Source: an uncultured Bacteroidales bacterium (GTDB lineage Bacteria > Bacteroidota > Bacteroidia > Bacteroidales > Paludibacteraceae). From it: DNA of 64,000 nucleotides. The notes under the pieces were generated by a model. The model was not told the DNA's origin. It saw nothing but the letters and a program-made list of their open reading frames with translations, and did not search any database. The DNA lies in the NCBI GenBank assembly GCA_944321155.1, contig CALUKG010000003.1, forward strand, positions 1-64,000, in the 5' to 3' direction. Numbering within the stretch: position 1 is the first letter of the stretch; the number at the start of each line of letters is the position of its first letter. The position numbers and the translations under genes are program-made. Of the stretch, positions 1 through 64,000 are shown piece by piece.

Positions 1-117
1 TATATCCAAAATATTTATTGGGTATATGCCGATTATATCAGTCGGTTGTCCTATGAAAGGACTTTTTCAGTGCCCTCTCTTAAGGACGACTTCTTTTTCC
101 ATATTTATAATCTCAGA

Positions 118-1575
118 TTATTTTGAACCCCGCTCTTGAGCCATTTTTGCCAATTCCTTCACATAATTCTTCTGTGCCAAATCCTTATTGATACATGAGC
201 ATGGACCGGTAACGCATCCACCTTCACACGCCATGACCTCAATAAATTGGTTTGGACATTTACCCGTACGTGCATAGGCTCTTAGCAAACCAATATTCTT
301 CTTGTTAAGATTGCTTAATAAGGTGGTAGAAACCGGTTTACCCAAATAAGCTTTAACCGCACCAGACACACCACCTGTTTGTCCATAGCCATGGCTCTCC
401 AAATAAGCCTCTCTGTCCAACCGAACGGGTGCAACCTTCTTCACATCAATATCCATTCCATCCAAAACTGAACCCAATTCTTCAAAAGTCATCACATAAT
501 CCACAATTTCAGTATATTGTGCTTCTTTTCTTTTGGCAATACATGGGCCTATAAATACGGTCTTGGCATCCGGATAACGTTCCTTGGCTATTTGTGCCGC
601 ATAATACATCGGTGAACGAGTTGTGGATATATATGGTTTAATCTCAGGAATATGCTTTTCAGCCAATTGTATATACGAAGGGCAGCAGGAAGTAGTCATA
701 AAGGCTTGTCCCTCTTCCAGTTTCTCCATTAATTCAGCTGACTCTCTACGGGTTGTTTCATCAGCACCCAAAGCCACTTCAACTACCTCGTCAAAACCGA
801 TTTCCTTCAACGCCCCATACACATTCTCCAATGTGGTTTCATACTGCGAAAGTACAGCCGGCGCCACCAAAGCAACCATCTTCTGATTTTTGTCCTTGAT
901 TCCGTTCAAGATGTCAAACACTTGTGAGATTTCAAAGATGGCACCAAACGGACAAGCATTCACACACTTACCGCAATAGATACATTTCGTCTCGTCAATA
1001 TGCTCAACTCCGTTTTCATCCTTGGAAATGGCTTTCACCGGACAAACCTCCTCACAAGGTATGGGAACATAAATAATGGCATGATATGGACAACTCTGAT
1101 GACATATACCACACGAAACACACTTGTCATGGTCAATCATGGCCTGACCATTAGGTTTGAAATGGATAGCATCCTTCGGACAGTTCATATAGCAGCTACG
1201 CGCTACGCATCCGCGACACAGGTTTGTGATTTCATAGTTAACCTGCACACAGCTGGAACAAGCCTCGTCCATTACACACAATAAATTCTTCTTTGGATTC
1301 TCCGTGCGCGTTATCGCCTCTTTCGCATAATATGACAAAGGAGTAAGTTCGTCCTTCTCATCACTCATGTCAAATCCCAGCAAAGGAAACATTTTGTATT
1401 TCCATACCGCACGTTCTTTATGAACACAACAACGGCCACGGACCTTTGAGTTTCTCGGACTTAATTTGATTGGCAAATGATCAATATCTTCAACCAATCT
1501 ATCTTCTTTCCACATTTTAACTAAGCGCGCCAATAGCCCATGGCGAACAATCATGACATTGTTGGTAAAAGCCAT
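118..1575 (-). CDS. Monomeric [FeFe] hydrogenase, group B type
   Basis: Predicted cytoplasmic iron-only hydrogenase that couples ferredoxin oxidation or reduction to H2 turnover in fermentation. The first ATG lies at 1575 and gives 485 aa; the open frame extends upstream only to a TTG at 1626. Cysteine-rich ferredoxin segments come first (about residues 110-210), with patterns CRGCVARSCYMNCP, CVSCGICHQSCP and CIYCGKCVNACP. The H-cluster motifs follow: TTSCCPSY near residue 296 (L1), GPCIAKRKE near 343 (L2) and MACEGGCVTGPC near 448 (L3). The SCCPS form of L1 and the GPC form of L2 fit the group B family common in Bacteroidetes rather than the classical M3 enzymes. No subunit or maturase gene is next to it, as expected for a single-subunit enzyme. 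A -7-like box TACCTTTG lies at 1655-1662 on this strand, but no -33 partner was found. The family call is solid; the direction of H2 metabolism in the cell is not shown by sequence. Confidence 0.9.
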   Translation of the reverse strand: MAFTNNVMIVRHGLLARLVKMWKEDRLVEDIDHLPIKLSPRNSKVRGRCCVHKERAVWKYKMFPLLGFDMSDEKDELTPLSYYAKEAITRTENPKKNLLCVMDEACSSCVQVNYEITNLCRGCVARSCYMNCPKDAIHFKPNGQAMIDHDKCVSCGICHQSCPYHAIIYVPIPCEEVCPVKAISKDENGVEHIDETKCIYCGKCVNACPFGAIFEISQVFDILNGIKDKNQKMVALVAPAVLSQYETTLENVYGALKEIGFDEVVEVALGADETTRRESAELMEKLEEGQAFMTTSCCPSYIQLAEKHIPEIKPYISTTRSPMYYAAQIAKERYPDAKTVFIGPCIAKRKEAQYTEIVDYVMTFEELGSVLDGMDIDVKKVAPVRLDREAYLESHGYGQTGGVSGAVKAYLGKPVSTTLLSNLNKKNIGLLRAYARTGKCPNQFIEVMACEGGCVTGPCSCINKDLAQKNYVKELAKMAQERGSK

Positions 1576-1999
1576 ATTTTTCTGATATTTTGTAGTTAGT
1601 GCTTGCGACTCTCCAACAAACCTCAACGGGTTTATTGCCTTTTAAAAGGGGCTGCAAAGGTAGTAACATTTTTCCAAATTATTCTAGCCTTCCACGCTTA
1701 TTATTCCTTAGGGAGCATCATACAAAAACTAACCGTTTCTACAACACGACAGATTAGCTACACAAATAAAGAATACATGCCTATTGAATATCAAATTATA
1801 AGTTATCGTTTACAAAAACAGCAATTTTACATTATGTTAAAAGAACACAGAAAGCCCCATACCACAGAATAAATAAAGAGCTTGGAGCAAAAAACAACAT
1901 TTCTATGACATTTTAGTTACCTAAAATCACCAAATAATCAACATTTAGCCCACGATTTTCTTGGAAATTTGTAACGTACACATTTTAATTCAATCAAAC
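1576..1999. other. Intergenic region between divergent hydrogenase and pectate lyase genes
   Basis: About 420 bases with no convincing gene. An 89-codon plus-strand frame at 1603-1872 starts inside the hydrogenase leader and has no signal peptide, domain or family resemblance, so it is not called. The stretch holds a likely hydrogenase -7 box (caaaggta at 1655-1662, read on the minus strand). Before the plus-strand gene at 2000 only a weak gaaatttg at 1964-1971 resembles a -7 box. Confidence 0.5.
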
Positions 2000-2440
2000 A
2001 TGAAAAACAAAATCATTATTTTATTCATTCTTTTAGCAGGCTTTTGGTGCACTGCATCTGGTAGTCCTTCATTTAAGGTAAATGGTTCTGAAATCTCAAC
2101 AATAGTTGTAAGCATTACATTCGATGGAGACAACGCTGTTCTGAATTTCTCCGATGGAACTCAAAGTTCCCACGATATGAGTACATTAGAGATTCTTTTT
2201 CCTGAAATCAGTACTTTAATTGAAAGCAACTCATACATATTAAGTCAAATGGTACATGACCAATTAGTCATTGACAACTGTGCAGGTAATCAATTGGTAT
2301 GCATATTTGATATGGCGGGACGTCTGATGCACCAGATGCGTTCAGAAGAAGGCATGTTCTCTATTGATGTCAACCACATGAATGCTGGCGTTTACATCCT
2401 CAAAATCGGCAACGAAGCCGTAAGATTCATCAAACAATAA
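2000..2440 (+). CDS. Small secreted protein with T9SS-like C-terminal domain
   Basis: 146-aa exported protein of unknown function. The ATG at 2000 is chosen because a clean signal peptide follows at once (KNKIIILFILLAGFWCTASG); an upstream in-frame start at 1961 would put 13 polar residues before it. The mature part has a short segment (about residues 22-70, with SDGT) and then a beta-rich tail of the type A sorting form (IFDMAGRLMHQ, then NAGVYILKIGNEAVRFIKQ at the very end). There is no room for a catalytic domain. Its stop is 17 bases before the pectate lyase start, so the two are probably co-transcribed. It may be an accessory binding or anchoring partner of the lyase, but this is inference from position only. 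Confidence 0.6.
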   Translation: MKNKIIILFILLAGFWCTASGSPSFKVNGSEISTIVVSITFDGDNAVLNFSDGTQSSHDMSTLEILFPEISTLIESNSYILSQMVHDQLVIDNCAGNQLVCIFDMAGRLMHQMRSEEGMFSIDVNHMNAGVYILKIGNEAVRFIKQ

Positions 2441-2457
2441 CTTTAAATTTCCATACA

Positions 2458-4725
2458 ATGAAAAAATATTTATCACTTATTCTTATTTCGGCAAATGTTC
2501 TCTGCATCACAGCACAGAACCGCATGCATATTACTAAAAAAGACGGTAGTACAACCAGCTATAAAACTGCAGAAGTAAACAGCGTAAATTTCAACAGCTC
2601 CACTGTTACAGTAAACCAAGCAGAAGAATCATTCAACTATAATGATTCTGAACTTTCCCGCATTTATTTCCAAAAGGTATCCTCCGAACAGATTCAAATC
2701 ATTGAAGTGGGAGGCTGGTTTGAAGCCGGTTATGTTGAATTTGAACTGCTTGATGGAGTAAATCATTATAACGTATATTACAAAAAAGCCAACGAAACAG
2801 CTGAAAACTATCAGAAACTGGATGGCATGTTGGTACGCAGCTATGGCAGCTACGGCCGTGCCGATATGGTAGGTTTGGCCGTAGGCGAGTACAACTTCAA
2901 GATTGTTGGAGTCGATGCTGACGGTGAGGAAATAGCCACATCTACCATAGAATCAACCAATTTCACAGTCAGAGCTCATGACAGAGGCGGTTTTGCACAT
3001 TTTGGCTATGCTGACGGAATCGGAGCCTATAACAATGATGGAACACTCAAATCCAATGCCAAAGTCATTTATGTCACTTCAGAGACGGCAAAAACCGTTA
3101 CCTGCCAAATCATGACCGACAATCTGGAAACACGCACTGGTCTGCAAGACATTATCCAAGCTTACCAGAAAGGAAAAGAAACCGCCCCTTTGTGCGTTCG
3201 CATCATAGGTACTATCAAGGCTGAAGACATGGACCGCTTTGACAGTTCTGCAGAAGGACTGCAAATCAAAGGAAAAAATGCGCATGCACCTATGCCCATT
3301 ACCATTGAAGGTATCGGTGAGGACGCAACCATTCATGGTTTCGGTTTCTTAGTAAGAAACTGCAAAGGTGTTGAACTACGTAACTTTGGCATCATGGACT
3401 TTATGGACGACGGTATCTCCTTTGATACGGACAACAGCCATTGCTGGGTACACAATGTAGATATATTTTACGGACAAACTGGCGGCGCCAGCGACCAAGC
3501 AAAAGGCGATGGTTCATTAGATGTAAAAGGCGATTCCCAATACATGACCTTCTCCTACATCCATTTCTGGGACAGCGGAAAGATGTCTTTATGCGGCATG
3601 AAAAGTGAAACACAGGAAAACTGGATCAGCTATCACCACAACTGGTTTGACCACACTGACAGCCGCCATCCGCGCGTGCGCACCATGACCGTGCACGTTT
3701 ACAATAACTACTATGACGGTATATCCAAATATGGTGTCGGAGCAACAAGCGGTTCTGATGTATTTGTAGAAAACAACTATTTCAGAAACACCAACAAACC
3801 TATGATGATATCATTGCAAGGTAGTGACGTGGCAGGTGGTAGCGAAGGCACATTCTCTGGTGAAGATGGAGGTATGATTAAATCTTACGGCAACGTATTT
3901 GCTGAATGTTCCAGTAATTTCAGTTATGTTACCTACCAACAGAACAATGTAGAATTCGATGCTTATGAAGCAAGCACACGCGATGAACAAGTTCCTTCAT
4001 CTGTAACTTGCAAAGTGGGCGGAGATACGTACAACAACTTTGATACGGATGCCAGCAAAATATATGAATACACTGCTGATGATGCCAACAATGTTCCATC
4101 TATCGTGATGGCAAATGCGGGCCGCATGAACGGAGGAGATTTTACTTGGACATTCAATAATGCAACAGATGACGCTGATTATAGCGTTAATACAACCCTT
4201 AAAAATGCCATAGCCAACTACACCAGCAGTTTGGTAAGCATTATCGGCTATGGTGCAGATACCAATACCGGCAACGAAGGAGGCAGCACTACAAATCCGG
4301 GAGAAGGCGGTACAACTACTGAACCTGGTGAAGGTGGTGACGGCGGAGAAACCGGTGGAAATGAAGGAGGTATTGAAATATCCGGTAGTGTAACCTGCCA
4401 CTTCACAGGCAAAACACCATCTAACAATGCCTTTACCATCGACGGCAATTATTCAGACAACAAAGGCAGTGTAACAGTCAATGGTGTAACCTACACCGAC
4501 TGCCTGAAAATTGAGTCGTCAACCAGCATCACTTTCACCATTACCGAACCTATGACATTGACCCTTGTACTTGATGCAAGCGGGAAAGTAATCAAGATTG
4601 ATGGTGAAGAATACACTACAGATTCTGAAGGTATAGTCACAGTAGAACTTCCTGCCGGCAGTCACGAAATTACCAAAGGCGACACCATGAATCTGTACTT
4701 CATCAGCTTGCAAAGCATCGAATAA
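2458..4725 (+). CDS. Pectate lyase, polysaccharide lyase family 1
   Basis: Secreted lyase that should cleave polygalacturonate by beta-elimination. Residues 1-20 are a signal peptide ending at LCITAQ. A short segment follows with a DG...S...VNF pattern common at the N-terminus of Bacteroidales surface proteins, then a fibronectin-like stretch (about 75-170). The parallel beta-helix lyase domain covers about 175-600. It has the PL1 signature R-x-P-x-x-R at R403, P405 and R408, where the first arginine is the usual catalytic base, and Asp-rich calcium-site segments such as GDGSLDVKGD. A Gly/Thr/Glu-rich linker (about 601-640) leads to a C-terminal beta module (about 641-755) that may bind glycan. 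Unlike many secreted proteins here it has no recognisable T9SS tail. It follows a small secreted protein by 17 bases and is closed by a strong terminator. Confidence 0.88.
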   Translation: MKKYLSLILISANVLCITAQNRMHITKKDGSTTSYKTAEVNSVNFNSSTVTVNQAEESFNYNDSELSRIYFQKVSSEQIQIIEVGGWFEAGYVEFELLDGVNHYNVYYKKANETAENYQKLDGMLVRSYGSYGRADMVGLAVGEYNFKIVGVDADGEEIATSTIESTNFTVRAHDRGGFAHFGYADGIGAYNNDGTLKSNAKVIYVTSETAKTVTCQIMTDNLETRTGLQDIIQAYQKGKETAPLCVRIIGTIKAEDMDRFDSSAEGLQIKGKNAHAPMPITIEGIGEDATIHGFGFLVRNCKGVELRNFGIMDFMDDGISFDTDNSHCWVHNVDIFYGQTGGASDQAKGDGSLDVKGDSQYMTFSYIHFWDSGKMSLCGMKSETQENWISYHHNWFDHTDSRHPRVRTMTVHVYNNYYDGISKYGVGATSGSDVFVENNYFRNTNKPMMISLQGSDVAGGSEGTFSGEDGGMIKSYGNVFAECSSNFSYVTYQQNNVEFDAYEASTRDEQVPSSVTCKVGGDTYNNFDTDASKIYEYTADDANNVPSIVMANAGRMNGGDFTWTFNNATDDADYSVNTTLKNAIANYTSSLVSIIGYGADTNTGNEGGSTTNPGEGGTTTEPGEGGDGGETGGNEGGIEISGSVTCHFTGKTPSNNAFTIDGNYSDNKGSVTVNGVTYTDCLKIESSTSITFTITEPMTLTLVLDASGKVIKIDGEEYTTDSEGIVTVELPAGSHEITKGDTMNLYFISLQSIE

Positions 4726-4749
4726 GAACTATTCATAAACTTCTATTCC

Positions 4750-4788
4750 AGCGGGATTGGTTTCAAAGCCAGTCCCGCTTTTATTTTA
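4750..4788 (+). terminator. Rho-independent terminator after the pectate lyase
   Basis: An 11-bp stem, AGCGGGATTGG (4750-4760) with CCAGTCCCGCT (4769-4779), contains one wobble pair and an 8-base loop, and is followed by TTTTATTTTA. It starts 24 bases after the lyase stop. It should block read-through into the truncated gene that begins at 4852. Confidence 0.9.
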
Positions 4789-4851
4789 TGCAAACCCTAT
4801 CGCCGCTTATACACAAAATCCCAAGAAGTAGCAACTTATAAAATTCGCGGC

Positions 4852-6732
4852 ATGCTGATGCACACCAAGGTATTCGGTAAATACAATGGTCCGGAAGATG
4901 TCATGCAGCAAACAGCCCTATTTACCGAAATCAATGTGATAGAAAATTATGCTCCTTCTCCCTCCAAAGTTATTGTTACGGTAGTTGACTCAAATGGAAT
5001 CCCACAAGAAGGAGCAAAAGTGGAATTCAAGCTATACAATTATGCAGAATTCTATACGGTTGCCACCAAACAGACTGACAAAAAGGGACAAAGTCATCTC
5101 ACTGCCGGCAAAGGCGACATGATGGTATTGGCCGAGAAAAACAATCTGTTTGGCCTCAAGAAAGTATCATTTGGCACAGACAGTTGCATCACCATTACAT
5201 TAGAACATAAAGAACACGACAAGATGGGACATTTGCAAGTGGGAATTGTTCCTCCAGAAGAGAAAGCTTGTATCCCATCTGTCACCGATGAACAGAGAGC
5301 CTGCAATACGCAACGCATGATTGAAGAGGATTCCATCAGAAAAGCCTATACCGCTACATTCTTTACTCAGGAAAAAGCAGAAGCATTGGCAGCAAAACTC
5401 CAGCTTAATCCGGGAAAAGTCAGCGCGCTGCTTATCGGAGCCAGAGGCAACCACCCCGCCATCACGGCTTTTCTGACCAATGCCGTTCAGAATGGCAAGG
5501 CAGAAAGAGCCATCCAGCTTTTGGAATCCATTTCGGAAAAGGATTTGAGAGACACGCCTATCGAAGTATTGGAAGACCATCTCTATAACACAGACACACA
5601 AAGCGATATGGATAAGGTACTCTGTCCGAGAGTGAGCACAGAATTGCTGACACCTTACAGAAAGTGGCTGCAAGACCATCTTTCTACCGACATGGCAGAA
5701 CGGTTTAAAGCCAATCCTGCTCTTTTGGTACAATGGTGCAAGGACAGTTTGCATATAGTGGATGAATATTCCATGAAATACGTTTTCATCCATCCTGTTC
5801 AAGTGTTCAGAACCAAGGTATGCGACTCGCAGTCAAGAGAGGTATTCTTTGTTGCCATGGCAAGAAGCTTGGGCATTTCCGCCTGGCTGGATGAAGTCAC
5901 AGAGAGCATCAAATACATGGGTCTGGATGGTCAAGTGATGAATGTTGATTTTAGCTCAGGCAAACAAACAACACACGCGACCGGTACGTTACGGCTCCAT
6001 TATTCCCCCATCCACATGCTTGAAAACCCCAAGTACTACACGCATTTTACCCTTTCCAAATATGAAAACGGCACCTTCAAACTGCTAAATTATCCTTACG
6101 GTGCAACTGATTGGGCAACGACATTCAAGGAAGGGGTCGAACTGGACTGCGGATATTACGTATTGGTTAGCGGTTCACGCATGGCACAAGGTAACGTACT
6201 TTGCGATATGGAATTTTTCACTATCAGCAAGGACTCTACAACAACAGCCAATTTGACTGTAAGAGAAAGCAAGGAACAATTCAGGGTAATTGGCAGCTTT
6301 AATTCTGAAGCCAGATATACTACCTTGGAAGGCCAAGTAAAGTCTGTCCTACAAACAACCGGCAGAGGATATTTTGTTGTCGGTTTGATTGACTTCGGCA
6401 AGGAACCTACCAATCACGCTTTACGCGACCTAATTGCCAATGCCCAACAAATGGAGACTTGGGGCAGACCCATTCTACTCATTTTCGCATCTGAAAGCGA
6501 CTATAAAAGATGTAACAAAAACCAGCTGGCAGACTTACCGTCAAACGTATATTTCGGCATAGATACCAACGGTTCTATCCGAAAAATGATGGCAGATAAT
6601 ATGGAAGTGGAGAGCAATGGACGCCTGCCGATGTTTGTTATTGCCGACACCTTCAACCGTGTTGTCTTTTTCTCACAAGGCTACATCATTGGCTTAGGCA
6701 ACCAGTTAATCAAAGTATTTGACAACATATAA
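4852..6732 (+). pseudogene. Transglutaminase-family surface protein lacking its catalytic N-terminus
   Basis: The frame begins with RGMLMHTKVFG-like sequence. In the large Bacteroidetes transglutaminase-domain family, as I recall it, that sequence follows the catalytic core by a few dozen residues. The Cys/His/Asp core (around GRCGEES and DDNHAWVE in intact members) and the signal peptide are both absent. Only 126 bases separate this frame from the pectate lyase stop, and these hold a terminator, so the missing 250 or more residues cannot lie there. The rest looks intact: an Ig-like segment (about 35-120), a helical stretch (150-290), a second transglutaminase-like fold with FRTKVCDSQSREVFF (about 320-350), and a thioredoxin-like C-terminal part. 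No promoter was seen and the product would not be exported. A new shorter cytoplasmic protein is possible but less likely than a decaying remnant. Confidence 0.7.
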
Positions 6733-6745
6733 TCTCATTAAGCAG

Positions 6746-7501
6746 CTATAGTGGCAGAGCAAGCAGGGCTTCTATAGCTGCTTTCACTTGTTGGCAATCG
6801 GTTTCCTCCCGTACAAATTCATTGCAGACCGCTCCCATACATACGCCCTGGTTTCTGAATTCCATCTGACTTTCCACCTGATGACGGGCAGAGAAATGAA
6901 ACTCTCTTGCTCCTGTTGCTTGCGCAATCTGGGCAATATTTCCGGCATTCAAACCGCATCCTGGCATAATCTGAATGCGACCTGCTGCAGCCTCTACCAA
7001 CTGACGCAAAAGGTTCGTCCCTTTTATAGCAGAAGGTTGCTGACCGGATGTAAGAATGCGATGGCAGCCCAATTCTACAATATCGTCCAAAGCCTGGAAC
7101 GGATTGCGACAATGGTCAAATGCCCTGTGAAATGTCACAGACATACCCTTGGAAGCATCCATAAGCCGCTTCATGGTTTCCTTGTCTACCTGACCATCCG
7201 TCCTTAAGACACCAAACACCACTCCATCCACACCCAATGATTGGCACATGCTGATATCTTTCATCATGATATCTATTTCCTCAGATGTATAATGGAAATC
7301 ACTCTCACGCGGACGTATCAATACATGCAGACGCAAACCCTCAACGTCACGAGCCTTGCATATCGTTCCATAGGAAGGGGTCGTGCCTCCTTCTGGCATG
7401 GATGCACACAACTCCACCCTATCCGCTCCTCCTCGTCGAGCTGCCAAACAACTTTGGTATGAATTGGCACATACCTCCACTTTAAACAAATCCCTGTTCA
7501 T
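6746..7501 (-). CDS. cutC: Copper homeostasis protein CutC
   Basis: 251-aa cytoplasmic TIM-barrel protein of the CutC family, close to the usual 245-250 aa. Family hallmarks are the start KVEVCANS, the segment GGADRVELCASMPEGGTTPS (about 24-43), LIRPRESDFHYT (about 61-72) and TFHRAFDH (about 123-130). CutC was linked to copper tolerance in E. coli, but its biochemical role is disputed, so the name reflects family and not proven function. The gene converges on the truncated transglutaminase-family gene with only 13 bases between the stops. A possible -7 box TAAATTTG lies at 7522-7529 on this strand without a clear -33 partner. Confidence 0.93.
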   Translation of the reverse strand: MNRDLFKVEVCANSYQSCLAARRGGADRVELCASMPEGGTTPSYGTICKARDVEGLRLHVLIRPRESDFHYTSEEIDIMMKDISMCQSLGVDGVVFGVLRTDGQVDKETMKRLMDASKGMSVTFHRAFDHCRNPFQALDDIVELGCHRILTSGQQPSAIKGTNLLRQLVEAAAGRIQIMPGCGLNAGNIAQIAQATGAREFHFSARHQVESQMEFRNQGVCMGAVCNEFVREETDCQQVKAAIEALLALPL

Positions 7502-7579
7502 GCAATAGTTTATTAATCACGCAAATTTAAAATTTCTTTTGAATTATGTCGATAGAACACTGGAAGTTTTTTCGCCTAA

Positions 7580-7620
7580 AAAACAAAAGTGGGTCATGTC
7601 AACATGGACACAACCCACTT
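7580..7620 (-). terminator. Terminator of the tig-clpP operon
   Basis: Read on the minus strand, AAGTGGGT (7620-7613) pairs perfectly with ACCCACTT (7594-7587). Inside it a second GTC/GAC pairing is possible. A T-rich run follows. It lies just beyond the clpP stop. Confidence 0.85.
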
Positions 7621-7641
7621 CTATTAGCTCAGAAATAAATC

Positions 7642-8322
7642 CTATTTCGTTTTTTCTCTTATAAGGAGTCTATCTATCATACCATATTCCAGCGCTTCCT
7701 GCGATGTCATCCAATAATCACGGTCAGAATCTTTCTCAATTCTTTCGTACGTGTTTCCTGAATGGTCGGCAATAATGGTATAAAGTTCCTTTTTCAGTTT
7801 CTGTATTTCCCTTGCCGTAATTTCAATATCAGAAGCCTGACCCTGTGCACCACCCATTGGCTGATGAATCATCACACGGGAATGTTTCAAGGCAGAACGC
7901 TTTCCTTTCTCACCTGCAACCAGCAACACAGCACCCATAGAAGCAGCCATGCCTGTGCAAATGGTAGCAACATCTGATGAAATAAACTGCATCGTATCGT
8001 ATATACCCAAACCGGCATATACAGAACCGCCAGGAGTATTCAGGTAGATGGATATATCTTTTCCTGGGTCAGATGAATCCAAATAGAGCAATTGTGCCTG
8101 AATAACATTGGCTGTATAATCGTCTATTTGTGTTCCCAGAAAAATAATACGGTCCATCATCAAGCGTGAGAACACATCCATTTGCGTTACATTCAACTGT
8201 CTTTCTTCCAAAATGGAAGGAGAAATGTAGTTGCTGGTAATGTCCATGTAGTTCTGCAAATGAAGGCTACTCATCCCCAAATGCTTGACAGCGTATTTTT
8301 TAAAATCATCCATCACGCCCAA
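7642..8322 (-). CDS. clpP: ATP-dependent Clp protease proteolytic subunit
   Basis: 226-aa serine peptidase that forms the ClpP barrel and degrades proteins fed by ClpX or related ATPases. The catalytic triad is visible with E. coli spacing: Ser128 in GMAASMG, His153 in MIHQPMGG (25 residues later) and Asp202 in DRDYW (49 later). An N-terminal stretch of about 30 residues before the core may be a propeptide. The first ATG (8322) and a second ATG three codons on (MDDF) are both possible starts. The gene follows trigger factor by 2 bases, which implies translational coupling. In many bacteria tig, clpP and clpX form one operon; here a terminator follows clpP and clpX is not in the window. Confidence 0.97.
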   Translation of the reverse strand: MGVMDDFKKYAVKHLGMSSLHLQNYMDITSNYISPSILEERQLNVTQMDVFSRLMMDRIIFLGTQIDDYTANVIQAQLLYLDSSDPGKDISIYLNTPGGSVYAGLGIYDTMQFISSDVATICTGMAASMGAVLLVAGEKGKRSALKHSRVMIHQPMGGAQGQASDIEITAREIQKLKKELYTIIADHSGNTYERIEKDSDRDYWMTSQEALEYGMIDRLLIREKTK

Positions 8323-8324
8323 TC

Positions 8325-9674
8325 TTATTTATACAACTCTTGCAATTGTTCCATTGTGATAGTCTTGTTGTCCAATTTAACAGCAGACTTCACATAATCA
8401 AATACCTTGTTTTCCAATACGCGTTCAATGATTCCGCGAACTTGGTCTTCTTTCTTCAACATGTCTTTAGCATATTTTTCCAGCAATGCATCTTCCATAC
8501 CTACCAAGCCATATTGAGCAAACTGCATTTGTGCAATATGTTTTGCGTATGCTTCCACTTCTGCATTTTCCACCTTCATGTTGTTGGCTTTTGCAATCTT
8601 ATCCTTGATAAGCTGCCATTTCAGTTCATCCAACATCTGTGGGAATTCTTTCTCGATTGCCTCATCAGTCATCTTTTCGTTGGTGGCTTTCAACCAGCGT
8701 TTCAAGAATGCTTCAGGGAATTGTGCACCTTCGTTCTTTCTCATCAATGCGCTCTTGGCATCGATACCGAAGCGGTAGGCACTTTCCTGCTGCAAATCGT
8801 TCTTGAGTCCTTCTGCCACTTTAGCACGGAAAGCAGCTTCATCGCTTACTGCACCTTCGCCATATACCTTGTCAAACAACTCCTGATTGATTTCAGAAGC
8901 TACATAGCGGGTAATAGATTGGATTTGGAAAGTAAACTCTGCATTTTTGCCTTCGAGTTCTTCTTTTTTCACTTTGAGCAAAGAAGCGATTTCCACTTCA
9001 TTATTGTTATAGGCAGTCCAAGGATTGAATGTTACAACAGCATCCTTCTGTGCACCAATAAACAATTTCTTCTGATCTTCGTTTTGAATGTGACGTGGGC
9101 TCAACGTAGCATCCTCAGCCTTGATACCACCCTCTTTTGGTTGGCCGTTTTCCAATTCCACCAATACACCTTTCAACACGTCGTTTTCTTCAACTGTTTC
9201 TTCCTGAGAATATTTTCCGAAGCGTTGAGCAAACATTTGCACTTGGTTATCTACCATCTTGTCATCCACTTGGATTTCATAATAAGGTATAACCTCTTCT
9301 GCAATCTCAGTATTGATTTCCGGTGCCAAAGCGATGTCAAACACGAAATCAAATTTTTCATCCGTGTCAAAGTTCACTTCCGGCTGCTCTGTTTCATTTG
9401 GCAGAGGTTCGCCCAATACGTTCAAATCGTTGTTTTTGATATAGTCATATAATGATTCGGAAAGAATGCGGTTGATTTCTTCACCCAATACAGCCTTTCC
9501 ATACATTTTCTTAATCATTCCCATTGGCACCATACCCGGACGGAATCCAGGGATATTTGCTTTTTTACGATAATTGCGGAGGGATTTTTCCACTTTTTCT
9601 TCATAATCGGCTTTTTCAACGCTAATTGTAAGCATAGCGTTCAGCTGGTCGATGTCTTTACGTGTTACGTTCAT
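8325..9674 (-). CDS. tig: Trigger factor chaperone
   Basis: 449-aa ribosome-associated chaperone that shields nascent chains at the exit tunnel. The N-terminal ribosome-binding domain carries the signature GFRPGMVP at about residues 43-50. The middle PPIase-like part (about 150-245) is diverged, as is usual in Bacteroidetes, so isomerase activity is uncertain. The C-terminal part is long and helical. It is first gene of an operon with clpP. A promoter with both boxes lies 55-86 bases upstream of the start. Confidence 0.95.
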   Translation of the reverse strand: MNVTRKDIDQLNAMLTISVEKADYEEKVEKSLRNYRKKANIPGFRPGMVPMGMIKKMYGKAVLGEEINRILSESLYDYIKNNDLNVLGEPLPNETEQPEVNFDTDEKFDFVFDIALAPEINTEIAEEVIPYYEIQVDDKMVDNQVQMFAQRFGKYSQEETVEENDVLKGVLVELENGQPKEGGIKAEDATLSPRHIQNEDQKKLFIGAQKDAVVTFNPWTAYNNNEVEIASLLKVKKEELEGKNAEFTFQIQSITRYVASEINQELFDKVYGEGAVSDEAAFRAKVAEGLKNDLQQESAYRFGIDAKSALMRKNEGAQFPEAFLKRWLKATNEKMTDEAIEKEFPQMLDELKWQLIKDKIAKANNMKVENAEVEAYAKHIAQMQFAQYGLVGMEDALLEKYAKDMLKKEDQVRGIIERVLENKVFDYVKSAVKLDNKTITMEQLQELYK

Positions 9675-9728
9675 CTTTTTAATATACTAAAATGATTACC
9701 AAATATTTATTGCTTAATTTCGAGGGGG

Positions 9729-9760
9729 CAAAGGTACATTATTTTTCCTGCCCACACAAA
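9729..9760 (-). promoter_or_regulatory. Bacteroidetes-type promoter of tig-clpP
   Basis: On the minus strand the -33 box TTTG (9760-9757) is followed after 20 bases by the -7 box TACCTTTG (9736-9729). This matches the Bacteroidetes primary sigma consensus TTTG / TAnnTTTG. Confidence 0.8.
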
Positions 9761-9766
9761 TTTCGA

Positions 9767-11575
9767 TTAATCTTGCTTCTTGCTCATTCGTTTGCGTTCG
9801 GTTTCATCCAAGATGATTTTTCTCAATCTTATCTTACTTGGAGTAACCTCTACATATTCATCTTCCTTAATATACTCCAACGCTTCTTCCAGACTAAAGA
9901 TGATTGGAGGTGGCAAAGTGGCCTTTTCATCTGCACTTTTCGAACGCATGTTAGTCAGTTTCTTAGACTTCGTTACATTGATTACAATGTCACCTTCCTT
10001 GGAACTTTCTCCAACCACTTGCCCGGCATACACCTCTTCTTGCGGGAAGATAAAGAAGCGTCCTCTATCCTGAAGTTTGTCCAGTGCATAGGCATAAGCC
10101 GTTCCGCTTTCCATAGCTATCAAAGAGCCATTGACACGTTTTTCAATTTCTCCCTTGTAAGGTTGGTATTCCTGGAATCGGTGTGACATGATGGCTTCAC
10201 CGGCAGAAACATTCAACACTTTTGTACGCAAACCGATAATGCCTCTTGATGGGATGTTGAATTCCAGTTGTATACGGTCATTTACAGCCTCCATACTAAT
10301 CATCTCACCCTTGCGCTGGGTTACCAATTCAATAATCTTTCCAGAGCAGTCTTCCGGTGTATTGACAGTAAGCTGTTCAATAGGCTCGCATTTCACACCA
10401 TCTATTTCCTTGATAATTACCTGCGGCTGACCTACCTGTAGTTCATATCCTTCGCGGCGCATTGTTTCAATTAACACCGAAAGGTGGAGAACACCACGTC
10501 CAAACACATGCCAAACATCTTCGTTTGGATTTTTCTCTACACGAAGTGCCAGATTCTTGTCCAACTCACGGACAAGACGGTCATTGATATGCCTTGAAGT
10601 TACAAACTTACCCTCTTTCCCAAAGAACGGAGAATCGTTGATGGTAAATACCATGCTCATGGTTGGTTCATCAATCGCAATAGGGTCCAAAGCCTCAGGC
10701 TCTACTGCGTCGCAAATGGTATCACCGATTTCAAAGCCTTCTATACCGACAACGGCACAAATATCACCAGAGCTAACCTCATTCGTTTTGGTTCTTCCCA
10801 AACCGGTAAAGGTATCCAATTCCTTGATACGCGACTTTATCCTTGTTCCGTCACGTTTTACCAATGTTACATCCATGTTCTCTCTAAGTGTACCCCTATG
10901 AACACGTCCAACTGCGATACGTCCCACATAAGACGAATAGTCAAGAGAGGTAATCAACATTTGTGGCGTACCTTCCAGAACCGGCGGTGCAGGGATATAT
11001 TCAATAATGGCATCCAACAAAGCTGTAATATCAGTTGTCGGTTTGCGCCAGTCTTCGCTCATCCAATTGTTTTTGGCAGAACCGTAAATGGTGTGGAAAT
11101 CCAACTGCTCTTCCGTTGCATTCAGATTGAACATCAGGTCAAACACAGCCTCCTGCACCTCATCCGGTCGGCAATTCAGTTTATCCACCTTATTGATAAC
11201 AACAATTGGCTTCAGATTCATTTGCAGGGCCTTCTGCAATACAAAACGCGTTTGGGGCATTGGTCCTTCAAATGCATCCACCAACAACAATACCCCATCT
11301 GCCATATTGAGTACACGTTCCACTTCTCCACCGAAATCGGCGTGCCCCGGAGTATCAATAATATTGATTTTATAACCTTTGTATTGGATAGAAACGTTTT
11401 TGGCCAAAATGGTTATACCTCGTTCCCGCTCCAAATCGTTGTTATCCATTATCAACTCGCCGGCATTTTCATTCTCCCGAAAAAGATGACCGGCCAATAA
11501 CATCTTGTCAACCAAAGTAGTTTTTCCATGGTCAACATGCGCAATGATTGCAATGTTTCTAATGTTCTGCTGCAT
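9767..11575 (-). CDS. typA: Translational GTPase TypA/BipA
   Basis: 602-aa ribosome-binding GTPase linked to assembly and stress adaptation. G motifs are clear: AHVDHGKTT (residues 12-20, P loop), RGITI, DTPGHADFGG, and NKVDK for guanine specificity. EF-G-like domains II, III and V and the TypA-specific C-terminal domain follow; the length fits the family (about 600 aa). It is monocistronic here, between the tig promoter and a porin-like gene on the same strand. A -7 box TACCTTTG lies at 11699-11692; the nearest TTTG (11726-11723) is 23 bases away, so that promoter is less certain. Confidence 0.96.
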   Translation of the reverse strand: MQQNIRNIAIIAHVDHGKTTLVDKMLLAGHLFRENENAGELIMDNNDLERERGITILAKNVSIQYKGYKINIIDTPGHADFGGEVERVLNMADGVLLLVDAFEGPMPQTRFVLQKALQMNLKPIVVINKVDKLNCRPDEVQEAVFDLMFNLNATEEQLDFHTIYGSAKNNWMSEDWRKPTTDITALLDAIIEYIPAPPVLEGTPQMLITSLDYSSYVGRIAVGRVHRGTLRENMDVTLVKRDGTRIKSRIKELDTFTGLGRTKTNEVSSGDICAVVGIEGFEIGDTICDAVEPEALDPIAIDEPTMSMVFTINDSPFFGKEGKFVTSRHINDRLVRELDKNLALRVEKNPNEDVWHVFGRGVLHLSVLIETMRREGYELQVGQPQVIIKEIDGVKCEPIEQLTVNTPEDCSGKIIELVTQRKGEMISMEAVNDRIQLEFNIPSRGIIGLRTKVLNVSAGEAIMSHRFQEYQPYKGEIEKRVNGSLIAMESGTAYAYALDKLQDRGRFFIFPQEEVYAGQVVGESSKEGDIVINVTKSKKLTNMRSKSADEKATLPPPIIFSLEEALEYIKEDEYVEVTPSKIRLRKIILDETERKRMSKKQD

Positions 11576-11828
11576 AGAATTTAGTTTATTTCTTTCTCTT
11601 CACGAAACAAATCAAGGGAAAATCGGAATAAAACCTTATCGTAGGCTTTCATTCTCTTCATTCGTGAACGAGGACGTCTAAAAATAGCGTGCAAAGGTAC
11701 AAAAATCTACGGAAACGACGAACAAAGTTGGAGAAATGCCGTCTAAAACACTTATCTCAATATCGTTTTACATTGAGATACCGACAGCATCCCCGTCCTA
11801 CTCACAGTATGTTTTCATGCAAAAGCTC

Positions 11829-13580
11829 CTACAACAGCACCCACCTGCAAGCCACATACAAACGGCTTCTATTATCCAGATAGCCAGGAGAATAATAGTA
11901 ATCACCGCCAAACAAGCCATTGTTCCAGTTTTTCCAACCAAGTTCCAAGGTTACGCCCGAAAACATGAAATCGGCAAACAATCCCAACTCTGGATAGTTA
12001 CCAATCTTTTGGTCTTTCTGCAAATGGAAGATACCGGTATAGGGATCATATTCATTGGCATAAAACGCAGTATAATAGCGTAAATCAAGACCTGTACGTA
12101 AGGTAAAGGGATTGCCGTTGGCAAAGGCATGTTGGTAATACAACTTGCTATAAATAGTAAAATCCGGCAACGGCAGAATATCCCGATTGGAGGTATATTG
12201 ATAAATGGCATGATTCTCCCAATACACATCACGATGCAATTTCAAATCTGCTTTTAAATCAGCTGAAACGACATGCAACCAACCTTGATCTTGCACCGGT
12301 TTACCATCCTCGGCAAAGTAAATGTATTTGAGCACATTGTCATTCTTGATATCCAATGAAATTCCTCTCTTGGGTAATGCAATCGTAAACACGCCATCCA
12401 CTCTATGGAAACGAACAAAATCATTGTTCCATGATATATTACAAGCATCATAGCGCGTAATGAATTTTGTGTTGGAATCACGGTGTCCTCCCACTCCCAA
12501 ACCGATACTCAGCGGCTCATTATGGATATTGAAATCATATGTCACATTGACATTCAGATTGGATTCACTGGTCAAGATACCATACACATATACATCACCC
12601 GCAACATCATATCTCAATGTTCCCTCACCTACGGGACGAGCATCAAACAGTACAAATCCTGTATGCAAATGATGGTCGTTCATAAGCGGTCGCGTAAGCT
12701 CACTGCGTATATAGTTGGCATGATAACGGTAGTCATGCTCAAAATAATATCTCAACGAAAAAGGAAGCGCATTGTCAGCTCGCAAAGCCTCCAGTGTCAA
12801 CGTATTCCGTACCGTCTGGAAAGCAATTGAATCATTGACATTTTCCAGTTTATCCAAATAATTTCGGGTGGCACCTTCCCACTTAAAAGTATGCATCAAA
12901 CGTATAGCATCTGTAAAACGCCAGTAATGTGCAAAATGCAAAGTCTGATGTTTGTACGCCGTATGGGCCTGTTGACGGGCATTATATTGTGGAGCAACAT
13001 TCCAATCATTAATTGTAGCGGTCAGTCGGGCACCATAACGCTTCAATTCCAAATTGGTCCAAACAGCTCCATTCACCATCTGATGAAAACCCAATCCATT
13101 GACTCCCGAAGCACCTACGTAATTTACGACACCACCTACTGACACATTACGGGAAACCTGTGAAGCTATTTCTGCTCTACCATGAGCGGAATAAGGCATA
13201 TTTTTATTGAATGGGATGCGTCCATTGGCAAACAGCTGAACATAAGGCATAGAAGAATTATCGTTGGCATAAAACTGCAAATCACCGACTTTCATTACAT
13301 AGGCATCAAACGCTTCTGCAAAAACCAAAGGCGTTTTCATGGTACGGTAAAAATAGAGCATGGATTGCATAGCCCCCCCTTCCAAACCTTCCCACGAATT
13401 GGCAATGCTGTATTTCAACTCATTATTGGTAGGCATATCCCCATAAGGGCTCGCCTCTGAAATGTTTTTCACAAAACCGAAACGTTCGTCTACCTGATAA
13501 AAACGTTTTGACTCTTCCGCAACAAGACAAACAGGCAAGGCTACAATTAGTCCTGCAATAATAGCAATGATTTTTCTCAC
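11829..13580 (-). CDS. Putative porin, outer-membrane beta barrel
   Basis: 583-aa exported protein resembling the Bacteroidetes putative porin family. A signal peptide (RKIIAIIAGLIVALPVCLVA) is followed by alternating hydrophobic/polar strands and many aromatic residues, and the chain ends in an aromatic strand (SRLYVACRWVLL). The start is GTG, since no in-frame ATG precedes the signal peptide. It is the last gene of the probable gldE-gldD-lipoprotein-HAD-FKBP-porin operon, 18 bases after the FKBP stop. What it transports is unknown. The family is one I recall with moderate certainty; the barrel nature is well supported by composition. Confidence 0.7.
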   Translation of the reverse strand: MRKIIAIIAGLIVALPVCLVAEESKRFYQVDERFGFVKNISEASPYGDMPTNNELKYSIANSWEGLEGGAMQSMLYFYRTMKTPLVFAEAFDAYVMKVGDLQFYANDNSSMPYVQLFANGRIPFNKNMPYSAHGRAEIASQVSRNVSVGGVVNYVGASGVNGLGFHQMVNGAVWTNLELKRYGARLTATINDWNVAPQYNARQQAHTAYKHQTLHFAHYWRFTDAIRLMHTFKWEGATRNYLDKLENVNDSIAFQTVRNTLTLEALRADNALPFSLRYYFEHDYRYHANYIRSELTRPLMNDHHLHTGFVLFDARPVGEGTLRYDVAGDVYVYGILTSESNLNVNVTYDFNIHNEPLSIGLGVGGHRDSNTKFITRYDACNISWNNDFVRFHRVDGVFTIALPKRGISLDIKNDNVLKYIYFAEDGKPVQDQGWLHVVSADLKADLKLHRDVYWENHAIYQYTSNRDILPLPDFTIYSKLYYQHAFANGNPFTLRTGLDLRYYTAFYANEYDPYTGIFHLQKDQKIGNYPELGLFADFMFSGVTLELGWKNWNNGLFGGDYYYSPGYLDNRSRLYVACRWVLL

Positions 13581-13598
13581 AAATGTACTCTTAGAGGA

Positions 13599-14084
13599 TT
13601 AATTAACGATATCAGACAGATGTACTTCAAAGATAAGTGTCGAATAAGGAGGTATATATCCTTCATAACCTTCTGAACCTGCACCATCTTCGCCATAGCC
13701 TAATTCATAGGGAATATACAAGATATAGTCACCATTCAGATTCATTTTACAAAGTCCTTCCACCCAACCTTGAATAAAAGTTGTCATGTAACCACTGAGC
13801 ACCTGTTCGTCAAATACGGTTCCATCAATCAGTCTACCGGTATAGTCCACAGTAACATAACTGGTTGAATTAGGCTTTCTGTCAGCCTCCGTACCTTGAT
13901 AAATAACTTTATACTGAAGGCCTGTATGGCTCACTATAACCCCTTCATTTTTTTTATTCTCTTCCAGCCACAACTGATTCTGGACTTTCCAATCATACCA
14001 GCGGTCTTGCTTACACCCAGCAAACAGAACAATGCAGCATATGCACACTACAACAAAAACAATATTTCTTTTCATCAGGCTCAT
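13599..14084 (-). CDS. FKBP-type peptidyl-prolyl isomerase lipoprotein
   Basis: 161-aa lipoprotein with signal peptide and lipobox FAGC (Cys24). The FKBP domain occupies about residues 55-160: TSYVTVDYTGRLIDGTVFDE, then FIQGWVEGL, IPYELGYGE, and a final PPYSTLIFEVHL, all conserved FKBP strands. It should catalyse prolyl isomerisation or act as a chaperone in the periplasm. This class of FKBP lipoprotein accompanies gliding or T9SS components in some Bacteroidetes (GldI-like), which fits gldE and gldD upstream. The match to GldI itself is only suggestive. Confidence 0.88.
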   Translation of the reverse strand: MSLMKRNIVFVVVCICCIVLFAGCKQDRWYDWKVQNQLWLEENKKNEGVIVSHTGLQYKVIYQGTEADRKPNSTSYVTVDYTGRLIDGTVFDEQVLSGYMTTFIQGWVEGLCKMNLNGDYILYIPYELGYGEDGAGSEGYEGYIPPYSTLIFEVHLSDIVN

Positions 14085-14126
14085 TTTAAGACGTAAAAAT
14101 ATAACATTATACCGAAACTGACAAAT

Positions 14127-14849
14127 CTATAACGCTTTCATAACCGTTGCCAATTCCTTCATATTGTCCAAAACAACATCTGCCCCTGCTTCATACAGGT
14201 CTTCTCTACGCAAAACACCTGTATTGACAGCAAAGACAAACAAACCCGCAGCTTTGGCTGATTTTACTCCCAATGGAGCATTTTCTACAACAAATACCTC
14301 CCAAGGCTTTAAACCGGATTTCTGCAATGCCATCAGATAGGGTTCCGGATGCGGCTTACCAAATTTCACATCAAAAGCTGTTACCATTCTTTTCTGAACA
14401 AACATACCTGGGAAAGAATGTTCAAGCCGGTCCAGCAAACTCGGCTGTCCAGACCCCGTTACCAAATAGGCTAACCAACCTGCTTGGCTGACACAGGCCA
14501 TTACCTGTTCTATGTCAGCAACAGTTCCAGCTTCTCCCTGTCCGTCAAAAATCTCAGACTTTCGTTTATATATACGTTGCTTCTCCTCCTCTGTTGCCTC
14601 ACGGCCTTTCTGTTTGACAAAGACATCATCAATTGTTCCATGCCCTGTCCTTCCTTCATTTAAATACGCCTGATACTCAGAGAAAGAAACGCCTTCCGCT
14701 TTCAAAGCCTCCACCCAAGCCTTTGCATGTGCTGGCATAGAATCATATAGCACCCCATCCATATCAAAAAAGACGGCTCTCGGTCTGAACTCAGGATAGG
14801 ACTGTTTTTGCAAAAACGATTCAATTGCTTTTCTTACTTCCATACGCAT
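14127..14849 (-). CDS. HAD-family phosphatase, beta-phosphoglucomutase-like
   Basis: 240-aa haloacid-dehalogenase hydrolase. The nucleophile motif FFDMDGVLYDS (Asp29 and Asp31) is followed by a helical cap, motif II VTGSG, a Lys in VKFGKPHPEPY (motif III) and FVVENAPLGV in place of the usual EDS motif. The subfamily covers sugar phosphatases and phosphoglucomutases; the substrate cannot be read from sequence. Its start lies 2 bases after the lipoprotein stop, so translation is coupled. A start two codons later (MEVRK) is possible. Confidence 0.85.
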   Translation of the reverse strand: MRMEVRKAIESFLQKQSYPEFRPRAVFFDMDGVLYDSMPAHAKAWVEALKAEGVSFSEYQAYLNEGRTGHGTIDDVFVKQKGREATEEEKQRIYKRKSEIFDGQGEAGTVADIEQVMACVSQAGWLAYLVTGSGQPSLLDRLEHSFPGMFVQKRMVTAFDVKFGKPHPEPYLMALQKSGLKPWEVFVVENAPLGVKSAKAAGLFVFAVNTGVLRREDLYEAGADVVLDNMKELATVMKAL

Positions 14850-14851
14850 CT

Positions 14852-15424
14852 TTATTCAACAACCTCAAATTCTATCACCTGATGCTTCAGCTCAATCACC
14901 TGCATACTTTTTGCCTCCATTTCAGTTGCCACATTACATTTGCAGGTGGTATGATAGGCAAAATTAGGAGCAAAATCCACATAATAATGCCCTGCGCGCA
15001 AATATCTGGCAGACACAATATCATCTTCAGGATTATTCAATTTCCAGTCAAGCGACTCACCTGGTGCCAAATGACGACAAGGAACAAAACTTGTGTCATA
15101 ATTGAAAATAGGGCGATACAGACTATAACCATCCAAAAATATAGCTCCAAACGTATCATTGGTATAAGGGTTGGAATATGAATAAGAAACGTATATCGTA
15201 TCAGAGCTTACATTTAATACATTAAAGTGGCTTACAATACCCTCGCCCACTCGATAAACGGTGGCACTCTCACCCTTTGCAGTCTCAATATTGAACGTAA
15301 ATTTCAACCCATCATGTTCTTCTACAAGAGAAACCGGTTTTCTGTCCAATGGCTCTTTATTACATGCAACTATAAATACGCATACTAACAAAACAGTCAA
15401 TTTAAAAACACATTTCATTATCAC
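14852..15424 (-). CDS. Hypothetical lipoprotein
   Basis: 190-aa protein of unknown function. Signal peptide with lipobox IVAC followed by NKEP predicts a lipid-anchored protein. The mature part is beta-rich, with a segment (VSHFNVLNVSSDTIYVSYSY) that recalls the Ig-like fold of BsuPI-type domains, though this likeness is weak. It is conserved in place between gldD (22 bases upstream) and the HAD phosphatase (2 bases downstream). No catalytic motif is visible. Confidence 0.6.
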   Translation of the reverse strand: MIMKCVFKLTVLLVCVFIVACNKEPLDRKPVSLVEEHDGLKFTFNIETAKGESATVYRVGEGIVSHFNVLNVSSDTIYVSYSYSNPYTNDTFGAIFLDGYSLYRPIFNYDTSFVPCRHLAPGESLDWKLNNPEDDIVSARYLRAGHYYVDFAPNFAYHTTCKCNVATEMEAKSMQVIELKHQVIEFEVVE

Positions 15425-15446
15425 AAAACTCTATTTGATTATACAA

Positions 15447-16061
15447 TTATTTCACTTCTTTCCATTCAAAGCTCTCAATCATACGAATGATGTCTCCCCT
15501 CATATAATCCAAAACAGGCTGAATAGAATCCTGATTCGGACGTGCATTAAAATACAAAGCTGCCCTAAAAAAGTTAGACGTACTGTCGGTCAGCACAAAC
15601 TGAATGGGAGAAGCTGTATTTCCCTGCAATTCATAATACACGCCATAGACATGTTTTTCCGGATGTTCATAACCCTGCTCGGGAATCGCTTCCGCCTTCA
15701 TGGCATGCTTGTAGACAAACTTTTGTGCTTCATCGCTCAGCAGCCCCAAGTTATTCCTAACCGGCTTATAGCTGCAATGCAATGTAGCATTCAACATCGG
15801 ATATTTCACATTTATCCAACAAGTCTCACCATTGTCTCCTACCATAGGTTCTGCTATGGCATTATCCGACATATCGAAAGTATAAGGCAATGTATCCTCT
15901 ACAAAAGCTGTATATGCCGTATCCGGTATGGCTATACGCCAATAACCATAAGGCCGAGGAACGTATCGCTTTCCACACGCCGTCACTAGCAATACCACAA
16001 ACACAGCAACAAGCAGCAAACTATTATTCCTCTTCTTTATCTTTCCTATCTTCGTTAACAT
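15447..16061 (-). CDS. gldD: Gliding motility lipoprotein GldD
   Basis: 204-aa lipoprotein (lipobox VTAC, then GKRYVPRPYGYWRI). The PRPYGYWRI segment right after the anchor and the later CSYKP, YKHAMKAEAIPEQ and FFRAALYF segments are typical of GldD. In Flavobacterium johnsoniae GldD is needed for gliding and for stability of T9SS components; in non-gliding Bacteroidales the gene is kept and its role is unclear. The start lies inside the end of gldE, a 38-base overlap in another frame, so the pair is translationally coupled. Confidence 0.9.
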   Translation of the reverse strand: MLTKIGKIKKRNNSLLLVAVFVVLLVTACGKRYVPRPYGYWRIAIPDTAYTAFVEDTLPYTFDMSDNAIAEPMVGDNGETCWINVKYPMLNATLHCSYKPVRNNLGLLSDEAQKFVYKHAMKAEAIPEQGYEHPEKHVYGVYYELQGNTASPIQFVLTDSTSNFFRAALYFNARPNQDSIQPVLDYMRGDIIRMIESFEWKEVK

Positions 16062-17361
16062 GAAATCTAATCTTGTTAATTCGTCTGTTATCTACTGCCA
16101 CCACCTCAAATTCATAAGGTCCCATATTGACTTTATCGCCCTTCTTAGGAATCTCACCTTTCAACTCCAACACCAAACCGGCCAAAGTCTCTACATCTTC
16201 TGTTACCTTCTCAAAAACAGACTCATCAATATCTGTCACTTTATAGAAATCATTAAGCAGAATTTTACCTTCAAACACATAGGTAGTATCATCCACTTTC
16301 ACATACATCTTTTCCTCGTCATCGTACTCATCACTAATATCGCCAACAATCTCTTCCAATATATCTTCAAGAGTAACCAAACCGGATGTTCCTCCATATT
16401 CATCCACCACAATGGCCAAATGCACTTTAGTTTCCTGAAATTCTTTCAGCAGATCATCAATCTTTTTCGACTCTGGAACAAAATAAGCCGGCCGAATCAA
16501 TGTCTGCCAACGGAAGTTATCCGGTTTATCCAGGTGGGGCAGAAGGTCCTTACTGTAAATCAGACCTTTAATATTATCATGATTTTCAGCAAAAACAGGA
16601 ATGCGCGAATATCCGGACTCTACTATCACACGCATAAGCTCTTTATAGGAAGACTTGATTTCCACACTAACAATATCCACCCTTGAGCGCATAATGTCTG
16701 CCACCTGTATATTACCAAACTTAATAATGCCTTCCAGCATATCTTTCTCATCATCTTCCGTGTCAGAAGTCAATTCTAACGCTTGTGACAACTCATCCAT
16801 GGATATGTTGTTACGGGTCTTTACCTTATCTGCATTCATAATGGTGGATGATTTAACCAATAAAGCAACAAAAGGCGACAGGATTTTTTCCAGCGTCAAC
16901 AATGTTGATGCAGCAAACAAGGCCATTTTCATAGGATACTGGGTTGCATAAACCTTAGGCATGATTTCACCAAACAACAACAAAAGAAATGTAATTACTA
17001 TGGTCTGAATCACAAAGCCCCAGATGGGCGCCATGGAGAAATCAAAAAGTGAAGTCGAAAAATAGGTAATTAATATAATGATGGCTACATTCACAAAATT
17101 ATTGGAAATCAAAATGGTCGCCAAGAGCTTTTGTGGATATTCAAGCAGTTTCAAAACCTTGCTGGCATTGGCACTCTCTTTTTGTCTCAATTCATCAACG
17201 TCCTGTGGTTCCAACGAAAAGAAGGCCACTTCCGATGCGGAAACAAATGCAGAACAGAACAGCAACAGAATGCCCAAAATCAATGATACATAGGCAGAAA
17301 AGCTCAAAGGTTGACTTGAGATAATCCCGAGAAGTACGGGTGAAAAATTGTCTGGGTCCAA
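16024..17361 (-). CDS. gldE: GldE, CNNM/HlyC-CorC-type membrane protein
   Basis: 445-aa inner-membrane protein. N-terminal hydrophobic segments (about residues 15-150) form the CNNM transmembrane domain, with the conserved SASEVAFFSL near residue 42. A pair of CBS domains follows (about 205-335, with YSRIPVF and DEYGGTSGLVT), then a CorC_HlyC transporter-associated domain at the C-terminus. Such proteins are linked to Mg2+ or Co2+ efflux; GldE is the variant next to gldD in Bacteroidetes. The start is TTG (LDPDNF); no ATG occurs between it and the upstream in-frame stop. It is the first gene of a probable six-gene operon with a promoter 50-80 bases upstream. Confidence 0.88.
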   Translation of the reverse strand: MDPDNFSPVLLGIISSQPLSFSAYVSLILGILLLFCSAFVSASEVAFFSLEPQDVDELRQKESANASKVLKLLEYPQKLLATILISNNFVNVAIIILITYFSTSLFDFSMAPIWGFVIQTIVITFLLLLFGEIMPKVYATQYPMKMALFAASTLLTLEKILSPFVALLVKSSTIMNADKVKTRNNISMDELSQALELTSDTEDDEKDMLEGIIKFGNIQVADIMRSRVDIVSVEIKSSYKELMRVIVESGYSRIPVFAENHDNIKGLIYSKDLLPHLDKPDNFRWQTLIRPAYFVPESKKIDDLLKEFQETKVHLAIVVDEYGGTSGLVTLEDILEEIVGDISDEYDDEEKMYVKVDDTTYVFEGKILLNDFYKVTDIDESVFEKVTEDVETLAGLVLELKGEIPKKGDKVNMGPYEFEVVAVDNRRINKIRFHVNEDRKDKEEE

Positions 17362-17411
17362 GGAATTCCAATTATATGAAACATACTAAGGACGGAAGTT
17401 TTCCATCGCCA

Positions 17412-17442
17412 CAAAATTACGGACTTTTATTGATATAGGCAA
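17412..17442 (-). promoter_or_regulatory. Bacteroidetes-type promoter of the gldE operon
   Basis: On the minus strand, TTG (17442-17440), 20 bases, then TAATTTTG (17419-17412). Transcription would begin near 17405, giving a leader of about 45 bases to the TTG start codon of gldE. Confidence 0.75.
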
Positions 17443-17503
17443 CTGATATTTTGAGCCCAACCTTCCCACCAAGAAACTATTTCCTAAAATTTCACTCTAG
17501 ACA

Positions 17504-17541
17504 CAAAAAAAGATGCGCCATATAACACATGGCGCACCTTT
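17504..17541 (-). terminator. Terminator of the pectin methylesterase gene
   Basis: On the minus strand GTGCGCCAT (17537-17529) pairs with ATGGCGCAT (17521-17513), with one wobble pair and a 7-base loop, followed by CTTTTTTTG. It is 40-80 bases past the stop. Confidence 0.9.
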
Positions 17542-17582
17542 TACCTATAAGTGGGAAAACGATTCCCTCTAAAGTGACTTTC

Positions 17583-20500
17583 TTATTCCACTAATACTTT
17601 GCAAACAGTTTCACCTATTGCGTTTTGTGCACGCAACACATATGCTCCATTGGGCAAATACACACAAGCATCTGCTTCAATCTGACGGGCATTGACCAAA
17701 TGACCATCCAATGCATAAATCTGCACACGGGTAGTTTCTTCTATGCCTTTGAAGAAAACTTCATTTCCAAAACTATACATCTGGATACCAGCATCATTTA
17801 AAGAAGGATTCAACGTAGCGAAAGCATTATCTTGCGGTGTTGGCAGAGCGTCTGTATCGATTCCGAACTCAGCAAACGGGTCCCAGTTATCGTTTCCTTT
17901 GGTCCAATTAAACAAAGTGAAATCCAATCCATCAGTTGTTTTAGGTTCAGTAAAATCAATTGCCCATTCCACGCGGCCTTCTGTACTTACATTACAAGCA
18001 TATTCTCCACAGCGTTCGCTGGCACTGCTCAATCCTGCATCCCAACCACGTGCCTCAATCAGACTTTGACCGACAAAATTACCTGCTTCTCCATTGTATT
18101 CACAAGTATCCACTTTACATCCGGCAAAAATGGCCTCACTGGTAGCACCTTCCCAAGGACGTCCCCACAAACCGGGTTTAGACGAATGGATAGCTGCGGT
18201 TTCTGTGCCTACCTCAGCAGACACTACATTACATTCAAAGAACAGCATGCCACGTTGACCTGCACCTGTTTTTGGAGCTGTAATGTAAGCCACATCATTT
18301 TTATCTTCATCTGTATTCATCACCAAATCAGTCTGATAGCATGTCAGGTTCATCTCTCCAAATAAGAAGTCACAAGCTCCCATCAACGCACCCTTGTAGC
18401 ATGCCACACGACATTCTGCGCCATAGAAGGAATCTTGACGACCAATTACACGACAGTTGTTCAAGAATGTTCTATCGGATGTTTTAGACAAAGCCAAAGC
18501 GGCAGCACGTTCACGGAAAGAACGGTTTTGTACACTTGTATTTCCTGCATCGGTCGGACGAACACCTTTTCCACCTTCCGCTTCAAACACAAGGTCATTT
18601 GCCTCTTTCTCTGAGATATATTGGTTATAGGAATTTTCGAAAATGATATTTTCTGCATAGAAGTCCTTTCCTTCTACGACCACAGTTGCATTCCAGTAGG
18701 TACTACCAGAACCTCCAGCATTTACAACACTTGCATAACCGTTTTCCTTATTCACTTGCAATGTGCGTTCATCCCACTTATAGTCATCTCCCATACTTGC
18801 ATAATTATAACCATGACCATAATAGCTGGTAATACGAACTGCATTATCGTCAATATCAACACCTTTATTTTTCAGTGCGATGGAAGGCGTAGCAGAAGTA
18901 TTCACAAAACGTATACTGTCCATGTCAATCACCAACATCTCTTCATAATTGCCCGGATCAATCATCAAAGTTACACTCTCATTGTTCGGACGGTCCATCT
19001 TACGTATGGCCGCCAAAGCATCATTTATGGTTTGATATGTTTTGTCTGCACCCACCGTAACAACAGGGGTGTATGCCATGCTTTCAATTACTTGAATCGA
19101 TTCTATATAAGAAGTTGTTCCTGCATTCACAAGAATGGTCGCATAACCTGCTTCACCAGTATATCTCAATGTCAACGTTTGCTTTCCATTATCGCCAGTC
19201 GTAGCTGCATATTGCTCTTCACCAAAACTAATATCCCATGTAAAGCCAACCTTTACATTAATAATGCTCGGACCATAAACAGGGATATTTATGGAAACAT
19301 TAGAGGCCTGACTTCCATAGTTACTACCATGATAGGCAAATTTACCCCCTGGCTCAGTTGTATATGTAATTCCAGAACATGGATTCTTCAAATTATTGGA
19401 AGCATCATAATTCTCTGTACTTTTAAAATCCCAATACGTGATAGGCTCTGCAGTGAAATCAATCGTTTTTGCAGTTGCTTCGCCTTCCACTTTTAGGTTA
19501 GAAGTAAGCAATTGATTGTAAGCACCTGTATTTTCCACCTTTACACTATACACGCCATCGCGTAATGCAATATTTTCTGTACCTATAAAGGTATATACAT
19601 AACCTTCTTCATTCAGATTGGTAAATACAAATGTTGCGTTAGCCAAATCTTCTGCTGTTGCCCCAGTCAGGTTGATAGTAATAGCATATGTGGGCTTGGC
19701 TGTAAAATTAAGGTTCAACGTAGCATCCTCTTCCGCTGACAACACTTGGCTATCCAGTGTATAATCATTAACATTCAATGCAGCAACTTGATACTCAACA
19801 CCTTTCTCCACTTGAAGCGTATAGCTACCAGTTTGACGGTCAATGTTCATCTCTGGTATATATACAGATCCTTCTGGCACAGTAAATTCAAACTCCACTT
19901 TTCCCAATTGCTCGGAAGGAAGCCCCGTAATATTTCCCGTTAAATTTGCCATTTCCACAGATGCAATTTCTACATCGTTTGTGGTAGCAGTAGCCTCGTA
20001 AGTCAGGCTAAAGTCTTTGTTAACCACCACATGTGTAGGAGCATTGACCAAACTGAGTTCATAATCAAATCCAGCTGCCAGTTCCACGGAATAAGCTCCA
20101 TCTACCGGTGTTACAGTCGTTACCACATTATTCTGCAAATTGGTAAAAGCTATCTGGTAGCCCTCTGGCATATTATCGGGTGCCGTAATTGTACCATTTA
20201 CAGCAATTTTGCGTTCTGGATAACGATAAATACGTGCAACGACTAGTTTTTCATTGATGCAATAGATTTTATATTCACCCTCTACACCTGTATAAAAAGT
20301 CAGTTTTTCCAATTTGGCGGCATTGGTAAATTGCCCTGTTTGAATGCTACCATCAGGTGATTGGAATTCGTATGTAGCCGCATTCCCATTCGATCCTACC
20401 ATAAATTCAATGCGTTCGTTGGGTGTATAGGTAGAAGCTAAATAGACATTTTTTTCACTACTGGAATTGGAATAAACATAGCCTGTATAGACGTTTCCAG

Positions 20501-20816
20501 CGGCATCTGTCAACGATTTGTTATCATAACGCGTCAGAGCCTCATTAGTACTTCTTAAGCGATGATTGTTTTTTCCGTTTGCACTGAAACGGATATTACA
20601 GCTATCATTGGCAATCCATTCACTCATGGCTGTACCTACAGTACCCGGCGCGACCCCAGGAAACCAGCTGTTGATCTCATCCACACTTAACATATTCTGA
20701 TACTCAGCCGTATCCAGCTGTTCTGCCCCAAAATCCCACACTTGTGTTTTTTCGGTTGCCATCAGCCCCATACATAATGCTGAAAATACGAAGAAAGACA
20801 ATACTCGTTTTTTCAT
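17583..20816 (-). CDS. Multidomain secreted pectin methylesterase (CE8)
   Basis: 1077-aa exported enzyme predicted to remove methyl esters from homogalacturonan. Order: signal peptide (1-20); a beta module starting VWDFGAEQLD (about 25-205); three Ig or CarboxypepD-regulatory-like repeats, each preceded by a phrase such as NFTAKPTY or DFTAEP (about 210-485); a second WDF-type module starting YWDFKSTENY (about 487-585); then the CE8 beta-helix (about 585-965). CE8 marks are GADKTYQTINDALAAI, GRQDSFYG (near 790), MGACDFLFGE with the catalytic Asp, and LWGRPW (near 882). The last 65 residues are a T9SS type A-like tail (VQIYALDGHLVNARQI, then LPNGAYVLRAQNA). It is monocistronic, 13 kb from the pectate lyase with which it should cooperate. 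A -7 box TAACTTTG sits at 20867-20860. Confidence 0.88.
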   Translation of the reverse strand: MKKRVLSFFVFSALCMGLMATEKTQVWDFGAEQLDTAEYQNMLSVDEINSWFPGVAPGTVGTAMSEWIANDSCNIRFSANGKNNHRLRSTNEALTRYDNKSLTDAAGNVYTGYVYSNSSSEKNVYLASTYTPNERIEFMVGSNGNAATYEFQSPDGSIQTGQFTNAAKLEKLTFYTGVEGEYKIYCINEKLVVARIYRYPERKIAVNGTITAPDNMPEGYQIAFTNLQNNVVTTVTPVDGAYSVELAAGFDYELSLVNAPTHVVVNKDFSLTYEATATTNDVEIASVEMANLTGNITGLPSEQLGKVEFEFTVPEGSVYIPEMNIDRQTGSYTLQVEKGVEYQVAALNVNDYTLDSQVLSAEEDATLNLNFTAKPTYAITINLTGATAEDLANATFVFTNLNEEGYVYTFIGTENIALRDGVYSVKVENTGAYNQLLTSNLKVEGEATAKTIDFTAEPITYWDFKSTENYDASNNLKNPCSGITYTTEPGGKFAYHGSNYGSQASNVSINIPVYGPSIINVKVGFTWDISFGEEQYAATTGDNGKQTLTLRYTGEAGYATILVNAGTTSYIESIQVIESMAYTPVVTVGADKTYQTINDALAAIRKMDRPNNESVTLMIDPGNYEEMLVIDMDSIRFVNTSATPSIALKNKGVDIDDNAVRITSYYGHGYNYASMGDDYKWDERTLQVNKENGYASVVNAGGSGSTYWNATVVVEGKDFYAENIIFENSYNQYISEKEANDLVFEAEGGKGVRPTDAGNTSVQNRSFRERAAALALSKTSDRTFLNNCRVIGRQDSFYGAECRVACYKGALMGACDFLFGEMNLTCYQTDLVMNTDEDKNDVAYITAPKTGAGQRGMLFFECNVVSAEVGTETAAIHSSKPGLWGRPWEGATSEAIFAGCKVDTCEYNGEAGNFVGQSLIEARGWDAGLSSASERCGEYACNVSTEGRVEWAIDFTEPKTTDGLDFTLFNWTKGNDNWDPFAEFGIDTDALPTPQDNAFATLNPSLNDAGIQMYSFGNEVFFKGIEETTRVQIYALDGHLVNARQIEADACVYLPNGAYVLRAQNAIGETVCKVLVE

Positions 20817-20998
20817 GATAATAATTGTTTTTATTTACACATTAAAAATTTATTATGCGCAAAGTTAATGGTGAAAACAAGATGAGTATGTGGAAAAATT
20901 GCCATAAAAAGGGGCAGTATTTTTTGATAAAAGAAACAGCAAGTTTTTCTATCAGAAAACAGAACAAAAAGTCACAAAAAATATTACAAAAAAGTTTC

Positions 20999-23023
20999 TT
21001 AAGAATTAGCCGACTGTAACTGCTTCAATTGATCTTCCAGTTTAATTAGTTCATCCCGCAATTGTGCGGCCTCAATGAAATTCATCTCTTTAGCCGCCTC
21101 CATCATTTGACGGCGTGTATAGTCAATGCTTTTCTGTAAGGCCTGAGGAGTCATATATTGAATTACAGGATCAGCCGCCAAAGGTATAACTTCAGGTGCG
21201 ACATAAGCATCTTTCTCTACAGCTGAAGGTGTTGAGAGTACATTTGCAAAATTTTTCTTGATGGCTTGTGGTGTAATACCGTGTGCCTCATTGTAGGCCA
21301 ACTGTTTTTCACGACGTCTATTTGTCTCATCAATCGTCATCTGCATGCTCTCCGTTATCTTATCTGCATACATGATTACTTGCCCGTTAAGATTACGAGC
21401 CGCACGCCCTGCCGTCTGAGTCAAAGAACGGTGAGAGCGCAAAAATCCTTCTTTGTCAGCATCCAAAATGGCCACCAAAGAGACTTCTGGCAAATCAAGG
21501 CCCTCACGAAGGAGATTAACACCAACCAAAACGTCATAAATGCCTCTACGCAGGTCATCCATAATCTGTACACGCTCCAAGGTATCAACATCTGAATGGA
21601 TATAGTTGCAACGCACCCCATTTTTCAGCAAATAGGCTGTCAGTTCTTCAGCCATACGTTTGGTCAGTGTCGTGACTAATACCCGTTCATCTTTTTCGGC
21701 ACGTACATTGATTTCTTCCAACAAATCATCAATCTGATTCAGACTAGGCCGCACATCTATTTTCGGATCCAACAGACCGGTAGGACGAATCAGTTGGTCA
21801 ATAACAACTCCTTCCGACTTCATCAATTCATAATCAGCCGGTGTTGCACTCACGTAAATAGTTTGCGGTGTCAATGCTTCAAATTCCTCAAACTTAAGCG
21901 GACGATTGTCGCGGGCAGCCGGCAAACGAAAGCCATATTCCACCAGATTCTGCTTACGTGCTGCGTCACCACCATACATGGCCCGAATTTGAGGCACCGT
22001 GACATGACTTTCATCAATAACCAATAAATAATCCTTGGGGAAATAGTCCAACAGGCAAAAAGGACGTTCGCCTGGCTTTCTACCGTCAAAATAACGGGAA
22101 TAATTCTCAATGCCTGAACAATAGCCTACCTCCTTGATCATTTCCATATCATAGGTTACCCTTTCGTAAAGGCGTTTGGCTTCATAGCTTTTACCTACCG
22201 AACGGAAATAGTCAACACGTTCCGCCAAATCTTTCTGTATCTGATAAATGGCATCGTTAATACGGTCTTTTGAAGTAACAAAGATGCCAGCCGGATAAAT
22301 CAAATATTCATCATATTCATCAATCACCCTATTATTGGCCGGTTCTATGGTCATAATCTCATCGATCTCATCTCCCCAGAATACAATACGTAAAATAAAA
22401 TCCGTATAAGCCAAAAAAATATCGACTGTATCACCTTTGACACGAAAGTTTCCCCGATTCAGCTCCAACTCATTGCGTGTATAAAGACTGTCAACCAAGG
22501 TCATGAGAAATTTATTCCGCACTAGCTTCTGTCCTTTTTTGACCGTTATCACACTACTACTGAAATCATGTGGATTGCCTATACCATACAGGCATGATAC
22601 TGAGGAAACCACCAACACATCACGTCGACCCGACAATAGGGAAGAAGTGGCCGCCAAACGTAGCTTCTCAATCTCGGCATTAATGGAAAGGTCCTTCTCT
22701 ATATAAGTGTCCGTTGTAGGCAAATAGGCTTCTGGCTGGTAATAATCGTAATAGGAGACAAAATATTCTACCGCATTCTCTGGAAAAAAGTTTTTAAATT
22801 CCGTATAGAGCTGTGCTGCCAGTGTTTTATTATGGCTGAGCACTAAGGTTGGTCTTTGCACTTTCTCCACCACATTGGCAATGGTAAAGGTCTTGCCTGA
22901 GCCTGTAACTCCTAAAAGGGTTTGGGCCGGCAAGCCCAATTCCAGCCCTTGCGTTAGCTGTCGAATAGCCTCCGGTTGGTCACCGGTTGGCTTAAACTTT
23001 GATGTCAGTTTAAACGATTTCAT
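20999..23023 (-). CDS. uvrB: Excinuclease ABC subunit B
   Basis: 674-aa helicase-like subunit of nucleotide excision repair; receives damaged DNA from UvrA and recruits UvrC. Walker A GVTGSGKT lies at residues 39-46, the damage-probing beta hairpin at YYDYYQPEAYLP (about 92-103), and the DESH box and later helicase motifs (QTAGRAARN) follow. The C-terminal UVR motif (about 635-670) is the UvrC contact. Length and architecture are standard. The ATG overlaps the miaB stop (ATGA, 4 bases), so the two genes are coupled. Confidence 0.97.
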   Translation of the reverse strand: MKSFKLTSKFKPTGDQPEAIRQLTQGLELGLPAQTLLGVTGSGKTFTIANVVEKVQRPTLVLSHNKTLAAQLYTEFKNFFPENAVEYFVSYYDYYQPEAYLPTTDTYIEKDLSINAEIEKLRLAATSSLLSGRRDVLVVSSVSCLYGIGNPHDFSSSVITVKKGQKLVRNKFLMTLVDSLYTRNELELNRGNFRVKGDTVDIFLAYTDFILRIVFWGDEIDEIMTIEPANNRVIDEYDEYLIYPAGIFVTSKDRINDAIYQIQKDLAERVDYFRSVGKSYEAKRLYERVTYDMEMIKEVGYCSGIENYSRYFDGRKPGERPFCLLDYFPKDYLLVIDESHVTVPQIRAMYGGDAARKQNLVEYGFRLPAARDNRPLKFEEFEALTPQTIYVSATPADYELMKSEGVVIDQLIRPTGLLDPKIDVRPSLNQIDDLLEEINVRAEKDERVLVTTLTKRMAEELTAYLLKNGVRCNYIHSDVDTLERVQIMDDLRRGIYDVLVGVNLLREGLDLPEVSLVAILDADKEGFLRSHRSLTQTAGRAARNLNGQVIMYADKITESMQMTIDETNRRREKQLAYNEAHGITPQAIKKNFANVLSTPSAVEKDAYVAPEVIPLAADPVIQYMTPQALQKSIDYTRRQMMEAAKEMNFIEAAQLRDELIKLEDQLKQLQSANS

Positions 23024-24372
23024 GCAAGTTTTTTACATCCATCTTCCACAACAATTCCCTTAAGCGTAGCAGCTGATGCTTCAGTTATCTCCACTTGTAG
23101 CAATTCTCCTATATGACGTCCTGCACGAGGGATGATTACCACTTTATTTTGCGACGTACGGCCAAACAACTCCTCTTTCGAGCGTTTGGAAAATCCTTCT
23201 ACCAATATCTCAAAGCGTTTGCCTATATCATTATGGTTAGAAACAGCTGATAGTTCATTTTGCAAAGCAATAATCTCATTCAGTCGTCTGATTTTTGTTT
23301 CTTCTGACACGGTATCCGGCAAATGCTTGGCTGCATAGGTCCCGGGACGCTCTGAATATTTAAACATGAATGCCATATCAAAACCTGCCTCCTTCATAAG
23401 CGAAAGCGTTTGCTGGTGATCTTCCTCCGTCTCATCATGGAATCCACAGAACACATCCGTACCGATACTGGCATCTGGAAGAATACGGCGTATGGCAGCA
23501 ATACGATCCAAATACCATTCACGCGTATACTTACGGTTCATGAGTTTTAATATCTTATTGCTTCCTGATTGCACAGGTAAATGAATGAAACGACAAAGAT
23601 TCTTATGAGCAGCTATCACCTCAAGCGTACGGTCACTCATGTCCTTTGGATGAGAGGTCGTAAAACGAATACGCATATCTGGTGCAGCTTCAGCTACCAA
23701 AGCCAACAAGTCAGGAAACTCTATCAATTTATCACCTTCCACATAGCGATATGAATTAACATTCTGCCCCAAAAGCGTCACTTCCTTGAAACCTCTTTCG
23801 CGCAAATCAGCCAATTCAGCAAGAATACTTTGAGGTTCACGGCTACGCTCACGACCACGTGTATATGGAACAATGCAATAAGAGCAGAAGTTGTTACACC
23901 CACGCATAATGGAAATAAATCCTGAAATATTTTTTCCAATACGTGCCGGCAATACATCTTTATAGGTTTCTGTTGTAGACAATTGTACATTAATAGCCTT
24001 TTGCCCCTGTTCCACGCTACCTACCAGATTAGGAATATCCAAATAGGCATCAGGACCAGCCACAAAATCCACACCGTGTTCCTTAATCAACTCATCCTGC
24101 ACACGTTCTGCCATACAGCCAATAACACCTAAAGAGAAATGGCCTTTCTTTTTCTTCCGTAAAGCATTGAAATAAATTAGTCGCTGGATGACCTTCTGTT
24201 CGGCATTGTCGCGTACCGAACACGTATTCACAATGATGCAATCTGCTTCTTCCGGCTGTTCAATCAACTCAAACCCATCCATTTGCATAATGGACGCCAC
24301 AACCTCACTATCAGCCACATTCATCTGGCAACCATAGGTCTCAATATACAGTTTTTTTTCTTCCATCTTCAT
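23020..24372 (-). CDS. miaB: tRNA-2-methylthio-N6-dimethylallyladenosine synthase
   Basis: About 450-aa radical SAM methylthiotransferase that modifies A37 of tRNAs reading UNN codons. The N-terminal UPF0004 domain has cysteines in YIETYGCQMNVADSE and NTCSVRDNAEQ; the radical SAM motif is CNNFCSYC; a C-terminal TRAM domain binds tRNA. The ATG at 24372 (MKMEEKKLY) or two codons later at 24366 is the likely start. A longer frame opens at a TTG at 24390, but that codon lies within the -7 promoter box and so should not be translated. It is the first gene of miaB-uvrB. Confidence 0.95.
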   Translation of the reverse strand: MKMEEKKLYIETYGCQMNVADSEVVASIMQMDGFELIEQPEEADCIIVNTCSVRDNAEQKVIQRLIYFNALRKKKKGHFSLGVIGCMAERVQDELIKEHGVDFVAGPDAYLDIPNLVGSVEQGQKAINVQLSTTETYKDVLPARIGKNISGFISIMRGCNNFCSYCIVPYTRGRERSREPQSILAELADLRERGFKEVTLLGQNVNSYRYVEGDKLIEFPDLLALVAEAAPDMRIRFTTSHPKDMSDRTLEVIAAHKNLCRFIHLPVQSGSNKILKLMNRKYTREWYLDRIAAIRRILPDASIGTDVFCGFHDETEEDHQQTLSLMKEAGFDMAFMFKYSERPGTYAAKHLPDTVSEETKIRRLNEIIALQNELSAVSNHNDIGKRFEILVEGFSKRSKEELFGRTSQNKVVIIPRAGRHIGELLQVEITEASAATLKGIVVEDGCKKLA

Positions 24373-24387
24373 TGAAATATAGGGATG

Positions 24388-24419
24388 CAAAGTTACGACT
24401 TAAAAGGTGGATAGGCAAA
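24388..24419 (-). promoter_or_regulatory. Bacteroidetes-type promoter of miaB-uvrB
   Basis: Minus strand: TTTG (24419-24416), 20 bases, TAACTTTG (24395-24388). Transcription would begin near 24381, leaving a leader of only about 10-15 bases. It decides the miaB start in favour of 24372 or 24366. Confidence 0.82.
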
Positions 24420-24433
24420 TCCTTTTATCACGC

Positions 24434-24466
24434 AAAAAAGGCCGACCCATCAAGAGTCGACCTTTT
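24434..24466 (-). terminator. Terminator of the SusCD-metallopeptidase operon
   Basis: Minus strand AAAAGGTCGAC (24466-24456) pairs with GTCGGCCTTTT (24446-24436) with one wobble, a 9-base loop and a run of T. It ends 15 bases before the miaB -33 box. Confidence 0.88.
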
Positions 24467-24498
24467 CTGAATATCTACTAGTTTCTTCGTTTACTTCA

Positions 24499-26493
24499 CT
24501 ATTTTACAACCTTCAATACTTCAGAAGTTTGTCCAATCATACGAATCAAATAAACTCCATTTGCCAAAGAAGAATTGTCTATAGAGAAACTACCGTTTTC
24601 TGGTAAGTTATATGAAGCAACCTTATTACCATTTACAGCATATACTTCAACTGCAGTATACACATTTGGATAAGTCAAATTGAATTGTCCATTCAAAGAA
24701 TATACCTTAACTGGCTGCACATTGCTTTCTTCCAAATCAGTTGTTCCATCACCTATTTGCTGTCCTTCCGGTTTAACTCCTTGATATACATAATAGGTTT
24801 TTGATTTACCAAAGCTTGATAAAGTGATATTACCTTCTCGGAAAGTAACGCCTTCCGGTAATTCTTCAGCAAAGAAATACAGATAAATCATATCAGAATA
24901 TGTCTCACCAGCCCAATCCGTATCATCATAGCCCCAAGTAATCCATTCCGGTCCTTGGAAAGTGATATTAGTTACTTGTTTCAATGTATCAACTGGATAG
25001 AAATAGCTATACAAAGCTGGAACGTAACCTGCAGCAGTTTGTGTTTCGTCAAAAGCAGCTACATTTCTAGTTGAACCATCACCCATTTCCATATCGATAA
25101 CCTGCAACGTATCCTCTACATTAACATAAGCATCAAACAATGTTGGGAATATACCATTCAACATCAGATAAGGCTCAAATTCTGCATATTTAACCGGCTC
25201 TGCTTCGTTTTCCACCAATACAGAAGTATTGCTTCCATAAGGAGAGGCATAAGGAGCATAAGCCGTAACAATTTTAAAATCACCAGTACATTTTGACAAA
25301 CCAGTAACTCTCACTTTAAATGGTTCATTTACCACAAAGCCACGAGAAAGGATCTCACCATATTCAGTAGACTTAGTAATAAAATCAAATGTAAGGATAG
25401 CACCTTTGCCTCTTTTTAGCGACAAATTATCTTTTGTTGCAAATGATTTCACGATTTCAGCACCAGCTTCTGTTTCAACAACAAGCCACAAAGTATCTTT
25501 TTCACCCATTACTGGATCTTTATATACAGCCTTACCTTCTTTTACTTGAGATGCTTCCAACCACAAAGTAATATCACGTACATACAATTCAGACTGAGGT
25601 TTTTCATAAACGGTAACAAAACCGTCGGGCTTAATGGTCTCCTCATCAACCGTGACTTCAGTAGTGCCCAGGAAATATTGCAAAGGTTCAACTGAGTAAA
25701 CATTCTGTACCAAATTACCCAACTCACAATCCAATGTTAACGCATTGGTCATAGGCCAAGTATAATCGTAATCTGCATGTCCAGAATACGGAGCACCTGC
25801 CATTGTTGCAGCTACACCAATCTTACCAATTGCTTCTTGACGTTTAATCAAGCTATAATCCTTACTATCAGCGCAAAGTGTAAATGTATCGCGTACATTG
25901 CCATTAGCAACCATCAAATAAGGCATATCATAACTAATAAAAGAGACTTCAGATCCACGCATTTGAGCAACTAAAGTATCATTCCAAGTACCTGCTGCTT
26001 TATCCGTGTAATATGCATCAGGCATCATACCTGAAAAATAGGTCTGGAAAGAAATATCTTTATAATTCTTACTGCCTCCTTGGAATGTCCATGCCTCTAC
26101 ATCTTTATCCAACCAAGTTCCTACTATTCCCTGGAACGTATTCCCTAAATTATGGTCAATACCAATAAAATAAGTACCTTCCGGTTTCCAATAAAAAGCT
26201 TTAGTCTCATCATTAGCAGATGGTGTCTTATAGACTGGGAAAGCAACTTCACGCAATGATACCTTGCTTAATTCATCTACAAGTGGATTACGTTCCATCA
26301 AACGAGAGATATTATCCTGCAATTCTCCTGCAGGGGCTGCTGATTGTTTTTCCATAGGAGCAAAACGCATCAACTCATCGTTACGTTGATCGGGGTTTCC
26401 TTCCACACGTTGTGGCAATTGTGCCATTACTGCACATGTGGCAAAACTTACCAGCAATAATGAAAATATTTTCTTTGTCATAACTTTATTCAT
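24499..26493 (-). CDS. Secreted protein with T9SS type A-like domain, unknown function
   Basis: 664-aa exported protein, not recognised beyond its ends. The signal peptide is in MTKKIFSLLLVSFATCAVMA, so either ATG at 26493 or four codons on fits. The body is beta-rich with many Trp, Tyr and Gly residues and no catalytic motif that I can see. The last 75 residues form a sorting-type tail (VEVYAVNGNKVASYNLPENG, then LANGVYLIRMIG). It is the last gene of the SusC-SusD-metallopeptidase-DUF4302 operon, 13 bases after DUF4302, and is followed by a terminator. A role as surface binding protein for the imported substrate is inferred only from position. Confidence 0.6.
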   Translation of the reverse strand: MNKVMTKKIFSLLLVSFATCAVMAQLPQRVEGNPDQRNDELMRFAPMEKQSAAPAGELQDNISRLMERNPLVDELSKVSLREVAFPVYKTPSANDETKAFYWKPEGTYFIGIDHNLGNTFQGIVGTWLDKDVEAWTFQGGSKNYKDISFQTYFSGMMPDAYYTDKAAGTWNDTLVAQMRGSEVSFISYDMPYLMVANGNVRDTFTLCADSKDYSLIKRQEAIGKIGVAATMAGAPYSGHADYDYTWPMTNALTLDCELGNLVQNVYSVEPLQYFLGTTEVTVDEETIKPDGFVTVYEKPQSELYVRDITLWLEASQVKEGKAVYKDPVMGEKDTLWLVVETEAGAEIVKSFATKDNLSLKRGKGAILTFDFITKSTEYGEILSRGFVVNEPFKVRVTGLSKCTGDFKIVTAYAPYASPYGSNTSVLVENEAEPVKYAEFEPYLMLNGIFPTLFDAYVNVEDTLQVIDMEMGDGSTRNVAAFDETQTAAGYVPALYSYFYPVDTLKQVTNITFQGPEWITWGYDDTDWAGETYSDMIYLYFFAEELPEGVTFREGNITLSSFGKSKTYYVYQGVKPEGQQIGDGTTDLEESNVQPVKVYSLNGQFNLTYPNVYTAVEVYAVNGNKVASYNLPENGSFSIDNSSLANGVYLIRMIGQTSEVLKVVK

Positions 26494-26506
26494 TTATAAA
26501 TTGCCA

Positions 26507-27814
26507 TTAAAAGTTTTTTTTGTGAATGGTAAAGTTGCAATCTTTATCATCGGTAGCTATGAACTTCAAATAGGATGGATTCAATAAACCTCCAGATGCA
26601 CATTCAACTTTATAAGTTTTAGCGAATACTGCATTTACAAGTGCTTTGCCTGCCTCAACTTCACCAGCTCCAGCACGTTTCAAGAAACCTAAACCATTTT
26701 CATTAGCATCATTGTACGTAAACGTAACGGTTTCCGGATTCTTAGAAGGGGTGTATGTCAAATCATAATAAATTAAAGCCTCCAATTCTGTGCCGTCAGC
26801 AATACGATATCTAAAACGCAATGCATTTTTTGAAACACTTTGTACGTACAGCAAATCAACTTCTTTTATAGTGGCATGCGTTGCTTTTAATGCATCCTGC
26901 AATGCGTTGAAAGCAGTTGTAGATGATGCACCCATAGTCTTATAGTCAATAGTCCAAATTGCATTGGTTTTACTATCCATTTGATAAGAAGCAAGAGGGG
27001 TATAACGTGGTTCTATTGATGCTGTAACACCTTCATCTGTACAAACAAACTTTGTTGGAGCCTCTGCATTGTCAAGTTGGAAATTAACCGCCATTTGTCC
27101 GTTACGCTCATATCCTTCATAAAGATGCAAACCTGATGGAGTCAAAATAAAGCCCATTGCAGTATTGCCCTGGAAGAACTGATACTCATTATAAGTTAGA
27201 TATGGACCTGCTCCAGCTACTTTTAAATGAAAAGCTGCGCCAGCATTACCTTCAAAAGTAACTTTATTAATAGCAGCAAGTTCATTGAAATAAACGCTCC
27301 AATCTGAATATTTTTTATCCAGCTTCGTCATTACAATGCTGAGACCACGCTTTTTCCCAATCAAAACAACCTGATTATCAGTGGTTAAAGACGGATCACA
27401 ATAAAATTCATAATCACCTTCCTGACCTTTACCATTTGGATCTACTGGATTTGAAAAAGCATGCAAAACTTCATTGTATGTTTCAAAAGTTAGCAAAGCG
27501 CCATTTCCATCTATTACATCATAATAACTTTCAGATTCCTTATAACTGTTATTTGTGAAACGATTTTGCCCCGCAACAACAACTTTAGAGTCCTTATAGA
27601 ACTTTACCAACAAAGGATATCCAGCTGAATTTTCAGTTGAGAAATAACGCATTTCCCAACCATATTCTGGAGATAACAATACCTGTTCAAAAGCAGTAAT
27701 AGCCTCTTGAATACGTTCTTCTGGCGATTTGCCAAATACGTCATCGGTGTCTTCACAGCCGCTTAAAAGGCCTACAGCCAACGACATTACTAATATATAT
27801 ATGTACTTTTTCAT
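26507..27814 (-). CDS. DUF4302-type lipoprotein
   Basis: 435-aa lipoprotein (lipobox LLSGC, then EDTDDVFGKSPEERI). The opening pattern with DDVFGKSPEERIQEA, the segment SPEYGWEMRYF and the long beta-rich body match the DUF4302 family as I know it, which is found in SusCD operons next to zinc metallopeptidases. Biochemical function is unknown; a surface-exposed binding role is plausible. It sits 18 bases downstream of the metallopeptidase and 13 bases upstream of the secreted terminal gene, so all five genes are likely one transcript. Confidence 0.75.
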   Translation of the reverse strand: MKKYIYILVMSLAVGLLSGCEDTDDVFGKSPEERIQEAITAFEQVLLSPEYGWEMRYFSTENSAGYPLLVKFYKDSKVVVAGQNRFTNNSYKESESYYDVIDGNGALLTFETYNEVLHAFSNPVDPNGKGQEGDYEFYCDPSLTTDNQVVLIGKKRGLSIVMTKLDKKYSDWSVYFNELAAINKVTFEGNAGAAFHLKVAGAGPYLTYNEYQFFQGNTAMGFILTPSGLHLYEGYERNGQMAVNFQLDNAEAPTKFVCTDEGVTASIEPRYTPLASYQMDSKTNAIWTIDYKTMGASSTTAFNALQDALKATHATIKEVDLLYVQSVSKNALRFRYRIADGTELEALIYYDLTYTPSKNPETVTFTYNDANENGLGFLKRAGAGEVEAGKALVNAVFAKTYKVECASGGLLNPSYLKFIATDDKDCNFTIHKKNF

Positions 27815-27832
27815 ATTGATTACTTCTATGGA

Positions 27833-28780
27833 TTATTTATCGTAAGTATATTCTCCAAAACCAGCCTCTTCCATCAATTCTTCATATTTTGTTATGCCTT
27901 CTATCTCTGCTTGACGGGTCTGCACTTCCTGACGCAAAGCTTCCAAATCGATATTCCATGCTGTTTCCAACCAACTCTTTGCAATATCGAATTTGCGCAA
28001 AATAATATCCTTTCCGGTTTCTGTAGCAGAAACTTGACCTGTTTCAGCAGTTTCCAACATTTTATCCCAATCTTCCTGGGTTTCTGTAATATAGTTAGAA
28101 ATTACCTCTACAAAATCTTCACGTCCTTCACTACTTGCATAATTGGTAACGAATCCCATTTTCTGAGCTTCTTCATCCGTACGGTTCTGCCAACCTGTAG
28201 GGCTATACTTGCTAGCAGAAATCGTATTGAATTCTTTCGGATAGGAAATCTTCTGGTGCAAGATATGTGCAAACTCATGGTGCATCGTATGGAAATAATA
28301 TTGATTCAAATGGGCAATATTAGTTGGCTGCATCTCATTTACCTTATAGAGCGTTACTTTGATACCACCTTCAGCAGTACCCAAAGTCTCGGTTCCCTGG
28401 TCTGGGTTATAAGCAGGTGAACCAACCAAATAAATGATACGCGGACCATTTTGTTTCAAGAAATCAGGACCAACTACTTTTCCATATACGTCAAACCACA
28501 AATATTTTGTAAGAACCGCCAAACGAATTGATTGGTCATAGCGCGCCGGAACCAAGTTATATTGTGTATTAGACCCGACATCTTTCATACGATACAAAAA
28601 CTCCAAATTATAGGTCTCTACATAATTTTCATAGAGATATTTGTCAAAATCCTTGGTCGCCAAAGTTTCGTCATAAACTGGAACATCAGTATCAAACATC
28701 CCTGACGGAGCCAATTTTTCTTCTTGACAAGCTGTCATCACAAAAGCGAGACAAGCCATTAATATAACATGCTTTTTCAT
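27833..28780 (-). CDS. Putative zinc metallopeptidase lipoprotein
   Basis: 315-aa lipoprotein (lipobox MTAC after MKKHVILMACLAFV). The zinc site is HEFAH with His168, Glu169 and His172, in a wider HHEFAHILHQ. The family is the Bacteroidetes putative zinc-binding metallopeptidase that accompanies SusCD pairs. The ATG at 28780 places the signal peptide at the N-terminus and leaves 13 bases after the SusD stop; a further upstream start would overlap susD. It probably cuts peptides or proteins at the cell surface before import, but the protein substrate is not known and activity is not proven. Confidence 0.82.
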   Translation of the reverse strand: MKKHVILMACLAFVMTACQEEKLAPSGMFDTDVPVYDETLATKDFDKYLYENYVETYNLEFLYRMKDVGSNTQYNLVPARYDQSIRLAVLTKYLWFDVYGKVVGPDFLKQNGPRIIYLVGSPAYNPDQGTETLGTAEGGIKVTLYKVNEMQPTNIAHLNQYYFHTMHHEFAHILHQKISYPKEFNTISASKYSPTGWQNRTDEEAQKMGFVTNYASSEGREDFVEVISNYITETQEDWDKMLETAETGQVSATETGKDIILRKFDIAKSWLETAWNIDLEALRQEVQTRQAEIEGITKYEELMEEAGFGEYTYDK

Positions 28781-28793
28781 ATTATTATCTGAA

Positions 28794-30488
28794 TTATTTA
28801 TGTCCAACTTGTTCAAATCTTACAGAAGGAATCAAATAGGTTGAATATTGCGGTTGTACAGACTCAATAGTCAGACTACCACTTGTAGATGAACCTGCGG
28901 CTGATGAGCTAGAACGTGGATTTCCTTCAACTCCGGCATAAATGACATCTTGTGGCAATTGCAATGCTCTTCTTTCATCATCCCAAGCAAGTTTCTCCAC
29001 AGTACCATTGATATTATGCTCGATTTCAATACCATAACGTTTGATATCAAACCAACGCAAACCATCACATACAGTCTCTATTCTGCGTGCATGCAAGATA
29101 AAGCGTAACATAGCTCTACCATTTTCATCTGCAGGCAAAGTAATACCCATAGATGGTGCATTTTCCAAGTTATCAGCAAAAGTTGCTGTACTTCTATCAC
29201 CATAACGCAAGAGGATATCGGACATTTTAAGGGGCTTAGTGATAGTATTAGATTGAGTCCAAGCTTCCATATATTGGCGAGCCTTTTCATAATTAGCATC
29301 CCCCCCTTGAAGTGTCAAAGCTTCTGCTAAACATAACAAACTCTCATTTGTAGTAAATTCACTACGCATATTATGATAAAGACCAGTGCCTGCAATCTTA
29401 TCTGTATATTCAAACAAGAAATAAGCTTTTGCTACGAAACCTCCATATTGCTGTCCAGTACTCCATACTTTATAACCAGGGAAAGAGCTATTTCCTCCAT
29501 CCCAGTTAGGACCGCCGCTGTAGAAAATATCATCATTAGCCTGTCCACTGATACCATAGCGACGAGCTGCCAAAAACATCAAACCATAATAAGATGTAGT
29601 AGGCATTATAAGCAAATTATGTGCTGCATCAGACTCATACCACAAATTTATTTCATTATCAGGATATGTAGAGTTTTCCATAATATACTTGTTGTCACGC
29701 AAAACCGTAGCAGCAAGTGCAGGAGTTCCTCCCAAAACTTCCTCAGCATATTTTGCAGCCTGAGCATAATCATGTTTGAACAGATAGAAACGAGCAGCAA
29801 ATGCTTTGGCTGCCTTTACATTAAAGTGATAAGCAGGCACAGTATAAATACCATCATCAATTAATGGCAAGCCTTTCTTTAAATCAACTTCAATCGAATC
29901 ATAAACAGCAGCTACACTAATACGGGTATAATCTGCACGCACAGTCGTTTCACGTTTGGTCATATAAGGTACACCTAAATCTTCTTTACTTGCTTCGCCT
30001 TTATATGCATGGCCAAAAATATTTACCAAAACAAAATGATGATATGCACGTATCAGTAAAGCTTCACCTTCTTCCGCTTTCAGAATGGTTGGATCATTCT
30101 TCTCTTCACGTAACTCATTAATAGCATCAAGAGCTGCATTTGCAGTAGCTATAGCCAAATAGCTTGAACCCCAAATATATTGTGGAGAGTCTTGCGTTGT
30201 ACTGGATACAACATCCTTCCATGCAAACATCTCATCATGACTCGGGTCAAAAGCAGCTTCAGCCAAACCGCTACCATGAGTATTATTATCTTCCATATTA
30301 TCAGAGCTAAACTCACAAATCAAGCCATAATTGGCATCTGAGTAGCCTGTAACCAACAGTTTGGAGATTTTCTCCTCTGAATCTAGTTGGGTGCGTTGAT
30401 CAGGCAATGTATCCAAAAAGTCATTGCAAGAAGACAAGCCAAACGCAGCCACCATTGTTGATATAATATAAATCAAATTCTTTTTCAT
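28794..30488 (-). CDS. SusD/RagB-family surface lipoprotein
   Basis: 564-aa lipoprotein (lipobox LSSC, then NDFLDTLPD, the common SusD opening). Helical TPR-like scaffold with segments typical of the family: EEGEALLIRAYHHFVLVNIF, VKAAKAFAARFYLF, and ARRIETVCDGLRWFDIKRYG near the C-terminus. SusD proteins form the lid of the SusC transporter and present substrate. It is 31 bases downstream of its SusC partner. The metallopeptidase in the operon suggests a peptide rather than sugar substrate, as in RagAB-like systems. Confidence 0.92.
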   Translation of the reverse strand: MKKNLIYIISTMVAAFGLSSCNDFLDTLPDQRTQLDSEEKISKLLVTGYSDANYGLICEFSSDNMEDNNTHGSGLAEAAFDPSHDEMFAWKDVVSSTTQDSPQYIWGSSYLAIATANAALDAINELREEKNDPTILKAEEGEALLIRAYHHFVLVNIFGHAYKGEASKEDLGVPYMTKRETTVRADYTRISVAAVYDSIEVDLKKGLPLIDDGIYTVPAYHFNVKAAKAFAARFYLFKHDYAQAAKYAEEVLGGTPALAATVLRDNKYIMENSTYPDNEINLWYESDAAHNLLIMPTTSYYGLMFLAARRYGISGQANDDIFYSGGPNWDGGNSSFPGYKVWSTGQQYGGFVAKAYFLFEYTDKIAGTGLYHNMRSEFTTNESLLCLAEALTLQGGDANYEKARQYMEAWTQSNTITKPLKMSDILLRYGDRSTATFADNLENAPSMGITLPADENGRAMLRFILHARRIETVCDGLRWFDIKRYGIEIEHNINGTVEKLAWDDERRALQLPQDVIYAGVEGNPRSSSSAAGSSTSGSLTIESVQPQYSTYLIPSVRFEQVGHK

Positions 30489-30519
30489 AATGCTTCTTTT
30501 TTGATTTAGTGTCCACTTA

Positions 30520-33500
30520 TTATAAACCTAAACGCAATGTAAAGGTGAACTGTTTCGGAGTTGGCATAGCCACACCACCTGTATTAAAGAACTCAGGATC
30601 TTGCCCATTCAATTTCTTGTCAGCATACAGCAAGCAGAGGTTTGTTGCTTGCAACTTCAGAGCAAGTGATGTTACTTTATATCCCTCAAACCATTTTTTC
30701 GGGAAATCATAACTTAATGATACATCTTTCAAACGGATGAAATCACCTTTTGCAACGCGCTCCGTAGAGAAGTTATACGCGTTATACAAACGTTGCAACT
30801 CAGAAGAAGTATATTTCTGAATCAATCGTTTATCCGGAATTGTTGGAATATTAGTATAAGCTTCATCACCTTGAGTCACCCAACGGTTTGCAAATTCTCT
30901 TGGAAGTGCGGTCATATCATCATATGAATATGAGAATACTGGATCAAGACGTATAACATTACCAAATGAATAAGTAAGGAATACATTCAAAGAGAATCCT
31001 TTGTAAGAGAATGTATTACCGAATCCACCAGTAATTATCGGATCGGTCGGTCCTTCATATACCAAAATATCTTCCAAACCTGTACGTTGCTGGAAATTGA
31101 TTTCAGACAATGGCAATTCACTTCCATCAGTTTTCTTGAATGTTGGCAAACCTTCTTCATTCAGTCCTGCAAAGTTCAAGGAGAACAAAGAACGTACTGG
31201 ATAACCTTCCAAAGCATATCCGCCACCATATACCATGTTAATCATATTGGCATGTGACTCCAAAGCCGTAATTTTATTTTGAGCATCAGAGAAGGTCAAG
31301 TCTGTTGTCCAAGTAAAATCTTTTGTTTTAATATTTACAGTAGACAAAGTTCCTTCAACACCATATGAACTCATGTTAGCAACGTTAGCATATTTCAAAA
31401 CCACACCACCAACACCTGGGGTTGTAGTAATACCAATCAAGTCAAAGTTTTCACGGGTATAGAAGTCGGCTGAAAGGTTAATTCTGTTATTCAAGAAGCC
31501 CAAATCCCAACCGATGTTGAACTCGTATTTCTTTTCATATGTCAATTCGCTGTTTTCCAAATCACCCAACACGATACCAGATTCTTGGTCACCTGCATTA
31601 GGTCTCCACGGAGTATCAGCAATATAAACGGGCAAAGAATTAGTTACGAAAGCAGGACCACGGTCAGCAGTCAAAGAATATGAAGCACGTAATGTTGAGT
31701 GTGTCCATGCATCTTCAAATGTACTTCTCCACCAGTTTTCTTCATGCATATTCCATGCTGCAGAAACGTTCCATGTCGGCAACCAACGAGCTTTACGGGA
31801 ACGACCCAACTTATTAGAACCTTCGTAACGGAATGTTCCATTCAAAGTATACCTTCTATTGTATGAATAGGTAGCCATTGCAAAGAAAGCCAAGTTACGT
31901 GAATAAGTCCATGAATCATAATAGTATTCAGCACCTTCTTCTTTCAATTGCTTAAAGATTTGAGGATCCCAGAAAGGAGTACTACCATTGTCATATTGCA
32001 TACCCCAACCACGGAACCATGTTTCCTGACGGTCGATAGAATTCAATTCAGCACCGGCAAACAAGTTAAGCAAATGCTTTTCGCCATCAAATGCAGTATT
32101 ATAAGCTGCAGTTGCACGCAAGTCCAAACTACTCATAGAGTTAGTTGTTACGGTGTAAATACCGGTTCCTTCTGGAAGCACACATACTGGCAGTGCAGAA
32201 GGATCATCCGGATCTCTATACAGATATTTATTAGCATCACGAATAGTAGCATCTTCAGGATAAATACCTGCACGATATGCATTAGCCTGGTTAGAAGCCT
32301 CATGTATATGATGCTCTTGTTTAGCGTTTTGGTAACGATAAGAAACCAATCCGTTAATTTCAAGTCCCTTAACTGGCTTATACTTCAATTCGCCTTGGAA
32401 TTTAACATCCATAATATTGATGTCAATATAGTTGCGTTGCAATTCATTGAAAATATTAAAGTCGGTATAATTACGACGATAATATTCTTCAGGATCCAGT
32501 GCACGTGAAGTATTGATAGCATAGCTATAAGGGTTAATATCAAAGTCACGGGTTACGGCACCATTCACAACATCGAGTGTACTATTGGTTGTACCAGGAG
32601 CTGTTTGTTTACGATAGGAAGCATTGGACAGCAATGCAAAAGTCAAATTTTTGAGAATGTCATATGAACCGTTAAAATTAGCCGTATAACGCTGTACATC
32701 ATTCGAAAGCGTCCATCCTGGATCATACATGGCAGACATAGAAGCATAGTAACGAGCTTTGTCCGTACCAGCAGACATACTTACTGCATGATTCTGCATC
32801 AGATTGTCTTGGAACAACAAGTCAAACCAATCCGTATTACGAAGTTCCGCATCTTGTAAATACATGTTACGCAATGCCGGTGTATTTCCTAAAAGATATC
32901 CATTGGCAGCATACGGATAGTCTTTAGCTTTTTCGGGGTCATAAGTATTCATCAACTCATACATCTTACCATATACACCATAATTGTTAGCAGCATTTAA
33001 AGTTGTAAATTCCAACAATCCTTTGTCTGCCATCTGTTTATTGATAGACATTTGTTCTTGAGAGTTGGAGATATTAAAGTTACGATAATTCGGTTTGAGA
33101 CGATAGGTTAATTCTCCCGTATAACTCAAACGGCTTACACCTTGTTTTCCTTTTTTTGTGGTTACAACAATTACACCCGCCATAGCGCGAGCACCATAAA
33201 TAGAAGTGGCTGAACCGTCTTTCAAAATCTGGAAACTTTCGATATCATCGGCATTCAAGCCTGCAATAGCAGAAGCAATAAGCGTTGCAGCATCACCAGA
33301 AGAAAGGTCATCACTAGAAACTTCAACAGCGTCTTCCAAAACGACACCATCAACCACCCAAAGCGGTTTAGAGCTACCATAAATTGATGTAGCGCCACGC
33401 ACACGGATCTTAGGAGCAGTACCAAACGTACCTGACACACTTTGTACAGACACACCAGCAGCACGACCTTCCAACGAACGGCTGACATCAGCCACACCAT

Positions 33501-33879
33501 CCAACTTAGTCTTGTCTGCGTCAATTTGTGTTGTTGCACCGGTCGTCATACGTTTATCCAACACCTGCATACCCGTAACAACGACTTCTTGGATTTCTTG
33601 CGTTTCCGCTTTCAAGGTTACTTTCATGTGAGCTTTGATTGGAAGCTCCTGAACTTGATAACCTACGTAAGAAAACCTAATGGTTTTTGCATCACTCGGA
33701 ACCGATAATTCAAAATGACCGTCAAAGTCAGTGATGGTTCCCAACGTGGTTCCAGGGACGGTTACGTTTACGCCTATGGCAGGCCCCATGTCATCGTAAA
33801 CAGTACCTTCCACTTTTGTCTGAGCGTATAGTACCATTGCTATACAGCTTAAAACAAGAGAGAGAATAACTTTTTTCAT
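30520..33879 (-). CDS. SusC/RagA-family TonB-dependent transporter
   Basis: 1119-aa outer-membrane importer energised by TonB. Signal peptide (1-19, ending VLYAQ), carboxypeptidase-like regulatory domain (about 21-95: GPAIGVNVTVPGTTLGTITD), plug domain (about 98-240, with VVVTGMQVLDKR, the SusC pattern VRGATSIYGSSKPLWVVDGV, and SIYGARAMAGVIVVTTKKG), then a 22-strand barrel ending in FTFTLRLGL. First gene of a five-gene operon with SusD, metallopeptidase, DUF4302 and a T9SS-type protein. That set resembles known oligopeptide-importing SusCD loci of Bacteroides rather than glycan loci, as no glycoside hydrolase is present. Confidence 0.94.
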   Translation of the reverse strand: MKKVILSLVLSCIAMVLYAQTKVEGTVYDDMGPAIGVNVTVPGTTLGTITDFDGHFELSVPSDAKTIRFSYVGYQVQELPIKAHMKVTLKAETQEIQEVVVTGMQVLDKRMTTGATTQIDADKTKLDGVADVSRSLEGRAAGVSVQSVSGTFGTAPKIRVRGATSIYGSSKPLWVVDGVVLEDAVEVSSDDLSSGDAATLIASAIAGLNADDIESFQILKDGSATSIYGARAMAGVIVVTTKKGKQGVSRLSYTGELTYRLKPNYRNFNISNSQEQMSINKQMADKGLLEFTTLNAANNYGVYGKMYELMNTYDPEKAKDYPYAANGYLLGNTPALRNMYLQDAELRNTDWFDLLFQDNLMQNHAVSMSAGTDKARYYASMSAMYDPGWTLSNDVQRYTANFNGSYDILKNLTFALLSNASYRKQTAPGTTNSTLDVVNGAVTRDFDINPYSYAINTSRALDPEEYYRRNYTDFNIFNELQRNYIDINIMDVKFQGELKYKPVKGLEINGLVSYRYQNAKQEHHIHEASNQANAYRAGIYPEDATIRDANKYLYRDPDDPSALPVCVLPEGTGIYTVTTNSMSSLDLRATAAYNTAFDGEKHLLNLFAGAELNSIDRQETWFRGWGMQYDNGSTPFWDPQIFKQLKEEGAEYYYDSWTYSRNLAFFAMATYSYNRRYTLNGTFRYEGSNKLGRSRKARWLPTWNVSAAWNMHEENWWRSTFEDAWTHSTLRASYSLTADRGPAFVTNSLPVYIADTPWRPNAGDQESGIVLGDLENSELTYEKKYEFNIGWDLGFLNNRINLSADFYTRENFDLIGITTTPGVGGVVLKYANVANMSSYGVEGTLSTVNIKTKDFTWTTDLTFSDAQNKITALESHANMINMVYGGGYALEGYPVRSLFSLNFAGLNEEGLPTFKKTDGSELPLSEINFQQRTGLEDILVYEGPTDPIITGGFGNTFSYKGFSLNVFLTYSFGNVIRLDPVFSYSYDDMTALPREFANRWVTQGDEAYTNIPTIPDKRLIQKYTSSELQRLYNAYNFSTERVAKGDFIRLKDVSLSYDFPKKWFEGYKVTSLALKLQATNLCLLYADKKLNGQDPEFFNTGGVAMPTPKQFTFTLRLGL

Positions 33880-34576
33880 AAATACTTAAAACGTTGAACA
33901 ATAGTATTTCGTGATATATTTTTTGCATACGTTTTACAGATGTTTTAAGATTCCGTAAAAACTTGCAGGGGCAAAGATATATTTTTCCCTTTTAAAAAAC
34001 AAGTCATCCAATGAACAAAATCACGATTTTAACAGAGAAAGTTCTCCTTTTCGGAAGCAAAAGACTCAATTCACTGACAAAAAAGCCGTTCAGAACACTG
34101 CTTTAAAACATAAATCAAAAACAAATCAATCGGAATCATCTTTTAAACACTCTGAAATTCAAAGAATTAAATAGACAAGGCAACAGCCTTCAAACCAGAT
34201 GTAAAGAAAATAATCCTCTACATAATGCATTGGAAGCAATAGTATGCAATATCCAATCAAAAAGTTAGCAATTTCATTATTTTTTACAGAAATGATGCTT
34301 ATTGGAAAGCCAGAATGTCATAATCAGCGTCCATAAGTACGCAAAAGTCTCTATAGAAACTGTACAAATGACACGATGCCACTAAAAAATCTATTCTGTA
34401 AGCAAATTAAAGCTTTACGATAAAAATATCAAACCAAAAGCAACATAATAAATTAGAAATTATTACGGCTGGATAAGTTTTCTTACATTCACCTCACACA
34501 AATGCCTCACAATAAAAAACATTGCTCCAGCAATAATACAATCTACGTAACAAAGTGACTGATTAAAGAAAAGGGT
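33880..34576. other. Long non-coding stretch upstream of the peptide-type SusC operon
   Basis: About 700 AT-rich bases with stops in all frames and no RNA gene that I recognise. The left end holds the SusC promoter (33972-34003) and two short inverted repeats (34017-34046). The remainder, up to the HD-domain gene stop at 34577, shows no clear signal. Confidence 0.5.
33972..34003 (-). promoter_or_regulatory. Bacteroidetes-type promoter of the SusC-metallopeptidase operon
   Basis: Minus strand: CTTG (34003-34000), 20 bases, TATCTTTG (33979-33972). Transcription would begin near 33965, giving a leader of about 85 bases. Confidence 0.75.
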
Positions 34577-35164
34577 CTATTCCGAAAATAACTGTGCCCA
34601 TTTATCAAACTTTGCTACAGAATTTTCCCCAAACTTCTCCATCTTTTTCCTAACCGTCTCCATGGGCGTTTCCTGCCCAACCCTCGTTTTAGAATAAAAC
34701 TTATCTGCATAAGCGACCAACTGTTCTTCTATCGTTTGAGGTTCATATATTCTATTATCTGGCAAAGGAAGATGTTCTCTTTCTATCTGCTCTTTTGTGA
34801 TTCCCGTTCCCGTATGACGCTCCGCTACTAATGCATGCCTTGACAAATTCATACTACGCAACAAATCAGCTCCCAAATATCCATGTTCAATATATAGATG
34901 AGTTCCAAAACATTCTATTGAAGGAGCGTTACACATAAAAATTCCTATGTCGTGAAGAAACGCAGCCTCATATACAAAGCGCCAGTCAGCATTCAAATCG
35001 GGACGAGCCTTTGCTATTCGGAGCAGTTTTCCCGCTACTTGAGTACTGTGTTCAAAAAGTATATCATGGATACGTGTATGTTCCGGATAATATTTTCCCA
35101 AAACAGGCAAAGCAAATTTTTCCGCCTGCTCATAAAGTTGTTCCTGTTTTTGTTGATATTCCAT
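34577..35164 (-). CDS. HD-domain phosphohydrolase
   Basis: 195-aa cytoplasmic protein of the HD superfamily. Metal ligands are visible as His39 (EHSTQVAG), His71-Asp72 in FLHDIG, and a later AYADKFYSKT (Asp) at about residue 150. Short HD proteins of this form in Bacteroides are annotated as HDIG-type hydrolases that act on nucleotides or phosphate esters; the substrate is unknown. It starts 10 bases after the lipoprotein gene upstream and probably shares its transcript. Confidence 0.85.
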   Translation of the reverse strand: MEYQQKQEQLYEQAEKFALPVLGKYYPEHTRIHDILFEHSTQVAGKLLRIAKARPDLNADWRFVYEAAFLHDIGIFMCNAPSIECFGTHLYIEHGYLGADLLRSMNLSRHALVAERHTGTGITKEQIEREHLPLPDNRIYEPQTIEEQLVAYADKFYSKTRVGQETPMETVRKKMEKFGENSVAKFDKWAQLFSE

Positions 35165-35174
35165 ATAAAAGCAA

Positions 35175-36347
35175 TTATTCTTCCAAAAGATTCAAATCAA
35201 CCGCTTTGGACAATTCCGTTGAAGTTTCACCCAGCCAACCACAAGTCTGCAACACACCTGTATAAACACGGACAAAATGAATAGCCGGCAAATGCACCTG
35301 CTGCCCTTTCTCATCAACAGCCCATGCTATATCAAAACTGATTTTTTCAAGTTGGCTATTAGGATGTGCATCTACATATCCCCAGTCATAAGCATATTGA
35401 ACCCATCTGGTCCCATCACCATTAAGGTCCTCCGCATTAGCCGGCAACTTCGTACCTCGAAAAAGCAAAGTATCCGTATCCAACCATGCAGGGAAATAGC
35501 CTTGTGAATGATACGAATTTTTCTGTAAATAGCCGTACTGTCCTTTAGAATCTTTCCACAAGACACCTTTTTGCCTCATTGTATCGACAGAAAGAGTGTC
35601 TTGACGATAATAAACAACCTCATATTGATGAATGGTACTGTCGTTGTTATATTCACTGCCCGCCAACTCATACCAGGGATCATCTGGAAGGTCATTACCG
35701 TTAATATCCAAGGCAACCATAACAATGCCCGGTTCACTACTGCCTCCCAAGCGGTCGAGTGACATGTCATAATATGCGTTACCATATATAGCAAAGTCGC
35801 ACAGCTCTGGCCTATTAAAGACACAATGATCAAAACCGAAGGTCACATATCCGCCATATGAGCCTAACGTTATCAATGAATTTTGAGTCCCCACAATACA
35901 ATCTCTGACCTTCTGCAACATGGACTCTTCCGTGTCACCTTCCTCATATACAGGCATCTCATTTACAAACTGTCCTGGTGCCGGACAATATTCATACACA
36001 TCAGACAAGTATGGACTATAAGCAACCTGCTCCTCCCAAACCCGAATATGAACTTCATGCATATATGGATTTAACGAATCAACCAATTGAAGACGTACCA
36101 CATAGTCACCTGCCTTCGCTGCACAAAAGTACAAATCGCGCTGCGTGGAAAGAAGTGAATCTATACCATCATTGTTTACTTGCGTCCAACGATAGCCTTG
36201 AGCCTCATATTGCGGATGCAATACCAATAGCTTCATACGTTCGATGCTATACTGACTGTCTATTCCCAGCCCCACCATTTCCGGCTTTGTTTGACAGGAT
36301 GAGAAAGACAAAAATGCCATCAAAAAAAAGAAAGGTAAATACTTCAT
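35175..36347 (-). CDS. Bacteroidetes cell-surface lipoprotein, PKD-like family
   Basis: 390-aa lipoprotein (lipobox FSSC, then QTKPEMVGLG). After an Ig/PKD-like segment (about 25-110) comes a conserved beta domain with SLITLGSYGGYVTFGFDH, FAIYGNAYY, SSEPGIVMVALDINGNDLPD, DPWYELAGSEY and a C-terminal GETSTELS. This set is shared by a family of Bacteroidetes cell-surface proteins that often sit near TonB-dependent receptors; I know of no firm function. The DINGNDLPDD and EDLNGDG segments look like calcium loops. No TonB receptor is adjacent here; the partner is an HD hydrolase gene 10 bases downstream. Confidence 0.72.
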   Translation of the reverse strand: MKYLPFFFLMAFLSFSSCQTKPEMVGLGIDSQYSIERMKLLVLHPQYEAQGYRWTQVNNDGIDSLLSTQRDLYFCAAKAGDYVVRLQLVDSLNPYMHEVHIRVWEEQVAYSPYLSDVYEYCPAPGQFVNEMPVYEEGDTEESMLQKVRDCIVGTQNSLITLGSYGGYVTFGFDHCVFNRPELCDFAIYGNAYYDMSLDRLGGSSEPGIVMVALDINGNDLPDDPWYELAGSEYNNDSTIHQYEVVYYRQDTLSVDTMRQKGVLWKDSKGQYGYLQKNSYHSQGYFPAWLDTDTLLFRGTKLPANAEDLNGDGTRWVQYAYDWGYVDAHPNSQLEKISFDIAWAVDEKGQQVHLPAIHFVRVYTGVLQTCGWLGETSTELSKAVDLNLLEE

Positions 36348-36424
36348 ATTTTTGCAGGTAAAAAACTATTGCCATCCAATATTTTCGTTATTGACATCCC
36401 AATCATAGGAATAAAATGCAGAAA

Positions 36425-36456
36425 GGAGGAGCGCCTCTGACGTTAGACACTCCTCC
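36425..36456 (-). terminator. Terminator of the bamA-skp cluster
   Basis: Minus strand GGAGGAGT (36456-36449) pairs with GCTCCTCC (36432-36425), followed by TTTCTGCATTTT. It lies just past the last skp-like stop. The tail is not a pure T run. Confidence 0.7.
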
Positions 36457-36480
36457 CCTATTGTAAAACTCAAAAAGTTA

Positions 36481-36978
36481 TTATTTAATACCCAACTTTG
36501 CTTTTACCAACGGCAAAACATCATTCGCATCCGTACCCTGGTAAAGAACAACCTGAGTGGCTGTATCAAATATATAAGTATAACCATTTTCAGTTCCAAC
36601 TGCATTAATTGCATCTTTGATTTTTTGTATCACCGGTCCAAAAAGCGCTTCCTGCTGCTTTTGTATATCCGTTTGAGCTGTCTGCTGGAAAGTAGCAATG
36701 CGTTGTTCCATTTCCATCAATTCACTTTGACGTGTTTCCTTGATGCTGGGAGCCATTGTTTCTGCACTCTCCTGGAATTGCTGTACTTTGGCAAAATATT
36801 CTTCACGCATTTTCAACATTTCATCTTCATATGTCTTTGCCAAATTAGACAATTGGGTCTCAATAGAATCACGCTCTGGCATCAAGGCAATCAATTCCTG
36901 CGTATTAATATGACCGAATTTATTCTGAGCAAAAACCATGCATGGCAAAAAAGCCAACAAAAGAACTATTTTCTTCAT
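36481..36978 (-). CDS. OmpH/Skp-family periplasmic chaperone, second copy
   Basis: 165-aa exported coiled-coil protein. Signal peptide (KKIVLLLAFLPCMVFA), then NKFGHINTQELIALMPE, a long charged helical hairpin (about 40-115) and a return to the body domain (YTYIFDTATQVVLYQG). Skp-like proteins hold unfolded outer-membrane proteins in the periplasm for BamA. It is the second of two tandem paralogues; an internal promoter lies between them. Confidence 0.88.
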   Translation of the reverse strand: MKKIVLLLAFLPCMVFAQNKFGHINTQELIALMPERDSIETQLSNLAKTYEDEMLKMREEYFAKVQQFQESAETMAPSIKETRQSELMEMEQRIATFQQTAQTDIQKQQEALFGPVIQKIKDAINAVGTENGYTYIFDTATQVVLYQGTDANDVLPLVKAKLGIK

Positions 36979-37022
36979 CGTGTTATCCGTTTAGTTATAT
37001 TATTAATTTCAAATTTCAAACG

Positions 37023-37053
37023 CAAAGATACGGGTTTATTTTGAATATCCCAA
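37023..37053 (-). promoter_or_regulatory. Internal promoter ahead of the second skp-like gene
   Basis: Minus strand: TTG (37053-37051), 20 bases, TATCTTTG (37030-37023). It overlaps the end of the first skp-like gene and would start transcription near 37016, about 38 bases before the second. Confidence 0.7.
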
Positions 37054-37563
37054 TTTTTCCAGCACTTGGTCACTTATATCCAGCTTTGGAGCTGAATAAA
37101 TTAGGCTCATATCTGAAGAGCGGTCAATAACCATATCATATCCTTTCATTTGAGCCACTTCCTGAATTGCCGTATAAATTTCATCCTGAATTGGCTTCAT
37201 CAGACTTTCACGTTTCTTGAACAGTTCACCGTCCTGACCGAAATACTTGCGTTTCAGTTCATTCGCCTCCTTTTCCTTTGCAACAATCTCTTCCTCACGC
37301 TGTACTTTCATTTCATCTGAAAGGAAAACCAGCTCTGTCTGATAGTTTTTATACATCGTCTGTACTTCCTGCAATTTTGATTCCACTTCCTTCTGCCATT
37401 TCTTCGATACAATACTTAGTTGTTCATTTGCAGTCTCATAAGAAGGTACATTTTTCAGGATATACTGCATATCTACCAATGCATACTTTTGTGCCATCAT
37501 CGGCATTGCGGTACAAAGAATTATCACTACCGCTGCAAACATTTTTTTCATAGGCATCATCAT
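37036..37563 (-). CDS. OmpH/Skp-family periplasmic chaperone, first copy
   Basis: 175-aa exported protein with signal peptide (MKKMFAAVVIILCTAMPMMA; the ATG at 37563 or the fifth codon both fit). The sequence KYALVDMQYILKNVPSYETA opens the Skp body domain; a charged coiled coil covers about 50-120; the end returns to GYDMVIDRSSDMSLIYS. It is 36 bases after bamA, the usual bamA-skp-skp order in Bacteroidetes. Its role is delivery of outer-membrane proteins to the Bam complex. Confidence 0.9.
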   Translation of the reverse strand: MMMPMKKMFAAVVIILCTAMPMMAQKYALVDMQYILKNVPSYETANEQLSIVSKKWQKEVESKLQEVQTMYKNYQTELVFLSDEMKVQREEEIVAKEKEANELKRKYFGQDGELFKKRESLMKPIQDEIYTAIQEVAQMKGYDMVIDRSSDMSLIYSAPKLDISDQVLEKLGYSK

Positions 37564-37599
37564 TTAATTTATATCATAAACGGTTAGGTAATCTATCCA

Positions 37600-40221
37600 T
37601 TATAATTCTTGCCCAAGGACAAAGTGGAACTGACTGCCACTATAATCCATTGAGTCTCCAATCTTGTCAAAGCCATATGCCCAATCTATACCCAACAATC
37701 CAAACATTGGCAAGAAAATACGCACACCCACTCCTGCAGAACGTTTCAGGTTGAAAGGATTATAGTCTTTAATCGAGCTGAAGCAATTACCCGCTTCCAC
37801 AAAAGCCAACGCCCAGATTGTAGCAGACTGCTCAAGTGTAATAGGATAGCGCAGCTCCATGGTAAACTTATTATACAAATAACCCATTTGTCTTCCCGTA
37901 CGGCTATCATACGGAGTCAGCGAACCTGCTTCATAACCACGCATAGCCACATATTCAGTCGAATAGCTAGTATAGCTTGCCATACCGTCACCACCCATAT
38001 AGTATGTTTCAAACGGAGAACGTGCATATTCATTATAGTGGCCCAAATAACCAAAGATGGCTCTAGTCATAAGTACCAACTTATTGTCTTTCGTCAATGG
38101 TGTAAATGTTTTAGCCGTAAAACTCCATTTATGATATTCCAGGAATTTATATCGCTCAGCATCAGTCATCTTAGAATAGTCCTTTCCATTTATGAGAGAA
38201 TAAGGCGGTGTTATTTTCAGACCAAGAGAGAAGGAAGAACCACGACGGGTATAAATAGGATTGTCAATAGAATTCCTACTCAAAACCAGATTAAGGCTAA
38301 GGTTGTGGGCCTGACCGTCTGTAAGCAATAGGTACGGCCAGTTTTTCATCATATAAAGCTGATAACCTAACTCACCATAGAATGTAAAGTAGTCATCGGG
38401 CCAATTCAAACGCTTACCATAACCAACAGCAGCACCTACTGTACGCAAATAAGTATCCGGGTCAACTTCTGTTGCCTGCTGGTATTGCAAATAATCACCA
38501 TAACTATTCCCGTAATAACTATTATAGCCATAAAGGCCACTGTAATAATTATACAAGTTATTGTATGATTCATAGTAACGTTTACTCATTCCTGACTGGG
38601 AAGCAAAATAAGCAGAAACCGACAAAGAATTCGGGCGTTTTCCTCCCAACCACGGTTCAAGGAACGACATGCTGACTGAGGTATAGTAGCGTCCATTCGT
38701 ATGTGCACTTATCGAGAAAGTCTGACCTTCACCTTGCGGAACAATCCGATAAGTTTTGGGCTTGAAAATATTCTGAATGGCAAAGTTGGTAAACTTAAAG
38801 CCGACACTACCGACCAAACCAGTAGCTCCCCATCCTAACTGAAATTCCACTTGGTCACTACTTTTGGTTTCCAGCTGATAGGTAATATCCACCGTACCGT
38901 CTTCTATATTGGGTTGGATATCCGGTACCAGCTTTTCCTGGTCAAAGTGCCCCATCTGTGCCAATTGACGCAAAGAACGCATAATGTCAGACTGGCTGTA
39001 TAGCTGTCCGGGCTTCGTATCCAATTCGCGTCGTATGACATGTTCATACACCCGCGTGTTACCAACAATATTAATCTCATTGATTGTTGCCGGTTTCCCT
39101 TCATAGATGCGCATTTCAAAATCGATAGAGTCCCCTACAATTTGCGTTTCTACAGGTTCAACATTGAAGAACAAATAGCCTTGATCACTATATAGTTTGC
39201 TCACAGCGTCATCATCTTCCAATAGTCTCTTGTTGAGTTCCTTCAAGTTATAGACATCTCCCTTTTTAATACCCAAAACCAAATCCAAGTATTCATAAGG
39301 ATATACAGTGTTGCCAATCCAATTAATATTTCGGAAATAATATTTTGAACCCTCATCCACAGTAATATATACATCCACCTTGTTTTCCACTGGTGATTTC
39401 ACCACACTGTCGGCTACGATACGTGCATCACGATAACCTATTTCATTGTATTTTTCTATCAATGCCACCTTATCTTTCTCATAATCAGCCTGTACAAATT
39501 TCTTGGCTCTGAAAAAGTTAGTAATATGGTTATCATTGGTCTTTTTCATTACCCAATTAATCTTATTATGCGATAAAGCCTCATTACCAGTAATGTAAAT
39601 CGCATTTACCCGTGTTTTCTCCTTTTTATCCACATTGACCGTTACGAGCACAAATCCCTCACGCTCTGGGTCATTCTCCTGCTTAATATCAACTGTAGCA
39701 TTATAAAAGCCCTTTTCTGCAAAATATTTGAGAATCTTCTGCTCGGAATTATCTATCAAATTCGGTGTCAATTGGTTGCCAACAATCAGTGAAAGTTTCT
39801 CCTCCAAATCTTCCCTTTCTGATTTTTTCACGCCATTATAGGTAACAGAGGTAATACGAGGACGTTGCTTTAAACTGATTTCCAACCACACTTTGTTCCC
39901 TTCAATCTTGGTAGCCAAAATCTTTACAGAAGAGAATAGCCCTTGTTTCCAGAAACGCTTCACGGCACTTGTAACTTGTGTTCCAGGAATTTGTATTTTA
40001 TCTCCAACCGCCAAACCGGAAAAGCCTATCAGCACAAAATCTTCATAAGAAGATGCCCCCGTAATCGTAATGTCTGCAATTTCATAGGTTTTAGGGGTAT
40101 TGTTTGTGTACGTTATCTCTGGAATTTCATCACCCTTATCTTGTGCAATCATTTGCACCGGCAAAACAGCACAAAGTATTACCAATCCCCATCTCCTCAA
40201 CAGATTAATAAGCTTATTCAT
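37600..40221 (-). CDS. bamA: Outer-membrane protein assembly factor BamA
   Basis: 873-aa essential beta-barrel assembly protein. Start at 40221 (MNKLINLLRRWGLVILCAVL) gives a normal signal peptide; an ATG at 40257 is also in frame and would overlap uppS by 14 bases. Several POTRA domains run through about residues 40-430 (repeats of the type GNTVYPYEYLDLVLGIKKGD and GNTRVYEHVIRRELD), followed by the Omp85 barrel with RGYEAG near the lid loop and a C-terminal FHFVLGQEL. A Tyr/Gly/Asn-rich insertion (about 545-575, YNNLYNYYSGLYGYNSYYG) is an extracellular loop candidate. Neighbours uppS and skp fit. Confidence 0.95.
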   Translation of the reverse strand: MNKLINLLRRWGLVILCAVLPVQMIAQDKGDEIPEITYTNNTPKTYEIADITITGASSYEDFVLIGFSGLAVGDKIQIPGTQVTSAVKRFWKQGLFSSVKILATKIEGNKVWLEISLKQRPRITSVTYNGVKKSEREDLEEKLSLIVGNQLTPNLIDNSEQKILKYFAEKGFYNATVDIKQENDPEREGFVLVTVNVDKKEKTRVNAIYITGNEALSHNKINWVMKKTNDNHITNFFRAKKFVQADYEKDKVALIEKYNEIGYRDARIVADSVVKSPVENKVDVYITVDEGSKYYFRNINWIGNTVYPYEYLDLVLGIKKGDVYNLKELNKRLLEDDDAVSKLYSDQGYLFFNVEPVETQIVGDSIDFEMRIYEGKPATINEINIVGNTRVYEHVIRRELDTKPGQLYSQSDIMRSLRQLAQMGHFDQEKLVPDIQPNIEDGTVDITYQLETKSSDQVEFQLGWGATGLVGSVGFKFTNFAIQNIFKPKTYRIVPQGEGQTFSISAHTNGRYYTSVSMSFLEPWLGGKRPNSLSVSAYFASQSGMSKRYYESYNNLYNYYSGLYGYNSYYGNSYGDYLQYQQATEVDPDTYLRTVGAAVGYGKRLNWPDDYFTFYGELGYQLYMMKNWPYLLLTDGQAHNLSLNLVLSRNSIDNPIYTRRGSSFSLGLKITPPYSLINGKDYSKMTDAERYKFLEYHKWSFTAKTFTPLTKDNKLVLMTRAIFGYLGHYNEYARSPFETYYMGGDGMASYTSYSTEYVAMRGYEAGSLTPYDSRTGRQMGYLYNKFTMELRYPITLEQSATIWALAFVEAGNCFSSIKDYNPFNLKRSAGVGVRIFLPMFGLLGIDWAYGFDKIGDSMDYSGSQFHFVLGQEL

Positions 40222-40243
40222 CCTTTTTATGCTATGAATTAGT

Positions 40244-40993
40244 TTACTTGTTATCATTTATTTGTGCACTTGTTTTACCATAGCGTCTTTCTCTATGCTG
40301 ATATTGGTAAATGGCCTCATAAAAGTCTTTTTTTCCAAAATCCGGCCAATTAACGGAAGTAAAATACAGCTCCGAATACGCCAATTGCCATAAAAGGAAA
40401 TTACTGATACGCATTTCTCCACTGGTTCTAATAAGCAAATCCGGATCAGGCATACCTGCCGTTGACAACAAACGTTCAATCGTCGATTCATTTATTTCAT
40501 CGGCCTTAATCAATCCTTCCTGTGCCATCTGGATAGCTTTTTTAAACGCCTCTGTAATTTCCCATCTTGCAGAATAACTGATTGCCAATACCAAATTCAA
40601 GCCGTCATTTTGCGCAGTTTCGGCAATACATCTGCAAAACTTCTCTCGCGTAGCTTCCGGCAAACGCTGCATATCTCCAATAGCCCGAAGACGGACATTG
40701 TTTTTCTTTAAAGAAGGTGTTTCCTTCTCCAGAGTATCAACCAACAAAGCCATCAAAGCGTCCACTTCCTCCTGTGGTCTATTCCAATTTTCCGTTGAGA
40801 AAGCATACAACGTAACATATTGAATGCCTAATTCCGCAGCAGCTTCTGTCACCGTTCTTACAGCCTGAACACCACTACGATGTCCCAATATGCGTTGCAG
40901 TCCTTTTTTTTGAGCCCAACGTCCGTTCCCATCCATAATGATGGCAATATGTTTTGGCAGGCGCGCCATGTCAATTTGCTCTATCTTAGCCAT
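40244..40993 (-). CDS. uppS: Isoprenyl transferase (undecaprenyl diphosphate synthase)
   Basis: 249-aa cis-prenyltransferase that makes the lipid carrier for peptidoglycan and surface glycan synthesis. The catalytic Asp21 is in AIIMDGNGRWA; further motifs are GHRSGVQAVR, LYAFSTENWNRP and the C-terminal PDLLIRTSGEMRISNFLLWQ. Length is standard. It lies 13 bases after the DUF6089 gene and just before bamA. Confidence 0.96.
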   Translation of the reverse strand: MAKIEQIDMARLPKHIAIIMDGNGRWAQKKGLQRILGHRSGVQAVRTVTEAAAELGIQYVTLYAFSTENWNRPQEEVDALMALLVDTLEKETPSLKKNNVRLRAIGDMQRLPEATREKFCRCIAETAQNDGLNLVLAISYSARWEITEAFKKAIQMAQEGLIKADEINESTIERLLSTAGMPDPDLLIRTSGEMRISNFLLWQLAYSELYFTSVNWPDFGKKDFYEAIYQYQHRERRYGKTSAQINDNK

Positions 40994-41006
40994 ATTCCAA
41001 TCATAA

Positions 41007-41666
41007 TCAGCGTAAACACATTTTACAATTCTTAGGTTCTCTCACAAAGTGAAAGCTAATACCAACCGTCAAGGTCGACACCAAGTCATTCTTCATAAAG
41101 TTCATCCCATTCAATCCATACGTATTGTCATATATATCGTATCCTTCCACATTGTCACAGAAGAAGAGTTGTTGTTGCCATTCAACTGTCAATCCCCACC
41201 TCGGAGCCATCTGCCATTTAAATCCCAATCCAAAAGGCAAATAAGGTCCGAAATGCTGACCTTTCCCATGTAGTGCCACTCCTATCCCCGCAAACAGATA
41301 AGGGGAATAATTTTGGGAAAACCGCTCATAACCGCCTAATCTCAAGCTAAAAAAATTGTACTCCGCCACCACATCCACCTGTCCCAACATGGACTTTTCC
41401 CAAGTTCCGGATTCCAATTCGAAAAGTACATTTGAATATTGTCCCTTCGTCGTCAATGCCCATCTTGGAGTAAACTTATAACGAAACAACAACCCATAAG
41501 TCGGTTGTATATTTCTGAACATCAATGTATTTGCATCTCCAATATAATATGACAACCCACCTATCGGTCCTATCTCACAAAGATAATTGCTAGCAGCAGA
41601 CATTTTCCATCCACCCAACACCAGCAAAACAGCAATTATACCATATCGTTGTAGCTTCAACTTCAT
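41007..41666 (-). CDS. DUF6089-like outer-membrane protein
   Basis: 219-aa exported protein. Signal peptide (QRYGIIAVLLVLGGWKMSAA), then an 8-strand-barrel-like pattern with CEIGPIGGLSYYIGDAN near the start, YLFAGIGVALHGKGQ in the middle and STLTVGISFHF near the end. It matches the DUF6089 family that sits before uppS-bamA in many Bacteroidetes. Function unknown. A -7 box TACCTTTG is at 41767-41760, with the nearest TTG 23 bases away. Confidence 0.78.
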   Translation of the reverse strand: MKLKLQRYGIIAVLLVLGGWKMSAASNYLCEIGPIGGLSYYIGDANTLMFRNIQPTYGLLFRYKFTPRWALTTKGQYSNVLFELESGTWEKSMLGQVDVVAEYNFFSLRLGGYERFSQNYSPYLFAGIGVALHGKGQHFGPYLPFGLGFKWQMAPRWGLTVEWQQQLFFCDNVEGYDIYDNTYGLNGMNFMKNDLVSTLTVGISFHFVREPKNCKMCLR

Positions 41667-41887
41667 ACCTTAAACTTGTCAAATCCTACGCAATAGAGCC
41701 TATGAAGATACAACGTTTTTTTACTTGAAAAATTTTATTCGCATCCATAAAAAACATGGCAAAGGTAGAGAATATTCCCTAAGTAGATATCAATTAGCAT
41801 GGTTACACGTTTATTATTTAACAAAAAATAGGTATGAAGATTCATAAACCCGACAGTTCGTTAGTTGTTGCCAGATACAAGCATCCG

Positions 41888-42733
41888 CTAATATCTTTTT
41901 CCCGGTGTCAAAGCTGTTTTTACTGGAGCTGGCGCACCTTTCACATTATAATCAACAGGAGCTGGGAATGCATCTTGCGACGCATTGAGCATGAAACTTC
42001 TAAAGACATCTTGAAGCAGTCTGCCGACATCAAACCCCATCTTTTGCCCGTTTACATTGACATAGGGCATTACTATAGGCTGCGTTGTCCATTGAGCTGT
42101 AAAGGGGTCCAAATAACGTTTCACTCCCAAATCAACCCCTACATATTCGTTTGAAAAAGACACGGCCCCACCAAAATTACTATATCCCAAATAAGGCATC
42201 AATGCCGGCGAATAAAAATTATAAGAAGGCATATAACTACCAAACACATAAGCCGAAATATTGTCATTGAAAGAATAAGACAAGAAGCCAGAAACAGAAA
42301 AGCGATTGCCCATGCCTGCATCAAAAGCATATTTTGCGGCTGTAAGCGACACATCCAATCTCCATTTGTCATTCAGGTATGACCAGCCAACCAAGGCGCT
42401 CCGCATCGCTCCCATACCCACGTAATTATCATAAGCACTCATTCCATATATTTGCCAATTATCAGCCACTTGTTTTACCTCACCATAACTAAAATCTTTC
42501 TTTTGAAATACACTATTTCCTTCGTTCCAAACATTATCTAACATAACATTTGACCACTGATCAGATAAATCAATATATTCATTTATGCCAGCAGCCGCAT
42601 ATTGCATAGAAAGTTGACTATAGTGAAAATAGGAATTTGTTTGACTTTTCACCATAGAGTAAGAATCCATTGTCTGAGCTGATGTGGCAACAGAGGTAGC
42701 TACTAGAGAAACAGAAACAAGCAAAGCACGCAT
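41888..42733 (-). CDS. Hypothetical exported protein, possible small beta barrel
   Basis: 281-aa protein with signal peptide (RALLVSVSLVATSVATSA); ATG at 42733 is chosen because the frame upstream only opens at a GTG with no signal. The mature part has repeated amphipathic strands with Tyr, Gly and Asn (SVSGFLSYSFNDNISAYVFG, then MPYLGYSNFGGAVSF), so an outer-membrane location is plausible. No family recognised. It lies 75 bases downstream of the SusR-like regulator on the same strand and may be co-transcribed with it, which is the only hint of a link to the PUL. Confidence 0.6.
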   Translation of the reverse strand: MRALLVSVSLVATSVATSAQTMDSYSMVKSQTNSYFHYSQLSMQYAAAGINEYIDLSDQWSNVMLDNVWNEGNSVFQKKDFSYGEVKQVADNWQIYGMSAYDNYVGMGAMRSALVGWSYLNDKWRLDVSLTAAKYAFDAGMGNRFSVSGFLSYSFNDNISAYVFGSYMPSYNFYSPALMPYLGYSNFGGAVSFSNEYVGVDLGVKRYLDPFTAQWTTQPIVMPYVNVNGQKMGFDVGRLLQDVFRSFMLNASQDAFPAPVDYNVKGAPAPVKTALTPGKRY

Positions 42734-42808
42734 ATATCTGATTTTCAAAGAAACGCACAAAAAACATACCACACACCTAATTACAATCCTCTCTCACAAG
42801 ACCATACC

Positions 42809-44398
42809 TTATATCGCCATCACACGCCGCTCAAATTCTTCCCGTGAGCAAGCTGCTGCATTACGCATTTTGGTACGATAATTATAAATAGTAGTTACTG
42901 AATATCGCAAGAATTGTGCAATTTTAGCGCTATCTGTTATACCTAAACGCACCAATGCATAAATACGCAATTCTGGAGAAAGCAGCTCACCTTTCGGGTA
43001 AATGCGAGACTCCGGTAGCAATAGCTCATTAAATTTCTGCACGAAATCAGGATAAAGTCGCAAAAAAGACTCATCAAAATTAGAATAAAAGAGTTTTAAT
43101 TCTCGATTAATAAAATCAGAAGACTTGATATTTTTCAATAATTCCTGCTCTTTGCCTTGAGTAGCCAAACGATTTAATGAACGCCGATAATCATCCATCT
43201 TCTCTATATATAATGAACACTGATTCATATAACGGCTTATATATTCTTCTTTGATATGATTACTCTCCGCAAGCGTAATATTTGCATATTTCAATTCTCC
43301 ATTTGCCAACTTCAACTTCTTTCTTATGGCGGACAATTTCCTGTTTTGATAAATAACAAACGCAAAAGTAATCAGCAGTATCACCAATAAGGCAGATACA
43401 GAATAAGTAAAACGCATAGACGTCTCTCTTTGCTTATTCAACTGATGCTGATAGGCATTTTCAATAATAGAATATAATGGCAACAATTCCATTGTACGCA
43501 CACGGGCATTCCCTAAATAAGCATCTTCAGTAGAACATTTTATATAATTATGGGCACGCTCCAAATCACCATCACGAAACAAGAGTTCTGCTAGTTTTCT
43601 CAATGCAGCATATTCACGTACTGCGGAACGCAAATCACACTGTGCAGACAAGGCATAATAGGTTTTAGCCAATGTCCATTGTTCTGTTTGAGCATAAATC
43701 TCTGCCATACTATAATAAACAATGGCCATTCCTCGCTCTTGCACATCATTTTCTTCACAATAATTTTCCAACAAATTGAGCGCCTCAACATAGAAATGAT
43801 TATAAATATACTGATCTGTTTTAACAATTACATATGTAAACGAAGTTTCATCATTAACAGACATGATAGAATCTCTATAAGAATCAACTAATTGCAAATA
43901 ACGCGCTGAATAATTCCCATCATAAGAATAATCTGCCAACAGACCATAATAAGTTCTATTCAAATGATAATAATATGGTTTCAAATAATCCGGCAAGCTT
44001 TTTTTTTCTGTTTTCCTCAACATATCGCCCGCCTCCTTATACATTCCCACAAGATATAGGCATTCAACCATATCCAAACTGGCATGAATTCTCCATTCTT
44101 CATTTCTCATATTATTTGCCATATCCAAACGCTGACGGACACATGCCATTTGTGCGCTCACATTATAACTCTTATTAGCTTCAACCAATTTTCCTAAAAG
44201 CGAAAATCGCTGTTCAGGATTATTTATTTGAGCCAATTGCTTTTGTAAAGCATCAATCTCCATTTCTTTAGTCTGAGCATAAATTTTCCGATGTGAAATG
44301 GCTTGATCCAGAGAATCCAAAGTCTCTGTTAAGGATGGTATTTCAGCTGATAGAGAGAAAGCAAAGAAAAAGAGAAACACGCAAAAAACATTTTTCAT
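42809..44398 (-). CDS. SusR-like membrane-bound PUL regulator
   Basis: 529-aa sensor-regulator of the SusR/DUF6377 type. Order: signal peptide or first membrane segment (1-18); a helical TPR-like periplasmic region (about 25-320); a transmembrane helix (SVSALLVILLITFAFVIYQN, about 333-352); a cytoplasmic coiled coil; and a C-terminal helix-turn-helix (GITDSAKIAQFLRYSVTTIY, about 486-505). It should sense glucan oligosaccharide in the periplasm and activate the divergent operon directly. Start at 44398: the frame also opens at a GTG at 44437, but that codon is inside the -7 box. In Bacteroides thetaiotaomicron SusR controls starch use, and a related protein is thought to serve the dextran locus. 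Confidence 0.85.
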   Translation of the reverse strand: MKNVFCVFLFFFAFSLSAEIPSLTETLDSLDQAISHRKIYAQTKEMEIDALQKQLAQINNPEQRFSLLGKLVEANKSYNVSAQMACVRQRLDMANNMRNEEWRIHASLDMVECLYLVGMYKEAGDMLRKTEKKSLPDYLKPYYYHLNRTYYGLLADYSYDGNYSARYLQLVDSYRDSIMSVNDETSFTYVIVKTDQYIYNHFYVEALNLLENYCEENDVQERGMAIVYYSMAEIYAQTEQWTLAKTYYALSAQCDLRSAVREYAALRKLAELLFRDGDLERAHNYIKCSTEDAYLGNARVRTMELLPLYSIIENAYQHQLNKQRETSMRFTYSVSALLVILLITFAFVIYQNRKLSAIRKKLKLANGELKYANITLAESNHIKEEYISRYMNQCSLYIEKMDDYRRSLNRLATQGKEQELLKNIKSSDFINRELKLFYSNFDESFLRLYPDFVQKFNELLLPESRIYPKGELLSPELRIYALVRLGITDSAKIAQFLRYSVTTIYNYRTKMRNAAACSREEFERRVMAI

Positions 44399-44436
44399 AT
44401 CATATAATTTAAAAATAGCAAAAACAAATACCTCCA

Positions 44437-44468
44437 CAAAAATAGAAATAAGAAATTAATTCGCCAAA
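44437..44468 (-). promoter_or_regulatory. Promoter of the SusR-like regulator
   Basis: Minus strand: TTTG (44468-44465), 20 bases, TATTTTTG (44444-44437). Transcription would begin near 44430, about 32 bases before the ATG at 44398. Confidence 0.78.
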
Positions 44469-44482
44469 AACACACCTCATAA

Positions 44483-44567
44483 CAACTACTTTAACAGGCA
44501 CAAACAAAAACATTAAATAGCTATAATACAGTATTATAATATAAATATACAACTACTTTTTAACTAC
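44483..44567. promoter_or_regulatory. Candidate regulator-binding repeats between SusR-like gene and PUL
   Basis: Two direct repeats, CAACTACTTTAAC (44483-44495) and CAACTACTTTTTAAC (44550-44564), lie just outside the -33 boxes of the two divergent promoters. The second is followed by another AACTAC (44562-44567), 11 bases after the first AACTAC, one helical turn. Between the repeats is a perfect palindrome TATAATAC-A-GTATTATA (44522-44538). Binding by the SusR-like protein is inferred. Confidence 0.45.
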
Positions 44568-44573
44568 ATCGTA

Positions 44574-44604
44574 TTGTTTTTAAATTTAGTCCGTTCTACT
44601 TTTG
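44574..44604 (+). promoter_or_regulatory. Promoter of the glucan PUL operon
   Basis: Plus strand: TTG (44574-44576), 20 bases, TACTTTTG (44597-44604). Transcription would begin near 44611, giving a leader of about 58 bases before the first gene. Confidence 0.8.
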
Positions 44605-44668
44605 CAACGTTCAAATGATTGACATAGACAACACTTAAAATCAACAAACTATCTAATTCCATTTTATT

Positions 44669-46021
44669 ATGAGAAACAAATTATTCATTTTAACTTTAGC
44701 AATCATTACTTGCATTTCTGTTGTATTAGCTGACAATTATCCTGCTCGTATGTATTTAATTGGTGATGGTGCACCACAAAACAATTGGGATTTAACAGCA
44801 ATTACTTCCATGGTCACCACCTCTCCAGGAGTATATACATGGACAGGAGAACTGAAAGACGGTCGAATGAAATTCATTCCATATCCATCGTATGAACCCA
44901 GTTATGGCCCTACCGCTGCCGATACAATAGAAACAGGAAAATCAGAATTAGCACAAGACATTGTTGCAGGCGAAAGTTATGACATGGAACTGCGTGTAGA
45001 TTATACAATGCCAGACAAATCATGCAACATAACTGCCGGGCGTTATAAATTAACATTGGATATAACTGGCGATACTCCACGTCTAACTGTAGAAGACGGA
45101 ACCGCATTGGCTGATAATCCAACAGCCCCTATTGCAAATCCAGGATATCTATATCCCATTGGAGATGCAACAGAAGCAGGTTGGGATCTAAGCAAGACAG
45201 TTCCTATAGCTGAAACTGAATTTAACTCCGGAATATATACTACATTAATAAAACTGAAAAGCGGTTCATTGAAATTCCTTCTTCGTAACGCTTACGAAAG
45301 AATGTATGGAGCGACCATTGCAGACCAACCGGTAAATGAAATGGGAGAATATACAGTTGAATACTCGGATGGCAGTTCAGACAAGAAGTTTAGGATTAAT
45401 TACCCATGTACTGTAAATTATAAGCTCACAATCAATCTGAACACAAATACAATGACCATTTACCCGGAAAAAATCTATATCATTGGTCCTGCAATGACAG
45501 GCATTGAGAATGATTGGAACTTTTTCGAGGACAAGACCATGCACTCAACAGAAACAGATGGTGTATATAGCTGGACAGGCGAATTATACAATGGTCAAAT
45601 GAAATTTTTCACAAGCAATGATTTCAGTTCCATCGCATATGGAGCAACAACTGCCGATGTTCCTCTTGCAGAAGGGACATTAGATATCAAACGGATTGCC
45701 GGTAGCGATGACGACTACAAATTCCTCGTTAACGCAGGTACATATACACTGACGCTCAATCTGTCCAACTCAAAATTAGACGTAACAAGCAATGCCACAG
45801 CAACAAACTTTACGGAAACCAACGGTCTAAATTGGTATATTTACGACAACTATATTACCTGTGACGGTGCTACACACATGGAACTATACGACCTAAATGG
45901 AGCAAAAATCGCTTCATCCAACAACCATGAAATCAATATCAACAATCTTCCCGGCAACATATATATTCTTGCCATTTACAATGGGGATATTCGTGAAATG
46001 CATAAGATTGTAGTTCGTTAA
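44669..46021 (+). CDS. Secreted SusE/F-like glycan-binding protein with T9SS-type tail (first)
   Basis: 450-aa exported protein and first gene of the PUL. A signal peptide without lipobox (1-21) is followed by three SusE/F-like beta modules, each opening with the pattern I-G-D-x-x-x-x-x-W: MYLIGDGAPQNNWDL (about 28), LYPIGDATEAGWDL (about 167) and IYIIGPAMTGIENDW (about 270). Each has a TGEL...MKF-type strand that in SusE and SusF carries sugar-binding aromatic residues. The last 60 residues are a type A sorting-like tail (MELYDLNGAKIAS, then LPGNIYILAIYNG). It probably holds alpha-glucan at the surface. Odd points: SusE/F proteins are normally lipoproteins downstream of susD; this one is upstream of susC and separated from it by a terminator-like hairpin. 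Confidence 0.8.
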   Translation: MRNKLFILTLAIITCISVVLADNYPARMYLIGDGAPQNNWDLTAITSMVTTSPGVYTWTGELKDGRMKFIPYPSYEPSYGPTAADTIETGKSELAQDIVAGESYDMELRVDYTMPDKSCNITAGRYKLTLDITGDTPRLTVEDGTALADNPTAPIANPGYLYPIGDATEAGWDLSKTVPIAETEFNSGIYTTLIKLKSGSLKFLLRNAYERMYGATIADQPVNEMGEYTVEYSDGSSDKKFRINYPCTVNYKLTINLNTNTMTIYPEKIYIIGPAMTGIENDWNFFEDKTMHSTETDGVYSWTGELYNGQMKFFTSNDFSSIAYGATTADVPLAEGTLDIKRIAGSDDDYKFLVNAGTYTLTLNLSNSKLDVTSNATATNFTETNGLNWYIYDNYITCDGATHMELYDLNGAKIASSNNHEININNLPGNIYILAIYNGDIREMHKIVVR

Positions 46022-46032
46022 TTGTCACTCAC

Positions 46033-46067
46033 AAAGGGCTGGTCAATTGTTGTATGACCAGTCCTTT
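46033..46067 (+). terminator. Terminator-like or attenuator hairpin between first gene and susC
   Basis: A 13-bp stem, AAAGGGCTGGTCA (46033-46045) with TGACCAGTCCTTT (46055-46067), has one G-U pair and a 9-base loop. It is followed by ATATATCTA and not a pure T run, so partial termination or RNA-end protection is likely. No second promoter was seen before susC. Confidence 0.75.
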
Positions 46068-46109
46068 ATATATCTAAAACCAGAACACAAACATCCATTA
46101 ATAATGAAC

Positions 46110-49097
46110 ATGAAGAAACAAACTCTTGAGAGGATTTTTTTATCCACCCTATTTGTTTTCTCCTCATTTATAATGTTTGCACAAAATGAAGTCAGAGGTA
46201 TTGTACTTGACAACAAACAAGAGCCTCTTATCGGTGTGAACATTATGGAGAAAAACACCACAAACGGAACAATTACGGATTTTGATGGGCATTTTATTCT
46301 GAACCTTACAACTCCATCTCCTATTTTAACAATCAGTTATGTAGGTTATACCACACAAGAAATTGAAGTAAACGGTCAAAAGGATATACAGATTGTATTA
46401 AAAGAAGACAACGAACAACTGGAAGAAGTTGTAGTCATCGGCTATGGTGTCCAGAAAAAAAGTGATTTGACAGGCGCTATCTCACAAGTATCTTCCAAAG
46501 ATCTAGACAAACAACCCTCTTCAAGCTTAGGAGCGGCCTTACAAGGACGTGCACCTGGCCTGCAAATCGTATCAAGCGGTGCTCCAGGAAGTAATGTCAG
46601 CATGAAAGTGCGCGGTATTGGCTCCATCAACAACAGTGATCCTCTTTTGGTTATTGATGGAGTGCCAACAGACGTTCCACTAAATATGATCAACATGGAC
46701 GATGTAGCCAGCGTTGATGTATTGAAAGACGCTTCTGCTACCGCAATATATGGTTCACGCGGAGCTTATGGCGTAATTATCATCACAACGAAAAAAGGAA
46801 AAACCGAAAGCAGCCGTCTCAATGTAAAAGCATCATATGGTTTTGACCAATTACAGAGGACATTACCATTATTGAATGCTACACAATTTGCATCACTCCA
46901 CAACGAAATGATGAAAGCTGGCGGACAACCTCAAAACCCAGCATTTGTTGATCCGACTGCATTGGGTGTCGGAACAGATTGGATGAGTGAACTTTTCCAG
47001 TACGCACCCACCCAAAACTACTCCATCAATTATTCAGGAGGAACAAAGAAGACATCCTATTACGTATCTGGAGCATACTATGATCAGCAAGGTATTATAA
47101 AAACTACCGATTATAAACGTATCACATTACAATTTAATTCAGATACAGAATTATACAAATGGTTAAAGTTCGGACATAATCTGTCTTTAAACCATGACAT
47201 CAAATCGCAAGGTGAATACAATATACAAAACACCATGAAAGCCTTGCCGACACAAGCCATCAAAAACGAAGATGGTAGCTGGGCAGGTCCTGTAGGATTA
47301 GCCATGTATGTTGGTGATATAGCCAATCCCATTGGAAAAATGATGGAAAACACCAGCTCCACAAAAGGCTACAATCTTTTAGGTAACATTTACACAGAAA
47401 TCAAACCTTGGGAATGGCTCGTATTCAAAAGTACATTCGGTATACAGACTTTATTCTGGGACAGCAAATCGTGGACACCTGCTTATGATTGGGAGCCAAT
47501 AGAACAACCCGAATCACAAGCATCTCGCCAATATAATAAAAGCATCACATGGCTTTGGGACAACACATTAACCTTCAACAAGACATTTGCCGACAAACAT
47601 AGTGTAACAGCCATGATAGGTTCTTCCGCACAAGCCAACACTTATGAATATATGAGCGGTACTATTCAAGGCTTTATCAGTGAAACTGCCCAAGAATTAT
47701 CTAATGGTACATTAGAGCCAACCCTATCCGGCAATGGAAGTGACTGGGCTTTATTATCTTTCATGGCACGTGCCAACTATACCTATGACAACCGATATTT
47801 ATTGACGGCCACTATACGTGCAGACGGTTCATCACGGTTCAGCAAAGCAAACCGTTGGGGCTATTTTCCATCCGTATCTGCCGCATGGCGTGTAAGCGAA
47901 GAAAATTTCTTCAATAAGACTTATGGCTTGGGCGATTTGAAAATCAGAGCCGGATATGGTGTTACAGGTAACCAAGCGAGCGTCGGCAATTATGCTTATG
48001 CATCAGCATTACAAACCGTACAGTACAATTTCAATGGTAATCAAGTTATGGGACTTGCTCCCTGGGTAATGCCAAACCCTAATGTACGCTGGGAAGAAGT
48101 AGAACAAATCAACGTTGGAGTCGATGCAGGATTATTAGGTAGCCGTTTAATCGTAAACCTTGACGGTTACATCAAAAATACCAATGACATGTTAGTGCCA
48201 ATGTCAGTGCCCATTTCATCTGGTTACTCAGATGAGAACGTACCACAAATCAATGCCGGACTTATGCGCAATATGGGCGCTGAATTATCCATTACATCAG
48301 TTAATTTCACAGGAGAATTCACTTGGACGACAACCGCAAACGTGGCATATAACCACAACCGTCTGCTGAGTCTAAACAGTGATGTTCCTATGTATTTTGA
48401 CTGCAACATACACATGGTCGGCTATCCTATCAGTTCTTTTTACGGCTATGTAACAGACGGAATCTTCCAAAACCAAGAAGAAGTGGAACAACATGCCATT
48501 CAAACTGTCGGCAGTGACGAATATACCAGTACACAACCAGGCGATATTCGTTTCAAAGATTTAAACAACGATGGCGTAATTAATGAAGATGACCGTACTG
48601 TACTGGGTAGCCCTACCCCATCTTGGACATTTTCTATGAATAACCAATTTTCCTGGAAAGGTTTCGATTTGGAAATATATTTACAAGGTGTGGCTGGTAA
48701 TAAGATTTATAACGGTAACCGTGCCGCGTTGGAAGCAATGAGCGTTGCACAAAACCAGATGATTACCGTATTGGACCGCTGGCGCGGTGAAGGCACCAGC
48801 AATACAATGCCTCGTGCCGTATTCAGCGACCCCAACAAAAACAACAGAACTTCTGACCGTTTCCTGGAAGACGGTTCATATCTACGCTTGAAAAACCTGT
48901 CTCTAGGCTATACATTACCGCAATCATTGACTCAAAAAGCAGCTATGCAGCAAGTAAGAGTATCATTCTCTGCACAAAATGTATTCACACTTACCCGCTA
49001 TACAGGTCTCGATCCAGAAGTAGGAGGTTCAGGTGTTGACAACAATGTATACCCAATCACCCGTAATTTCACATTTGGCTTAAACGTAACATTCTAA
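46110..49097 (+). CDS. SusC-family TonB-dependent glucan transporter
   Basis: About 995-aa outer-membrane importer. ATG at 46110 (MKKQTLERIF) or 46104 places a signal peptide at the N-terminus; an earlier in-frame ATG at 46047 lies within the hairpin and is rejected. Order: signal peptide ending MFAQ; carboxypeptidase-like domain (about 25-100, with GVNIMEKNTTNGTITD); plug (about 105-240, with EEVVVIGYGVQKKSDLTGAI and ATAIYGSRGAYGVIIITTKKG); beta barrel ending FTFGLNVTF. It should import alpha-glucan oligosaccharides with the SusD gene 16 bases downstream. Confidence 0.94.
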   Translation: MKKQTLERIFLSTLFVFSSFIMFAQNEVRGIVLDNKQEPLIGVNIMEKNTTNGTITDFDGHFILNLTTPSPILTISYVGYTTQEIEVNGQKDIQIVLKEDNEQLEEVVVIGYGVQKKSDLTGAISQVSSKDLDKQPSSSLGAALQGRAPGLQIVSSGAPGSNVSMKVRGIGSINNSDPLLVIDGVPTDVPLNMINMDDVASVDVLKDASATAIYGSRGAYGVIIITTKKGKTESSRLNVKASYGFDQLQRTLPLLNATQFASLHNEMMKAGGQPQNPAFVDPTALGVGTDWMSELFQYAPTQNYSINYSGGTKKTSYYVSGAYYDQQGIIKTTDYKRITLQFNSDTELYKWLKFGHNLSLNHDIKSQGEYNIQNTMKALPTQAIKNEDGSWAGPVGLAMYVGDIANPIGKMMENTSSTKGYNLLGNIYTEIKPWEWLVFKSTFGIQTLFWDSKSWTPAYDWEPIEQPESQASRQYNKSITWLWDNTLTFNKTFADKHSVTAMIGSSAQANTYEYMSGTIQGFISETAQELSNGTLEPTLSGNGSDWALLSFMARANYTYDNRYLLTATIRADGSSRFSKANRWGYFPSVSAAWRVSEENFFNKTYGLGDLKIRAGYGVTGNQASVGNYAYASALQTVQYNFNGNQVMGLAPWVMPNPNVRWEEVEQINVGVDAGLLGSRLIVNLDGYIKNTNDMLVPMSVPISSGYSDENVPQINAGLMRNMGAELSITSVNFTGEFTWTTTANVAYNHNRLLSLNSDVPMYFDCNIHMVGYPISSFYGYVTDGIFQNQEEVEQHAIQTVGSDEYTSTQPGDIRFKDLNNDGVINEDDRTVLGSPTPSWTFSMNNQFSWKGFDLEIYLQGVAGNKIYNGNRAALEAMSVAQNQMITVLDRWRGEGTSNTMPRAVFSDPNKNNRTSDRFLEDGSYLRLKNLSLGYTLPQSLTQKAAMQQVRVSFSAQNVFTLTRYTGLDPEVGGSGVDNNVYPITRNFTFGLNVTF

Positions 49098-49113
49098 TCA
49101 AATTCAAAGAAAG

Positions 49114-50604
49114 ATGAAAAAAATATCAATCATAATATTCACGTTGTCTTGCATGCTTTTAAGTTCCTGTGAAGACTTTCTGAATAGAGAGCCATGGGAT
49201 TCTGTAGACACATCTCAAAGTTTTAAAACTGTAGACGACGCAATTGCAGCCGTTAATGCCGCTTATCAGCCTCTACAATGGGCGAAGCTTTATAATATGC
49301 GCATATGGACATTGGATATCATTGCCGGCAATAGTGTAGTAGGGGCTGGAGGTGGAACTGATGGTATAGAAACCGTTGATTTAGCCAACTTTATTGCAAC
49401 TGCCGACAATTTTGCAGCACTTGATTTATGGCGTGGTCCTTCACCCGGTATTTTGCGTTGTAATTTCGTCTTGGAAAAAGTACCAGGTATGACCATAGAC
49501 GAGAGCATCAAAAACCGCTGTCTAGGAGAAGCCTATTTTTTGCGTGCTCACTACTACTTCATATTGGTAAGATTGTTTGGAGGAGTACCATTAATTACAA
49601 CACCTCAAACATCTGAAAGCGATTTGCTAGTAGAACGTGCCCCTGTTGATTCCATTTACGCACTTATCACATCAGACTTGAAGCATGCCATCGATTTATT
49701 ACCTACAAAATCAGAGTATTCTACAACCGATTTAGGACGTGCCACACAAGAAGCTGCCATGGCTGAACTTGCCCGTGTGTATCTTACTTACCAAACAAGT
49801 ACGGAAAAATATGAAGAAGTTGTACGATTATGTGATGAAATAGGGAAACTCGGCTATCAATTAGCTTCTGATTATTCAGACAATTTTGATCCTGCTTTAA
49901 AAAATGGCGTAGAATCCATCTTTGAAGTACAATATTACGGAAAAACTAGCTACGATTTCTGGAGCAACGAAAACCAGTGTTCTTGGATAAGTACATTTAT
50001 GGGCCCACGTAATTCCAACATGGCTGCCGGATGCTATGGTTGGAATCAGCCAACTTCTGAATTTGTCCAACAATATGAAGAAGGCGATTTACGTAAAGAC
50101 AAAACCATTTTTTACATGGGATGCCCCACTTTTGATGGTATGCAATATAGTTCATCCTATTCAACAACAGGTTACAATGTCCGCAAATTTTTGCTGACCA
50201 AAGCCCAATCGCCTGACTACAACACAAGCGATGCCAACTGGGTTGTAACCCGGTATGCAGATGTGCTTCTTATGAAAGCAGAAGCCCTTAATGAATTAGG
50301 ACGTACCACATTGGCAGAAGAACCTCTTTATGAAGTCCGTAAACGGGCAGGATTAACTAACCGTTCGGACATAGAAGGACTTACAATGAATGAAATGCGT
50401 GAGAAAATCATACATGAACGCCGCATTGAACTTGCTTTTGAAGGACATCGTTGGTTCGACTTAATCCGATATAAAGACAATTATGCACTTAACTTCCTGC
50501 ATTCTATCGGGAAGACTTCTGCAACAACCAAACATTTATTGTTCCCCATCCCACAACAGGAAATAGAAGCGAACAGTAAATTAACACAAAACCCAGGATA
50601 TTAA
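49114..50604 (+). CDS. SusD-family glucan-binding lipoprotein
   Basis: 496-aa lipoprotein (lipobox LSSC, then EDFLNREPWDS). Family segments: AYFLRAHYYFILVRLFGGVP, ATQEAAMAELARVYLTY, RYADVLLMKAEALNELG, and ERRIELAFEGHRWFDLIRY near the end. It forms the lid on SusC and binds the substrate. Standard length, 16 bases after susC and 18 before the SusE/F lipoprotein. Confidence 0.94.
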   Translation: MKKISIIIFTLSCMLLSSCEDFLNREPWDSVDTSQSFKTVDDAIAAVNAAYQPLQWAKLYNMRIWTLDIIAGNSVVGAGGGTDGIETVDLANFIATADNFAALDLWRGPSPGILRCNFVLEKVPGMTIDESIKNRCLGEAYFLRAHYYFILVRLFGGVPLITTPQTSESDLLVERAPVDSIYALITSDLKHAIDLLPTKSEYSTTDLGRATQEAAMAELARVYLTYQTSTEKYEEVVRLCDEIGKLGYQLASDYSDNFDPALKNGVESIFEVQYYGKTSYDFWSNENQCSWISTFMGPRNSNMAAGCYGWNQPTSEFVQQYEEGDLRKDKTIFYMGCPTFDGMQYSSSYSTTGYNVRKFLLTKAQSPDYNTSDANWVVTRYADVLLMKAEALNELGRTTLAEEPLYEVRKRAGLTNRSDIEGLTMNEMREKIIHERRIELAFEGHRWFDLIRYKDNYALNFLHSIGKTSATTKHLLFPIPQQEIEANSKLTQNPGY

Positions 50605-50622
50605 CCATAGAAAGACAAAAAA

Positions 50623-52062
50623 ATGAGACATATAAAATGCATATTACTTTCAGCAACTCTTGGTTTATTGGGGTTATCCAGCTGTCAAGAAGAAATAATT
50701 ACCAATAAAGGGGAAACCCCATTACGGCTCATCGCTTCTTCAGACAGCGTGAGATGTGACCAGCGTGCAGATGACCAGGAAGCATTGCAATTAACATGGA
50801 CCAGCGGTACCAACCAGGGTACAAGTGCTGCCATCTACTATTATTTTGAGATGGATTTGAAAGGAAACAATTTCGAAGGAGGAATCAAATACAATATAGG
50901 TAAAACGGAATCACGTGTATTATCCTTTACCAATAAATCACTTACAGATACTCTTCTTTATTATTTCAAGAATATTCCATTGGAAGAATACAGTGAATTT
51001 GAGGCTCGCGTTACTGCTACAGTTGCGGCAGAGAATGTTCCTGTTCAGGTTTCCCCAGTTATCACTTTACGCATCGCTCCATACAAATATCGTGTGTTGA
51101 ACGTATATCTGATTGGTGATGCAACACCTAACGGATGGGACAACCAACTTGCAACGCCAATGATACCCGATTATGAAAATCCAGAATTGTTTACATGGGA
51201 AGGAATGCTAAACCAAGGTGAATTAAAGTTCAACACTCAACTTGGTTCGTGGCTACCATGTTATGTCCGTGACGAAACCGATTTCACCAAAATGCACTAC
51301 CGTGAACAAGAAAGTGACTACCCCGACAACAAATGGCAAATAGAAACCATCGGTACTTATCATATAAGAATCAACATTGACTCTCTGACCATAAGTATCA
51401 CCAATTTAGATGGTGAAGTGCCTTTTAATAAATTATATTTAGTTGGCAGTGCAGCTGGTGAAGCTTTAGCCATGCAACAAGACAGCCATGATCCATTCAT
51501 TTTTACTTATGACGGAACACTTAATGCCGGTACTTTCCTAGTATCGAGCACACAAAATTCGGAAGGCTGTGCCGGATATCAACCTAATCAACAAGCAGGT
51601 ATGGGATCTTCAACCATCATTGCATTGGAAAATATTGGAGATGCAACTTTCACATGGAACCTATCTGCAGCCAATAAATATAGTTTACATCTCGATTTGC
51701 GCAATATGCGAATGGATATAAGCGGATATTCACCATATGAACATATATACATGATCGGCGACGCCACACCTGGCGGATGGAGTTGGGACAATGTAACCGA
51801 AATGAGCAAGAATCCGAATGACCCAAATGAATTCGTCTACGAAGGTCCTCTCTCTGAAGGAGAAATTAAATTTCCATTAGAAATAGATCATAGCTGGGGA
51901 GGTGATTTCATACTTGCACCTACTGCAAATTGCACACCAAGCGAAAACGGTGATTATGTAATCGGGAATCAACCTGACAACAAATGGAAAATTAGTGAAG
52001 CCGGCAATTACCGTATCGTGATAAACGTATTCAATGAAACCATTTCGTTCATCAAACAATAA
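50623..52062 (+). CDS. SusE/SusF-type surface glycan-binding lipoprotein
   Basis: 479-aa lipoprotein (lipobox LSSC, then QEEIITNKGE). An N-terminal Ig-like SusE domain (about 30-150) is followed by three starch-binding-type modules at about 157 (VYLIGDATPNGWDN), 270 (LYLVGSAAGEALAM) and 375 (IYMIGDATPGGWSWDN). The middle module lacks the Trp of the GW motif, so its binding may be weak. It sits in the classical susE position after susD and should be exposed on the surface. It lacks a T9SS tail, unlike the two other SusE/F-like proteins of this locus. Confidence 0.85.
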   Translation: MRHIKCILLSATLGLLGLSSCQEEIITNKGETPLRLIASSDSVRCDQRADDQEALQLTWTSGTNQGTSAAIYYYFEMDLKGNNFEGGIKYNIGKTESRVLSFTNKSLTDTLLYYFKNIPLEEYSEFEARVTATVAAENVPVQVSPVITLRIAPYKYRVLNVYLIGDATPNGWDNQLATPMIPDYENPELFTWEGMLNQGELKFNTQLGSWLPCYVRDETDFTKMHYREQESDYPDNKWQIETIGTYHIRINIDSLTISITNLDGEVPFNKLYLVGSAAGEALAMQQDSHDPFIFTYDGTLNAGTFLVSSTQNSEGCAGYQPNQQAGMGSSTIIALENIGDATFTWNLSAANKYSLHLDLRNMRMDISGYSPYEHIYMIGDATPGGWSWDNVTEMSKNPNDPNEFVYEGPLSEGEIKFPLEIDHSWGGDFILAPTANCTPSENGDYVIGNQPDNKWKISEAGNYRIVINVFNETISFIKQ

Positions 52063-52075
52063 CTAACAACACATT

Positions 52076-53845
52076 ATGAAAAAAGTCATATTATCATATT
52101 TTTGTGCCGCATTTATGATATCCATGTCGGCATGCAATACATTCAATCCCATAAATGACCCCATCACTTATGGCGATGGATATATGGATGTTCAGCTCAA
52201 CACGGATAAGGCCCGTTATATTCCCGGTGAGGCAGTGAACATCACATTGAACAAACCCGTAGATGGAGCAGAAAACGTTATGATACGTTACCGCCATCTA
52301 GGAAAGACCATAAAAGAAGAACCGTTTAGCAATTGTTCCTGGACATGGCAACCTCCAACTGAAGATTATAAAGGATATTTGATTGATCTTTACAGCATAG
52401 TAGACGGAAAAGAAATAATACATGGTAGTATTGCCGTTGATGTCTCATCTGATGCAGCACGTTTTCCACGCAATGGTTTCCTTTCTGCCTACGGAAAAAT
52501 GTCTGACAGCGAAATTGAAGCTATTATGGCAGACCTTAACCGCCACCACATTAACTATGTACAATATCAAGACTGGCATTACAAACACCATAAACCATTG
52601 GCAGGAACACCATCCTCACCAATGAGCGTTTGGACTGATATTATCAATCGTGATTGCTATCTCAGCACGGTCAAAGGCTACATTGAGACTTCACACAAAT
52701 ATGGAATGAAATCCTTATTTTATAATTTGGCATATGGTGCATTGGACGATGCAGCTGAAGATGGAGTAAAAGAAGAATGGTATCTATTTAAAGACAAAAA
52801 TCATGCTTCAAAAGATTATCATGCATTAAGTTCTCCATTCAAAAGCAGTATCTATTTAGTAAATCCAGCCAATGAAGAATGGATCGACTACATATCATCA
52901 CAAAATGATGATGTTTATGCCGTATTTGATTTTGACGGTTACCAAATTGACCAGTTAGGTTGGCGTGGGGATTTATATGATTATTACGGCAATATCGTAT
53001 ATCTAGACCAGACATTCAAAAACTTCATTGAAAAAATGAAAGAAGCACAACCATCCAAATCTCTGGTAATGAATGCTGTTGGTCAATATGGGCAGGAATG
53101 GCAGATTTCAAAAGCTCCTGTTGATTTCCTATATACCGAAGTATGGGATCATAATGACGAAAATGGATTCACCATTTTTTCAAATATAATTACCAACAAT
53201 GACAATTGGTCTTCTGGGAAAGAAACAGTATTGGCGGCATACCTCAACTATGAACTTGGCCGCAAAGGACGTGGATATTTCAATACTCCCGGTATCCTTA
53301 TGGGTAGTGCAGCTGCATTCGCGTGGGGAGGAAGTATTCTGCAATTGGGTGAACATATGCTCTGCAACGAATATTTCCCCAACAACAATTTAAGTATGAA
53401 AGGTGAATTGAAAACCGCTCTTGTACACTATTATGATTTTCTGACTGCGTACGAAAATCTGTTACGGGAAGATGGAGAATGGTATGGTGTAGATATTACC
53501 TCTGAAGACAACCAATGCACATTTAATCAATGGCCACCACAAAAGCAACAAATCGCCACAGTAGGCAAACGATTCGCAAACAAAGATGTCATACACCTAC
53601 TAAGCTATAGAAATGCTACACATTTAGACTGGTGTGATACAGAAGGCAACCAAGGAGAACCTGATTTGTTGGAAAATCTGGCTATCAGCTTCAACGTCAA
53701 AGCAGAACCTAAAGCAGTCTGGATAGCAACTCCTGATTATCAAGACTGTGTTGCCATCCATTTGGATTACCAATATGAAAATGGGAAAATCAATTGTACT
53801 ATCCCGTCACTGAAATATTGGAGTATGATTGTAGTTGAATATTAA
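52076..53845 (+). CDS. GH66 endo-dextranase-like lipoprotein
   Basis: 589-aa lipoprotein (lipobox MSAC, then NTFNPINDP). An N-terminal Ig-like domain (about 35-125) precedes a (beta/alpha)8 barrel of glycoside hydrolase family 66, as shown by NGFLSAYGKMSDSEI, INYVQYQDWHYKHH, and the active-site stretch FDGYQIDQLG. The nucleophile is most likely Asp292, and the acid/base Glu355 in DFLYTEVWD; both segments align with those of the Streptococcus mutans dextranase. GH66 enzymes cut alpha-1,6-glucan internally or make cycloisomaltooligosaccharides; no family insertion typical of the cyclising enzymes was noted, so an endo-dextranase is preferred. Lipid anchoring fits a surface enzyme producing oligosaccharides for SusCD. 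Confidence 0.88.
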   Translation: MKKVILSYFCAAFMISMSACNTFNPINDPITYGDGYMDVQLNTDKARYIPGEAVNITLNKPVDGAENVMIRYRHLGKTIKEEPFSNCSWTWQPPTEDYKGYLIDLYSIVDGKEIIHGSIAVDVSSDAARFPRNGFLSAYGKMSDSEIEAIMADLNRHHINYVQYQDWHYKHHKPLAGTPSSPMSVWTDIINRDCYLSTVKGYIETSHKYGMKSLFYNLAYGALDDAAEDGVKEEWYLFKDKNHASKDYHALSSPFKSSIYLVNPANEEWIDYISSQNDDVYAVFDFDGYQIDQLGWRGDLYDYYGNIVYLDQTFKNFIEKMKEAQPSKSLVMNAVGQYGQEWQISKAPVDFLYTEVWDHNDENGFTIFSNIITNNDNWSSGKETVLAAYLNYELGRKGRGYFNTPGILMGSAAAFAWGGSILQLGEHMLCNEYFPNNNLSMKGELKTALVHYYDFLTAYENLLREDGEWYGVDITSEDNQCTFNQWPPQKQQIATVGKRFANKDVIHLLSYRNATHLDWCDTEGNQGEPDLLENLAISFNVKAEPKAVWIATPDYQDCVAIHLDYQYENGKINCTIPSLKYWSMIVVEY

Positions 53846-53864
53846 TACCTTAATATATTATTCT

Positions 53865-56432
53865 ATGAAAAAACTATTTATCATATTGTCATTATTAAGC
53901 TGTTTTATCCATTCCGTCTATAGTGAAAACAATCCTATAGCAGCCCCTGAAGCTATTGTAATTTCGGGAAATATGCGTTTTACCATATTAACCCCAGAAA
54001 TGATTCGTATAGAATGGAGTGAAACACAACAATTCGAAGATCGTGCTTCTTTCACGGTGCTAAATCGTCGCTTGCCAGTACCACCTTTTACAAAAGAAGA
54101 ACGTGACGGATTTTTATATATAAAAACAGAAAAACTTTCTTTACAATACCGTATAGGCAGTTTTCCTGGAACATTTAACCCTGCAAGTTCAGAAAACCTC
54201 AAAATAACATTTGAGATGGATGGTCGTACACAGACATGGTATCCCTGGAAACCCGATAATTTAAATTTAAAAGGAACCATGCGTACATTGGACAACGCAA
54301 ACGGGACAAACAAATTATCAGAAATGGAAAATGGACTTCTCTCACGTTCTGGCTGGGCAGTAATAGATGAAACAGGAGAACGTCCAGACGGCAGTATAAG
54401 CCTAATGTTCGAACCAAGGGAAAATGGAGTAGATTGGGTCGGAGAACGTCAAGACAAAACTGCTATGGACTGGTATTTTTTAGGTTACGGGCATGACTAT
54501 AAAAAAGCGTTATCAGACTTTATTAAAATAGCTGGCCGCATCCCCATGCCACCCATGTACGCATTCGGATATTGGTATTCAAAATATGAAGAGTATTCAG
54601 AACAAGATTTCAAGGATTTAGTAGGCGAAATACAAGACCATGACATTCCTCTCGATGTAATGGTTGTCGATATGGACTGGCACTATTCCGGTAGCAGTAA
54701 TGATGGAGGACGTGGCGGATGGACTGGATGGAGTTGGAATAAGCGTTTATTTCCCGACCCGGAAGGATTTCTGAACTGGCTTCATGACAATCATTTAAAA
54801 GCCACACTCAATCTCCATCCTGCAGATGGAATCGCTCCTGATGAAGATAACTTTACAGCATTAGCCAATGAACTAGGATTACCCACCAATCAAACTATAC
54901 CATGGCGATTGGAGAATGAAGAATTCTATAAAGCATTTTTCAAACACATTATACGTCCACATGAAAACATTGGCGTTGATTTCTGGTGGTTAGATTGGCA
55001 ACAATGGCTATTGGCCAATGATGTAGAAAAATTAGGTAACACTTTTTGGCTAAACCATGTGTTTTTCAATGATAAGAAACAACAGGAAAACGGTCGCCCC
55101 ATTATTTTCCACCGCTGGGGAGGATTAGGCAATCATCGTTATCAGGTTGGCTTTTCTGGGGATGCACATGCAAATTTTGAGACCCTTGCCTTTGAGCCCT
55201 ATTTTACCGCTACAGCTTCAAATGTTGGTTATGGCTATTGGAGTCATGACATCGGCGGACATTTCCAAAATGGCGGCAATGATGCAGAACTTTTCCTTAG
55301 ATGGATTCAATATGGAGTCTTTTCCCCTATCCTCCGCACACATAGCACAAAAGACGCCTCGATTGAACGAAGAATCTGGAAATATGACAATTTCACACTT
55401 ATGCGTGATGCCATAGAACTCAGGTATGCATTAGCGCCTTATATTTATACACAGGCTCGTACAGCTTATGACACAGGTATTTCAATATGTCGCCCACTCT
55501 ATTACGAATGGCCAGAAGAAAACGAAGCCTACAAGCACAACGACGAATATATGTTTGGTGATAACATATTAGCAGCGCCAATAGTAGAACGTTCCAACAA
55601 CAATGGCATTAGCCATAAAACCATTTGGCTACCAAAAGGGAATTGGTATGAGGTAAATAGTGGCGATATCCTGGAAGGAAACAAAAGTTATACTCGGACT
55701 TTCACCCAGGCAGATATCCCCCATTATTACAAAGAAGGTGCAATTATTCCAATGTATCCCAAACTATCTCACCTAAAAAGCCGTCCAGATAAACTTATTT
55801 TGCAATTTGCTCCCGGACAAGAAGGCGAGTTTATGTATTATGAAGATGAAAACGACAATGACAATTATCAAAATGGCCTTTATACATTCACTAAAATAAC
55901 CCAAAACCGTAATGAAAAAGAAGGAACCTTCACCATATACCCACGTGAAGGTAATTTCAATGGCATGCCCACAAACAGAAGTTACGAGTTACATATATTA
56001 GCCGCAACATTCCCACAATCAGTTGAAGTGAACCACATTCCATATCAAATGGGCAATGAAGGGAATGGAACTTGGAATTATGACAGCGAAATGCAAATAA
56101 TAAAACTCTATATTCCCTCAACTTCATGTGATGAAACCATCGAAATTAACATAATATTTTCAGAAGAAAGTGCAGTACAAACGACAAAAGAAGACAAAAA
56201 CGCTTTCATCCACTATATTCAAAACGAAAAAAAACTATGTGTCAATACAGACCAGATTTGCCATCGTATAAAACTGTATTTACATGACATTACAGGAAAA
56301 ATAATTTTAGAGCAAGACGAGAAAAACTCGATGGGATTTTACGTAAATATTCCCAACAGTACACCTAATGGAGTCTATATTGTCAAAATGGAATACGACG
56401 GCCATCAACAAACACAAAGAATAATCATATAA
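53865..56432 (+). CDS. GH31 alpha-glucosidase-like enzyme with T9SS-type tail (WLDW subfamily)
   Basis: 855-aa exported GH31 enzyme. Start at 53865 (MKKLFIILSLLSCF) gives a signal peptide; a longer frame from 53835 overlaps the GH66 stop and is rejected. The barrel shows PPMYAFGYWYSKYEEYSEQ, VMVVDMDWHYSG, a nucleophile Asp377 in FWWLDWQQW, and an acid/base Asp433 in VGFSGDAHANF, followed by WSHDIGGHF and SPILRTHST. The WLDW version differs from the W-x-D-M-N-E of classical alpha-glucosidases, so this is a separate GH31 subgroup. The last 80 residues are a sorting-type tail (LYLHDITGKIILEQ, then NGVYIVKMEYDG). In dextran loci the GH31 member releases glucose from isomaltooligosaccharides; exact specificity is not readable. 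Confidence 0.88.
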   Translation: MKKLFIILSLLSCFIHSVYSENNPIAAPEAIVISGNMRFTILTPEMIRIEWSETQQFEDRASFTVLNRRLPVPPFTKEERDGFLYIKTEKLSLQYRIGSFPGTFNPASSENLKITFEMDGRTQTWYPWKPDNLNLKGTMRTLDNANGTNKLSEMENGLLSRSGWAVIDETGERPDGSISLMFEPRENGVDWVGERQDKTAMDWYFLGYGHDYKKALSDFIKIAGRIPMPPMYAFGYWYSKYEEYSEQDFKDLVGEIQDHDIPLDVMVVDMDWHYSGSSNDGGRGGWTGWSWNKRLFPDPEGFLNWLHDNHLKATLNLHPADGIAPDEDNFTALANELGLPTNQTIPWRLENEEFYKAFFKHIIRPHENIGVDFWWLDWQQWLLANDVEKLGNTFWLNHVFFNDKKQQENGRPIIFHRWGGLGNHRYQVGFSGDAHANFETLAFEPYFTATASNVGYGYWSHDIGGHFQNGGNDAELFLRWIQYGVFSPILRTHSTKDASIERRIWKYDNFTLMRDAIELRYALAPYIYTQARTAYDTGISICRPLYYEWPEENEAYKHNDEYMFGDNILAAPIVERSNNNGISHKTIWLPKGNWYEVNSGDILEGNKSYTRTFTQADIPHYYKEGAIIPMYPKLSHLKSRPDKLILQFAPGQEGEFMYYEDENDNDNYQNGLYTFTKITQNRNEKEGTFTIYPREGNFNGMPTNRSYELHILAATFPQSVEVNHIPYQMGNEGNGTWNYDSEMQIIKLYIPSTSCDETIEINIIFSEESAVQTTKEDKNAFIHYIQNEKKLCVNTDQICHRIKLYLHDITGKIILEQDEKNSMGFYVNIPNSTPNGVYIVKMEYDGHQQTQRIII

Positions 56433-56443
56433 AAAGTTATATC

Positions 56444-57769
56444 ATGAAAAGAATATTTTCCATATTCCTTAATATATGCTTTTTCTGTAGCCTATCATTG
56501 GCACAAGATTATACGCAACTCTATATCATTGGCGGTGCAACCGCCAATGGTTGGGATAATAACAATGCACAAAAGATGACACTGGTATCATCCAATACAG
56601 AAAATGCCATATTTACATGGACAGGACAATTAAGTGCAAGTGATTTCAAATTCATTAATGCCGGCGGAACCTTTTGGCCCTGTTTTAATGCCACGAGTGA
56701 AAATGAAATTGTCGTATTAGGCCAAACACACAATTTAGCCTATCATACCACTGAAATAGATGATTATAAATTTGTCATACAGAATTCCGGTTTATATACC
56801 ATAACCGTTGATATGCGCCAACTTACTATGGTAGTCGAATCTGTTAACTTGGATGAACTACCAGAAAACCTATGGATATGCGGTAGTGCCATACCTAACG
56901 GCACGGCTCAACTTATTAAAGGCTACGACGGAACATTTTTCTTATACGGAGGAAGTTTACAAAATGGAGATGTAAAAATAATGGATACCCCTGCACCGGA
57001 ACCTTATACAACCTATTATATTCCATATCAAGAAGCCATTGACATCACCGGCAACAGCAGATATGTTACAACAAATGACAATAATGCTGCCGGTTGGGAA
57101 GTTCTTGTTGATGATCCTGCCTATAAAATAAGAATCGACCTAATACAAAAAAGAGTAACCGCACAAGTCTTTTTGCCTTCACAAAAACTTTATATTATTG
57201 GAGGGGCTACAGAAGCTGGCTGGGATGCAGAAAAAGCGATTCTTTTATCCAATGAAAATCAACCTATTGGTACATACGTATTTGAAGGTGAATTAAAAAT
57301 ACGCAATGAAAATGTAGAACCCAACGCCTTCAAGTTCTTAGGCCAGAAAACATGGGATCCATATAGCATTCATGCTATCAGCGAAAATGCTCCAATACTA
57401 ACAGCCTCATATATAGGAGAACGAAGTACTGTACACACATTTCCCGACTATAAATGGACTATTGACGAAGACAAACAAGGTCATTATACCATTACAGTCA
57501 ACTTATTGAACGAGACAATCGAAGCTCAATATAATGGTGAAGAATCGTCATTGTCAACACCCAATGAAACAACAATATCAATTAACGGACATGATGGATT
57601 ACATATATGGAGCACGAACGGACAAACAATAGATACATTGCATATCTACGATTTGTCAGGCAGGCTTGTCATCCACGAAAGACAATTTACTGATTTACAT
57701 TTACCATTAGAAAAAGGCATCTACATTATAAGCCTCAATTCTATAACATATAAAACGATTATTTATTAA
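56444..57769 (+). CDS. Secreted SusE/F-like glycan-binding protein with T9SS-type tail (second)
   Basis: 441-aa exported protein, no lipobox after its signal peptide (1-20). Three SusE/F-like modules begin at about 27 (LYIIGGATANGWDNNN), 143 (LWICGSAIPNGTAQ) and 246 (LYIIGGATEAGWDAEK). The middle one again lacks the GW tryptophan, as in the lipoprotein of this locus. A sorting-type tail covers about 380-441 (LHIYDLSGRLVIHE, then LEKGIYIISLN). It lies 11 bases after the first GH31 and 17 before the second, so it is clearly part of the operon. Overall it mirrors the first gene of the PUL. Confidence 0.8.
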   Translation: MKRIFSIFLNICFFCSLSLAQDYTQLYIIGGATANGWDNNNAQKMTLVSSNTENAIFTWTGQLSASDFKFINAGGTFWPCFNATSENEIVVLGQTHNLAYHTTEIDDYKFVIQNSGLYTITVDMRQLTMVVESVNLDELPENLWICGSAIPNGTAQLIKGYDGTFFLYGGSLQNGDVKIMDTPAPEPYTTYYIPYQEAIDITGNSRYVTTNDNNAAGWEVLVDDPAYKIRIDLIQKRVTAQVFLPSQKLYIIGGATEAGWDAEKAILLSNENQPIGTYVFEGELKIRNENVEPNAFKFLGQKTWDPYSIHAISENAPILTASYIGERSTVHTFPDYKWTIDEDKQGHYTITVNLLNETIEAQYNGEESSLSTPNETTISINGHDGLHIWSTNGQTIDTLHIYDLSGRLVIHERQFTDLHLPLEKGIYIISLNSITYKTIIY

Positions 57770-57786
57770 CAACAAAGATTGTGAAT

Positions 57787-60700
57787 ATGTACAAAAGGCT
57801 CACAACGTACTTAATAGCAAGCATAAGTTGCTTACTAAGCGTACAAGCACAAACATCGTTCTTGTTTGACAACAACATGGCAGTATTCTATCCTGCAGAT
57901 TTCGATTCTACCCAAACATTGCCATCATTTGCCATAACCAAGAACCTCCTATACCAGAATGACGTACCTGAAACTTGGGAAATACGTCCTGTATTCGGCA
58001 CAACAGACGAAGGTAAAACTCTTGTTGAAATTACTTTCGAAGAAGGTACTGATCTATATGGTACCGGACTTGTTACCGGTGACTTACGCAGAAATGGTTA
58101 TGACATACCATTATGGAACAATGACAACTACGGATATTACAAACCCGGTCTATACCAATCCCATCCATGGATTATGGGAGTACGTCCAAACGGAAAGACA
58201 TTCGGTATTATTGCAGATAACAGTTGGCGTTCCAACATTAATCTGTCCAATCCTATAAAGATAACCAGCGAAGGCCCATCTTTCCGTGTTATTGTCATTG
58301 AAAAAAACAATCCGATGGAAATGATGCAAGCACTCAGCGAATTGACAGGACACATCAATCTGCCTCCATTATGGGCAATCGGTTACCATCAATCACGCTA
58401 TAATCCTTCATATAAACCATCAGACGTATTATATATAACAAACGAGCTCAGACGTAGGCAACACCCATGTGATGTTATATGGTTTGATATCGACTATATG
58501 GATGGCAAACGCATTTTTACATATGATGCAACAAACTATTTCACGGCAGATGGTGTACCAAATCCTATTGCTATGAACGATTCGCTTCACAGCAAAGGCT
58601 TCAAAGCCGGCTACATTACAGACCCAGGTGTAAAAATAGATGAACAGTATAGTGTATATCAGGAAGGAAATGAAGGAAATTATTGGGTATTAAACAAAGA
58701 CGGCGAAGCCTATGAAGGTGAAGTATGGCCCGGTATGTGCCATTTTCCCGATTTTACACGCCCAGAAACACGTGAATGGTGGGGAGAACGCTATGGAGAA
58801 TTTGTAAAAAACAATGATATAGACGGGGCATGGAACGACATGAACGAACCAGGAGTATTCAACACTGAAGAATGGACCATGCCGGTAGACAACCAACACC
58901 AAGGCGGCGGAGGATTGGCAGCTGGCCCACATATGCGTTATCACAACTTATATGGCTCACTTATGTCACAAGCCACCTACGAGGGAATCATTGAAGCAAT
59001 ACCGGAAAAGCGCCCATTTATATTGTCCCGCGCCAACCATCTTGGGGCACAACGCTATTGCGCCACATGGACTGGTGACAACCTTGACACATGGAAACAT
59101 CTGAAACTGACTATTCCTATGTGTCTCAATCTTGGCCTTTCCGGACAGCCATTCGGAGGTCCTGATGTCGGCGGATACGGACGTATTGGAAATGCTGATT
59201 TAATGGGACATTGGTTTGCTCTAGCACCTTACTATCCATTTTCACGCAACCATACTTCAGAACATTCACAAGAACCATGGGCATTCGGCAACAAAATTGA
59301 AACTGTTGCACGAAATGCCATCAATCGCCGCTATCATTTATTACCTTATTTCTATACATTATTCCACGAATCATCTAAAACAGGAATGCCTATCATGCGT
59401 CCTCTGTTTTTTGCCGATGTAACCAATGAAAATTTACGGGAAGAAAAACAAGCATTTTTATTAGGTAAAGACTTATTGATAATTCCACGTTGGGCAGTCA
59501 ATCCGACCTTGCCTCAAGGTGATTGGGATGAACTTGCATTTGAAACAGAAGATGATGGGTATCAAGCCACGGTTGCTTTACGTCCAGGAGCCATACTACC
59601 TTGCTTGGGACATACCATACAAAGCACTGCGGAATATACCTGTGATTCCATTACATTGTATGTGAACCCTTTATCTGATGGCAACGCAGAAGGATACATG
59701 TATGACGATGAAGGAGAAGGGTTTGACTATAAAACAGGAGCATACGCTTTACTGTCATTCAATTGTACAAATAAAGGGAATGATTCCTTAGCCATTACCA
59801 TCAGTCAAAGTGAAGGAACTTTTGTACGGCCAACAAGATATTTCCGCGTAGCGGTTGTCGGCGGAGAGGCCATACAATATTCCGATTGGAGCAATGAATT
59901 AGAAATTGTTGTCCCCAACGTATTAGATACAGTCAACACATTAGATACAAGCAAAATCGGAGTTTATTTCATTGCCGGTACCTTTACCAACTGGTTCAAC
60001 GGAGACGAGGACAAAAGGTTAATGTTAAAAAATCCGTCAGAAGACGGAACCTTAACAAGCGACCGCCTCTATTTTGAAGCAGGAACATATGAAATGAAAT
60101 TTGCAAACACAGAAAATTGGACTGGATCTGACTGGGGTGCAGAAGAAGGTAACAACAGCCTGACAGGAACAGCTATAAAAGGACCGGATGATGAGTGCAA
60201 GAACATCAAATTTTCGATTGAAAAAGACGGAAGCTATTATATCACATTTAATCCGAAAACACTACAATATGCCATTGTACGCACATATGAATCCAACCAA
60301 AAAGAAATGTATATTGGAGGAACATTTAATAATTGGACAACAATGGCAGGCGTAATGAATCTAGTGGGAGACAACCAATGGGAAGCTACAAAGATCTATA
60401 TTCCAGCCGGTCAACAAGAACTGAAATTTGCAAACACTTATGATTTCACTGGTGATGATTGGGGCAATGCGCAGGGTTTAAGTGGAACTGCAGTTCTATC
60501 TACAGGTGGAGACCCCAATTTAAGTTTTAACATCACAACAGCAGGAGAATATACCATACGTTTCAACGACAACACATTGGAGTATAGTATCGAATTAACC
60601 TCTGGAGATGAAACTGGTATAAACGAAAACATCACGAAGCAAACCTATATTTATCCCAATCCAACCAATGACCTACTAAATGTCAATCTAAACAATGGAA

Positions 60701-60864
60701 AAGGCATAGTAGAAATTTATGCTATAAACGGCCAAATTGTTTTACGTAAACAACTGGATGCAAAATCATCTACACTTCATATTGCGCAATTGGCAAAAGG
60801 TACGTATCTTGTGAAACTTTTAGATGGAAAAGAAACATCCGTTCATAAACTCATAAAAGACTAA
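57787..60864 (+). CDS. GH31 alpha-glucosidase with two binding modules and T9SS-type tail
   Basis: 1025-aa exported enzyme; ATG at 57787 (MYKRLTTYLIASISC) is preferred over a GTG two codons earlier. Classical GH31 barrel: PLWAIGYHQSRYNP, VIWFDIDYMDGKRIF, nucleophile Asp351 in GAWNDMNEPGVF, acid/base Asp431 in WTGDNLDTW, then LSGQPFGGPDVGGY. After the C-terminal beta domains come two tandem modules (about 725 and 840) sharing AGTFTNWF / GGTFNNWT and KFANT...WTGSDWG / FTGDDWG, probably glucan-binding. The final 75 residues are a clear type A sorting domain (YIYPNPTNDLLNVN, EIYAINGQIVLRK, LAKGTYLVKLLDG). Probably an exo-acting alpha-glucosidase placed outside the cell. Confidence 0.9.
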   Translation: MYKRLTTYLIASISCLLSVQAQTSFLFDNNMAVFYPADFDSTQTLPSFAITKNLLYQNDVPETWEIRPVFGTTDEGKTLVEITFEEGTDLYGTGLVTGDLRRNGYDIPLWNNDNYGYYKPGLYQSHPWIMGVRPNGKTFGIIADNSWRSNINLSNPIKITSEGPSFRVIVIEKNNPMEMMQALSELTGHINLPPLWAIGYHQSRYNPSYKPSDVLYITNELRRRQHPCDVIWFDIDYMDGKRIFTYDATNYFTADGVPNPIAMNDSLHSKGFKAGYITDPGVKIDEQYSVYQEGNEGNYWVLNKDGEAYEGEVWPGMCHFPDFTRPETREWWGERYGEFVKNNDIDGAWNDMNEPGVFNTEEWTMPVDNQHQGGGGLAAGPHMRYHNLYGSLMSQATYEGIIEAIPEKRPFILSRANHLGAQRYCATWTGDNLDTWKHLKLTIPMCLNLGLSGQPFGGPDVGGYGRIGNADLMGHWFALAPYYPFSRNHTSEHSQEPWAFGNKIETVARNAINRRYHLLPYFYTLFHESSKTGMPIMRPLFFADVTNENLREEKQAFLLGKDLLIIPRWAVNPTLPQGDWDELAFETEDDGYQATVALRPGAILPCLGHTIQSTAEYTCDSITLYVNPLSDGNAEGYMYDDEGEGFDYKTGAYALLSFNCTNKGNDSLAITISQSEGTFVRPTRYFRVAVVGGEAIQYSDWSNELEIVVPNVLDTVNTLDTSKIGVYFIAGTFTNWFNGDEDKRLMLKNPSEDGTLTSDRLYFEAGTYEMKFANTENWTGSDWGAEEGNNSLTGTAIKGPDDECKNIKFSIEKDGSYYITFNPKTLQYAIVRTYESNQKEMYIGGTFNNWTTMAGVMNLVGDNQWEATKIYIPAGQQELKFANTYDFTGDDWGNAQGLSGTAVLSTGGDPNLSFNITTAGEYTIRFNDNTLEYSIELTSGDETGINENITKQTYIYPNPTNDLLNVNLNNGKGIVEIYAINGQIVLRKQLDAKSSTLHIAQLAKGTYLVKLLDGKETSVHKLIKD

Positions 60865-60876
60865 CCAATAAAATAA

Positions 60877-63054
<2,178 letters not shown>

Positions 63055-63112
63055 TTCTTTTTTCACAAATGGGGTTGGAATTAAAATTGTGTATTTGTAT
63101 CCATTCTTCCAT

Positions 63113-63147
63113 AAAAAAACTGCATCACTTAAAATGGTGCAGTTTTT
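63113..63147. terminator. Bidirectional terminator between PUL and malate dehydrogenase
   Basis: CTGCATCA (63120-63127) pairs with TGGTGCAG (63135-63142), with A runs on the left and TTTTT on the right, so it can end transcription from both strands. The pairing is best in the plus direction. Confidence 0.85.
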
Positions 63148-63171
63148 CTATTTCATCAGACTGTCTGAATA

Positions 63172-64000
63172 TTAGTCGATATTCGGATTAATGCTATGCC
63201 ATTGGTCGATAGGAGGCAGTACACCCATCTCAATTACCTCATCACGCAGCGCACATAAATGTTTGTAGCTTTCCTGCAATTTGGCTTCTTCTTCCGGCGT
63301 ACCTTTAAGTTCCTTATAGCAAACACCGTCTTTGGTGATTTCCGTTTCCATCGCCATCATAATGTGGTCAAATCCGTGGCTATATACATATGTACCTGCA
63401 GGCCATGCGAAAGGTTTTCCTCCCATCGCTGCCGCAATCATCTCAATGGAGATATAGGCTGGGCTTTGGAATGAAGAACGTCCACGCAAAGCAATAATAT
63501 TTGCTCCACCCTTAGTTACTTTTGTCTGGATTTCAGCCCATTGTTCTTTTGTCAGTTCAGGAGTACCTATTATATCCAATAACGGTTTGCCATCCACTTT
63601 AGCTGTAGAAGCATAAACAGCCATCTGTTCGCCATGACCACCATAAGTACGGCAATTCTCGATTTTATCAGGAGACATGTGGAAATGTTTTGCCAATTCA
63701 CTGCGCAGACGTGTGCTGTCAAGTGCTGCCAAAGTAGTAACCTGAGACGGCTTCAAACCAGAGTATAACAAGGTAATCAATCCTGTAATATCAGCAGGAT
63801 TAAAAATTACCACTACATGTTTTACATCAGGGCAGTATGCTTTTACATTTTTGCCGAATTCTTCTGCAATAGCCGCATTACCTTTCAGCAAATCTTCACG
63901 GGTCATCCCTGCTTTACGTGCAGCACCTCCAGAAGAAATCACATATTTGGCATCCGTCAATGCCTCTTTAATATCAGAAGTAAAAGTCAGATTCAATCCT
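63172..64000 (-). CDS. mdh: Malate dehydrogenase, N-terminus cut by window edge
   Basis: 276 residues of the C-terminal part are visible; the frame runs to the right edge with no ATG, so the gene continues outside. It is an NAD-dependent oxidoreductase of the lactate/malate family: AKYVISSGGAARKAGMTRED, VVVIFNPADITG, the catalytic His in RTYGGHGEQM, and a conserved SSFQSPAYISIEM. It interconverts malate and oxaloacetate, in Bacteroidales mainly in the reductive branch that leads to succinate and propionate. Function is independent of the PUL, from which a shared terminator separates it. Confidence 0.92.
   Translation of the reverse strand, partial: GLNLTFTSDIKEALTDAKYVISSGGAARKAGMTREDLLKGNAAIAEEFGKNVKAYCPDVKHVVVIFNPADITGLITLLYSGLKPSQVTTLAALDSTRLRSELAKHFHMSPDKIENCRTYGGHGEQMAVYASTAKVDGKPLLDIIGTPELTKEQWAEIQTKVTKGGANIIALRGRSSFQSPAYISIEMIAAAMGGKPFAWPAGTYVYSHGFDHIMMAMETEITKDGVCYKELKGTPEEEAKLQESYKHLCALRDEVIEMGVLPPIDQWHSINPNID

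Follow-up and report, generated by a model that had tools for sequence, protein, structure and literature searches.

The window, i.e. the whole stretch of 64,000 nucleotides that was analysed, belongs to an uncultured Bacteroidales bacterium of the Paludibacteraceae (contig CALUKG010000003.1) and contains a SusR family regulator gene in divergent orientation to a polysaccharide utilisation locus (PUL). The regulator is encoded on the minus strand (42809-44398). Based on family models and fold comparison, it consists of a periplasmic TPR-like part, a transmembrane helix, the cytoplasmic DUF6377 and a C-terminal LuxR/GerE-type HTH. The protein matches PF19904 (DUF6377) with 277.8 bits (cut-off 36.7, E=1e-82) and the NCBIfam model NF058541 (SusR_regulator) with 541 bits (cut-off 480). 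Its C-terminal 161 residues were modelled with a pLDDT of 88.8, and the model aligns best with LuxR/GerE/NarL-type HTHs (best Z 7.0; rmsd 1.9-2.6 for 62-67 aligned residues). This Z does not reach 8, yet nearly all rows for the C-terminal part are of the LuxR/GerE-type HTH fold. Among named genomes, Paludibacter and Bacteroides contain the regulator's nearest relatives. In other members, SusR is established as a membrane protein that activates sus operons (PMC3878776, PMC6874557). A search of the literature on DUF6377 and on the Bacteroides host factor returned nothing useful.

The target operon is located on the plus strand. Its first gene encodes a SusF/SusE-like surface glycan-binding protein (44669-46021; PF16411), followed by a SusC-like TonB-dependent transporter (46104-49097; TIGR04056), a SusD-like protein (49114-50604; PF07980, PF14322), a SusE-like protein (50623-52062; PF14292, PF16411) and a GH66 enzyme of the dextranase family (52076-53845; PF13199, E=3e-187). 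The remaining PUL genes (53835-63054) were assigned by Pfam to GH31, SusF/E-like, GH31 and GH97. GH66 together with GH31 points to a substrate of the dextran type, and from these enzyme families we infer that an alpha-1,6-glucan is both the substrate and the inducer of the PUL. Both GH31 enzymes (53835-56432 and 57781-60864) bear T9SS C-terminal sorting domains, the second with an additional SusE/F-type binding module, and the first protein of the operon has a weak sorting-domain match at its end. A second SusC/SusD-like pair, on the minus strand at 28794-33879, represents a separate locus.

The gap between the regulator and the PUL contains an exact 11-mer, ACAACTACTTT, at 44482-44492 and again at 44549-44559, with a start-to-start distance of 67 bp. 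The two near-identical elements 67 bases apart that were named in the preliminary description are present, and when a two-base insertion is allowed, CAACTACTTT(TT)AAC fits 44483-44495 and 44550-44564. The second copy also contains AACTAC twice at an 11-base period (44551 and 44562), as had been described. To estimate the role of chance, the gap (44402-44668, 267 bp) was subjected to dinucleotide shuffling. The P of finding some exact 11-mer repeat is 0.075; taken alone, the repeat is weak evidence, because it arises in 7.5% of the shuffles, and this figure is what favours a chance repeat in AT-rich DNA. Against chance, an exact 11-mer repeat at an offset of 67 or 77 has a P of 0.0008, and three AACTAC have a P of 0.0016. 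Testing these two offsets is legitimate, since both had already been published for SusR-type motifs in the text description of PMC3878776.

Two half-sites were delimited on the plus strand as direct repeats. The distal half-site AACTACTTTAACA (44484-44496; core ACTACTTT at 44485-44492) fits the phylum-wide half-site given below; within the window it is a weak match with 7.0 bits, versus 17.0 bits for the proximal half-site AACTACTTTTTAA (44551-44563), which starts at +67 and whose ACTACTTTTT is invariant in the three nearest relatives. The sub-repeat AACTAC (44562-44567) is located 11 bp past the proximal core. Among 46 operators, seven have an ACTAC-like sequence (at least four of five bases) 11 bp past the proximal core, with other offsets mostly giving 0-1, and six have one 11 bp ahead of the distal core; five operators have it at +14 from the proximal core, where it arises from ACTACTAC. 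In these predicted operators the 11-base period is a recurrent feature, though most members are without it.

Conservation was studied nearby and across the Bacteroidota. The footprint was based on two genomes from a single further genus of the family, in which the regulators are 55-57% identical and the neighbouring gene is similar in length and direction; a genome of the same genus, with a regulator 98% identical, was too similar and was left out. The gap has diverged in these relatives, yet the distal ACTACTTT, the proximal ACTACTTTTT, the ACTAC at +11, TTGTT and TACTTTTGC are invariant. For the wider comparison, SusR-family loci were drawn from the GTDB family of the window, from 80 named genome contigs and from genomes of Bacteroides, Dysgonomonas and Flavobacteriaceae, and were clustered at 80-85% regulator identity; even so, they are not phylogenetically independent. 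Shuffles were made in 2-mer blocks, except for the dinucleotide shuffles used for the 267-bp gap. A motif-free offset scan of the gaps beside 117 non-redundant regulators gave 67 as the commonest best offset (12 loci), with 65 in six loci and 88 in five, where about one is expected for each. Offset peaks at 22 and 44 were rejected as operators since they stem from tandem arrays (e.g. L052, L056, L074).

A half-site model trained solely on the window and the two relatives nearest to it was applied to 112 held-out loci, with offsets from 25 to 130. Best pairs were found at 65-67 bp in 13 loci (2.5 expected, binomial P 1e-6) and at 75-78 bp in another 13 (3.4 expected, binomial P 3e-5). The discovery pairs were used to refine the model, which was then frozen; in an independent set of 63 loci, it placed 10 of the 14 best pairs at 65-67 or 75-78 bp, compared to none in shuffles. 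In a genome-wide search of 120 family genomes, nine of 31 ACTACWTT..ACTACWTTT pairs were 66-67 bp and seven 75-77 bp apart. The phylum-wide half-site is (A/T)CTAC(T/A)TTTTT, with its copies in direct repeat 65-67 or 75-78 bp apart, and operators of this kind occur in Paludibacter, Dysgonomonas, Flavobacterium and others, beyond Bacteroides. A comparison of the gap in related genomes had been proposed in the preliminary description; half-sites and spacing do recur beside SusR-family genes across the phylum. The repeats are kept in diverged relatives and throughout the phylum, which refutes the chance reading and leaves it a negligible probability.

The half-sites were also combined with the spacer element and the -7 box, both described below, into a whole model of four elements (distal site, spacer element, proximal site, -7 box), which was evaluated by leave-one-out on 181 non-redundant loci. 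Scores were above the 97.5th percentile of shuffled loci in 110 loci, 98 of which have the operator in the gap adjoining the regulator, and above every shuffle in 102. The window reached 49.5, versus a null maximum of 10.3, and ranked eighth among the 181 loci. About 40% of the SusR-family loci are without a recognisable operator under this model. Offsets were limited to three windows and training relatives with less than 85% regulator identity were included; the whole-model score therefore measures the frequency of the layout, and the independent proof comes from the 112 held-out and the 63 further loci. Based on this comparison, the repeats are very probably the two half-sites of an operator from which the adjacent membrane-bound SusR-type regulator would activate the PUL. 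The earlier suggestion of a binding site for the SusR-like regulator is strongly supported in this way. For sites of this kind, neither binding nor footprint nor mutation data were found.

Several further pairs were observed. The Flavobacterium operators (L204, L189, L175, L153, L159, L165) and L184 have 65 or 75 bp rather than 67 or 77 bp, and their -7 box, 43-44 bp away, is mostly without the final G (TAnnTTTA). In Geofilum rubicundum (L139) a strong ACTACTTTTT pair with a distance of 89 bp is located on the 3' side of the regulator; this value, about one helical turn above 77, suggests a rarer third spacing class. ACTACWTT pairs of exactly 66 bp were found in three genomes without a listed DUF6377 match (G004:C20:28992, G080:C26:47091 and G117:C14:112167; L112, L113, L098), and might reflect chance, a lost regulator or another regulator with the same layout. 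Operator-like pairs of 67 and 65 bp at G069:C213:24614-24689 and G069:C105:9795-9868 (L122) could be distant regulon members, the five SusR-family genes of that genome being located elsewhere. In the window's own genome, distant regulon members were searched by pattern only. The pattern ACTACNTTT...ACTACNTTT had no match there, because the distal site of the window has only three T, and the relaxed pattern ACTACWTT gave one site. The same genome contains a second SusR-family gene (G000:C26:4587-5291, L093), divergent from a long gene; the gap holds a weaker operator-like pair, CCACTTTTT twice at 66 bp, with a composite score of 20.4 versus the null maximum of 10.3.

The PUL promoter on the plus strand comprises a -33-like TATTG (44572-44576), a match to the consensus only, of which the TTG (44574-44576) is invariant in relatives, and the -7 box TACTTTTG (44597-44604). 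In most operators of the discovery and independent sets, the -7 box TAnnTTTG starts 44-45 bp after the first base of the proximal ACTAC; in the window the distance is 45 bp (44552 to 44597). The proximal site is thereby placed directly beside the -33 region of the PUL promoter. A putative regulator promoter on the minus strand (44437-44467), with the -7 box TATTTTTG at 44437-44444 and the -33 box TTTG at 44464-44467, was recognised by consensus match only. Sigma-70-type promoters in the gap showed no excess over shuffles, as expected for Bacteroidota promoters.

The half-site cores and the -7 box share TACTTTT, and in terms of score the -7 box is itself a weak half-site. The copies might thus be regarded as decoy or alternative -7-like promoter elements, given the resemblance of TACTTTTT to TAnnTTTG and to the actual -7 box TACTTTTG. 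This is very improbable: the half-sites are without the final G of the -7 box, the (A/T)C upstream is conserved in them, and neither the spacing of 65-67 and 75-78 bp nor the linkage to SusR genes would be explained.

In the preliminary description the elements were placed so as to flank divergent promoters, each next to a -33 box. Promoter-like matches in both directions were found, but the copies lie between the promoters. The idea of one site per divergent promoter found no support, as the relatives keep the distance of both copies to one target promoter. In most relatives both copies are found past the 3' end of the regulator gene, with a co-directional target gene downstream. With regulator and target co-directional and the pair in the 3' gap, the conserved role would be activation of the target promoter and not of two divergent promoters. 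Two independent sites, the left copy for autoregulation of the regulator gene and the right copy for control of the PUL, would agree with the position of the left copy about 17 bp beyond the minus-strand -33/-7-like match. The 3' gap that holds both copies in most relatives is, however, far from the regulator's own promoter, and the copies keep their spacing and the orientation of the target gene, which renders such a division highly unlikely. From the comparison of relatives, both copies are predicted to serve a single promoter, that of the PUL. An extra effect on the regulator gene (secondary autoregulation) is possible in the window, because the minus-strand -33/-7 match lies only about 17 bp beyond the distal site.

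The spacer between the half-sites of the SusR operator contains a dyad element, TTAAATAGCTATAATACAGTATTATAA (44513-44539, plus strand; centre at about 44526), which is a putative IHF/HU-like DNA-bend site at a conserved distance from the distal site. When the 46 discovery spacers were aligned on the distal site, the best column reached 0.67 bits, versus a maximum of 0.35 in 1000 shuffles; spacer columns had played no part in choosing the aligned operator pairs. The dyad consensus is roughly TAA-N4-TTGATWATCAA-N4-TTA, with a correlation of 0.75 about index 42 in the pooled 63 operators. A spacer profile derived from either spacing class (65-67 or 75-78) locates the element in the other class, equally far from the distal site. 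In the independent set, the frozen spacer profile gave a mean of 5.6 at the expected place, versus -6.9 +/- 1.3 in shuffled spacers, and the expected place scores best of about 37 offsets in 41 of the 63 pooled operators. The element of the window scores 10.1 (shuffle P=0.0002, first of 37 offsets) with a model from which the window and its nearest relatives were excluded. Among the operators compared, the element is degenerate. Half of the IHF consensus, with eight of nine positions, was found in 14 loci in forward (offsets 29-30) and in nine loci in reverse orientation (offsets 41-42). The window spacer is a partial match to the IHF consensus WATCAANNNNTTR, which may not be the specificity of DNABII proteins of Bacteroidota. 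At least two DNABII genes, with strong matches, are present in the window's own genome.

Two other explanations of the spacer leave the SusR operator as such in place. The element could be the site of another dimeric transcription factor, e.g. a co-activator or catabolite regulator, by which two signals would be integrated. Dyad symmetry with 0.75 at the centre is expected of a dimeric factor, and the element stands in a fixed register to the distal SusR site; on the other hand, no candidate factor is linked to the loci, and the Crp-like (BT4338) palindrome TATGTTnTAnAACATA of Bacteroides is not enriched in the spacers (8.41 versus 8.52 in shuffles). A second factor is rated as unlikely, though it deserves serious consideration. 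Slightly lower still is the probability that the spacer is only intrinsically curved or flexible DNA with phased A/T tracts, which would aid bridging by SusR and need no second protein. The conserved columns are mostly A or T and about 11 bp apart (31, 42, 53), as such DNA would have them, but T37 T38 G39 and C45 A46 are sequence-specific, the enrichment of IHF halves on both strands exceeds composition effects, and composition-keeping shuffles fail to reproduce the element.

With a DNABII-type protein on the spacer, the layout, i.e. distal ACTACTTT, dyad about 42 bp on, proximal ACTACTTTTT at +67 and TAnnTTTG -7 box 45 bp later, can be combined into a mechanism. In the presence of the inducing glucan in the periplasm, SusR subunits would bind both half-sites via their LuxR/GerE-type HTHs. 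A bending protein of the HU/IHF (DNABII) type would bind the spacer dyad and fold the 67 or 77 bp into a hairpin. In the antiparallel arms, a two-fold axis perpendicular to the plane of the bend would relate the direct repeats to each other, an arrangement that would suit a two-fold symmetric dimer anchored in the membrane and bridging the half-sites. The SusR subunit on the proximal site would then contact RNA polymerase at the -33 region. In a hairpin centred on the dyad, the distal site is 36 bp and the proximal site 31 or 41 bp from the bend centre. At 10.5 bp per turn, 65-67 bp correspond to 6.2-6.4 turns and 75-78 bp to 7.1-7.4 turns; the classes therefore share a phase, with the sites not exactly on one face of relaxed DNA, and the insertion of one turn (67 to 77) would be tolerated because the phase is kept. 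We infer binding by SusR, bridging by the dimer, bending by DNABII and the polymerase contact of the proximal subunit from sequence comparison, and the bend step is given a probability close to, but not above, even. That SusR activators throughout the Bacteroidota use a compact HU/IHF-bent hairpin, in which facing repeats are clamped by a membrane-held dimer beside the promoter, is proposed tentatively, with the balance leaning somewhat against it. If true, the compact hairpin would represent an architecture of activation that has not been described before for a membrane transcription factor.

SusR is the founder of the field of polysaccharide utilisation loci, and the fact that the protein is large was earlier given as the reason for the 67 or 77 bp between its sites. 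The spacer element offers a possible answer to the question why the sites stand so far apart. With the phylum-wide layout, the way in which SusR finds and activates its promoters can be put to a direct test in laboratory Bacteroides, and the regulon of any SusR-family protein can be predicted; the layout also provides rules for designing promoters inducible by glycans.

Among known systems, DNA loops assisted by HU or IHF, e.g. the E. coli gal repressosome (GalR-HU-GalR) and IHF-dependent promoters, have a bend protein placed between two protein sites and depend on helical phase. The operator of the window likewise has two sites with a putative bend protein between them, and may also depend on helical phase. 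Unlike in the gal repressosome, the regulator here would be a membrane-anchored activator, the sites are direct repeats, the loop would be much shorter and the bend protein is putative.

SusR-type operators were predicted comparatively in Bacteroides by Ravcheev et al. in 2013, as direct repeats with 67 or 77 bp from centre to centre; in the text of that paper they are located upstream of SusC/D operons and linked to SusR-family regulators, and the long spacer is called non-conserved (PMC3878776). The regulator targets had been called poorly described in the preliminary description, which stands insofar as the prediction is comparative only, but the repeats themselves had been predicted in the text of that paper (PMC3878776). 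The window agrees with the operators of that text in its 67-bp direct repeat and in the conservation of the repeats in orthologous loci upstream of co-located sus genes. Beyond the text description (PMC3878776) go the conserved spacer dyad, the fixed distance of 44-45 bp to the -7 box, the sub-repeat at +11, the 65- and 75-bp forms and the genera outside Bacteroides. Relative to that text (PMC3878776) the spacer element is new, and as a predicted feature of a set that includes Bacteroides loci, it is a revision of the published non-conserved spacer. A further parallel is the dextran PUL48 of B. thetaiotaomicron, in which the gap between SusR-DX (BT3091) and the SusC gene suffices for dextran-responsive expression (PMC6874557). 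Both loci have a SusR-family regulator beside a dextran-type PUL. In PUL48 (BT3091, BT3090 promoter; PMC6874557) the regulator-susC gap holds the inducible promoter and regulator and SusC are co-directional, whereas the window has a divergent regulator and a SusF/E-like gene in first place.
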